The position numbers were made by a program, and so were the translations under genes. A stretch of DNA of 36,748 nucleotides from Propionibacteriaceae bacterium (GTDB lineage Bacteria > Actinomycetota > Actinomycetes > Propionibacteriales > Propionibacteriaceae), in assembly GCA_031272805.1 (NCBI GenBank), contig JAISTC010000117.1, positions 1-36,748 on the forward strand, read 5' to 3'. The notes below the pieces were generated by a model that was not told the origin of the DNA, ran no database searches, and saw only the letters and a program-made list of their open reading frames with translations. Each line of letters opens with the position of its first letter. Positions within the stretch are counted from its first letter, which is position 1. Shown here piece by piece: positions 1 through 36,748 of the stretch.

Positions 1-129
1 GACGCCATCGAGCGGGCCGTCACGCTGGCCGACGACGCCGGCCCGGCCGCCGGCATCCTGGTCGGCGGCTCCGTCATCCTGGCCGGCGCGGCCCGCCACC
101 TTCTGGCCCCGGACAAGCCCCTGGCCTGA
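1..129 (+). CDS. folC: C-terminal end of folylpolyglutamate/dihydrofolate synthase (partial)
   Basis: The window opens inside a reading frame that ends with TGA at 127-129. The 42 visible residues contain GGSVILAGAARHLL, which resembles the C-terminal 'GS-hydrophobic-GxxR' strand of Mur-ligase-family FolC proteins, the enzymes that add glutamate to folates in the cytoplasm. The ATP-binding and ligase domains lie outside the window, so the call rests on this short tail and on gene context. A strong hairpin follows 60 bp downstream. Another Mur-ligase family member cannot be excluded. Confidence 0.55.
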   Translation, partial: DAIERAVTLADDAGPAAGILVGGSVILAGAARHLLAPDKPLA

Positions 130-189
130 GGGCGGTCAGCCGTCGTCACGCCGTCGCCACGCCAGTGCCACGCCGCTCGTCACACCGTC

Positions 190-219
190 GCCACAGGCCG
201 CCGTTAGGCGGCCTGTGGC
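190..219 (+). terminator. Perfect 13-bp hairpin between folC and the MauE-like gene
   Basis: Arms 190-202 and 207-219 are exact inverted complements around the loop GTTA. There is no T-run after the stem, so it is either a U-less terminator for folC or an operator/leader structure for the next gene, which starts only 12 bp further on. The rest of the 102-bp gap is a GTCGCCACGCC-like imperfect repeat with no gene. Confidence 0.5.
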
Positions 220-231
220 AGACTGTGGCCC

Positions 232-888
232 ATGTCTGAGGGCCAAGCCATGGTGTGGGTCACGTTCGCCGTGGGCGTCGTCGCCGCCGTGCTCCTCGTC
301 CTGCGCCGGAGAGAGGCCGCGGACACGCCGTGGCCGAAGTCGCCGACCAACTGGCTCGGGCTGGTGGCCCGGATCGGGCTCGGCGGCATCCTCCTCTGGG
401 CCGGGCTGGCCAAGGTCGGCGACCTGGCCGGCTCCGTCGTCCTGACGGGCAAGTACCAGATCCTCCCGACCTACGGCCTGGTCAAGTTCGTCGGCTACGC
501 CCTCCCCATCGCCGAGCTGCTCCTCGGCGCGCTTATCCTCTGCGGCATCTTCACGCGCTGGACCGCCCTGCTCGGCGGCCTCCTCATGCTGGTCTACGTC
601 CCCGCCATCGCCAGCCTCTGGGTCCGGGGTATCTGGATGGACTGCGGTTGCGGTGGCGCCGCCGAGGCGGCCCTGTCCGAGGCCGAGGCCAAGCCGCGCT
701 ACCTCCTCGACATGATCCGCGACCTCGTCCTCGCCGCCCTGGCCGCCTGGCTCGTGCTGTTCCCCCAGTCCCGGCCCAGCGTGGACCGCTGGCTGGCCGC
801 GCCGCTCGAGGCCGGCGTGACGCCGGCCCCTGCGCCGGCTCCGGCCAAGCCGAACCACAAGTCCCAGGCCAAGTCCAAGAAGAAGTAG
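232..888 (+). CDS. MauE/DoxX-family redox-associated membrane protein
   Basis: A 218-residue polytopic membrane protein. Hydrophobic segments lie near residues 7-23, 41-62, 85-105, 108-131 and 160-178, followed by a Lys/Pro/Ala-rich cytoplasmic tail. The pattern, the GGxLLxAGLAKV segment in helix 2 and the Cys pair in WMDCGCGG (about residue 141) fit the MauE/DoxX family. MauE is needed for disulfide formation in methylamine dehydrogenase, and related proteins often sit beside thioredoxin-fold partners. Here the next gene, 39 bp on, encodes a DsbA-like protein, so a disulfide relay across the membrane is a reasonable inference. ATG 250, seven bases after GAGGG, is an alternative start that removes six residues. 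CAGACT seven bases before ATG 232 could be a -10 box for a leaderless message. Confidence 0.8.
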   Translation: MSEGQAMVWVTFAVGVVAAVLLVLRRREAADTPWPKSPTNWLGLVARIGLGGILLWAGLAKVGDLAGSVVLTGKYQILPTYGLVKFVGYALPIAELLLGALILCGIFTRWTALLGGLLMLVYVPAIASLWVRGIWMDCGCGGAAEAALSEAEAKPRYLLDMIRDLVLAALAAWLVLFPQSRPSVDRWLAAPLEAGVTPAPAPAPAKPNHKSQAKSKKK

Positions 889-927
889 TCTTCCCCCGTC
901 GCACGCCAGTTGTCCAAGGAGTCCACC

Positions 928-1785
928 GTGTCCCAGCCCATCCCGCCCAGCCCGCAAGCCGACCAGGCCCGCCGGTCCACGATCGTGGCCGTCACGGTGG
1001 GCGTCGTGGCCGTCATCGGCGTGGCCCTCGCCATCCTCCTGCCCAAGCTCGGCCAGGACGAGACGGCCCCCGCCGCGGCGGCGACGTCCGCGGCTGCGAC
1101 GGAGGCGGCTGCGACCGAGGCGGCCAGCGAGCCCGCCACCGAGGCGCCGACCGAGGCGGCGACCGAGGCGCAGTGTGTGCCGTCCGACCCGCCGGTCGCC
1201 CTCCCGACCGTGACGCCGCCGAACGCCAACGCCACCCTGTCCGGCATCGTCGTCAACCCCGAGGCCCCGGCCGACCACATCCTCGTCATCTACCAGGACT
1301 ACCAGTGCCCGGTCTGCGCCCAGGCGGACGCGATCTTCGGCGACGTCATCAAGCAGGCCGTGGCCGACAACAAGATCCGGGTCGAGTACCGCACGATGAC
1401 GTTCCTCGACCGGGTCAACGCGTCCGGCGACACGTACCAGTCCTCGACCCGCGCCGCCAACGCCGCCGCCTGCGCTGACAAGGCCGGTTTCTTCTTCGAC
1501 TACCAGAACTACCTGATGGAAAACCAGGTCACGGAGGGCGTCGGCTACACGGACGCGCAACTGACCGAGGACATCCCGGCGGCGCTCGGCGTCACGGGGG
1601 ACGCCCTGTCGGTGTTCCAGCAGTGCTACGCGGACCAGGAGTACGACGACTTCGTGTACTACGTCTACGCCGCCGCCAGCTACGCCTGCGTCACAGGCAC
1701 CCCGACCTACATGATCGACGGCCAGACCTTGTCCTTGTCCACAGCCGCGCAACTGCAAGCCGACATCGACGCCGCAGTGGCCTAG
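928..1785 (+). CDS. Membrane-anchored DsbA-like thiol:disulfide oxidoreductase
   Basis: From GTG 928 the protein has 285 residues. A short cytoplasmic N-terminus is followed by one transmembrane segment (about residues 18-40), an Ala/Thr/Glu-rich linker (45-88) and a thioredoxin-fold domain. The redox site YQCPVC gives Cys127 and Cys130, and TGTPTYMIDG near the C-terminus supplies the cis-Pro loop. This fits the DsbA/Thioredoxin_4 group that oxidises or isomerises exported proteins. Start choice: AAGGAG at 916-921 is six bases before GTG 928; a TTG at 910 is in frame but lies before that ribosome site. It probably works with the MauE-like protein upstream. A decayed partial copy lies at 3803-3975, beyond the restriction-modification genes. 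Confidence 0.82.
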   Translation: MSQPIPPSPQADQARRSTIVAVTVGVVAVIGVALAILLPKLGQDETAPAAAATSAAATEAAATEAASEPATEAPTEAATEAQCVPSDPPVALPTVTPPNANATLSGIVVNPEAPADHILVIYQDYQCPVCAQADAIFGDVIKQAVADNKIRVEYRTMTFLDRVNASGDTYQSSTRAANAAACADKAGFFFDYQNYLMENQVTEGVGYTDAQLTEDIPAALGVTGDALSVFQQCYADQEYDDFVYYVYAAASYACVTGTPTYMIDGQTLSLSTAAQLQADIDAAVA

Positions 1786-1794
1786 CCCCGAGGC

Positions 1795-1878
1795 CGAGGT
1801 GTCAGCCGAGGCCGAGGTGTCAGGCGCCCCGGCCTTGGCGAGGAACGAGCCCGGGCCGGGGCACCTGATACCGCGGCC
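1795..1878. repeat. ~80-bp palindromic interspersed element (GAGGTGTCAG family)
   Basis: The block carries two GCCGAGGTGTCAG units, then a GC-rich core containing CTTGGCGAGGAACGAGC, and ends with CTGATACCGCGGCC. The same parts occur in the opposite orientation at 17550-17616, and related units occur at 17193-17262 and 20207-20350. It is non-coding and directly follows the dsbA-like gene. Confidence 0.6.
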
Positions 1879-1910
1879 GCCAGGGCACGAATCCCGGCCG
1901 TGGAGTCGCT

Positions 1911-2071
1911 GAGGCCTGCCCTTCATGTAAAGAAGCATTGTCATCCCGGCCAAAGCCGGGATCCTTCCTCGCGGGCTGGTCGCCCCGTCCCTTGTCATCC
2001 CGGCGAACGCCGGGATCTTTCCTCCGGCGCTCGACCACCCGGGTCAAAGATCGGCTTCCGCCGGGATGACA
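1911..2071. repeat. Left repeat block flanking the R-M system
   Basis: The block contains three copies of the palindromic GTCATCCCGGC-GCCGGGATC unit (about 1940-1964, 1993-2017 and, reversed, 2047-2071). The segment from about 1993 to 2071, including CCTCCGGC, the GTCGA-like spacer and ACCCGGG, matches 4017-4096 on the far side of the R-M genes. The leading GCCTGCCCTTCATG also matches 3981-3995. Together with the 1795-1878 element it fills the 308-bp gap after the dsbA-like gene. I see no gene in that gap. Confidence 0.7.
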
Positions 2072-2081
2072 ACGGTGGGGG

Positions 2082-2087
2082 TAGGGT
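2082..2087 (+). promoter_or_regulatory. Possible -10 box of the restriction endonuclease gene (leaderless)
   Basis: TAGGGT lies six bases before ATG 2094, the same spacing seen for the methylase gene (TAGCGT) and the Phd-like gene (TAGTGT). No convincing -35 is visible at 16-18 bp, and the upstream DNA belongs to the repeat block. There is no ribosome-binding site before ATG 2094. Confidence 0.3.
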
Positions 2088-2093
2088 CGTGAC

Positions 2094-2810
2094 ATGGACT
2101 TGACCGCCTCGTTCGAAACCGCTGTTCCCGCAGACGTCTTCGTTCGCTACGAGTTCTTCGAGACGCGTAACGCCGCGTCGATCCTCCGGGCCACGAATGA
2201 AGCTGCGTTTGCGCAGGTGATGGAGATTCTGCGCGAGTTCGAGCTCATCGACGACGATCTGGTCCTGCCTGGCGGGGAGGAGTCGGGGCTGGCCAAGCGG
2301 CTCAACTACGCTTTCCGGAGCCGGGGTTGGCGCGAGGGTCGGGTGGACACCGTGATCAAGCTCCAGCTTCGGCTCATGCCGTTCGCTGAGGCGGGTGAGA
2401 CTGAAGCCAGGGTCGAGGAGTCTAGCGTGACCAACGAGGGCTACAAGGTCGACAACGTGCGTGACCGCATCGCCATGGACCTGGAGTGGAATGCCAAGGA
2501 CGGGAACCTGGACCGTGACTTGGCGGCATATCGGGCCCTGTACGAAGCTGGGCTCATCAATGGGGCGATCCTCGTCACGAGGACCGTCGACGATCTGCGG
2601 GCGCTGGGCTACTTCGTGCGCGTTGAGGCGGGGATGAGCGACGCGGAGGCGCGGAAGGTCCTCAGTACGTCAACGACGACGAACACCAAGAAGCTCCTCC
2701 CGCGGCTGCAACGTGGCGATGCGGGCGGTTGCCCTGTGTTGGCGGTGGCCATCTGCGAGCGGACGTGGCGGGACTGGCAGACCCAACGTGACTACGACAG
2801 AAAGATCTAA
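2094..2810 (+). CDS. BglII/BstYI-like type II restriction endonuclease
   Basis: A 238-residue protein with no signal or membrane segment. Residues 119-135 read VDNVRDRIAMDLEWNAK. This aligns by eye with the BglII/BstYI active-site block, an Asp followed by an acidic-x-Gln/Glu pair, giving candidate catalytic residues Asp120, Asp129 and Glu131. The following stretch of about 30 residues, with DRDLAAYR and GAILVTR, is also family-like. Enzymes of this family cut AGATCT (BglII), RGATCY (BstYI) or related GATC-core sites, so a GATC-core target is inferred, not shown. An MT-A70 methylase follows 36 bp downstream, completing a type II system. Base composition is visibly less GC-rich than in neighbouring genes, and the frame uses more A/T-ending codons, which suggests acquisition from elsewhere. 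Confidence 0.8.
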   Translation: MDLTASFETAVPADVFVRYEFFETRNAASILRATNEAAFAQVMEILREFELIDDDLVLPGGEESGLAKRLNYAFRSRGWREGRVDTVIKLQLRLMPFAEAGETEARVEESSVTNEGYKVDNVRDRIAMDLEWNAKDGNLDRDLAAYRALYEAGLINGAILVTRTVDDLRALGYFVRVEAGMSDAEARKVLSTSTTTNTKKLLPRLQRGDAGGCPVLAVAICERTWRDWQTQRDYDRKI

Positions 2811-2827
2811 TTTGACCAACTAGATCT
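2803..2827. promoter_or_regulatory. Two AGATCT sites between the R and M genes
   Basis: AGATCT occurs at 2803-2808, overlapping the endonuclease stop codon, and again at 2822-2827. The centres are 19 bp apart. AGATCT is the BglII target and is contained in the BstYI target RGATCY. Other copies I noticed in the window (9249, 18945, 31477, 35819) are isolated, so two within 25 bp of this intergenic DNA stands out. The second lies between the -35 and -10 boxes of the methylase promoter. Confidence 0.7.
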
Positions 2828-2840
2828 TTATTAGTAGCGT
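2812..2840 (+). promoter_or_regulatory. Promoter of the MT-A70 methylase gene (leaderless)
   Basis: TTGACC at 2812-2817, a 17-bp spacer and TAGCGT at 2835-2840 form a good actinobacterial sigma-A-type promoter. The start codon ATG 2847 follows after six bases, which places the expected transcription start on or next to the A of the ATG. There is no ribosome site, in keeping with leaderless translation. AGATCT 2822-2827 lies in the spacer. Confidence 0.6.
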
Positions 2841-2846
2841 GATCGC

Positions 2847-3722
2847 ATGACCATTCCGGCGGCCGCGCCGCTCCGCATCGTGACCGACCCTCCGCCCCTG
2901 CCACGAATTCCCGGCGGTTTCAGCACCGTCCTGGCCGACCCGCCCTGGCGCTTCACCAACCGGACGGGCAAGGTCGCTCCCGAGCATCGCCGCCTGGACC
3001 GCTACTCCACGCTGTCGTTGGATGAGATTTGCGCGATCGACGTGGCGTCGGTGGTGGCCGACAACGCCCACCTGTACCTGTGGGTGCCAAACGCGCTCCT
3101 GCCCGAGGGGATGACGGTCCTGGAGTCCTGGGGCTTCCGGTACGTGTCCAACATCGTGTGGGCGAAGCGTCGCAAGGATGGCGGTCCGGACGGGCGTGGC
3201 GTCGGCTTCTACTTCAGGAACGTGACCGAATTGATTCTGTTCGGTGTCCGGGGTTCGCTGCGGACCCTCGCCCCGGCGCGCAGTCAGGTCAACATGATCG
3301 AGACCCGGAAGCGGGAACACTCGCGTAAGCCTGACGAGCAGTACGGGCTGATCGAGAGTTGTTCGCCCGGCCCCTACCTGGAGATGTTCGCCCGCTACCC
3401 GCAACCCGGCTGGACGGTCTGGGGAGACGAGGCCGCTCCGGATATTGAACCGCGCGGCCAACAACACCCGGGCTACACCGGGGGCCGGATTGCCCGCGTG
3501 CCCAAGCTCGACCCCAACGTCAGGATCGACCCCGAACTCGCCAACCAACTGGGGCACACGCTTCAAGTTGAGTACGCCTCGGGCAAGAGCATTCGGCAGT
3601 TGGCGGACGAGACCGGCTACTCCATCGCCCGAATCCGCGGGCTCCTGGAACAAGCCGGCACCACCTTGCGTCCCCAAGGGAGGCGGCCAGCGGAAGACTC
3701 AGAGGCGCGGGCCATCCGCTAG
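2847..3722 (+). CDS. MT-A70-family DNA adenine methyltransferase with C-terminal helix-turn-helix
   Basis: A 291-residue protein. Residues 25-40 contain FSTVLADPPWRF; the DPPW motif (31-34) is the catalytic signature of MT-A70 N6-adenine methylases. The Y-x-W-x-P strand (YLWVPNALLP, about 75) and the NIVWAKR block are also typical. It presumably protects the site cut by the adjacent BglII-like nuclease by methylating the adenine in a GATC core (inference). After the methylase fold, residues about 244-270 (KSIRQLADETGYSIARIRGL) read as a helix-turn-helix followed by a basic tail. A DNA-binding extension on a modification enzyme is a known route to autoregulation in some type II systems, such as the N-terminal ones of M.EcoRII and M.SsoII. 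Transcription appears to start at the ATG. Confidence 0.85.
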   Translation: MTIPAAAPLRIVTDPPPLPRIPGGFSTVLADPPWRFTNRTGKVAPEHRRLDRYSTLSLDEICAIDVASVVADNAHLYLWVPNALLPEGMTVLESWGFRYVSNIVWAKRRKDGGPDGRGVGFYFRNVTELILFGVRGSLRTLAPARSQVNMIETRKREHSRKPDEQYGLIESCSPGPYLEMFARYPQPGWTVWGDEAAPDIEPRGQQHPGYTGGRIARVPKLDPNVRIDPELANQLGHTLQVEYASGKSIRQLADETGYSIARIRGLLEQAGTTLRPQGRRPAEDSEARAIR

Positions 3723-3760
3723 GTCTGGCAGCCCGGCCCACGGCCACACGTCCAGTTGTG

Positions 3761-3793
3761 CACACCGCTGTTGCCTTTTCCGATAGCGGTGTG
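3761..3793 (+). terminator. Hairpin after the methylase gene
   Basis: CACACCGCT (3761-3769) and AGCGGTGTG (3785-3793) are exact inverted complements around a 15-base loop that contains TTTTC. It lies 39 bp after the methylase stop. There is no terminal T-run, so the terminator role is tentative. Confidence 0.4.
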
Positions 3794-3802
3794 TCCGTTG
3801 CG

Positions 3803-3975
3803 TCCGGCATCGTCGTCAACCCCGAGGCCCCGGCCGACCACTTCCTCGTCGTCTACCAGGACTGCCGATGGATCGAAGAACACCGCCGCCAACGCCACCG
3901 CCTGCGTTGACAAGGCCAGTTTCTTTACCCACGGCCGCGCAATTGCAGGCAGACATCGACGCCGCGGTGGGTTAG
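3803..3975 (+). pseudogene. Decayed partial copy of the DsbA-like gene
   Basis: Three collinear pieces of the intact gene at 928-1785 are recognisable. Positions 3803-3862 match about 1240-1300 (SGIVVNPEAPADH, then VYQD). Positions 3884-3926 match about 1455-1497 (AANA..ACADKA-like). Positions 3928-3975 match about 1732-1785 (TAAQLQADIDAAV, then stop). The sequence between the pieces, including the CPVC redox site, is missing, and the reading frame is not continuous with a start codon. It is the remnant of a second gene copy reduced by internal deletions. Its position on the far side of the R-M genes, facing the intact copy, implies that the R-M unit arrived with, or split, a duplication. Confidence 0.8.
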
Positions 3976-3977
3976 GC

Positions 3978-4096
3978 CCGAGACCTGCCCTTCATGCCTT
4001 CATGCAAAGAAGAATTGTCATCCCGGCGAAAGCCGGGATCTTTCCTCCGGCAGTCGACTACCCGGGCCAAAGATCCCGACTTTCGTCGGGATGACA
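3978..4096. repeat. Right repeat block flanking the R-M system
   Basis: It starts with ACCTGCCCTTCATG and has GTCATCCCGGCGAAAGCCGG at 4017-4036, the spacer CCTCCGGCAGTCGACTACCC, and a reversed unit ending CGTCGGGATGACA at 4096. It corresponds to the left block at 1911-2071 with one palindrome fewer. With the pseudogene and hairpin it accounts for the 416 bp between the methylase and dhaM genes. Confidence 0.7.
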
Positions 4097-4138
4097 AGGG
4101 GGTCGGGCTGACAAGCGGGGCAGGCTGACAAGCGGGCC

Positions 4139-6472
4139 TTATGCCCTCGTTCGGACGGCCAGTTTGACCAAGCCCACCAGTGGTGGGCGCACGCTCAGCT
4201 CTGTCACTCCCAGGCCGATCAGCCGCGGGGTCAGGTCGGGTTGGCTGGCCAGGTCGCCGCACACGCCCACGGGCCGCCCGGCGAACGCGCCGGCCGCGAC
4301 GCCGATCAGGTCCCACACCGCCGCCTTGGCCCCCTGGGCCAGGTGCGCCACGGCGCCATTGCCCCGGTCGGCGGCCATCGTGTACTGGATCAGGTCGTTC
4401 GTCCCGATCGAGATGAAGTCGACCAGCGGCGCGAAGTCCGCCGCCCGCAGCGCGGCGGCCGGCGTCTCGATCATGATGCCCATCGCCACGTGGCCCTTGA
4501 CCCCCGCCAGCGCCTGCTTCAACTGGTCGGCCGCCCACGTGACCTCCTCGACGTCGGAGATCATCGGGAACATGACCCGGACGGGCGTCCGGCGGCTGGC
4601 CAGGGCGACGGCCTTCAACTGCTCCTGGAACAGCTCGGGCAGCCGCCGCATCGCGCGGATGCCGCGTTCGCCCAGCATCGGGTTGGCCTCGGGGTCCTGG
4701 GGCAGGAAGGTCAGCGGCTTGTCACCGCCGGGGTCCCACGTCCGGACCGTGATCATCTTGCCGTCGAGCCCCTGGGCGATCTTGAGGAAGACCGCCGCCT
4801 GCTCCTCGGCCGTCGGCGCGTGGTTCCAGTCGGCGAACAAGACCTCGGTCCGCACGAGCCCCGAGCCGTCGGCCCCGTTGGCGGCGGCTGTCTTGGCGTC
4901 GGTCAGGGACGAGATATTGGCCTCGACCAGGATCCGGCGGCCGGTCCTGGTCACGGCCGGCTGCTGGCACAGCTCGGACGCCAGGGTGGCCTCGTTGCGC
5001 CGCTCCAGCGACAGCTTGTCGAGTTCCGCCAGGTCCGCCATCGTCGGGTTGACCCACAGCCGCCCCTGGACCGGGTCGAGCCCGACGACCGTGTTGTTGG
5101 GCAGGTCCTTGGCGTCGGCCTGGCCCGTCACGACGGGGATGCCGCGCGCGGCCGCGATCATGACGCCGTGGCCGGTCGCCCCGCCCGTACACGTCACGAC
5201 GCCGAGGCAGCGGTCCGGGTTGAGCGACGTCGCGGTCAGGGGATCGAGCTCGTCGATGATGAGGATGCCCTCGAGGTTGGCCAGGTCGAAGGAGATGCCG
5301 GTCAGCTCGGCCGTGATCTGGCGGGCCAGCGAGCGGATGTCCTGGGCCCGCTCGCGCAGGTACGGGTCGTCCAGCGCGGCCAACTCGGCGGCCAGCGCGG
5401 CGAAGTCCTGTTCGACGATCTCGACCGCGGAGTGGCCCTCGGCCACGCCGGAGTTGAGCGTCGCGGTCAGTTCCGGGTCCTCCAGGAGGATGGCCTGGGC
5501 GGCGAAGACGGCGGAGTGTTCGCCCGGCTGCTCGGCCTGGTGGTGGAGGCGGGCGAGGACCTGGCCGATCGCCTGGGTCAGCCGCGTCCGCTCGGTCGCC
5601 GGGCTGCCCGGCTGGTAGGCGGACGTGTCGACGGCGGTCGAGAAGTGGTGGGCCGGGCCGACGGCGATCTGGCGACCGGTCTGGGCCTGCTCGGCGATCT
5701 CGCCGTCCGCCTCGGCGATGGGCACGGTGGCGTCGAGTTCGCCGAAGCCGTCGGCGGCGAGCTGCTGGAGCTTGGCCAGCGCCACGGCCGCGTCCGGCCC
5801 CGTGATCCGGGCGGACAGCGTGTCGCCCTGGCGCAGCCCGAGGGTCGTCACGCCGGCCAGGCTGGTAGCGGGCACGGGCCCCTTATTCTTGGCCTTGTTG
5901 GTCAACTGGATCTGGGCGTCGAGGCCGCGCAGCCCCGCCACGAGGTTCGCGGCCGGGCGGGCGTGGAGGCCGTGCTCGTTCGTGATCTCGATCTCGGTCT
6001 CGAGCGCGGGCAGGGCGGTAGTCGGGCTGGCGACCGCGCCCGGGCCGGCCGCGGCGCCGGAGTCGGCGCCCAGGTGGTCGATCTTGGCGGCGAGGCCCGC
6101 GTTGGCCTCGCGCACGACCGTCGCCAGATCCGCGCCGGTCGACGCCGTCACGACCGCCGCGACCAGGCCCTCCACGATCGGGGCCGGCGCCAGCGTGACC
6201 CGCCCGGCGATCTCGGGGCCGACGAGTTCGAGGGCCATCTCCGAGGAGAGAATGGCGGAGCCGAGGTCGGTCAGGACGGCGACGCCGTCCGGCGAGTCGA
6301 CGCCGACGATGGCGTCGGCGATGGCCTGGGCGTCCGTGCCGAGCGTGACGTCGTCGAGGCCCGCCGCGATGGCGATGGCGGGGCGCCCCTCGGCGGGGAC
6401 CATCTCGCCGGCCAGCTCGACCGCGGCCTTGGCCAGGGCCCGGCTGTGCGAGACAACAACGATGCCGATCAT
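4139..6472 (-). CDS. dhaM: DhaM: PTS phosphoryl donor for dihydroxyacetone kinase, EIIA-HPr-Enzyme I fusion
   Basis: A 777-residue cytoplasmic protein that relays phosphate from PEP to the DhaL-bound nucleotide. Domain order: an EIIA-Man-like domain (about 1-130) with phospho-His9 in VVVSHS; HPr (about 158-245) with His170 in NEHGLHARPAA; and Enzyme I (about 265-777). Enzyme I shows His435 in GGATGHGVMIA, the PEP-binding motifs RTWDPGGDKP and FISIGTNDLIQYTMA, and Cys738 in VCGDLAS. E. coli DhaM (about 470 residues) has only a truncated Enzyme I, and many actinobacterial DhaM proteins stop after HPr. This one carries every phosphorelay residue I could check. ATG 6472 is preceded by AGGAG; an upstream in-frame codon at 6505 would add 11 residues without a ribosome site. 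It is the last gene of dhaK-dhaL-dhaM, 107 bp after dhaL. Confidence 0.92.
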   Translation of the reverse strand: MIGIVVVSHSRALAKAAVELAGEMVPAEGRPAIAIAAGLDDVTLGTDAQAIADAIVGVDSPDGVAVLTDLGSAILSSEMALELVGPEIAGRVTLAPAPIVEGLVAAVVTASTGADLATVVREANAGLAAKIDHLGADSGAAAGPGAVASPTTALPALETEIEITNEHGLHARPAANLVAGLRGLDAQIQLTNKAKNKGPVPATSLAGVTTLGLRQGDTLSARITGPDAAVALAKLQQLAADGFGELDATVPIAEADGEIAEQAQTGRQIAVGPAHHFSTAVDTSAYQPGSPATERTRLTQAIGQVLARLHHQAEQPGEHSAVFAAQAILLEDPELTATLNSGVAEGHSAVEIVEQDFAALAAELAALDDPYLRERAQDIRSLARQITAELTGISFDLANLEGILIIDELDPLTATSLNPDRCLGVVTCTGGATGHGVMIAAARGIPVVTGQADAKDLPNNTVVGLDPVQGRLWVNPTMADLAELDKLSLERRNEATLASELCQQPAVTRTGRRILVEANISSLTDAKTAAANGADGSGLVRTEVLFADWNHAPTAEEQAAVFLKIAQGLDGKMITVRTWDPGGDKPLTFLPQDPEANPMLGERGIRAMRRLPELFQEQLKAVALASRRTPVRVMFPMISDVEEVTWAADQLKQALAGVKGHVAMGIMIETPAAALRAADFAPLVDFISIGTNDLIQYTMAADRGNGAVAHLAQGAKAAVWDLIGVAAGAFAGRPVGVCGDLASQPDLTPRLIGLGVTELSVRPPLVGLVKLAVRTRA

Positions 6473-6579
6473 GCGAGCGGTATCTCCTAGTCTTGAGCCG
6501 CGCAAGAGGATGCTTGCCCCGGCACGATACCGCGCCGGAGGGGAGTCCTGATAGTCATGTGGACCTCAGGTTGACCCGC

Positions 6580-7194
6580 CTAGCCCAGCGTTTCGGCGGC
6601 CGCGTCCAGCAAGAGCGTGACCGAGGTCGCCCCCGGGTCCTGGTGGCCCGCGGAGCGCTCGCCCAGGTAGGACGCGCGGCCCTTGCGGGCGACCAGGGGG
6701 ATGGTGGCGTCACGCCCGGCGGCGCACGCCGCGGCGGCCGCCGCCAGCGCGGGGCCGGTTCCCGACCCCGCCGCCGCGTCGTAGGCGTCGACGGCCGGCG
6801 CCAGCGCGTCGACCATCGTCTTGTCGCCCACGACCGCCTTGCCCCGGGCCTGGATCCCCTCCAGCCCGGCGCGGAGCGCCGCGCCGAGGCCGGCGGCGTC
6901 CCCCTCCTCCGGCCAGGCCGCGCCCAGCCGGAGGAAGAACGTGCCGTACAGGGGGCCCGAGGCGCCGCCCACCGTGGAGACCAGCGTCATCCCGACCTTC
7001 TTGAGGTAGTCGCCCGGTGAGGCGAACCCCGTGACGTCGAGTTCCATGACCTTCTTCATGCCCCGGTCGAGGTTGGCGCCGTGGTCGGCGTCGCCGATCT
7101 GGGCGTCCAGGTCGATCAGGTACTGCTTGTTCTCCTCGATGAGGGCGGCGAAGCGGGCCGTCCAGCGGGCGGCGGCGGCGAGGTCGAGGGCCAT
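6580..7194 (-). CDS. dhaL: DhaL: nucleotide-binding subunit of PTS-dependent dihydroxyacetone kinase
   Basis: A 204-residue all-alpha subunit that holds ADP/ATP and passes phosphate to dihydroxyacetone bound on DhaK. The Mg-nucleotide motif DAQIGDADHGANLDRG (residues 30-45) supplies Asp30, Asp35 and Asp37. GGASGPLYG (about 76) and GDKTMVDAL (about 122) are the other family signatures. The length is normal for DhaL (about 210). ATG 7194 lies one base after the dhaK stop, so the two are translationally coupled. The phosphate donor is DhaM, downstream. Confidence 0.94.
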   Translation of the reverse strand: MALDLAAAARWTARFAALIEENKQYLIDLDAQIGDADHGANLDRGMKKVMELDVTGFASPGDYLKKVGMTLVSTVGGASGPLYGTFFLRLGAAWPEEGDAAGLGAALRAGLEGIQARGKAVVGDKTMVDALAPAVDAYDAAAGSGTGPALAAAAAACAAGRDATIPLVARKGRASYLGERSAGHQDPGATSVTLLLDAAAETLG

Positions 7195-7195
7195 G

Positions 7196-8197
7196 TCACC
7201 TCCCCCAGCGCAGCCCGGCAGTCTGGACGGGCGCGTCCCAGAGTTTGATCATCTCGTCGTCCGCCTTGAGCAGCGTGACCGAGCAGCCGGCCATCTCCAG
7301 GCTCGTGATGTACGGGCCGACCAGGCTCCGGGCGACGCGGACGCCGCTGGCCTCGAGGATCTTGGCGACCTCCGCGTACATCAGGTACAGCTCGATGAGC
7401 GGGGAGCCGCCCATGCCGTTGACGAACGCGATGACGTCCGCGCCGCGGAAGTCGAGGTCGGCCAGGATCGGCTCGACCAGCATGGCCGCGACCTCCTTGG
7501 CCGGGGCGACCGGGCGGCGTTCGCGGCCGGGCTCGCCGTGGATGCCGATGCCGACTTCCATCTCGTCGTCGCCCAGCTCGAAGATGGGGGAGCCCTTCTC
7601 CGGCGGGGTGCAGCTCGTCAGGGCCATGCCCATCGAGCGGCCGGCGCCGTTGACCCGGTGGGCCAGCGCGACGAGGCTCGCGAGATCCGCGCCGGACTCG
7701 GCGGCGGCGCCCACGATCTTCTCCAGGAGGACCGTCAGGCCGACGCCGCGGCGCCCGGCCGTGTACAGGGAGTCCTGGACGGCCACGTCGTCGTCGACGA
7801 CGACGGTCTCGACCGCCACGCCCGTCTCGGCGTTGGCAATCTCGGCGGCCATTTCGAAGTTCATGATGTCGCCGGTGTAGTTCTTCACGATGTGGAGGAC
7901 GCCGGCGCCGCCGTCGACCCCCTTCGTGGCCGCCAGGATCTGGTCCGGGACGGGCGACGTGAACACGGCGCCGGCGCAGGCCGCGTCGAGCATGCCGTAG
8001 CCGACGAAGCCGCCGTGCAGGGGCTCGTGGCCCGAGCCGCCGCCGGAGATGACGCCCACCTTGCCCTGGCGCGGCGCGTCCAGGCGGTAGACGACTTGGA
8101 GTTCGTGGTCGACTCGCACGATGTCGGAGTGCGCGAGTTCGAAGCCCACAAGGGAGTCATTGACGACAGCTGTGGCGTCGTTGATCAGCTTCTTCAT
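7196..8197 (-). CDS. dhaK: DhaK: dihydroxyacetone-binding subunit of dihydroxyacetone kinase
   Basis: A 333-residue subunit. The GGGSGHEPLHGGFVG loop (52-66, His57), NYTGD (106-110) and the substrate-binding His220 in VGIGIHGEPG identify DhaK, which binds dihydroxyacetone covalently as a hemiaminal for phosphorylation to DHAP. The start is ATG 8197 (MKKLINDATAVV), which matches the usual N-terminus of the family; the open frame continues far upstream but is antisense to the TIGR03960 gene there. It is the first gene of the operon. CAGACT seven bases before the ATG resembles the pre-ATG sequence of the MauE-like gene, so a leaderless start is possible. The promoter region is shared with the divergent gene at 8435 and contains a perfect palindromic repeat. 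Confidence 0.95.
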   Translation of the reverse strand: MKKLINDATAVVNDSLVGFELAHSDIVRVDHELQVVYRLDAPRQGKVGVISGGGSGHEPLHGGFVGYGMLDAACAGAVFTSPVPDQILAATKGVDGGAGVLHIVKNYTGDIMNFEMAAEIANAETGVAVETVVVDDDVAVQDSLYTAGRRGVGLTVLLEKIVGAAAESGADLASLVALAHRVNGAGRSMGMALTSCTPPEKGSPIFELGDDEMEVGIGIHGEPGRERRPVAPAKEVAAMLVEPILADLDFRGADVIAFVNGMGGSPLIELYLMYAEVAKILEASGVRVARSLVGPYITSLEMAGCSVTLLKADDEMIKLWDAPVQTAGLRWGR

Positions 8198-8300
8198 AGG
8201 GGCCAGTCTGTCAGGGCCGGTCACAGGCGGGGCAGGGGGGAGTGCGCGGACTTTTGCCCGCAGGCAGACTTCCGCCCTGGGATTTCGTGCAGGGGTGTGC

Positions 8301-8375
8301 CTGTCATCCTGAGCGCAGCGAAGGATCTCTTGCCTGGGTAGGTCGAGAGATCCTTCGCTGCGCTCAGGATGACAG
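8301..8375. repeat. Perfect 30-bp inverted repeat (GTCATCCTGAGCGCAGCGAA family)
   Basis: Arms 8301-8330 and 8346-8375 are exact inverted complements around a 15-base loop. The same arms occur at 14482-14511 and 14618-14647. The element lies in the 237-bp divergent gap between dhaK and the TIGR03960 gene. It could fold as a cruciform or stop transcription from either side, and it resembles REP-type repeats. The rest of the gap shows only weak promoter-like boxes. Confidence 0.8.
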
Positions 8376-8434
8376 AGGAAGGGGATGGCAAGGAGCGGGT
8401 TGACAGGACGTCCGCCGGGTAAGCTCGTCCGGCG

Positions 8435-10390
8435 ATGAACCGCGCGCGACCTGAATCCATCTTTCCCGCCCTGGAGCCGCTGCTGGGGCGGGTGAAGAAG
8501 CCCGTCCAGTACGTCGGCGGCGAGGTCAATTCCGTCGTCCAGGACTGGGACACCGCGCGGGTCCACTGGTGCCTGGCGTATCCCGACGCCTACGAGGTCG
8601 GCCAGCCGAACCAGGGCCTGGCGATCCTGTACGAGCTGCTGAACGAGCGGGACGGCATCCTGGCCGAGCGCACGTACGCCGTCTGGCCCGACCTGGCCGC
8701 GCTCCTGCGCGACCACCATCTCCCGCAGTTCTCGCTCGAGAGCCACTACCCCGTCCGCGCGTTCGACCTGCTCGGCGTGTCGTTGTCGACCGAGCTCGGC
8801 TACACGAACCTGCTCGAGCTCCTCGACCTGGCGGGCATCCCGCTCCACTCGGCCGACCGGACCGACGCCGACCCCCTCGTCATCGTCGGCGGCCACGTCG
8901 CCACCAACCCCGAGCCGATCGCGGACTTCATCGACGCCGCCGTCCTCGGCGACGGCGAGCAGGCCGTCCTCGACCTCTCCGCCCTGGTCGGCGACTGGCT
9001 GGACGCAGGGAAGCCGGGTGGGCGTGACGGCATTCTCACGACGCTGGCCCAGACGGGCCGGGTCTACGTGCCGCAGTTCTACGACGTCACGTACGCCGCC
9101 GACGGCGCGATCGCCGCGGTCTGCCCGACCGTGCCAGAGGCCCCCGCGCGCGTCCAGAAGTACGTCCTGACCAACCTCGACGCCTGGCCCTACCCGCGGC
9201 GTCCCCTGGTCCCCGTGGCGGAGACCGTCCACGAGCGCTACTCCGTCGAGATCTTCCGCGGCTGTACCCGCGGCTGCCGCTTCTGCCAGGCCGGGATGAT
9301 CACGCGGCCCGTCCGGGAGCGCTCGCTGGCCGCGATCGGCGCGATGGTCGACGACGGGCTGGAGGCCACCGGCCTCGAGGAGGTCGGCCTGCTGTCGCTG
9401 TCCAGCGCCGACCACACGGAAATCCGGGAGATCGCCCACGGCCTGGCCGACCGCTACGCCGGCACGAACGTGTCCCTCTCCCTCCCCTCGACGCGCGTCG
9501 ACGCGTTCAACGTCGACCTGGCCAACGAGCTGGCCCGCAACGGCCGCCGCTCCGGCCTGACGTTCGCGCCCGAGGGCGGCTCCGAGCGCATGCGCCGCGT
9601 CATCAACAAGAACGTCGACGAGGCCGACCTCCTGGCCACGGTCGAGACGGCCTTCGCGGCGGGCTGGCGCCAGGTCAAGCTGTACTTCATGTGCGGGCTG
9701 CCGACCGAGCAGGACGAGGACGTGCTCGCCATCGCGGACCTAGCGTGCCGCGTCATCGAGACGGGCCGACGGGTCACAGGGTCGCGTGACGTCGGCTGCA
9801 CGATCTCGATCGGCGGCTTCGTGCCCAAGCCCCACACGCCCTTCCAGTGGGCCGCGCAGGCCCCGGCCGAGGTGGTGGACCGGCGGGAGCGGGCGCTGAA
9901 GGACCTGGTCCGGTCGAACCGGCGCTACGGCCGGGCCATCGGCGTGCGCTACCACGACGGCAAGCCCGGCCTGATCGAGGGCCTCCTGGCCCGCGGCGAC
10001 CGGCGCGTCGGCCGCGTCATCGAGGCGGTCTGGCGCGACGGCGGCCGCTTCGACGGCTGGAGCGAGTTCTTCGACTTCGACCGCTGGGTCCGGGCCTGCG
10101 CGGCCGAGCTGGGCCCGCTCGGCGTCGGGCTCGACTGGTACACGGTCCGGGAACGCGACTGGGCCGAGGTCCTGCCCTGGGACCACCTCGATGTCGGCGT
10201 GGACCGCGACTGGCTGTGGGACGACTGGCTGGAGGCGCGGGGCCAGGTCACGGTGCCCGATTGCCGCTGGGCGGGCTGCGCCGACTGCGGCGTCTGTGAC
10301 GGGTTGGGCGTCGACATCGAGATCGGGCCGAGCGGCCGGCCGCTGGTCCCCGTCACGCTCCGGCGGAAGCTGGGGGTGGCCCATGTCTAG
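8435..10390 (+). CDS. TIGR03960-family B12-binding-like radical SAM protein
   Basis: A 651-residue protein. The N-terminal ~200 residues form a cobalamin-binding-like fold. The radical SAM core follows with FRGCTRGCRFCQAG, a CxxxCxxC cluster site at Cys277, Cys281 and Cys284. Later blocks include SLPSTRVDAF, FAPEGGSERMRR and YFMCGLPTE. The C-terminal part has a second Cys group (CRWAGCADCGVCDG, about 610-623) that probably binds another cluster or zinc. This is the conserved TIGR03960 family, nearly always followed by TIGR03936, as here, and often near RNase E/G. Its reaction is not established. The start at ATG 8435 lies nine bases after TAAGCT, again suggesting a short or absent leader. Confidence 0.88.
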   Translation: MNRARPESIFPALEPLLGRVKKPVQYVGGEVNSVVQDWDTARVHWCLAYPDAYEVGQPNQGLAILYELLNERDGILAERTYAVWPDLAALLRDHHLPQFSLESHYPVRAFDLLGVSLSTELGYTNLLELLDLAGIPLHSADRTDADPLVIVGGHVATNPEPIADFIDAAVLGDGEQAVLDLSALVGDWLDAGKPGGRDGILTTLAQTGRVYVPQFYDVTYAADGAIAAVCPTVPEAPARVQKYVLTNLDAWPYPRRPLVPVAETVHERYSVEIFRGCTRGCRFCQAGMITRPVRERSLAAIGAMVDDGLEATGLEEVGLLSLSSADHTEIREIAHGLADRYAGTNVSLSLPSTRVDAFNVDLANELARNGRRSGLTFAPEGGSERMRRVINKNVDEADLLATVETAFAAGWRQVKLYFMCGLPTEQDEDVLAIADLACRVIETGRRVTGSRDVGCTISIGGFVPKPHTPFQWAAQAPAEVVDRRERALKDLVRSNRRYGRAIGVRYHDGKPGLIEGLLARGDRRVGRVIEAVWRDGGRFDGWSEFFDFDRWVRACAAELGPLGVGLDWYTVRERDWAEVLPWDHLDVGVDRDWLWDDWLEARGQVTVPDCRWAGCADCGVCDGLGVDIEIGPSGRPLVPVTLRRKLGVAHV

Positions 10391-11072
10391 GCAGCCCCCC
10401 GTCCAGCAGCCGCCGCCGGTCCAGAAGCTCTGGGTCCGCTACGCCAAGCGCGGCGTCGGCCGGTTCGCCTCCCACCGGGACTTCGCCCGGGCGTTCGAGC
10501 GGGCCCTGCGGCGCGCGCACGTGCCGATGGCCTACTCCTCGGGCTTCAACCCGCACCCCCGGATCAGTTGGGCCAACCCCGCCCCCACGGGCGCCGAGTC
10601 CGAATCCGAGTACGTCGAGATCGGGCTGGCAGAAGCGGTCGAGCCGGGCGAGCTGGCCGCCGCGCTGGGTGCGGCGTTCCCGCCCGGTTTCGCCGTCGTC
10701 GCCGTCGGCCCGGCCGGGCCGAGCCTGATGGCGGACCTGGAGGCGTCGGAGTGGGAGGTCACGCTGGGGGCGGCCGGCGCGGTCGACCTGGCTGACGCCG
10801 TGGCCCGGTTCCTGGCGGCGGACGAGGCGCTCGTGACGCGGGAGACCAAGAATGGCCCGCGCACCTTCGACGCCCGGGCCGCCGTCGTCACGCTCGAGGC
10901 CGCCCCGCCGGGCCTCCACGCCGTGCTCCGCCACACCGTGCCGCTGGTCCGCCCCGACGACCTCGTGACGGCCCTGGCCCAGTTCGGCGTGACCCCGCCG
11001 GACGCCCCGTTGACCCAGCGCCTGGCGCAAGGCCGCCTGATCGGAACCCAGGTACTGGATCCGCTGGTTTGA
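10383..11072 (+). CDS. TIGR03936-family radical-SAM-associated protein (DUF2344)
   Basis: A 229-residue protein. KLWVRYAKRGVGRFASHRDF near residues 15-34 and MAYSSGFNPHPRISW (about 50-64) are the hallmarks of the DUF2344/TIGR03936 family, the constant partner of TIGR03960. ATG 10383 lies inside the end of the upstream gene (8-base overlap), so the two are translationally coupled and the proteins probably act together. The role is unknown; the fused form in some bacteria supports a complex. A long upstream open frame in this phase is not coding. Confidence 0.88.
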   Translation: MSRQPPVQQPPPVQKLWVRYAKRGVGRFASHRDFARAFERALRRAHVPMAYSSGFNPHPRISWANPAPTGAESESEYVEIGLAEAVEPGELAAALGAAFPPGFAVVAVGPAGPSLMADLEASEWEVTLGAAGAVDLADAVARFLAADEALVTRETKNGPRTFDARAAVVTLEAAPPGLHAVLRHTVPLVRPDDLVTALAQFGVTPPDAPLTQRLAQGRLIGTQVLDPLV

Positions 11073-11098
11073 TAGGCGCTAGCATGTGATCGTCATAC
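11069..11098 (+). promoter_or_regulatory. Possible promoter of the relB-yafQ pair
   Basis: TTGATA at 11069-11074 overlaps the stop codon of the previous gene and is followed after 18 bp by TCATAC at 11093-11098. AGGAGGAG precedes ATG 11116. The -10 match is mediocre. RelB-type antitoxins usually repress their own promoter; I see no clear operator palindrome. Confidence 0.3.
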
Positions 11099-11115
11099 GT
11101 TCGTAGGAGGAGACC

Positions 11116-11400
11116 ATGGCCAAAGACGCTCTGATCCAGGTGCGCACCAGCCTCGCGCTCAAGCAGGAGGCCGATTCGCTGTTCGAGTCGTTGGGCTTGG
11201 ACACTCCGACCGCCGTGCGCATGTTTCTCACCCGCGCGACCAGACTCGGCGAACTGCCGTTCCCCGTGACGCGAGTTCCCAACAAGGAAACGCAACGCGC
11301 GATTGAGGACGCCATCGCCGGCGGCAATGTGATGGGGCCGTACGATACGGCCGCCGACCTGATCGCGGCCGCCCTCGCCGGTGCAGACGACGATGCCTAA
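11116..11400 (+). CDS. RelB/DinJ-family antitoxin
   Basis: A 94-residue protein. The N-terminal half (about 6-50, with VRTSLALKQEADSLFESLGL and AVRMFLTRAT) is the ribbon-helix-helix dimerisation and DNA-binding domain of RelB/DinJ antitoxins. The acidic, Ala-rich C-terminus would wrap the toxin. The strong ribosome site AGGAGGAG stands before ATG 11116. The toxin gene overlaps its last 8 bases. By analogy with DinJ-YafQ it neutralises the toxin and represses the operon. Confidence 0.88.
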   Translation: MAKDALIQVRTSLALKQEADSLFESLGLDTPTAVRMFLTRATRLGELPFPVTRVPNKETQRAIEDAIAGGNVMGPYDTAADLIAAALAGADDDA

Positions 11401-11665
11401 GCTGACGCAGAGCCCGCGCATGGCGGCCGACATCCGCCGTGTGGCTCGGCGCGGCGCCGACTTGACCGCGCTGGACGCGGCCCTCACCTTGCTCCGGGAT
11501 GGCGACGACGTCCCCTCGTCCTACCGTGACCACGCCCTCCAAGGTCGATGGGGCGGCTGCCGCGAGTTCCACATCGAAGACGACTGGCTCCTGATCTACC
11601 GAGTGGCAACGAAGACGGGCGACATCATGGCGATCCGCACGGGCACGCACGAGGACCTGTTCTAG
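11393..11665 (+). CDS. YafQ-family mRNA interferase toxin
   Basis: From ATG 11393 the protein has 90 residues, the size of YafQ (92). The whole E. coli YafQ catalytic set appears in order: YRDHALQGRW, then FHIEDDWLLIY, then RTGTHEDLF at the end, giving the His, His, Asp-Asp/Trp and final His positions used for ribosome-dependent mRNA cleavage. An in-frame GTG at 11381 would add four residues but lacks a ribosome site. The 8-base overlap with the antitoxin gene couples translation. No sign of decay, so the pair is probably active. Confidence 0.88.
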   Translation: MPKLTQSPRMAADIRRVARRGADLTALDAALTLLRDGDDVPSSYRDHALQGRWGGCREFHIEDDWLLIYRVATKTGDIMAIRTGTHEDLF

Positions 11666-11924
11666 ACCTGTGGAGTCCTCAACTTTGTGTTGATGGTCTG
11701 GGCGGGGGTGGCCCTCGGATTGGGGGGCGTGTGCCATACTTGTCGGCAGGTGAGGCCCGCTACCGGTGGGCTTCCCCGGTCCGATGCGGAGTCGGCCAGA
11801 CCGCGACCTCAGTGGGATGACTGCGGCGGCTGATGTACGGCGAACCGGGACACCGAAGGCTTTGTGTAGACGGGTTCGCCCGTGCGCACTTCGATTCCAG
11901 CCCGAGGCTGGTGAAGGAGCAGAC

Positions 11925-14468
11925 ATGCTCGATGAAGAAACTCAAGTTCTAGCTTCTGACGTCGCCGACGCGCCCGCGCCGCGCCGCCGCCGGACCGCCA
12001 AGGCCGCCGAGGCGGAGTCGGTCCCCGCCGCCGAGCCGGCCGCCGAGGCCGCGCCCAAGACGACCCGCCGCCGCAAGGCTGCCGCCGACGCCGCCACTGA
12101 GGCGCCGGCCGCGCCCGAGGCCAAGCCGGAGGCCGCGGCGGCCGAGGCCAAGCCGGAGGCCGCGGCGGCCGAGGCCAAGCCCGCGCGCCGGACCCGGCGC
12201 AAGGCCGCCGACGCCGACGCCGCGCCCGCCGAGGCCCAGGCTTCCGCCACGTCCGCCGACGTCACGCCCGCCGCCGACGCCGCGCCTGTCGCGGAAGCCG
12301 CGCCCAGTCCGAGCGCCCGCCGCCGGTCGCGCCGGGGCGGCGCCGCCGCCGAGGCCGCTCAACCCGCCCAACCCACCGCCGCGCCCGAGGCGCCCGAGGC
12401 CCCTGCCGCGCCTGCCGCCGCCGCTCCCGCGGCCGCCGCACCGGCCGAGGCCCCGGCCCGCCGCTCGCGCCGCCGGACGGCCGCCGCGCCCGCCGAGACC
12501 CCGGCCCCCGCCGAGACCCCGGCCCCCGCCGAGGCCGCTGCGCCCGCCGAGGCCGCGCCCGCGCGTGACGGGGCGGCCGACGCCATCGGCGAGGCCCTCC
12601 AGGAACTGTCCCAGACTTCCCGCGGCCGCTCCGGCCGCAACCGCCGCCACCGCTCGGCCGAGGCCCTCGACGACCTGGCCGCCGCCATCGCGGGCGCGCC
12701 CGCCGAGGCCGGCCCAGCCGAGGACCACGAGGACGAGGGCGACGACGACTCCGAGGCGGGCCGCCGCCGGCGCCGCCGCCGGGGTGGCCGCCGCCACCGC
12801 CGCGGCGAGGGCGGCGACGCGGCCGAAACCCAGGATGCCGGCGCCGCCGACGTGGCCGAGAAGCCCGCCGCCGACGCCGACAACGACACCGACCCCCACC
12901 GCCGGCGCCGGCGCCGCCGCCGCCGGGGCGAGGACTCGGGCGATGCGGCCGAGGACGGCGTCGAGGTCGTCGTCCGGGTGCGCGAACCGCGCTCCCAGAC
13001 CTCGGCCAACGACGCCGTGACCGGCATCGAGGGCTCGACTCGGCTGGAGGCCAAGCGCCAGCGCCGCCGCGAGGGCAGGGCCGCTTCCCGCCGCCGCGCG
13101 CCGATCCTGTCCGAGGCCGAGTTCTTGGCCCGGCGCGAGTCGGTCAAGCGGACGATGGTCATCCGCCAGTCCGAGGGCTACTCCCAGATCGGCGTCCTCG
13201 AAGACGGCATCCTGGTCGAGCACTACGTCGACCGCGCCGAGGCCACCTCGCTCATCGGCAACGTCTACCTGGGCCGCATCCAGAACGTCCTGCCCAGCAT
13301 GGAGGCCGCGTTCGTCGACATCGGCCGCGGCCGCAACGCCGTCCTGTTCGCCGGCGAGGTCGACTGGGAGTCGCTCGGCGCCGAGGGCAAGGAGCGCAAG
13401 GTCGAGGAGGTCTTCACGTCCGGCCAGGCCATCCTCGTCCAGGTCACGAAGGACCCGATCGGCGCCAAGGGCGCCAGGCTGACGTCCCACATCTCGATCC
13501 CGGGCCGCTACGTCGTCTACGCGCCGGGCGGGCATCTCTCCGGCATCTCGCGCAAGCTGGCCGACCAGGAACGCAACCGCCTCAAGTCGATCCTCGACGA
13601 CATCGTCGGCAACGACGCCTCCGTCATCATCCGGACGGCGGCCGAGGGCGCGTCGACGGACGAGCTGATCCACGACATCAACCGACTCAAGGCCCAGTGG
13701 GAGGTCATCGAGAAGAAGGCCGCCAAGGGCCAGGCGCCCCAGCTCCTGTACTCGGAGCCGGACCTGACGATGCGGATCGTGCGCGACCTGTTCACGGAGG
13801 ACTTCGCCGAACTCGTGGTCGACGGCGACGGCTCCCTGACCGACGCGTTCGACACGGTCGAGGCGTATGTGCAGCACGTGGCGCCGACGCTGGCCGGCCG
13901 CGTCCAGCGCTGGGACAAGTCGAAGGGCGACCTGTTCGCCCAGTACCGGATCGACGAGCAGATCGCCAAGGCGCTCGACCGCAAGGTCCACCTGCCCTCC
14001 GGCGGCACCTTGATCATCGACCGGACCGAGGCGATGACGGTCATCGACGTCAACACGGGCAAGTTCACGGGCGCGGGCGGGACGCTGGAGGCGACCGTGA
14101 CGTCGAACAACCTGGAGGCCGCGGAGGAGATCGTCCGGCAACTGCGGTTGCGCGACATCGGCGGCATCATCGTGATCGACTTCATCGACATGGTCCTGCC
14201 CGCCAACCGCGAACTGCTGTTGAAGCGGCTGGTCGAGTGCCTGTCGCGGGACCGGACGCGCCACCAGGTCTCGGAGGTCACGTCGCTCGGGCTCGTGCAG
14301 ATGACGCGCAAGCGGGTCGGCACGGGGCTGGCCGAGGCGTTCACGACGCCCTGCGACCACTGCGGCGGCCTCGGCTACCACCGCTCCACCGAGCCGATCG
14401 CCCACCCCACTGCCCCCGACGGCGGCGACCGCCAGCGCCACAGCAAGCGCGGCCGCAACAAGGACTGA
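11925..14468 (+). CDS. rne: Ribonuclease E/G
   Basis: An 847-residue endoribonuclease of mRNA decay and rRNA processing. Residues 1-~400 are disordered: Ala/Pro/Glu-rich with Arg-rich blocks, including two exact 27-bp repeats at 12117-12170. An S1 RNA-binding domain follows (about 414-475, GNVYLGRIQNVLPSMEAAFV). In the RNase H-like/DNase I-like core, Asp708 (VIDVNTGKFTG) and Asp752 (VIDFIDM) match the Mg-binding aspartates Asp303 and Asp346 of E. coli RNase E. CDHCGGLG (Cys810, Cys813) is the zinc link. Only about 30 residues follow, so the scaffold is N-terminal rather than C-terminal, as in other actinobacterial RNase E proteins. The start is ATG 11925 after AAGGAG. The 259-bp leader is long and has a possible extended -10 (TGTGCCATACT, 11731-11741), but I see no gene in it. 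Confidence 0.92.
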   Translation: MLDEETQVLASDVADAPAPRRRRTAKAAEAESVPAAEPAAEAAPKTTRRRKAAADAATEAPAAPEAKPEAAAAEAKPEAAAAEAKPARRTRRKAADADAAPAEAQASATSADVTPAADAAPVAEAAPSPSARRRSRRGGAAAEAAQPAQPTAAPEAPEAPAAPAAAAPAAAAPAEAPARRSRRRTAAAPAETPAPAETPAPAEAAAPAEAAPARDGAADAIGEALQELSQTSRGRSGRNRRHRSAEALDDLAAAIAGAPAEAGPAEDHEDEGDDDSEAGRRRRRRRGGRRHRRGEGGDAAETQDAGAADVAEKPAADADNDTDPHRRRRRRRRRGEDSGDAAEDGVEVVVRVREPRSQTSANDAVTGIEGSTRLEAKRQRRREGRAASRRRAPILSEAEFLARRESVKRTMVIRQSEGYSQIGVLEDGILVEHYVDRAEATSLIGNVYLGRIQNVLPSMEAAFVDIGRGRNAVLFAGEVDWESLGAEGKERKVEEVFTSGQAILVQVTKDPIGAKGARLTSHISIPGRYVVYAPGGHLSGISRKLADQERNRLKSILDDIVGNDASVIIRTAAEGASTDELIHDINRLKAQWEVIEKKAAKGQAPQLLYSEPDLTMRIVRDLFTEDFAELVVDGDGSLTDAFDTVEAYVQHVAPTLAGRVQRWDKSKGDLFAQYRIDEQIAKALDRKVHLPSGGTLIIDRTEAMTVIDVNTGKFTGAGGTLEATVTSNNLEAAEEIVRQLRLRDIGGIIVIDFIDMVLPANRELLLKRLVECLSRDRTRHQVSEVTSLGLVQMTRKRVGTGLAEAFTTPCDHCGGLGYHRSTEPIAHPTAPDGGDRQRHSKRGRNKD

Positions 14469-14481
14469 GCGCCCTCTTTTC

Positions 14482-14647
14482 TGTCATCCTGAGCGCAGCG
14501 AAGGATCTCTCCGGTGCCGGAGAGATCCTTCGCTTGTCTTCCCCTCTGCTTGTCATCCCGACGGAAGTCGGGATCTTGAGCCGTGGTGCGCAGCGCAGGA
14601 TCTCGACCCGGCGACGGAGAGATCCTTCGCTGCGCTCAGGATGACAG
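14482..14647. repeat. Cluster of palindromic repeats after rne
   Basis: A full repeat arm at 14482-14511 and its exact inverse at 14618-14647 enclose a partial arm (about 14519-14533) and one GTCATCCCGACGGAAGTCGG unit (14551-14570, running on to GGATCTT). The arms are the same sequence as those at 8301-8375, here separated by an insertion of the second repeat family. The region may terminate rne transcription. rplU and rpmA, often found after rne, are not here. Confidence 0.75.
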
Positions 14648-14692
14648 AGGGCTGCACTCAGGATGACTGAGCAGACAGAATGTCGGGAATAC

Positions 14693-14721
14693 TTGACAGA
14701 ACGGCGTTGATCCTTTACCTT
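14693..14721 (+). promoter_or_regulatory. Promoter of the XRE regulator-membrane protein pair
   Basis: A consensus TTGACA at 14693-14698 and TACCTT at 14716-14721 are separated by exactly 17 bp. A ribosome site GAAGGAGG (14729-14736) and ATG 14744 follow. This is the clearest promoter in the window. Confidence 0.65.
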
Positions 14722-14743
14722 ATGTCGTGAAGGAGGCAAAACG

Positions 14744-14947
14744 ATGCCCAAGAATCTCCGGCTCAAGTCCGCCCGGGCCGCCAAGGACCTGTCGCAACAG
14801 GAACTGGCCGACCGGGTAGGCGTATCGCGCCAAACCATCAACGCCGTGGAACAGGGGGACTACAACCCGACCATCCGGCTGTGCGTGGCAATCTGCCGCG
14901 CTGTGGACAAGACCCTCGACGAACTCTTCTGGGAGGACTACTCATGA
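14744..14947 (+). CDS. Small XRE-family transcriptional regulator
   Basis: A 67-residue protein that is essentially one Cro/C1 helix-turn-helix: LRLKSARAAKDLSQQELADR, then VGVSRQTINAVEQGDYNPT and LDELFW. This is the YozG-like minimal class typically co-transcribed with a membrane-protein gene. GAAGGAGG precedes ATG 14744, and the stop overlaps the next start as ATGA, so the two are coupled. It probably controls its own promoter, where TTGACA-N17-TACCTT is visible, but no clear operator repeat was found. Confidence 0.9.
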   Translation: MPKNLRLKSARAAKDLSQQELADRVGVSRQTINAVEQGDYNPTIRLCVAICRAVDKTLDELFWEDYS

Positions 14948-15432
14948 ACACCGATCCAACCCGCCCGCTCTGGGGCAAGATTGACAAGAACCTGGACGAG
15001 CGCCAGTTGCTCGTCGCCGGCCGCGCCTACCAGCGCGCCCTCATCCTCGCGTTCATCCTCATCCTGGCCAACGGCTTCCTCCTTGAGGCCGGGATCGAGT
15101 GGGCGCCGCCGTTGTACCGCGCCCTCATCATGGCCATGCTCCTGACGGCGATGGGGTCGGTCGAACTCATCTGGCGCGACGCCTACGTGTCGCCGCGGAT
15201 GCGCCAACGCCAAGTCACCGCGCTGACCGCCATGTTCCTCTCCATGGGGGCGGGTGGCGTCATCCTCGGTCTGACGGCTGTCGCCGTGGGCGATCCCCTC
15301 GTTGACGGCGGAGGCCTCACCCGTGATGGCACCGCCATCATCCTGGGTGTGCTCTTCCTGGCGATCGGCGTGACACTCCTGCTCAAGCGCCGGCGTGACC
15401 GCCGCTCCTCCGAAGACTCCGACGCCGCGTGA
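14944..15432 (+). CDS. Four-helix membrane protein coupled to the XRE regulator
   Basis: A 162-residue protein. A charged N-terminus containing KIDKNLDERQ is followed by four hydrophobic segments (about residues 32-48, 58-74, 91-112 and 127-146) and an Arg/Lys/Asp-rich tail. No enzyme motif is visible. Small XRE plus multi-helix membrane protein pairs of this kind (DUF3796/DUF6773-like by appearance) are common in Gram-positive bacteria and their function is unknown. The start is ATG 14944, within the ATGA overlap. The convergent radical SAM gene ends 12 bp away. Confidence 0.7.
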   Translation: MNTDPTRPLWGKIDKNLDERQLLVAGRAYQRALILAFILILANGFLLEAGIEWAPPLYRALIMAMLLTAMGSVELIWRDAYVSPRMRQRQVTALTAMFLSMGAGGVILGLTAVAVGDPLVDGGGLTRDGTAIILGVLFLAIGVTLLLKRRRDRRSSEDSDAA

Positions 15433-15444
15433 CGTCGGAACCCC

Positions 15445-17058
15445 TTAGGCCGCTGCCTTGACCTTCGGGTCGGGCAGCGGCGTGCCTGGGCGGACCGTGT
15501 CGAGCTGATTCACGTCGCCCAGCGGCAGGCCGCGTTGGCGGCGCCGTTCGGCCGGGTTGTAGTAGTCGTCCTTGATGCGCGAGCCGATCTCCATCGTCAG
15601 CAGCGTCGAGATGATGCCGCGGAAGTCGACGGCGTTCCTCTGGAACGCGACCCAGACGCAGAAACGGGCGAACGGCCAGACGCTCGGGTGCGGCAACATC
15701 ATGAGGGCGAAGTAGATGAACGCCAGCCGCTCGATGAAGCGCAGGCGCGGCTTGGCGGGCCACGGGCCCTCGGCGAAGAACTTGCGCAGGGCGGCCTTGA
15801 TCGCTTTGGGGGAGTTGTTCTGTTTGACGGCCCAGTGGAAGCCGGCCTCCAACTCGTCCGACGTCATGTGCAGCGGGTTGATGACCGTGTTCCAGTTGTT
15901 GTAGAGCTGCCAGCCCGTGCCCCAGATGCGGCCCTCGCGGACCAGGCGCTCGCGCAGCTCTGTGCCCGGGTACGGCGTGAGGACGGACAGAACGGCCTGG
16001 ACGACGCCGTTCTCGCGGACGAAGTCAACGGTCTTTTCGAACACGGTCGCGTCGTCGCCGTCGAAGCCGACGATGAAGTAGCCGGACGGCATGATGCCGT
16101 GCTTGCGGAGGTTGTCGAGCGCCTTCTGGTAGACCGCCACGTCGGCCTTGCGCGCCTTCTGCATCTTCGCCAGGTTCTCGTCGTTGAGCGACTCGAAGCC
16201 CATCGAATAGGCCCGGCAGCCGGACTCCGAGATGAGCTTGATGACCTCGTCGTCGGCGGCCGTGTGGATCGAGCCCTGCCCGTACCACGTGACGTGGAGC
16301 TCCTTCATCGCCTCGATCAACTGCCGCGTGTAGTCGTGCTTGATGTAGAGGTTGTCGTCGACGAACAGGTAGTCCGGTTTCTCCGCGCCGATCCGGCCCG
16401 GCTTGACGCAGGCCTCCCACGCCCGGATCTCCGACATCACGTCCTCGACCGGCTTGGTCAGGTACTTGTGGCCCGACGACAGCGGGATGCAGCAGAAATC
16501 GCAGTTGTACGGGCAGCCGCGCGTCGCCATGACGGGGAGGGCGAGGTAGTTGCTCGTGTCGATGATGTCCGTGCGCGGCGTCACGAAGAAGTCGACCAGC
16601 GGGTAGTCCGCGGCGTCGTAGCGCGGCTTCGGGACGCCGTTCTTCCAGTCCTCCAAGAAGGCGGGCCACGTGTATTCGCCCATGCCGGTGAAGATCGTGT
16701 CGGCGTGTTGGGCGGCCTCTTCCGGGCACGCCGTGACGTGGACGCCGCCGAGGACGACCGGGATGCCGCGGGCGCGGAAGTCGGCCGAGAGCTGGTAGGC
16801 GCGGTCGGCGGATACGGTCAGCGTCGTGATAGCCACGAGGTCCGCCTGGACAGTCGTCGGGTCGACCAGGTCGATGGTCTCGTCCAGGAATACGAAGTTG
16901 TACTCGTCACGCGGCGTCAGGGCCCCGATGATCATGGGGGACAGGGTCACGATGGCCGCGCGCTTGCCGCCGATGATCTTGTTGATGATCCCGGACGAGT
17001 ACGGGTTGTTGCGGCGGTCGATCGAGGGGCGGGGGTTGATGTAAACAATGGTGCGCAT
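15445..17058 (-). CDS. Cobalamin-binding-domain radical SAM protein of unknown substrate
   Basis: A 537-residue protein. Residues 1-~150 form a B12-binding-like Rossmann domain (VLGGVHVTACPEEAAQHAD, GMGEYTWP) without the DxHxxG cobalt-ligand motif, as in many of this class. The radical SAM core follows with RGCPYNCDFC (Cys182, Cys186, Cys189), then LFVDDNLY and GFESLNDENL-type strands. The last ~130 residues are helical and basic and contain an aromatic hydrophobic stretch (LAFIYFALMMLP, about 450). The class includes methyltransferases and ring-forming enzymes of lipid and pigment pathways, but nothing here fixes the substrate. The start is ATG 17058, preceded by GGAG. It stands alone, about 2 kb from the end of the synthase operon and on the same strand; participation in that pathway is only a possibility. 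Confidence 0.8.
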   Translation of the reverse strand: MRTIVYINPRPSIDRRNNPYSSGIINKIIGGKRAAIVTLSPMIIGALTPRDEYNFVFLDETIDLVDPTTVQADLVAITTLTVSADRAYQLSADFRARGIPVVLGGVHVTACPEEAAQHADTIFTGMGEYTWPAFLEDWKNGVPKPRYDAADYPLVDFFVTPRTDIIDTSNYLALPVMATRGCPYNCDFCCIPLSSGHKYLTKPVEDVMSEIRAWEACVKPGRIGAEKPDYLFVDDNLYIKHDYTRQLIEAMKELHVTWYGQGSIHTAADDEVIKLISESGCRAYSMGFESLNDENLAKMQKARKADVAVYQKALDNLRKHGIMPSGYFIVGFDGDDATVFEKTVDFVRENGVVQAVLSVLTPYPGTELRERLVREGRIWGTGWQLYNNWNTVINPLHMTSDELEAGFHWAVKQNNSPKAIKAALRKFFAEGPWPAKPRLRFIERLAFIYFALMMLPHPSVWPFARFCVWVAFQRNAVDFRGIISTLLTMEIGSRIKDDYYNPAERRRQRGLPLGDVNQLDTVRPGTPLPDPKVKAAA

Positions 17059-17192
17059 GATGCTCCGGCAGGGACGGCGGTTGACGGAGGAAGCCACCAA
17101 CCAGCCTAGCGAAAACCCCCGGCGCGGAACGAGAGCCCAAGTTAAGTTCGCCTCAAGATACCCCCCGAGGCCGGGGCGTGAGGCCCCCTCAG

Positions 17193-17262
17193 GCCGAGGT
17201 GTCAGATGCCGCGGCAGCGAGCGCCAGCGAGCGCGGCCAGCGGTGTCTGATACCGCGGCCGG
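17193..17262. repeat. Palindromic GAGGTGTCAG-family element
   Basis: GCCGAGGTGTCAGATGCCGC at the left and GCGGTGTCTGATACCGCGGC at the right frame a core of GCGAGCG repeats. It is the same family as 1795-1878, 17550-17616 and 20207-20350. Between the radical SAM start (17058) and the Phd-like gene (17669) I see only this and the following repeats, no gene. Confidence 0.6.
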
Positions 17263-17308
17263 CCAAGCCCAACCCCGGCCCCCTGGTCATCCCATCCCCG
17301 CGGTCATC

Positions 17309-17566
17309 CCGGCGCCAACCGGGATCTTGGAGCCGGGGTACGCGTTGGTCGACGGAAGGATCCCGACTTTCGTCGGGATGACAAGGGGACGGGATGACAA
17401 GGAGACGGGATGGCAAGGGGGCGGGTAACAAGGTGGGGGCTGGCGAGGGAGTGTGTGAGTGACGAAAACCGTTGTCATCCCGACGGAAGTCGGGATCTTG
17501 AGCGGCGGAGGACAGCGCACGGAACGATCCCGGCCGACGGATGACTTCCTCCGGCCGAGGTGTCAG
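17309..17566. repeat. Left direct-repeat block flanking the Phd/RelE-like pair
   Basis: It shares long, nearly identical segments with 18932-19143. These are GGTACGCGTTGGTCGACGG; a reversed palindrome unit ending CGTCGGGATGACA; a GTCATCCCGACGGAAGTCGG unit (17474); and a following tract with GGCGGAGGACAGCGCACGG and GACGGATGACTTCCTCCGG. The two copies have the same orientation and bracket the toxin-antitoxin genes. Confidence 0.75.
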
Positions 17567-17616
17567 ACGCTGCCGCCCGGGCTCGTTCCTCGCCAAGGCT
17601 GCGGCATCAGACACCT
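17550..17616. repeat. Inverted GAGGTGTCAG element before the Phd-like gene
   Basis: GCCGAGGTGTCAGACGC and its near-inverse GCGGCATCAGACACCTCGGC frame the core GCTCGTTCCTCGCCAAGG. That core is the reverse complement of the core of the element at 1795-1878. It overlaps the end of the direct-repeat block. Confidence 0.6.
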
Positions 17617-17633
17617 CGGCCTCAGCGCACGGA

Positions 17634-17662
17634 TTGCAAGAATGTATAACCCTGTGTAGTGT
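17634..17662 (+). promoter_or_regulatory. Promoter of the Phd-like antitoxin gene (leaderless)
   Basis: TTGCAA (17634-17639), a 17-bp spacer and TAGTGT (17657-17662) are followed by six bases and then ATG 17669. The geometry is the same as for the methylase gene at 2847. No ribosome site is present. Confidence 0.55.
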
Positions 17663-17668
17663 TGCGGC

Positions 17669-17977
17669 ATGGCTGAACCGTTGCGCGTGCCGATTTCAGT
17701 GGCCGCCCGCCGGGGGATCTCGGCGGTGGCCGACCTGGCGGAAGAACAGCGGGTGGTGTTGACCCGCCTCGGGCGGCCCGTGGTCGTGGTCGACGCCGCC
17801 GAGCGGATCGACGCGGACGCGCGGCTCATCCGAGAGGCGGCGTGGTCGCTGGTCGAGGCGGCGGGCCAGGCGGCTGCCGACCGGTTGCGCTTCCTGGACT
17901 TGGACGAGGCCTGCGGCCGTCTGGGGTTGGACGCGGACGAGGTGCGGCGCCGCGGCGCGGCGCTGGCGGCCGCCTGA
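17669..17977 (+). CDS. Phd/YefM-like antitoxin
   Basis: A 102-residue protein. The N-terminal 45 residues (PISVAARRGISAVADLAEEQ, then RVVLTRLGRPVVVV) have the Phd/YefM fold pattern: a helix for the first half, then the 'vvltrrGrPvavl' strand pair. The rest is helical and contains a DEACGRLGLDADEVRRRG stretch that looks like a small helix-turn-helix. Its stop overlaps the partner's start (TGATG), so it is the first gene of a toxin-antitoxin pair and probably autorepresses. At 102 residues it is slightly longer than classical Phd (73) and YefM (83-92). Confidence 0.72.
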   Translation: MAEPLRVPISVAARRGISAVADLAEEQRVVLTRLGRPVVVVDAAERIDADARLIREAAWSLVEAAGQAAADRLRFLDLDEACGRLGLDADEVRRRGAALAAA

Positions 17978-18708
17978 TGCGGGCGGGCGGACGGCTGCCG
18001 CGCGACCAGGCGGAGATCGTCCTCTCGGATGTCTTCGTCGACCAGCTTGAGCTCTTGGCCCCGGGGGACCGCCTGGCGGTCCTGGCCGCTGTCGTGGGCC
18101 TGTGCCAGAACCCGGGCGGAAAACATGCCTTGTCGGCCCGGGGGCACCGGGCCCTGGTTGGCCTGAACACGCTGGAAATCCTGGGCGGAACCCAGCGCGT
18201 AGTGTTCCGGGTCGACGTGGTGGGGGCGTCGATCACGGTCTTGTGCTTGGGGCCGCGGCGGGATTCGGAGGTGTACTCGATCGCGGCGGGCTTGGTCGCG
18301 ACCGGCGTGCTGACGTCCGACGAGGTGACCCAACTCTGGGACGCGTTGGGGCTGTTGGAGGTCGTGGCCGAGCGGGTCGGCCTGGACGGGTGGGATTACC
18401 GGCCGCCGCCCGCTCCGGAGGGTCTGCGGCGGACGGCGGCGGCCGCGGGCGTCGTTCCCCTGGAGGTGGGGGCGCTCTTGTCGCTGGATGAGTTGCAGGC
18501 GGCCCTGGAGGCGGGCTGGACCGAGACGGGGCCGGACCCCGACGCGGCCCTGCGCGCGGCGTTGGCGAGGGCCCGGGGCGGCGTGGCCTTCGACTCGGCG
18601 GCGGTTCTGGCGGGCCGCCGGGCCGACCGCTGCGACGCCGTCCTGCCCCGGGCCCAGGTGCGGTGCATCCGCCGCGCGGGCCACCCTGGCCCCCACCGGG
18701 CACGGTAG
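17977..18708 (+). CDS. Long RelE/ParE-like toxin candidate with C-terminal extension
   Basis: A 243-residue protein starting in a TGATG overlap with the antitoxin gene. Residues about 12-105 look like a RelE/ParE fold: VFVDQLELLAPGDRLAVLAA, GLNTLEILGGTQRVVFRVDV and ITVLCLGPRRDSEVYS. RelE-fold toxins usually have 85-110 residues, so about 135 extra residues follow. These are two helical segments (VLTSDEVTQLWDALGLLEVV; LLSLDELQAALEAGW) and a terminal C-x(8)-C-x(6)-H-x(3)-H arrangement (CDAVLPRAQVRCIRRAGHPG, then PHRAR) that could bind zinc. The catalytic residues of RelE are not obvious. A toxin role rests on context and fold pattern; an extended regulator is an alternative. Confidence 0.6.
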   Translation: MRAGGRLPRDQAEIVLSDVFVDQLELLAPGDRLAVLAAVVGLCQNPGGKHALSARGHRALVGLNTLEILGGTQRVVFRVDVVGASITVLCLGPRRDSEVYSIAAGLVATGVLTSDEVTQLWDALGLLEVVAERVGLDGWDYRPPPAPEGLRRTAAAAGVVPLEVGALLSLDELQAALEAGWTETGPDPDAALRAALARARGGVAFDSAAVLAGRRADRCDAVLPRAQVRCIRRAGHPGPHRAR

Positions 18709-18931
18709 CCGGGGCCAAGCTAGGTGTCTGGCGCGGGGCCGCCGGCCAACGTGACGCGCGAGGCGAACAGGTGTGATTCTGTGCCGGGTTCGGTCACGAC
18801 CACACCCGGTCACGCCGTCAGCGTCCGATCCGATCGCAGCCGGTGGCATACCGGTCGAGTTCAGGACAGAAACACACCCGCTGAAGGACGGACGTGTTTC
18901 CCGCCATGTGGTCATCCGGCACTCTGTCAGC

Positions 18932-19143
18932 CCGGCGCCGGCCTAGATCTTGGAGCTGTGGTACGCGTTGGTCGACGGAAGGATCCCGACTTTCGTCGGG
19001 ATGACAGGGGGACGGGATGACGAGGGGCGTGTGGCGAAGACCGTTGTCATCCCGACGGAAGTCGGGATCTTGAGCGGCGGAGGACAGCGCACGGAGCGAC
19101 CCCGGCCGACGGATGACTTCCTCCGGCCGCGGTGTCTGGCACC
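18932..19143. repeat. Right direct-repeat block flanking the Phd/RelE-like pair
   Basis: This is the second copy of the block at 17309-17566, same orientation, with a palindrome unit reversed at 18981-19005 and forward at 19046-19071. It ends in CCGCGGTGTCTGGCACC, a half-element of the GAGGTGTCAG family. It lies directly behind the permease stop and its hairpins may end the synthase operon. The 223 bp before it (18709-18931) hold no gene I can see, only another half-element near 18722. Confidence 0.75.
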
Positions 19144-19151
19144 TTGGTCTC

Positions 19152-20075
19152 TTAGTGGATGACGTGTTTCATGCGCCAGGTGCTGAGGGCTGTCAGTAGG
19201 ACGGCCCAGCTCAGGAGGACGACGATGATCAGGCTGGTGGGGAGGGTGTAGGTCGCCAGGTGGAGGGGGCCGGCGTCGAGGCCGCCGATGTCCAGGCTGA
19301 CGGCCAGGGAGCGGCTGAGGCCGGTGGACGCCTCGACCGCGTGCTCGGGGGAGACCGTGGTGACGATGCGGTCGATCGCGGGGGCCATGACCTGGCCCCG
19401 GATGAGCGCCGCGCCCTGGGCGAAGATCATGATGCCCAGGACGGTGTTGACGAGCGGGCTGAGGGAGACCGGTGGGACGTAGCAGAAGCCGAGGAAGCCG
19501 ATCGACGTGCCCATGACGATGGCGAAGCCGGCGAACGCCGCCCAGCTCGTGATGAACGTGGCGATGAGCGTGTTGAACGTGGCGAAGACGAGCGCGGACA
19601 GCGCGATCGCGCCGATCGCCCGGAGGATGGCCACGGGCCCCATGACTGCCTGGCCGAGCAGGAGGGCCCAGAGCGGCCCGGCCAGCATCAACAGCGTGGA
19701 GATGACCGTGGCCACGAGCCACGTCGACAGGATGTAGCCGAGCGCCAATTGCCAGCGCCGCACGGGGCTGACGAGGTAGTCGGAGAAGCGGCCGGTCTCG
19801 CGGTCGAGGACGAACGCGTTGAGCATCCCGAGCGTGCACGTGAACGTGGCCAGGAGCACGGCGCTGGCGAACAGCCACGAGTCGCACAGGCCGAGGATGT
19901 CCGAGACGGGCGTGTTGGGCAGGTCCTCCTCGATCTGGGTCGAGACCAGGTTCCGGTAGAAGATGATGAACAAGAAGATGAAGATGACGGGCGCCAGGAA
20001 CGTGAAGAACACGGTCAGGCGGTCTCTCAGGAAGGCCCGCAGGTTGCGGCGCACTAATACCCCGACGAGTCTCAT
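19152..20075 (-). CDS. ABC-2-type permease of the synthase operon exporter
   Basis: A 307-residue membrane protein. After a basic N-terminus (VGVLVRRNLRAFLRDR) there are about six hydrophobic segments: near 25-41, 70-88, 113-137, 148-180, 185-205 and 275-297. The segment around MLNAFVLDRETGRFSDYLVS is the loop typical of DrrB/ABC2_membrane permeases. It would form the membrane channel for the ATPase encoded just upstream; the genes overlap as ATGA. DrrB-type permeases export lipids, glycolipids or polyketide drugs. As the last gene of the synthase operon, it probably moves the product or its precursor outward. Confidence 0.85.
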   Translation of the reverse strand: MRLVGVLVRRNLRAFLRDRLTVFFTFLAPVIFIFLFIIFYRNLVSTQIEEDLPNTPVSDILGLCDSWLFASAVLLATFTCTLGMLNAFVLDRETGRFSDYLVSPVRRWQLALGYILSTWLVATVISTLLMLAGPLWALLLGQAVMGPVAILRAIGAIALSALVFATFNTLIATFITSWAAFAGFAIVMGTSIGFLGFCYVPPVSLSPLVNTVLGIMIFAQGAALIRGQVMAPAIDRIVTTVSPEHAVEASTGLSRSLAVSLDIGGLDAGPLHLATYTLPTSLIIVVLLSWAVLLTALSTWRMKHVIH

Positions 20076-21415
20076 CGGCGGCCCCCCAACGTGGGGCGCG
20101 TGACGGGGCGGCGGTGGGGCAGCGCGCCCGCCGTGTGGCGCCAGTCGGCGTGGGATTGGGAGTTGGGGGTCACGCTGTCCGCCAGGGCAGCGGGCACAGG
20201 CAGGTCGGCCGCGGTATCAGACACCGTTGGCTGCGCTCCTTCGTCGCTGCCGCGGTATCTGACACCTCGTCCTGGGGCGGCCGCGGTATCAGACACCGCT
20301 GGCTGCGCTCCTTCGTCGCTGCCGCGGTATCTGACACCTCGGCCTGGGGCGACACCTCGGCCTTGGTCGGGGTCGTCGGTCCAGGCGTGTCGGGGGTGGG
20401 CCGGGGCCGGCCGGCCGGTTGATCCTGGGTCCGGCCGGCCGGCGATCGGGGCCGGGGAGACCTCTGGGAGGGGCTCGGCCACGTGATCGCCCAGGTCGAT
20501 CACGCCGCCGCGCTCCGTCACGGTCAAGAAGACGTCGTCCATCGAACCGTGCCGGAACTCGAAGTCTTCCACCCACGGGTCCAGCTCGGCCAGCAGGTCC
20601 TTGGCCGACTCAGCATCTGAGACGTTCAGCACGAGCGGCCGGTCGGGGTTCCAGCCCGGCGGGGGCAGGCGGCGCAGCTCGGTCAGCCGGGCCTTGAGCC
20701 CGGGGCGGCGGGACAGCGTCAGCGTCAACTGGGAGCGGCTGTAGCGCTCGCGCAGGTCGGCCGGCGTCCCCGCGGCCACGATCTGGCCCGCGTCGATGAT
20801 GGAGACCTCGTCGGCCCGCTCCGTCTCCTCCATGTAGTGGGTCGTGAGGAACACGGTCATGCCCTGGGTTTGGCGCACGTCGCCGATGGCGTCCCAGACC
20901 TGCTCCCGGCTGTGCGGGTCGAGCCCGGCCGTCGGCTCGTCCAGGAACAGCAGGTGGGGGTTGTGGAGCAGCGCCCGGGCGATGTCCGCCCGCCGCTGCT
21001 GGCCGCCCGACAACTGGCCGTAGCGGCGGTCGATGAACTCGCCCAGGTCGAGCAGGTCGACCAGCTCGCCCACCCGCGCCTCGAACGCCGGGCCGACCAG
21101 GCCGTGGAACTCGCCGCGCAGTGCCAGGTTCTCCCGCACGGTCAGCAGCAGGTCCAGCAGCGGCCGCTGGAAGACGACGCCGATCGCGTCCCGGATCGCC
21201 TGGTCCTCCGCGCCCAGCCGGTAGCCGGCGACCGCGATGTCGCCCGCGTCGGGCTTGAGCAGGGTCGTCAGGCAATTGATCGTCGTCGACTTGCCCGCCC
21301 CGTTGACGCCGAGGAACGCGAAGAACTCGCCCTCGTGGACCGTGAAGTCGATGCCGCGCACGGCCTGGACGTCCTTGTAGGACTTCCAGAGATTCTCGAC
21401 CTTGATCGCCGTCAT
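20072..21415 (-). CDS. DrrA-like ABC transporter ATPase with repeat-derived tail
   Basis: A 447-residue protein. The nucleotide-binding domain (about 1-230) has Walker A GVNGAGKST (36-44), the signature LSGGQQRR, Walker B LLFLDEPTAGLD and a switch His in LTTHYMEE. The DrrA-type C-terminal domain follows to about residue 315. The last ~130 residues are unusual: Pro-rich, with two 24-residue repeats (GRGVRYRGSDEGAQPAVSDT and its near-copy) encoded by the 72-bp tandem DNA repeat at 20207-20350, an element of the intergenic GAGGTGTCAG family. Typical DrrA proteins end at 310-330 residues, so this tail looks like read-through into captured repeat DNA. Its start overlaps the hydrolase stop and its end overlaps the permease start, both as ATGA. 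Confidence 0.9.
   Translation of the reverse strand: MTAIKVENLWKSYKDVQAVRGIDFTVHEGEFFAFLGVNGAGKSTTINCLTTLLKPDAGDIAVAGYRLGAEDQAIRDAIGVVFQRPLLDLLLTVRENLALRGEFHGLVGPAFEARVGELVDLLDLGEFIDRRYGQLSGGQQRRADIARALLHNPHLLFLDEPTAGLDPHSREQVWDAIGDVRQTQGMTVFLTTHYMEETERADEVSIIDAGQIVAAGTPADLRERYSRSQLTLTLSRRPGLKARLTELRRLPPPGWNPDRPLVLNVSDAESAKDLLAELDPWVEDFEFRHGSMDDVFLTVTERGGVIDLGDHVAEPLPEVSPAPIAGRPDPGSTGRPAPAHPRHAWTDDPDQGRGVAPGRGVRYRGSDEGAQPAVSDTAAAPGRGVRYRGSDEGAQPTVSDTAADLPVPAALADSVTPNSQSHADWRHTAGALPHRRPVTRPTLGGRR
20207..20350. repeat. 72-bp tandem repeat (two copies) inside the ABC ATPase gene
   Basis: Copies 20207-20278 and 20279-20350 differ at only a few positions. Each holds GGCCGCGGTATCAGACACC, then GCGCTCCTTCGTCGCTG, then GCCGCGGTATCTGACACCTC. 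Since 72 is divisible by three, the copies stay in frame and encode the repeated tail of the ATPase. Half-elements continue to about 20368. Confidence 0.85.
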
Positions 21416-22224
21416 GGGTCGAGCCTAGTCGGAAGGGGGAGCGGAGCGGCCAGCGCGCGGGCCACGTGGCGGCGGGTCCAGCGCGTGCGGCGGACCGGGA
21501 GGTTGTGGTCGCCCCAGGTGGACGCGCGGGTCGCGCCGGCCAGGGACCGGGTGACGTCGCGCGCGTCCTGGCGCACGGGCGAGAACCAGCCCGACAGGAC
21601 GGCCGTGGGGGCGGTCACGGCCGCCAGGGCTGCGGCGCTCAGCCGGCCCGTGTCGGCCTCCAGGGCGGCGGTGAGAAGGCCGTCGGCCGCCAGGGACCGG
21701 GCCCGGGCCAGGCCGGTCGGCAGGCGCTCGCCCTGGGCCAGCCCCAGGTCGACGCGGGGCCAGGGGCCCGCCGGCCCGCGGGGGCCCGGGGCCGCGTCCG
21801 CCCAGGCCCGCAGGCCCGCGATGGCCGCGGGCCCCGTGACCGGGCCGACCAGGAAGGGCTCGACCAGGACCAGCCGCGTGATGCGGTCCGGCGCCGCCAG
21901 CGCCGTGGCCAGGGCCACGGCGGCGCCGAAGCTGTAGCCGACCAGCGCCGCCCGCTCGACGCCCAGCCGGTCCAGCAGCCCCGTGACGCGCCCCGCCAGC
22001 CGGTCGAGGCGGAAGGCGCCGTCCGCCGGGTCCGGCTCGGAGCGGCCGTGGCCGGGCAGGTCGAACAGGACGACGCGGTAGCGGTCGGCCAGTTCGAGGG
22101 CGCCGCACCAGTAGAAGACGGTGTGGTTGGTGAGGAGGCCGTGGACCATGACAACCGCCGCCCCCGCCGCGGGGTTCAGGTCGTTGACGAAGAGGTCGGG
22201 TCCACCCGGGTCAGCGGAGGCCAT
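21412..22224 (-). CDS. Alpha/beta hydrolase, probable release or editing thioesterase of the synthase
   Basis: A 270-residue protein. MVHGLLTNH (26-34) is the oxyanion loop, VVLFDLPGHGRSEP (51-64) the strand after it, and GYSFGAA (96-102) the nucleophile elbow with Ser98. STWGDHNLP near residue 235 supplies the probable catalytic His. The middle is a Pro/Gly/Ala-rich lid. Its start lies 14 bases inside the end of the acyl carrier protein gene, and its end overlaps the ATPase start. This placement suggests hydrolysis or transfer of acyl chains from the carrier proteins. Neither synthase shows a thioesterase domain of its own. Confidence 0.8.
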   Translation of the reverse strand: MASADPGGPDLFVNDLNPAAGAAVVMVHGLLTNHTVFYWCGALELADRYRVVLFDLPGHGRSEPDPADGAFRLDRLAGRVTGLLDRLGVERAALVGYSFGAAVALATALAAPDRITRLVLVEPFLVGPVTGPAAIAGLRAWADAAPGPRGPAGPWPRVDLGLAQGERLPTGLARARSLAADGLLTAALEADTGRLSAAALAAVTAPTAVLSGWFSPVRQDARDVTRSLAGATRASTWGDHNLPVRRTRWTRRHVARALAAPLPLPTRLDP

Positions 22225-22585
22225 CCCGCAGGCCGTCCGCGATCAGGTCGACGACGTCCCCGACGGTCAGCTTCATCATCTTGCGCAGCGGGATCTGGGA
22301 GACCTTGTCCATGACGAATTGCGTGTCGACGCCGTAGTAGGACTGGACCTTCTCGGCGACCTGGACGAACTCGATCGAGTCGAGGCCCAGGTCCTTGAAG
22401 AGGCGCGTGTCGGCCGTGACGTGGAGGAGGGCCATCGCCTCCGGGCCGATGACGGCCGCCAGCGAGTTGCGCAGGACCTCGACGACCTCCTCCCGCGGAT
22501 CGGGCGGCGCGATCGTGACCAGTTCGTACGAGCGGGCGGCGCCGGGCGGGGACGCCGTGTTCTGGGTGAAGTTTTCTTGTTCCAT
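22211..22585 (-). CDS. Stand-alone acyl carrier protein of the synthase operon
   Basis: A 124-residue protein. After a ~45-residue lead, residues about 46-120 form a carrier-protein fold. The phosphopantetheine attachment serine is in DLGLDSIEFVQVAEKVQ, and the LRKMMKLTVGDVVDLIADGL end forms the last helix. ATG 22585 overlaps the stop of the second synthase as TGATG. The N-terminal extension is longer than in fatty-acid ACPs (about 80 residues). The phosphopantetheinyl transferase domain at the end of the preceding gene is the obvious activating enzyme. It may carry the primer, serve as the second carrier beside the ACP in synthase 1, or hand the product to the hydrolase. Confidence 0.88.
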   Translation of the reverse strand: MEQENFTQNTASPPGAARSYELVTIAPPDPREEVVEVLRNSLAAVIGPEAMALLHVTADTRLFKDLGLDSIEFVQVAEKVQSYYGVDTQFVMDKVSQIPLRKMMKLTVGDVVDLIADGLRDGLR

Positions 22586-25500
22586 CAGATGGTCCATCCC
22601 ACGATGTGGTCGTCTTCGAGGCGGCGGGTGACGACCCGCGTGCCGGCGACGGAGAGAACCTCCCCGTCGACGGCTTCGACCGAGAAGCGCCGCGGGTTGC
22701 CGCGCAGCCCTTCGCCGGTCATCTTGGCGTAGGCCTCCTTGGCGACCCAGAAACGGGTCGCCCACTCGGCCTGATCGCCCTGCTCGGCCAGGAGTTCCAG
22801 CTCCGCCGGGTTGAAGGCGAGGTCGAGGAACCCCTGGTTCCTCTCCTCGATCCGCTCGAGATCCAGGCCGACAGGCCGGTCCGCCACGATGGCGGCCGCC
22901 CGGTCGGTCTTGTGGGCGAGGGAGACGTCGAGGCCCTCCCGGAGGGGCAGGCCCTCCCGGTCCGTCACGTAGACGCGGCCGGCCTCGTCGTAGCGGGTGG
23001 TGATCGCCACGGGGTAGGGCATCGCGTCGGCCGGCCAGAGGGCCCGGCGGACGGCGTCTTTCAGCGCCACCCGGCCCCACGTGAAGGCGCACTTGCCGTC
23101 CCACGACTCGATGTCCTCCAGGACCATGTTCTCGTCCCACGTCAGGTAGCGCAGCGCCACGAAGATGATCGCCTGCTGGTTCGGGTTGCGGTTGACGACG
23201 TAGAAGACGCCGGGGGCGACCTCCTCGGACATGACGGACCGCTCCGGGCGCATGACCACGTCCCAGATGGCCTCGTCGAAGCTCAGCCGCTGGTTGACCC
23301 AGCCCCGGTACGTCAGCCACGTCTGCCCGTCGCGCTCGTAAATCCCCTCGCCCGTGATGAAGTTGTCGGTCAGACCCTTGACGAACAGGCAGGCGTCGAA
23401 GGTCCCGTCCTGGTCGAACATGTCGCCGTAGAACTTGATCTCCGCCACCCGGACCGGGAAGGAGACCCGGTTGTCCTTCTCGTGGAGGTGGAGGAACAGG
23501 CCGATGGCCTGGCCGATCTGGTCGAGCAGCGACCCCTTGCCGGCGGCCTTGCGGACCTGTCCCTCCATGCCGCGGACGGCGTTGCGGGTCATGGCGACCG
23601 AGGAGTGGTAGGCCTCGCGGTGGAACGCGAAGTCGGCGTACGTCTCCTTGGGGCTGAACAGCGGCCCCGCGTCCTCGCCGAGCTGGGCCTCCAGCTCGGC
23701 CCGGTAGCCGGCGGGCGGCTCGGGGTAGGTCTCGGCGAACGTGACGTCCATCATGAGGTAGCCCTCGATCGTCAGCGACACCTGGACGTCCGACTTCCAG
23801 AAGCACTTGACGGCCGCCTCGAACGGCTCGTTCAGGCTCATGAAGTTCATCGCCGTGATCGGGCCCAGCCTGACCGGGTGGTAGGACTCGGGGATCTGCT
23901 GCCGGGCGAGTTCGACCATGAGCTCCAGGCTCATGGTCAGCGGCACGATCGGGTAGACCTCCTTCGGCCGGAACTCCTCCCAGCCGCGCGGCTGGCGGAC
24001 GATCGAGTGGTCGTACGTCAGCGGGTAGTCGCGGATGTCGATGACGAGCGGGACTTCTATCCGCTGGCCGCGGCGGTGCTTGGCCGCCCGCAACCCGGCC
24101 ATCGCCTGCGCCGCCTGTTCCGGCGTGACCGTCGACTTCTTGGCGCCCGCGCGGAAGTCCGCGATGGCCGACGCGCGCGAGCCCAGTTGCTCCGAGCTGG
24201 TCCAGTCCATGCCTTCTGCGCGCTTGGCGTCGGTGCGCCAGGTGGTCAGGCGGTTCTTGCGGGTGGTGGTGTCGGTATCCGGGGCGGCCGCGGTGTCAGG
24301 CCCCGTGGCTGTCGCAAGCTCCGTAGCCACGGTGCCAGACCCCACGGCCTGTGTAGCCACGGTGCCAGACCCCACGGCCTGCGCGGCTGCGGGGGGCGCC
24401 GGGGCGGTGGCCAAGGTGGCCGTTCGGCCGCCGCCCCGGATCGCCGCTGGACCGGCCGTGGCGGTCGCCAACAGGCCGCGGTCCCGAAATCGCCGGACGA
24501 CGTCGTGTTGCAACTGGATCGCCTGGCGGACGTTGTCGTCGAGGGCCTCGACGAGGGGGTTGGAGAGGTCGCCCAGGTCCTCGAGCCCGAGCCCGGCCGC
24601 GCTGGCGCCCGCGGCGGCCGCCGGGCCGTAGTACTGCTCGACCGCCTCGTCCAGCGACTGGAGGTCCTGGAGCAGGGGCGCGCCCTGGGGGATGTAGTAG
24701 ACGGACTTGGCCTCGCGGAACTCGGCCCGCATGCCGACGAACGCGATGTCGGCCATCGGGGAGCCCTCCGTGTAGAGGACGGCGTGGACGCGCCGGAGCT
24801 GGTCGAGCGAGACCCGGCCCGGCGTGGTCGTGCCGATCGACGCGAACTCGCGGCCCTTCAGCGTGTCGTCGACGAAGCCGGTCAGCGGCCCCGGCCCGAC
24901 CTGGATGAAGACCCGGGCGTCCTGCTCCGCGTACAGCTTCTCGATCAGCTCCCGGTAGCGGACGGGCTGGGACAGCTCGGCGGCGAACACCTCGGCCGCA
25001 CCCGCCGAATCCGCCGCCTGCGTCGTGTCGAGCTGGTCCAGCGTGACGGCCGACCACAGGGGATACGGCGACGGGTGGGTGGCGACCTGGCGCATGGCGA
25101 GGATCGGCACGTCCATGACCTGCTCGATGTACGGCGTGTGGAGGGCCGAGGCGAAGGGGAGGACCGTGTAGAAGGCCTTGGCCTCGTCGAGGATCCCCTT
25201 GACCAGGTCGAGCGACTCCGGCCCGAGGACGGAAATCACGATCTGGCTAGGGCAGTTGTCGTTCGACAGCGTCACGCCGGGGACGGCCAGGAGCCGCTGG
25301 CGGACGGCCGGGTCGATCTCCGAGGCGATGGCCACGAGCTTGAAGTCCGGGACCTCGTCCGGGTCGATCTGGAGGTTCGGGTCCTCGGCGAAATCGAGGA
25401 CGAGCCGGTCGAACGACTCGTCGAGGACGCCGATGGCCCGGGCCGCGAACCACTCGCCGACGCTGTGGCCCGTGTAGAGGTCCGGCGTGATGCCCGTCTT

Positions 25501-27354
25501 GAGCAGGGCCTCGTGGAGGAGCAGGCACGTGTAGTACTCGGCCGCCGCGTCGTGGATGACCGGGTCGTCGGTCGGGAAGTCCGTGTAGGGGATGTCCAAC
25601 TCGTCGACGACCGAGTCCCGCTCGGCCTCGCCCGTCAGCGAGTAGCCGGGGAACATGAACACGGTCTTGCCGCCGTCGCGCAGCAGCGGCTGGTTGGTGA
25701 ACCAGATGTCCGAGCGGCCCCGCCAGGGCTTGTCCGCCCGGATGATGTCGCAGGCCAGGGCGAGCCGCTCGGCGGTCGGGTTGAAGACGACGATCCGGTA
25801 GGGGTCGCCGGGCTGGCCGAGGAACGAGCCGATGTGGGAGGTGGCGTGCTTCATGTCGATGACGGAGAGGAGGTCCTCCTTGGTCTTCCCGGCGAGCGCG
25901 ATGACGTCGGGGAAGTACTGGCGGCGCCGGTCCACGCGGTAGCGGCGGGCCTGCGCGGCCGGCTCCTGGTAGGCGGTGAGGACGGCGTGGGCGTTGGCGC
26001 CGCCGAAGCCGAAGGCGTTGACGCCGGCCACGAGGGGCAGCCCCGCCTCCTCCCAGTCGATCAGTTCCTGGGCCGGCTCGAAGCGTGACTTGGCCATCGC
26101 CGTCAGCGGCTTCTCGCAGTGCAGCGTCGGCGGGATCTGGCGGTGGAACAGCGCCAGGATCGTCTTGATGAGGCCGAACATGCCGGCCGCCGGCATCGTG
26201 TGGCCGATGTTCGATTTGACCGATCCCAGGTAGGCGCGCGGGTGGGTCGCGTCGCCGAAGAACTCGGTCAGCGTCTGGAGCTCGTTGGCGTCGCCGATCT
26301 GGGTGGCCGTGCCGTGGGTCTCGACGTAGCCGACCTGCTCGGGGTCGAGGCCGCACTTGCGCCACGCCTCCTCCAAGACCCGCCGCTGGCCCGCGGGGTT
26401 CGTGACCAGCGCGTTCGTGCCGGCGCCGTCGGAGCCCGTGGCCGTGGCCTTGATAACCGCGTAAATCCGGTTGCCGTCCTTCTCCGCCTGTTCCAGCGAC
26501 TTGATGACGAGGAAGCCGGCCCCCTGGCCGATGAGGAGGCCGTCGGCGTCCTGGCTGAATGGCGCGATGACGCCGCGCTTGCTCATCGCGCCCATGACGT
26601 TGAAGGCCGACCAGAAGACGGAGTTCTGGCCGGTGTGCATGGCGCCGATGACGGCCGAGTCGCACTCGCCCACCTGGATGAGCCGGATGCCATGTTCGAG
26701 GGCCACGACGCCGGAGGCGCAGGCGGCGTCGACGACGTAGGCGGGGCCGTGGATGTCGTAGCGGTGGGCCACGCCGGCGGCCACGAGGTTCGGCATGTTG
26801 GCCGTCACGGTGTCGCCCTGGTAGCGGCCGAAGCGGGACTGGTAGTCCTTCTTGATCTTGTCGATGGCCTCGTCGGGCAGGAGCGGCAGCGCGGCCTTGA
26901 GGATGCGCGTCAGCGACTCGGCCGTGCGGACCATCTCCGAGCTGATGAGCTGGGGCAGGCCGGCGAACTGGCCGCGCCCGACGATGACGCACGACCGGGT
27001 CAGGTCCTGGCCCAGCATGCCGGCGTCGGCCAGGGCGAAGTCGGTCAGCATGAGCGAGACGAGCTGGTCGGGGTCGGCGCCGTCGGCGGCGATCGGCAGG
27101 AGGCCGTAGCGCAGCGGGTCCGTCACGATGCGGTCGGTGAAGCCGCCCCGGTTGTTGTAGAAGCGGTCGACCTGGGAGTTGTCCTTGGCGCCGAAGTAGA
27201 ACGGCTCGATGATCTCGGGCGGCACCTCCGTGATGAGGTCCGCCCCCTCGGACAGGTTCGACCAGAACGAGCCCACGGAAAAGCCGCCTGGCGCGCCAAC
27301 GGCCAGGCCGACGACCGCGATATCGCGGTCGGACCGGGGAGGCAGTTCCGGCAT
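22585..27354 (-). CDS. Synthase 2: KS-AT-DH-phosphopantetheinyl transferase, Pfa/secondary-lipid type
   Basis: A 1589-residue multidomain enzyme. KS (about 10-450): Cys212 in DAACASG, His in ETHGTATQIGD and His in SNIGHTMPAAG. AT-like (about 545-870): Ser631 in GHSVGEW, though the usual FPGQGSQ entry is FPGYSLTG. A linker at about 985-1025 contains near-repeats of AVGSGTVAT. Hotdog/DH (about 1095-1380): His1116 in LTYDHSIV. PPTase (about 1440-1589): GLDLERIEE and FWVAKEAYAKMTGEGL. A C-terminal PPTase on the synthase is known from enediyne-type and some Pfa-type systems and would make the cluster self-activating. Start: ATG 27354 (MPELPPRSDRDIAVVG), 52 bases after synthase 1; a TTG at 27366 is in frame but less likely. 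No ACP and no KR were found here, so it must act on carriers supplied in trans. Confidence 0.88.
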   Translation of the reverse strand: MPELPPRSDRDIAVVGLAVGAPGGFSVGSFWSNLSEGADLITEVPPEIIEPFYFGAKDNSQVDRFYNNRGGFTDRIVTDPLRYGLLPIAADGADPDQLVSLMLTDFALADAGMLGQDLTRSCVIVGRGQFAGLPQLISSEMVRTAESLTRILKAALPLLPDEAIDKIKKDYQSRFGRYQGDTVTANMPNLVAAGVAHRYDIHGPAYVVDAACASGVVALEHGIRLIQVGECDSAVIGAMHTGQNSVFWSAFNVMGAMSKRGVIAPFSQDADGLLIGQGAGFLVIKSLEQAEKDGNRIYAVIKATATGSDGAGTNALVTNPAGQRRVLEEAWRKCGLDPEQVGYVETHGTATQIGDANELQTLTEFFGDATHPRAYLGSVKSNIGHTMPAAGMFGLIKTILALFHRQIPPTLHCEKPLTAMAKSRFEPAQELIDWEEAGLPLVAGVNAFGFGGANAHAVLTAYQEPAAQARRYRVDRRRQYFPDVIALAGKTKEDLLSVIDMKHATSHIGSFLGQPGDPYRIVVFNPTAERLALACDIIRADKPWRGRSDIWFTNQPLLRDGGKTVFMFPGYSLTGEAERDSVVDELDIPYTDFPTDDPVIHDAAAEYYTCLLLHEALLKTGITPDLYTGHSVGEWFAARAIGVLDESFDRLVLDFAEDPNLQIDPDEVPDFKLVAIASEIDPAVRQRLLAVPGVTLSNDNCPSQIVISVLGPESLDLVKGILDEAKAFYTVLPFASALHTPYIEQVMDVPILAMRQVATHPSPYPLWSAVTLDQLDTTQAADSAGAAEVFAAELSQPVRYRELIEKLYAEQDARVFIQVGPGPLTGFVDDTLKGREFASIGTTTPGRVSLDQLRRVHAVLYTEGSPMADIAFVGMRAEFREAKSVYYIPQGAPLLQDLQSLDEAVEQYYGPAAAAGASAAGLGLEDLGDLSNPLVEALDDNVRQAIQLQHDVVRRFRDRGLLATATAGPAAIRGGGRTATLATAPAPPAAAQAVGSGTVATQAVGSGTVATELATATGPDTAAAPDTDTTTRKNRLTTWRTDAKRAEGMDWTSSEQLGSRASAIADFRAGAKKSTVTPEQAAQAMAGLRAAKHRRGQRIEVPLVIDIRDYPLTYDHSIVRQPRGWEEFRPKEVYPIVPLTMSLELMVELARQQIPESYHPVRLGPITAMNFMSLNEPFEAAVKCFWKSDVQVSLTIEGYLMMDVTFAETYPEPPAGYRAELEAQLGEDAGPLFSPKETYADFAFHREAYHSSVAMTRNAVRGMEGQVRKAAGKGSLLDQIGQAIGLFLHLHEKDNRVSFPVRVAEIKFYGDMFDQDGTFDACLFVKGLTDNFITGEGIYERDGQTWLTYRGWVNQRLSFDEAIWDVVMRPERSVMSEEVAPGVFYVVNRNPNQQAIIFVALRYLTWDENMVLEDIESWDGKCAFTWGRVALKDAVRRALWPADAMPYPVAITTRYDEAGRVYVTDREGLPLREGLDVSLAHKTDRAAAIVADRPVGLDLERIEERNQGFLDLAFNPAELELLAEQGDQAEWATRFWVAKEAYAKMTGEGLRGNPRRFSVEAVDGEVLSVAGTRVVTRRLEDDHIVGWTI
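24284..24390. repeat. In-frame repeat in the linker of synthase 2
   Basis: The 62 bases 24291-24352 match 28996-29057 in synthase 1 with two differences that I count. Inside it, a 30-bp unit around GTAGCCACGGTGCCAGACCC is repeated (period 24331 to 24361). It begins GGCCGCGGTGTCAGGCCCC, resembling the intergenic GAGGTGTCAG family. Confidence 0.75.
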
Positions 27355-27406
27355 ATGGGGTCCCAATCTGTTGTCTTTCCTGTGGTGTCCGATCTGTGGG
27401 GGTCGG

Positions 27407-30400
27407 TTAGTCGGGGGTCACGCCCGGCGGGGCGGCGACGGCGGCGAAGACCTGGTCGATGAAGCCCTCGATCTCGGCCGAGCGGCCCGCCACGGCGATC
27501 AGCAGCGGGTCGTGGCCGTCGGTCAGCTCGCCGACGAGGAAGTCCGCGCCGAGGGAGAGCGGGATGAGCGAGAGGCCGCGCTTCTTCATCTCGGTCTCCA
27601 GGGTGGTCGAGACCATGCCCGCGCCCTTCCACGGCCCCCACGCCACGGCCACGGCCTTGGCCGGGGCGCCGCGCCGGTGGAGGACGAACGACAGCGTGTC
27701 GAAGACCGAGTTGGCGGCGGCGTAGTCGCACTGCCCCCGGTTGCCGAACGACGCGGCCATCGAGGAGAACAGGACGACCAGCTTGAGCTCGTCGAGCATC
27801 GGCCCGAGGACCTTCAGCGGGTCGGTCTTGGTCGTGTAGACCCGCTCGAACGAGTCCCACGTCTTGTCCTTGAACAGCTTGTCCTCGAGGACGGCGGCGG
27901 CGTGGAAGACCGCGTCGACGTGGCCGCGCTCCCGCTTCAGCCGGTCGACCAGGCCCTGGAAGGCGGCCTCGTCGTGGAGGTCGACGGCGGCGTACTCGGC
28001 CGTGGCCCCGCCGGCCTCGATCTTGGCCAGCGCCGTCTCGACGGACTTGGCCTTGAGGATCGACTGGACCCGGCCCTTGATCAGCTTGGGCTGGTCGAAG
28101 CCCTCGACCGTGATGAGGTGCTTCTGGAGGGCCGCGCCGTCGTCGAGGCCGGCGTAGGCGGCGGCCAACTCGGCGTCACGCGGGGTGCGGCCGACCAGGA
28201 CGTAGTGGCAGGGCTTGTGCTCGGCCAAGCGGGCCATGAGGTCCGGCGAGATGCCCTGGGCGCCGCCCAGGACAAGGACGACCGAGTCCTTGTCCAGGAG
28301 GTCCGTCAGCGAGGCCCCGTTGCCCGACGCGGTGGGCTCGCCGCCCGCCGCCGGCTGGACGGCCGGGAGGAAGCGGACCCGCTCGGCCCCGTCGTAGACG
28401 ATGGCGGGGAACCGGTCGGCGTCGGTCAGCTCGGCGGTCACCAGCGCCGGCACGGCCGCCGGGTCGAACGGCTGCAGCGCGTCGACGACCCGGACTCGCT
28501 TGTCCTGGTACTCGACCTGGAGCGTCTTGAACAGCCCGTCGAAGCCCTGGATGTCCGCCACGCCGGCGAGGTCGGCGGCGGCGATCAGCGTCCCGGCCGT
28601 GTCGTCGAACAGCGTCAGCCACTCGACGCGGCCCATGTCGGCGGCCTTGACCAGCGCGAAGACCTGTTCCAGGGTCAGCGGCGTCCCGGCCGTGTGGGAG
28701 TTGACGAAGACGAGGCCGTCCGTGGCCGACAGGTCCGCGCCCTCGGCGCTCGGCACCAGATCGACCAGCGCGCCGAGGTCGCCCAACGCCGCCACCAGCG
28801 CGTCGCCGACGGCCGGGTCGGCGGCGCAGACGGCGAAGCGCTTGCCCTCCAGCGACAGGGGTTCGCCCGCCGGGTGCGGGTACGGGTACAGCGAGATGGC
28901 CAGGCGCACGACTTCCAACTCGTCGTCGGACAGGTTGCTGGCGTGGGCGGCCAGGTCGGTGATCGTGGGCAGGGAAGACATACGGGGGGCGGCCACGGTG
29001 TCAGGCCCCGTGGCTGTCGCAAGCTCCGTAGCCACGGTGCCCGACCCCATGGCCTGTGCCGCGGTGCCCGACCCCGTGGCCTCTGCCGCGGTGCCCGACC
29101 CGGTGGCCTCGGCCTCTGGGGCCGCCTCCAGCGCCTTCGGCGCGGCGCCCGCGGCGCCGGCCTTGGCGCGGTCGAGGTACTCGTCGAACTCGCCTGCCTG
29201 CGCCTGGCCGACGATCTCCTGGAGCCATTCGATCATGCCGCGCAGCGTCTTGATGGCCGCCATGCGCTCAAGGGCCTCGGCGGAGTCCTCCTCCGACAGG
29301 CCCATCGCCTCGACGTCGGGCAGCTCGATGCGCTCGTTCAGCGAGCCCATGATCTCGAGCCGCTTGATCGAGTCGATCGAGAGGTCGGCCTCCAGGTCCA
29401 TGTCCAGGCCGAGCATCTCCGGCGGGTAGCCGGTCTTCTCGGAGACGACCTCGATGACGATGTCGTGGACCATCTCGGGCGTGAGGTCCTTCAACTGGAG
29501 CAGGACCGAGGCGGACTCGTCGTCCTCGATCTCGCCCTCCAGGACGACGACCTCCTGCGACGCCACCGGCTCCAACTCCTGGCCCGGCAGGGCCGCCTCG
29601 ACCCGCGCCCGGGCGCCCGGCTGGTAGCCCAGGTAGCCGAGCAGGACGTCACGCTGGTCGTCGAGGACCGACCGGACGTTGGCCAGGTACGTCTGGACGA
29701 CGTCTTCCGGGGTCGTGCCGGCGGGCGCTCCCAGCGCGCCGGGGCCGCCCAGGTTCTCGGCCCGCATCTGGCGGAGCTGCTCCTCCGTGTATTGGCTCTT
29801 GCGCTCCAGGTGTTCGTAGCCCTGGTCGCGCCACTGGGCGATGGGGACGGCCTCCAGGCCGTCGACCATGAAGACGGTCTTGTTCTGGGCGTGCTTCGTC
29901 GGCTCGGCCAGGTCGACGGGCGTGGCCCGGCGGCCTTCGAACAGCTTGGCGAAGTCGAGTTCGCGGCCGGTCGCCACCCAGCGGGCCAGCGCGTCGAGGA
30001 ACGTCACGATGCCCGCGCCGTCGCGCTCGGTCTGGATCGCCGTGACGGTGTCGCCGAGGGTATCGCGGACGAGGCCCGTCAGGATGCCGCCGGGGCCGGC
30101 CTCGACGAAGACCCGGGCCCCCGCCTCGTACATGCCGCGCAGCTCGTCCGCGAAGCGGACGGGCTGGACGAGCTGGCCGGCGATCTGGCGCCGGATGGCG
30201 GCGGCCGTCGCCGGATACGGCTGGGCCGTCGTGTTCGACCACACGGGCACGCCGGCCTTGCCCAGCTTGACCGGCTTGAGGGCGGCGGCGAACGCCTGGT
30301 CGGCGCCCGCCACGAGCGGGGTGTGGAACGCGCAGGCGACCTCGACCGGCGTGGCCTTGACGCCCTTCTCCTTGAGCTGGGCGAGGAACGCCGCGACCGC

Positions 30401-33400
30401 CTCGGTCGAGCCGCCGACGACGGTCTGGCGCGGCGAGTTGAGGTTGACCGCCCAGACGCCCTCGACGCCCTCCAACAGGCGCGCGACTTCCTCGGCGCCG
30501 GCCGAGACCGCAGCCATCGTGCCGGGGTCGGCGCCGGTCGCGCCGAGGATGGCCTCGGCCCGCTGGCGCGACAACCCAGGCAGGTCGGCCGCCGGGAGCA
30601 CCCCGGCAAAGCTCAAGGCCGCGAGCTCGCCGTAACTGTGGCCCGCCACCAGGTCCGGCACCACGCCGACTCGGCCGAGCGCGCGGGCGATGGCCAGGTC
30701 GACGAAGCCGAGGAGGGGCTGGGCGTGGCGGGTGTCCGTCACGGCCGCCTGCTGGGCCTTCCGCTCCGCGTCCGTGAACACGGACGGAGGGAAGATCAAG
30801 GAGAAATACTCCGGGTAGGCCGCGAGGTCGTCGCGGAGCCCGGGGAACAAGACGAACAACTCGCGGGCCATGTTGACCCGCTGGCTGCCCTGGCCGGAGA
30901 ACAGGAACGCCACCTGGCCGGGCTTGGGCTCCCGCCGGTAGACGCCGGGGGCGGGCCCGTCGCCGAGGGCCGCGTCGATCTTGGCCAGGAGGTCCGCCCA
31001 GTTCTTGGCCACGAAGGCGACCTGGATGTCGCCCTCCGACTGGGCCAGCGTCAGCGCCACGTCGGCCAGGCCGAGGTACCGATTGACGTCCCACAGCGCC
31101 TTGACCTGGCGCATCTGCTGGCGGGCGGCCGCGGCGTCGGCGCCGCGGAAGACGATCAGCTCGGCCGGCCACGCCTTGAGGACCGGCTCGTCGGGGACCT
31201 GGGCCTCGTAGTTCTGCAGGATCGTGTGGTAGTTCGTGCCGCCGAAGCCGAAGCCGGAGACCCCGGCCAGGCGCCGCTCGGCCGTCCACGGCTTGGCCGT
31301 GCCGTTGGCGTTGAACACGAGCGGGCTGCGCCCCGGCACATACGTCCGGACGGGCTTCTCCAGGTGGATGGTCGGCGGGATGACGCCGTGGTAGAGCGAC
31401 AGGGCGGCGCGGATGACGCCGGCCACGCCGGCGGCGCACTTGGCGTGGCCGATCTGCGTCTTGACCGACCCGGCGTAGATCTGGGCCGGCAGCGCGCCCG
31501 CGTCGAGCATGATGTTGGTCAGCGCCAGGAGCTCCGTCCGGTCGCCGACCGACGTGCCCGTGCCGTGGGCCTCGATCAGCCCGACCTCCGACGGCAGCAG
31601 CCCCGCCATCTCGTAGGCCCGCTTGACCGCCCGGGTCTGGCCCGCGATGTTCGGGGCCGTCAGGCCGAGCGAGCGGCCGTCGGACGAGCCGTGGACGCCG
31701 CGGATGACCGCGTAGATGCGGTCGTGGTCACGTTCGGCGTCCGACAGGCGCTTGAGGACGAGCGCGCCCGCGCCCTCGCCCGGCGTCAGGCCGTCGCCCG
31801 ACTCGTCGAACGTGGCCGTGAAGCCGCGCCGCGACAGGGCGTACGTGGCGTTGAAGAACAGGTAGTCGAGGATCGAGTTGTGGAGGTCGACGCCGCCGCA
31901 GACGACCATGTTCGACCGGTCCATCCACAGCTCCTGGCAGGCCAGGTCGATCGATGCCAGCGACGAGGCGCAGGCCGCGTCGACCGTGTAGTTGCGGCCG
32001 CCGCAGTTGAGCCGGTTGGAAATCCGCCCCGACGTGACGTTGGAGAGGACGCCCGCGAACGAGTCCTCGGTCAGCCGCGGCAGGGCCTCGGAGACGTCGT
32101 CCGGCAGCGAGCCGAGCAGTTGCCTGATGCCCGGCCGGGAGCCGTAGGCGCTCGACAGCTCGCCCATCGCCTCGACGCCGAAGATGACCGACGTGTCCTG
32201 GAACATGTTCGACTTGAAGTCCGTGTAGCCCGCGTCCTCCAGCGCCCGCTTGGCGACCAGGAGGCCGATGAGCTGGGTCGTCTCGATCGAGTGGACCGAC
32301 TGGGGCGTGACGCCGAACTCGAGCGGGTCGAACTCGGCCGGGGACAGGAACGAGCCCCACTTGGAGCAGACGAAGTCCGTGTCCTGCGTCTCCGGGTTGT
32401 AGAAGACGTCGGCGTCCCAGCGGGACTTGGGCACTTCGATGACCGTGTCGACGCCCATGACGACGTTGCGCCAGTACTCGTCGACGTTGTCGGCCTGCGG
32501 GAAGATGCCGGCCATGCCGATGATGGCGATGGGCTCGGCCTTGGGGTCGGGGGTCCGGTCGGTCCGGTGCCGCTTGGGCTGGTCCGGCGCGTCCAGCGTC
32601 ACGCTGGGCGCCAGCCCCGCGATCAGCTCGGCCGCCGCCGTGGTCACGGCCGCGTGCGTGGCCGCGATCGGCCGGGGGTCGTGGATCAGCGCCGTGATGT
32701 CGCCGCACATGAACATGCCCTGCTCGGTCTGCTGCTTGGGCGTCAGCTTGACCAGTTTGCGGCCGCCGTTGCCGGGCTGGTCCGGCGCCACGGCGGCGTC
32801 GCCGAGCGCCGCGCGGGCCCCGGCGTGGGTCACCTCGGTCTTGTGGTCGGCCCGGTCGACGCCCTTGCTGGCGATCCGGGCGCGGCCCAGGTTGAGCTCC
32901 TCGAGGGCGGCCCGCTTGGCGACGTCGTCGAGGTCGAGCGCCTGGACGCGGGCCTTCTCGGCCAGGAAGAAGTCGGCGAACGGCGTCGGCAGGACGCGGG
33001 TCTCCTGGCCCTTGGCCGACTCGAGGAGGAGGGTCCCCTCGGCCTCCAGGGCGATCTCCTGGAAGCGCTGGGTGATGGCGTGGGTGGCGACGGCCTCGGG
33101 CGAGAACAGGTAGGCGCTGCCGAGCAGGAGGCCGACCTTGGCGCCGCGGGCCGCGACGGACGCCGTCATGATCGACACGAAGGCGGAGCTGAGGGCGTCG
33201 TGGAGGCCGCCCGCGAAGACCAGGCTGAGCGAGGCGGGGTCGTCCGCGTCGATGACGTGGAACAACATCCGTTCCCACAGCAGCGCCGACGGGGTCGGGC
33301 CAACGTGGCCGCCGGACTCGCGGCCCTCGAAGATGAAGCCGCGCGCGCCCTCCTTGACGTACTGGTCGAACAGGGTCGGGGACTGGATGTGGAGGAACGC

Positions 33401-34609
33401 CTGGATGCCGGCGGCCTCGAACTTCTTGCCCTGGGCGACGCGGCCACCCGCGATGACGACGGCCGTCGGCTTGTTCGCCAGCGCGAAGATGCGCTCGACC
33501 TGGTCGTCGAAGACCCGCGGCTCCATGAAGCCCAGCAGCCCGGCGGCCCACGGCCGCCCGGCCAGTAGCGCGCTGGCGCCGTCGAGCAGGTCCTGGGCGG
33601 CGCCGTCGGCAGCGAGGCCCATCGCCAGGCTGGGCAGGCCGCCCGCCTCGGCCACCTTGAGGAGGAACTCCGGTTCGTCGCTGACCCGGGCCATCGGGCC
33701 CTGGATGACGGGGAACTCGGTCCCGAGGGCTTGGGCGAACGGGCTGTGGGGCCGGATGGGCGGCGTGGCCTGGGCCTGGCGGAGGTGGCCGTAGGCGGCC
33801 TCGTGGACGGCCCGGACGTAGAACTTGAGGGTCGTGTAGTGGGTCACGAGCTCGCCGGCCAGGGCGAAGTCCTGGCCGGTCGGCAGGAACTGGGTCTCGA
33901 TGTCGTAGCCGCCGACCAGCTTGAGGACGTCGGCTTCCGCCGCGTCGTCGGCCAGGTGGGGCCCGGCCGGCCAGCGCAGGACGCGGAAACCGCCGATGAG
34001 TTGGGTCTCGCCGCCGTTGAGTTTGGCCAGCGTCGCCTTGAGGTCCTTCGGCAGGCTGGCCTCGGGGAACAGCGCGACCTGGGAGTCGACCAGGACGGCG
34101 TCGGCGCCGAGGGCCCAGTAGGCGGCGGTGTTGTGGACGCCGGCGCCGCCGTGGACCACGAGTCGGACGCCCTGGTCGCGGCAGGGGCCGAGGAGGCCCT
34201 GGAACAGCAGGAAGGCGGACTCCTGACCGACCCGGCCGCCGGCCTCGGCGCCCTTGACGGCGAGGTCCGTCACGCCCGCGGCCAGCGCGGCGCGGCCCTC
34301 GGCCAACGACGTCACCTGCCAGATGACGCGGGCGCCGGCGGGCGGCGTGACCTTCTCCCCCCAGGCGGCGACGACCGTGTTGACCTGGTCGGGCAGGGTG
34401 AGATCGGGGAAGGGCGACCCGGGGGCGTAGACGACGCCGAACGGCTCGGCCGTCGCGTCGGCCAGCTCGGCCAAAGCGGCGGCGGCGCGGTCGGCGTCAC
34501 GTCCCAGGTGGAGCAGGGCCTTCGCCCCCGCCCGGATCGTCTCCACCGCGAGACGCACATCGGGCATTTCGAACGGGGAGGAGACGAATAAACCTCTGTT
34601 AACTCTCAC
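27407..34609 (-). CDS. Synthase 1: two enoyl-reductase-like barrels-KS-AT-ACP-KR, Pfa/secondary-lipid type
   Basis: A 2400-residue enzyme. Barrel 1 (about 1-300) has KGAEAGGRVGQ with Arg126 where FabK/nitronate-monooxygenase enzymes have His; barrel 2 (about 325-640) has EGRESGGHVGP with His435. KS (about 690-1140): Cys880 in DAACASS, His in EAHGTGTSVGD and in QIGHAKCAAG. AT (about 1232-1540): Ser1325 in GHSYGE. ACP (about 1715-1800): Ser1747 in ADLSIDSIKRLE. A repeat linker follows (about 1833-1875). KR (about 2100-2350): LVLGGAQGIS, an FSSMAASFGN strand and DYAAANSVFD. Barrel 2 probably supplies enoyl reduction as PfaD does in polyunsaturated fatty acid synthases. The GTG 34609 start follows GAGAAGG by eight bases, with an in-frame stop seven codons upstream; ATG 34567 would cut into the conserved first strand. 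First gene of the six-gene operon. Confidence 0.9.
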   Translation of the reverse strand: MRVNRGLFVSSPFEMPDVRLAVETIRAGAKALLHLGRDADRAAAALAELADATAEPFGVVYAPGSPFPDLTLPDQVNTVVAAWGEKVTPPAGARVIWQVTSLAEGRAALAAGVTDLAVKGAEAGGRVGQESAFLLFQGLLGPCRDQGVRLVVHGGAGVHNTAAYWALGADAVLVDSQVALFPEASLPKDLKATLAKLNGGETQLIGGFRVLRWPAGPHLADDAAEADVLKLVGGYDIETQFLPTGQDFALAGELVTHYTTLKFYVRAVHEAAYGHLRQAQATPPIRPHSPFAQALGTEFPVIQGPMARVSDEPEFLLKVAEAGGLPSLAMGLAADGAAQDLLDGASALLAGRPWAAGLLGFMEPRVFDDQVERIFALANKPTAVVIAGGRVAQGKKFEAAGIQAFLHIQSPTLFDQYVKEGARGFIFEGRESGGHVGPTPSALLWERMLFHVIDADDPASLSLVFAGGLHDALSSAFVSIMTASVAARGAKVGLLLGSAYLFSPEAVATHAITQRFQEIALEAEGTLLLESAKGQETRVLPTPFADFFLAEKARVQALDLDDVAKRAALEELNLGRARIASKGVDRADHKTEVTHAGARAALGDAAVAPDQPGNGGRKLVKLTPKQQTEQGMFMCGDITALIHDPRPIAATHAAVTTAAAELIAGLAPSVTLDAPDQPKRHRTDRTPDPKAEPIAIIGMAGIFPQADNVDEYWRNVVMGVDTVIEVPKSRWDADVFYNPETQDTDFVCSKWGSFLSPAEFDPLEFGVTPQSVHSIETTQLIGLLVAKRALEDAGYTDFKSNMFQDTSVIFGVEAMGELSSAYGSRPGIRQLLGSLPDDVSEALPRLTEDSFAGVLSNVTSGRISNRLNCGGRNYTVDAACASSLASIDLACQELWMDRSNMVVCGGVDLHNSILDYLFFNATYALSRRGFTATFDESGDGLTPGEGAGALVLKRLSDAERDHDRIYAVIRGVHGSSDGRSLGLTAPNIAGQTRAVKRAYEMAGLLPSEVGLIEAHGTGTSVGDRTELLALTNIMLDAGALPAQIYAGSVKTQIGHAKCAAGVAGVIRAALSLYHGVIPPTIHLEKPVRTYVPGRSPLVFNANGTAKPWTAERRLAGVSGFGFGGTNYHTILQNYEAQVPDEPVLKAWPAELIVFRGADAAAARQQMRQVKALWDVNRYLGLADVALTLAQSEGDIQVAFVAKNWADLLAKIDAALGDGPAPGVYRREPKPGQVAFLFSGQGSQRVNMARELFVLFPGLRDDLAAYPEYFSLIFPPSVFTDAERKAQQAAVTDTRHAQPLLGFVDLAIARALGRVGVVPDLVAGHSYGELAALSFAGVLPAADLPGLSRQRAEAILGATGADPGTMAAVSAGAEEVARLLEGVEGVWAVNLNSPRQTVVGGSTEAVAAFLAQLKEKGVKATPVEVACAFHTPLVAGADQAFAAALKPVKLGKAGVPVWSNTTAQPYPATAAAIRRQIAGQLVQPVRFADELRGMYEAGARVFVEAGPGGILTGLVRDTLGDTVTAIQTERDGAGIVTFLDALARWVATGRELDFAKLFEGRRATPVDLAEPTKHAQNKTVFMVDGLEAVPIAQWRDQGYEHLERKSQYTEEQLRQMRAENLGGPGALGAPAGTTPEDVVQTYLANVRSVLDDQRDVLLGYLGYQPGARARVEAALPGQELEPVASQEVVVLEGEIEDDESASVLLQLKDLTPEMVHDIVIEVVSEKTGYPPEMLGLDMDLEADLSIDSIKRLEIMGSLNERIELPDVEAMGLSEEDSAEALERMAAIKTLRGMIEWLQEIVGQAQAGEFDEYLDRAKAGAAGAAPKALEAAPEAEATGSGTAAEATGSGTAAQAMGSGTVATELATATGPDTVAAPRMSSLPTITDLAAHASNLSDDELEVVRLAISLYPYPHPAGEPLSLEGKRFAVCAADPAVGDALVAALGDLGALVDLVPSAEGADLSATDGLVFVNSHTAGTPLTLEQVFALVKAADMGRVEWLTLFDDTAGTLIAAADLAGVADIQGFDGLFKTLQVEYQDKRVRVVDALQPFDPAAVPALVTAELTDADRFPAIVYDGAERVRFLPAVQPAAGGEPTASGNGASLTDLLDKDSVVLVLGGAQGISPDLMARLAEHKPCHYVLVGRTPRDAELAAAYAGLDDGAALQKHLITVEGFDQPKLIKGRVQSILKAKSVETALAKIEAGGATAEYAAVDLHDEAAFQGLVDRLKRERGHVDAVFHAAAVLEDKLFKDKTWDSFERVYTTKTDPLKVLGPMLDELKLVVLFSSMAASFGNRGQCDYAAANSVFDTLSFVLHRRGAPAKAVAVAWGPWKGAGMVSTTLETEMKKRGLSLIPLSLGADFLVGELTDGHDPLLIAVAGRSAEIEGFIDQVFAAVAAPPGVTPD
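28986..29110. repeat. In-frame 27-bp repeat array in the ACP-KR linker of synthase 1
   Basis: Three 27-bp units of the GCCGCGGTGCCCGACCCCGT type follow a 62-base segment (28996-29057) shared with synthase 2. The units encode 9-residue repeats such as EATGSGTAA. The length keeps the frame open. The sequence lies just after the single ACP domain. Confidence 0.75.
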
Positions 34610-34648
34610 TCTGGCGGCCTTCTCAAGTTTCTACTTGACGTGGGTGAG

Positions 34649-34673
34649 GGTGGCACCGAGCAGTAGTGCCACC
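34649..34673. promoter_or_regulatory. 8-bp inverted repeat in the leader of the synthase operon
   Basis: GGTGGCAC (34649-34656) and GTGCCACC (34666-34673) are exact inverted complements, 9 bases apart. It lies between the putative promoter (34695-34725) and GTG 34609, in a stretch less GC-rich than the genes. It could be a regulator's operator or a leader hairpin. Confidence 0.45.
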
Positions 34674-34694
34674 GACAGCGGAGGAAGTGATCGG

Positions 34695-34725
34695 AGTCTA
34701 TGCACTTGTCGGGAGGCGGTGTCAA
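34695..34725 (-). promoter_or_regulatory. Possible promoter of the synthase operon
   Basis: Reading the minus strand, a consensus TTGACA (34725-34720) is followed after 19 bp by TAGACT (34700-34695). The spacer is two bases longer than ideal. It would give a leader of about 80 bases containing the inverted repeat at 34649-34673. The 308-bp gap 34610-34917 holds this, the divergent promoter below and a GC palindrome near 34793, but no gene. Confidence 0.35.
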
Positions 34726-34825
34726 TCGGCCTCAGGCGCCCTGTAGGAAGGCTTAACGGAACTTTGACTTTGGCAATGGCGCCACCCCCCGGCGGGCCCG
34801 CCGCCGGACTCGCTGTGGACCCGCT

Positions 34826-34853
34826 TTTGCTCCCCGGCAACGTTGGATATAGT
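34826..34853 (+). promoter_or_regulatory. Possible promoter of the Ser-Pro-repeat secreted protein
   Basis: TATAGT at 34848-34853 is a near-consensus -10. TTTGCT at 34826-34831, 16 bp upstream, is a weak -35. Transcription would begin near 34860, about 58 bases before ATG 34918. Confidence 0.4.
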
Positions 34854-34917
34854 GGCCCCCAAGCCGCCACACATGTCCTCCGTGGGTGGTCCACCATTCA
34901 TGGGAAAGCAGCCCACC

Positions 34918-36748
34918 ATGCGCAAGAAGCTGCCGCTCGTGGTCGCAGCCGGACTGGGCTTTGCGCTGCTCGTGAACGGGTCGGCCAGCGCTGTGGAGGT
35001 CGAGGGGACCCTGCTGAATTCGCCCTTGTCGGGCTCGCTGGCGCAGAACGGCGGAGCGGCCGGCTGGGCCTCCGCCAACGCGGCCAAGCTGGCTGCCCAG
35101 GGGTATAGCGCGGCCCAGGTGGGGACCGTCTACACCGGCGACGGCGTGACCCTCGATGCCGCGTCCGGGACCGTCAGCGTGACGGGCGGGGCGAATGTGC
35201 AATATGTGTTGGGCGACGCCAACGGTGTCGACACAATTTACGTGACCAAGGGGCGTTTTCTTAACCTCGCCAATTCCATCGAGTGGATTAGCGTGGCGGA
35301 TGTCCAGCAGATCCTGCCGGACATCGGCTTCAAGATCTCGGGCCACAATAAGTCCGGCGACAACTTCAGCGGCCACTACGTCTACGACCCCCAGGATGAG
35401 ACCGTCCTGCCCGACAAGAACAACAACTCGAACAAGCTGGACAAGCTGATCGCGCAGTACCTGGCGCCGTGCGCCAGCGAGATGACCCGGCAGATCGCCG
35501 AGCCGATCACGATCCCGTACAACAACTATTTCCGGGGCACATTCCTGGGCGATCAGCTCGTCACGGCCACGTTCACCGTCGACCTGCCGTATTCGTTCGG
35601 CTACGCCTTCAACGGCCAGTTGACGGCGGGGAACTCGGCGGTGGTCGACCCGGCAGCCGTCGTGGCGGAATCGTGGCTGGCGGACCTGACCGGGAGCGAG
35701 CGGCCCCCCATGCCGTTCAGCGAGGTGACGTGGCAGGTCCTCGTCGGCGAGGCCGTGGCGCAGCAAATCCAGAACTCGGCCGTCCTGGCGGAGTTGAACA
35801 GCCTCAACGTGGCGGAGGAGATCTGGAACCAGCAGGACTGGAGTTCACGGCTCCGGACATCCGCCGAGAACACGGTGGCGGAGATTGTCACCGGGCTGAA
35901 CGACAGCCTCAGCTCAATGGCCGGGTGGTTGCCGGAGCCGGACGAGACGATGGCGGCGGAGTGCCAGATGCCGGAGGCGACCGACCGGGCCAACGCCAAG
36001 TACTACGTCGAGGTCACCCCGGACACCTTCACGGCCAAGATGCAGAACCAGATGATCGAGGACCTCTACAACCTGTTCATGTCGCGCATCAACTCGACGT
36101 GGAAGGACCTGGTCCTGCAGCAGGCGACGTTCGACGCGACGTACACGCGGACGTTCGACCCCGGCACGATCCAGACCCTCGTGGCCACGGGCGTGCAGGT
36201 GACCGCGTCGCCGACGCCCAGCCCGTCGCCTTCTCCGTCTCCCTCGCCCTCTCCGTCGCCGAGCCCTAGCCCGTCGCCTTCGCCGAGCCCTTCGCCCAGC
36301 CCCAGCCCTTCGCCTTCGCCCTCGCCCTCACCTAGCCCGTCTCCGAGTCCGAGCCCGTCTCCGAGTCCCTCGCCTTCTCCGAGTCCGAGCCCGTCGCCTT
36401 CCCCGTCTCCGTCTCCGAGCCCGTCTCCGTCTCCCTCTCCGTCCCCGAGCCCGTCTCCCTCGCCTAGCCCGTCGCCGAGCCCGAGCCCCTCTCCCAGCCC
36501 GTCGCCGAGTCCTTCGCCTTCGCCTTCGCCCTCACCTAGCCCGTCGCCGAGCCCCAGCCCGTCTCCGAGTCCCTCGCCGTCTCCGAGCCCGAGCCCGACC
36601 CCGTCTCCCACCCCGAGTCCGACGCCGACGCCGTCGCCGACGCCGTGGCCGTCGCCGTCTCCCAGCCCGAGCCCGAGCCCGTCGCCCAGCCCGAGTCCTT
36701 CGCCGTCGCCCTCCCCGAGCCCGTCGCCGTCGCCCAGCCCCTCGCCGA
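34918..36748 (+). CDS. Secreted protein with long Ser/Thr-Pro dipeptide tail (partial, runs off the window)
   Basis: Open from ATG 34918 to the last base without a stop, so at least 610 residues. Residues 1-~23 are a signal peptide: MRKK, a hydrophobic core ending ALLVNG, then SASA for cleavage. The mature part (about 24-430) is a polar domain I do not recognise, with CASEM and CQM cysteines, two NN(S/Y) sites and many Gln/Asn. From about residue 431 (36208) it is a run of [Ser/Thr]-Pro dipeptides, at least 90 in a row with a single Trp in place of Ser (near 36649). Such tails usually span the cell wall or carry O-mannose in actinobacteria; an anchor or binding domain may follow outside the window. 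In-frame ATGs at 34873 and 34900 are possible but give a poorer signal peptide. It diverges from the synthase operon. Confidence 0.85.

What the first reader, a model, noticed from the sequence alone, without database searches (positions are those of the whole stretch)
19152..34609. Six-gene lipid/polyketide synthase operon with unusual two-protein architecture and exporter
Seen: ER-like x2-KS-AT-ACP-KR, then KS-AT-DH-PPTase, free ACP, hydrolase, ABC ATPase and ABC-2 permease; after a 52-base gap between the synthases, all following junctions overlap. Known: Pfa-type synthases use KS/AT/ACP/KR, DH and a PfaD-type reductase, and 'secondary lipid' relatives of unknown product are widespread; enediyne PksE ends in a PPTase. 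Inference: an iterative system that activates its own carriers, makes a reduced or partly unsaturated long chain, releases it with the hydrolase and exports it. The DrrAB-like exporter argues for a surface or secreted lipid rather than a housekeeping fatty acid.
Basis: partly seen in the sequence, partly recalled or inferred. Interest (0 to 1): 0.78.

Follow-up and report, generated by a model that had tools for sequence, protein, structure and literature searches.

The report
Two-protein lipid factory with exporter
An actinobacterium carries a two-protein assembly machine that probably builds a long, fully reduced fatty chain; in most relatives examined the matching genes are followed by a sugar-adding enzyme, but in this genus that place is taken by an export pump.

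Summary
The six genes exist as stated, intact, on the minus strand. They are not unique. The first four (ER*-ER-KS-MAT-ACP-KR; KS-AT-DH-PPTase; free ACP; alpha/beta hydrolase) form a block recurrent in actinomycetes, matching a published, product-less 'secondary lipid synthase' layout (Renibacterium, listed as Type M by Shulse and Allen). KS1 groups next to Beijerinckia's Type P synthase; Azotobacter's Type P makes C22-C26 chains (Azotobacter sequences not compared). Two conserved deviations: the first ER lacks its catalytic His in 28 of 28 readable sequences (pseudo-ER), and the second AT lacks the malonyl-binding Gln and Arg at their places in 23 of 23, as reported for PfaB, the terminal long-chain acyltransferase. 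PKS-type dehydratase, one ACP and no CLF argue against polyunsaturated products. New here: outside the genus a UDP-glycosyltransferase follows the hydrolase in 15 of 16 loci with the full block; in 12 of 12 synthase-bearing genus genomes it is missing and a DrrAB-like ABC exporter stands there. Most likely an iterative FAS making a long saturated or hydroxylated chain, moved by AT2 to the free ACP, released and exported without that glycosylation. The product is unproven.

The parts
27407..34609 (-). Whole gene S1, 2400 aa
33755..34609 (-). S1 domain ER1*: FabK/NMO-like barrel, catalytic His replaced (pseudo-ER)
   Evidence: FabK E 1.7e-5; A2 profile matches FabK structures over this part; His absent in 28 of 28 readable sequences
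32690..33754 (-). S1 domain ER2: FabK/NMO-like enoyl reductase with intact ESGGHVG motif
   Evidence: NMO E 6.1e-12, FabK E 4.3e-11, His in 28 of 28 readable
31040..32545 (-). S1 KS1 (Cys-His-His intact)
29930..30952 (-). S1 AT1: malonyl-type (Gln, Ser, Arg, His present); approximate ends
   Evidence: Acyl_transf_1 E 4.7e-37; residues
29240..29542 (-). S1 single ACP (DSIK); approximate ends
   Evidence: PP-binding 1717-1769; one ACP motif
27407..28972 (-). S1 KR with its structural half; approximate start
   Evidence: KR 2110-2328, E 2.9e-32; Tyr and Asn
22585..27354 (-). Whole gene S2: KS2-AT2-DH-PPTase (ATG start; upstream TTG at 27366)
25942..27342 (-). S2 KS2 (Cys-His-His intact)
24727..25686 (-). 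S2 AT2: Ser-His kept, malonyl Gln and Arg not at their places; approximate ends
   Evidence: Acyl_transf_1 E 5.7e-10; residues
23107..24081 (-). S2 DH, PKS-type; approximate ends
22585..23046 (-). S2 PPTase (VSLAH motif, no P0 motif); approximate start
   Evidence: ACPS E 3.9e-14; motifs
22211..22597 (-). Free ACP (GLDSIE)
   Evidence: PP-binding E 2.2e-6
21412..22224 (-). alpha/beta hydrolase (GYSFG, GDHN)
   Evidence: Abhydrolase_1 E 3.5e-24; motifs
20072..21415 (-). DrrA-like ABC ATPase with a repeat-bearing tail
   Evidence: ABC_tran E 1.6e-32; drrA 261.7 bits, below its cut-off of 312.45
19152..20075 (-). ABC-2-like permease
   Evidence: hydrophobic segments; weak Pfam hit; homologue at E 6e-63 or better in 12 of 12 synthase-bearing genus genomes

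Best explanation
A type I iterative fatty-acid ('secondary lipid') synthase of the actinobacterial fused pfaDA / pfaBC-PPTase kind, with its own exporter. Proposed steps, all inferred from residues and gene order: the PPTase at the end of S2 loads the ACPs; AT1 loads malonyl units; KS1, and KS2 probably in later rounds, condense; KR, the PKS-type DH and ER2 reduce each unit; ER1* is a non-catalytic partner of ER2. The product is a long, saturated or partly hydroxylated chain. AT2, which lacks the malonyl-binding residues, moves the finished chain to the free ACP; the hydrolase releases it where present; the DrrAB-like pump exports it. In the window's genus the glycosylation gene of the relatives' operons is missing and this pump stands in its place.
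For: Domains and residues. KS1 clade (99/96) next to Rhodobacteraceae SC52 (98/89), then Beijerinckia and Methylosinus (96/86), then a PfaA-like group (99/98). Beijerinckia's S1 has the same ER1*-ER2-KS-AT-ACP-KR order and a separate DH-PPTase. Type P chains: behenic acid, C22-26 (PMC3098273); ArsA makes C23-C25 acids (PMC4824345, introduction passage). AT2 lacks Gln and Arg at their places in 23 of 23, as PfaB does (PMC12895367 discussion, first part). In G009 AT2's Ser and His, the free ACP and the hydrolase are all missing. Exporter permease at E 6e-63 or better in 12 of 12 synthase-bearing genus genomes against 1 of 7 without. GT right after the hydrolase in 15 of 16 outside loci, 0 of 12 at the genus operons.
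Against: No product of a fused-type member turned up in my searches. The chain-length argument is indirect: Azotobacter sequences were not compared, Beijerinckia is reported not to have been found to produce phenolic lipids, and Type P lacks KS2. The hydrolase is missing in the closest relative G008. AT2 keeps GHSxG, not the GYSxG reported for PfaB, and 6 of 23 AT2 have an Arg one residue after the expected place. An ABC ATPase lies within the fetched stretch in 4 of 16 outside loci, and in G415 the ABC pair stands without the synthase. The ER1-ER2 front end is missing in 7 of 19 genus genomes. Related genomes are not independent samples.
Confidence: 0.55

Rival explanations
1. The chain is still glycosylated, by an enzyme encoded elsewhere, and a glycolipid is exported, as in heterocyst glycolipid systems.
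For: 15 of 16 outside operons carry a GT gene, UDPGT-type in the Streptomyces plasmid copy that was scanned. Other kinds of sugar transferases were not searched in this genome.
Against: The relatives' GT has no match at E 1e-5 in the window's genome and only 3 weak partial matches in 19 genus genomes.
Confidence: 0.2
2. KS2 carries out a final condensation on the chain handed over by AT2, so that a beta-keto acid or ketone is released rather than a plain fatty acid.
For: KS2 Cys-His-His intact in 22 of 22 readable sequences; the Beijerinckia Type P locus, with KAS III-like (type III PKS) genes, shows no KS2-AT2 in its DH-PPTase protein.
Against: In G009 KS2 stays intact although AT2's residues, free ACP and hydrolase are lost, which fits an elongation role better.
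Confidence: 0.12
3. A polyunsaturated or polyene product (PUFA- or enediyne-like).
For: Best NCBIfam model for S1 is PfaA (867.6 bits, below its cut-off of 1010.1); the DH-PPTase ending recalls PksE (recalled, not compared).
Against: ER2 His intact in 28 of 28 readable; DH PKS-type with no FabA-family hit; one ACP in the genus copies; no CLF; PPTase without the P0 motif.
Confidence: 0.07
4. The ABC pair is a self-protection or unrelated drug pump that only shares the transcript.
For: DrrA similarity; ABC pair alone in G415.
Against: Overlapping junctions; co-occurrence; hydrolase and ATPase are one ORF in G001 and G006.
Confidence: 0.12

Closest known systems
Secondary lipid synthase of Renibacterium salmoninarum (listed under Type M by Shulse and Allen 2011)
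   Same: Fused pfaDA plus fused pfaBC with PPTase, actinobacterial, PPTase P1b' of the M-T kind
   Different: The text read describes no exporter and no glycosyltransferase exchange; no named Type M sequence was compared
Four-gene block plus glycosyltransferase on Streptomyces plasmids NBC_01243 and NBC_00984
   Same: S1, S2, ACP, hydrolase in the same order; S2 34% identical over 82%
   Different: GT and methyltransferase follow; no DrrAB pair in the fetched stretch
Type P (ArsA/ArsD) phenolic-lipid fatty acid synthase, compared through Beijerinckia
   Same: ER1*-ER2-KS-AT-ACP-KR and DH-PPTase
   Different: No KS2-AT2; two genes annotated as KAS III C-terminal-domain proteins (type III PKSs by PMC3098273) stand between; the window's genus has no PF00195 match over the cut-off in 19 genomes
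PUFA synthase PfaABCD(E)
   Same: KS-MAT-ACP-KR core; AT2 resembles PfaB in lacking Gln and Arg
   Different: No tandem ACPs, no CLF, no FabA-family DH hit, no PfaD-family ER hit; the KS beside AT2 is intact

Membership tests
Type M secondary lipid synthase | Fused pfaDA and pfaBC-PPTase arrangement (as stated for Renibacterium) | tested here: met
   description from PMC13291983 section 7; Renibacterium under Type M in PMC3098273 Table 2. Figure 1 of that paper was not available
Type M secondary lipid synthase | PPTase: P1a x(G/D)xP, P1b' hShxH, no P0 | tested here: met
   EGLP, VSLAH, no P0 match; criteria from PMC3098273 section 8. These motifs are shared by several of Types M-T, so they do not single out M
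Type M secondary lipid synthase | Proximal KS groups with Frankia, S. avermitilis, Actinosynnema, Renibacterium | tested here: inconclusive
   Groups with Streptomyces NBC_01243 and unnamed actinomycetes; no named Type M sequence was at hand
Type P (Ars) synthase | S1 of ER1*-ER2-KS-AT-ACP-KR and a DH-PPTase | tested here: met
   against Beijerinckia; in the window the DH-PPTase is only the second half of S2
Type P (Ars) synthase | Type III PKS partner | tested here: not met
   0 of 19 genus genomes over the PF00195 cut-off; 3 sub-threshold matches, one in the window's genome
PUFA synthase | Tandem ACPs (5-9) | tested here: not met
   One ACP motif in S1
PUFA synthase | PfaD-family ER | tested here: not met
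   Each ER half hits only the FabK model at E 0.01 in NCBIfam
PUFA synthase | KS-CLF and FabA-type DH | tested here: not met
   One KS stretch in S2, followed by AT; PS-DH hits, no FabA-family hit
PfaB-type terminal acyltransferase (AT2) | Malonyl Gln/Arg pair lost, Ser-His kept | tested here: met
   Gln motif lost in 23 of 23, Arg absent at its place in 23 of 23 but one residue later in 6, Ser and His kept in 22 of 23
PfaB-type terminal acyltransferase (AT2) | Tyr before catalytic Ser, pseudo-KS next to it | tested here: not met
   GHSVG and an intact KS2
Enediyne PksE | Single KS-AT-ACP-KR-DH-PPTase protein without ER (recalled) | tested here: not met
   Two proteins, intact ER2; PksE sequences themselves not compared

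The most novel reading that the evidence does not exclude
A host-associated actinobacterial genus has turned an ancestral glycolipid assembly line into a secreted-lipid system: the glycosyltransferase was exchanged for a dedicated exporter. The megasynthase carries a conserved, catalytically dead enoyl reductase fused in front of the live one, an in-chain pseudo-dimer, shared with the Type P (phenolic-lipid) synthase kin.
Probability: 0.32. Interest if true: 0.6.

Novelty: new variant of a known kind. Interest (0 to 1): 0.45.

Why it matters
Product-less secondary lipid synthases of this kind are frequent in actinomycetes (the ER-ER front end is in 53 of 393 other class genomes sampled). The kinship with Type P gives a testable prediction of a saturated very long chain, the 16-locus comparison predicts a glycolipid outside the genus, and the exchange of GT for exporter predicts a secreted, differently finished lipid inside it. 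The pseudo-ER/ER tandem is a testable structural idea, related to the ERb-ERc heterodimer solved for a thraustochytrid PUFA synthase (PMC13311796: abstract and sections 2.1 and 2.5 read).

Tried and rejected
PUFA product: judged unlikely on DH type, ACP number, missing CLF and ER family. Alkylresorcinol-type product: judged unlikely, no type III PKS family match over the cut-off in 19 genus genomes, some of them incomplete. Structure prediction of the DH region and of the ER tandem never ran, so both fold statements rest on sequence profiles. The scan of genome contigs with S2 gave one relative. Paper searches listed no paper that I recognised as naming a product for this type; I opened only the papers cited plus PMC11804610 and PMC9137090 (find passages only), and the library misses most subscription papers. 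A model with the hydrolase as obligatory releasing enzyme was dropped when G008 and G009 proved to lack the gene. Rfam: no match over gathering thresholds in the window. A first count of the AT2 Arg on 10 sequences was replaced by one on 23.
Full report
WHAT IS THERE. The window is the whole of contig C15 (36748 bases) of a 2.96-Mb draft genome in 239 contigs, 88.8% complete. The six genes lie as described on the minus strand. Pfam gives, for S1, nitronate-monooxygenase-type ER, KS, AT, ACP, KR, and for S2 KS, AT, PPTase; the other genes are an ACP, an alpha/beta hydrolase, an ABC ATPase closest to DrrA in NCBIfam and a hydrophobic protein with only a weak ABC-2 hit. A profile of the S2 region between AT and PPTase finds CurK, PksJ and CurF structures, and 13 of 22 aligned homologues hit PS-DH; the window's own copy is among the 9 that do not.

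KINSHIP OF THE HOST. One same-genus genome (G006) is the MAG 'Propionibacteriaceae bacterium Gsp477_bin63': its fetched 20 kb is identical to JAIRYW010000044.1. Another bin of the same sample code, Gsp477_bin129, is stated to come from the lower termite Glyptotermes (PMC11707648, one passage seen). That the window's own genome comes from a termite gut is a guess.

DISTRIBUTION. The ER1-ER2 front end is found in 54 of 394 class genomes, own included, in 13 of 138 genera, and in 12 of 19 genomes of the genus; 3 of the 12 genus genomes of good quality lack it. I fetched one locus each from 20 of the 53 other positive class genomes, besides two Streptomyces plasmid loci. Two of the 20 (L060, L074) are cut by contig ends. 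Of the other 18, 16 carry S2, ACP and hydrolase in the same order; L067 shows part of S2 without ACP or hydrolase, L068 only S1. In 15 of the 16 a glycosyltransferase follows at once on the same strand (not in L072); a methyltransferase like that of the Streptomyces plasmids is near in 8 of 16. The two plasmid records show the same order with annotated GT and methyltransferase; the GT is of UDPGT type. An ABC ATPase stretch 32-45% like the window's lies within the fetched 20 kb in 4 of the 16 (L062, L070, L072, L075); the one scanned (L062) is of another build, ATPase fused to a transmembrane domain. The window's permease matched none of the 20 outside loci.

THE GENUS-SPECIFIC SWAP. In the 12 synthase-bearing genus genomes the ABC ATPase is the next gene after S2/ACP/hydrolase in 12 of 12, with the permease behind it on the same contig in 11 (in G009 it is on another contig). 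In G411, G412 and G012 S1 and the tail lie on different contigs, and in G012 the tail contig starts inside the ACP, so continuity is inferred there. The hydrolase is present in 10 of 12 (not G008, G009), the free ACP in 11 of 12 (not G009), the GT in 0 of 12. Genome-wide, the relatives' GT has 3 weak partial matches in 19 genus genomes, 2 of them in synthase-bearing ones, none in the window's genome. All 19 genomes have some related permease at E 1e-5, but one at E 6e-63 or better is in 12 of 12 synthase-bearing and 1 of 7 other genomes; if the genomes were independent the chance of 12 of 12 would be 2.6e-4, but they are not.

RESIDUES (29 S1 and 23 S2 sequences). ER1 lacks the catalytic His in 28 of 28 readable (mostly Arg); ER2 has it in 28 of 28. 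KS1 Cys-His-His, AT1 Gln-Ser-Arg-His and ACP Ser are kept in 29 of 29; KR Tyr and Asn in 27 of 27 readable. KS2 Cys-His-His is kept in 22 of 22 readable; DH His and Asp in 23 of 23. AT2 lacks the GQGSQ motif in 23 of 23 and the Arg at its place in 23 of 23, though 6 have an Arg one residue later; Ser and His are kept in 22 of 23, the exception being G009. PPTase Asp is kept in 20 of 23 and Lys in 20 of 22 readable; the departures (L062, L067, L070) are outside the genus. That the ER His is catalytic follows PMC13311796 section 2.5; that loss of Gln and Arg marks a long-chain acyltransferase follows PMC12895367 (discussion, first of two parts).

KS TREE. 68 KS sequences, drawn with a midpoint root. 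KS1 of the genus and class form a clade (99/96), next to Rhodobacteraceae SC52 (98/89), then Beijerinckia and Methylosinus (96/86), then KSs of tandem-ACP, PfaA-like synthases from Persicobacter, Azospirillum, Rhodococcus and Streptomyces (99/98). SC52 is a flagged long branch, so its place is unsure. KS2 forms its own clade (100/100). [quoted passage not shown] Its S1 shows the same ER1*-ER2 front end, with Gln at the ER1 His place (Arg in Methylosinus), and its DH-PPTase is a separate protein. Chains of Type P in Azotobacter are C22-C26 by the papers cited; I did not compare Azotobacter sequences.

INFERENCE. The intact KR, PKS-type DH and ER2 and the Type P kinship point to a saturated long chain, with hydroxyls if some rounds skip DH. 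AT2, free ACP and hydrolase look like an off-loading unit: G009 has lost AT2's active residues, the free ACP and the hydrolase, while KS2 stays intact; this is one case, and G008 has lost the hydrolase alone. Giving KS2 the late elongation rounds follows PfaC's role as told in PMC12895367 (introduction) and is inference. Export by the ABC pair is inference from overlap, co-occurrence and two hydrolase-ATPase fusions (G001 and G006).

PRIOR WORK. Shulse and Allen (PMC3098273, sections 5 and 8 read; figures not held) and PMC13291983 (section 7 read) describe the type without a product. I saw no description of the GT-for-exporter exchange or of the dead first ER in the passages opened or in the listings of searches; that is a limited library. 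The finding is a new variant of a known kind rather than a new system.

Noticed in passing
window 20204-20344 (ATPase tail), 24277-24384 (S2 linker), 28985-29107 (S1 linker); also 17198-17259, 17598-17615, 19126-19143: Dispersed repeats. The unit GGTGTCWGATACCGCGGC lies in frame in the ATPase tail and between genes: 11 near-matches in the window against 0.08 expected, 24 exact copies in this genome and 0 in 18 other genus genomes. A related 69-base form lies in frame in the S1 and S2 linkers and has 54 matches in this genome, a lower bound (40 of 269 candidates scored). It recalls in-frame palindromic elements of Rickettsia (recalled).
   Followed up: partly
window 34918-36748 (+): Divergent gene for a secreted-looking protein with a long Pro-Ser repeat, open at the contig end. 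Homologue (41%) at the same divergent place in G008 and a 24% one downstream of the permease in G005, there with invasin-like and Ig-like domains.
   Followed up: partly
window 2094-3722 (+): BglII-like restriction endonuclease next to an MT-A70 methyltransferase: a likely restriction-modification pair.
   Followed up: no
L110 (G415:C56:58001-76000) 13187-15063: DrrAB-like pair of the operon type without the synthase genes in the fetched 18 kb; the genome has no ER1-ER2 match.
   Followed up: no
L029 (G009) 9184-15687: Variant operon: AT2 active Ser and His lost, no free ACP or hydrolase found between S2 and the ATPase.
   Followed up: partly
L064, L065, L075: WS/DGAT-type acyltransferase gene beside the synthase in three outside loci, upstream in two and downstream in one.
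   Followed up: no
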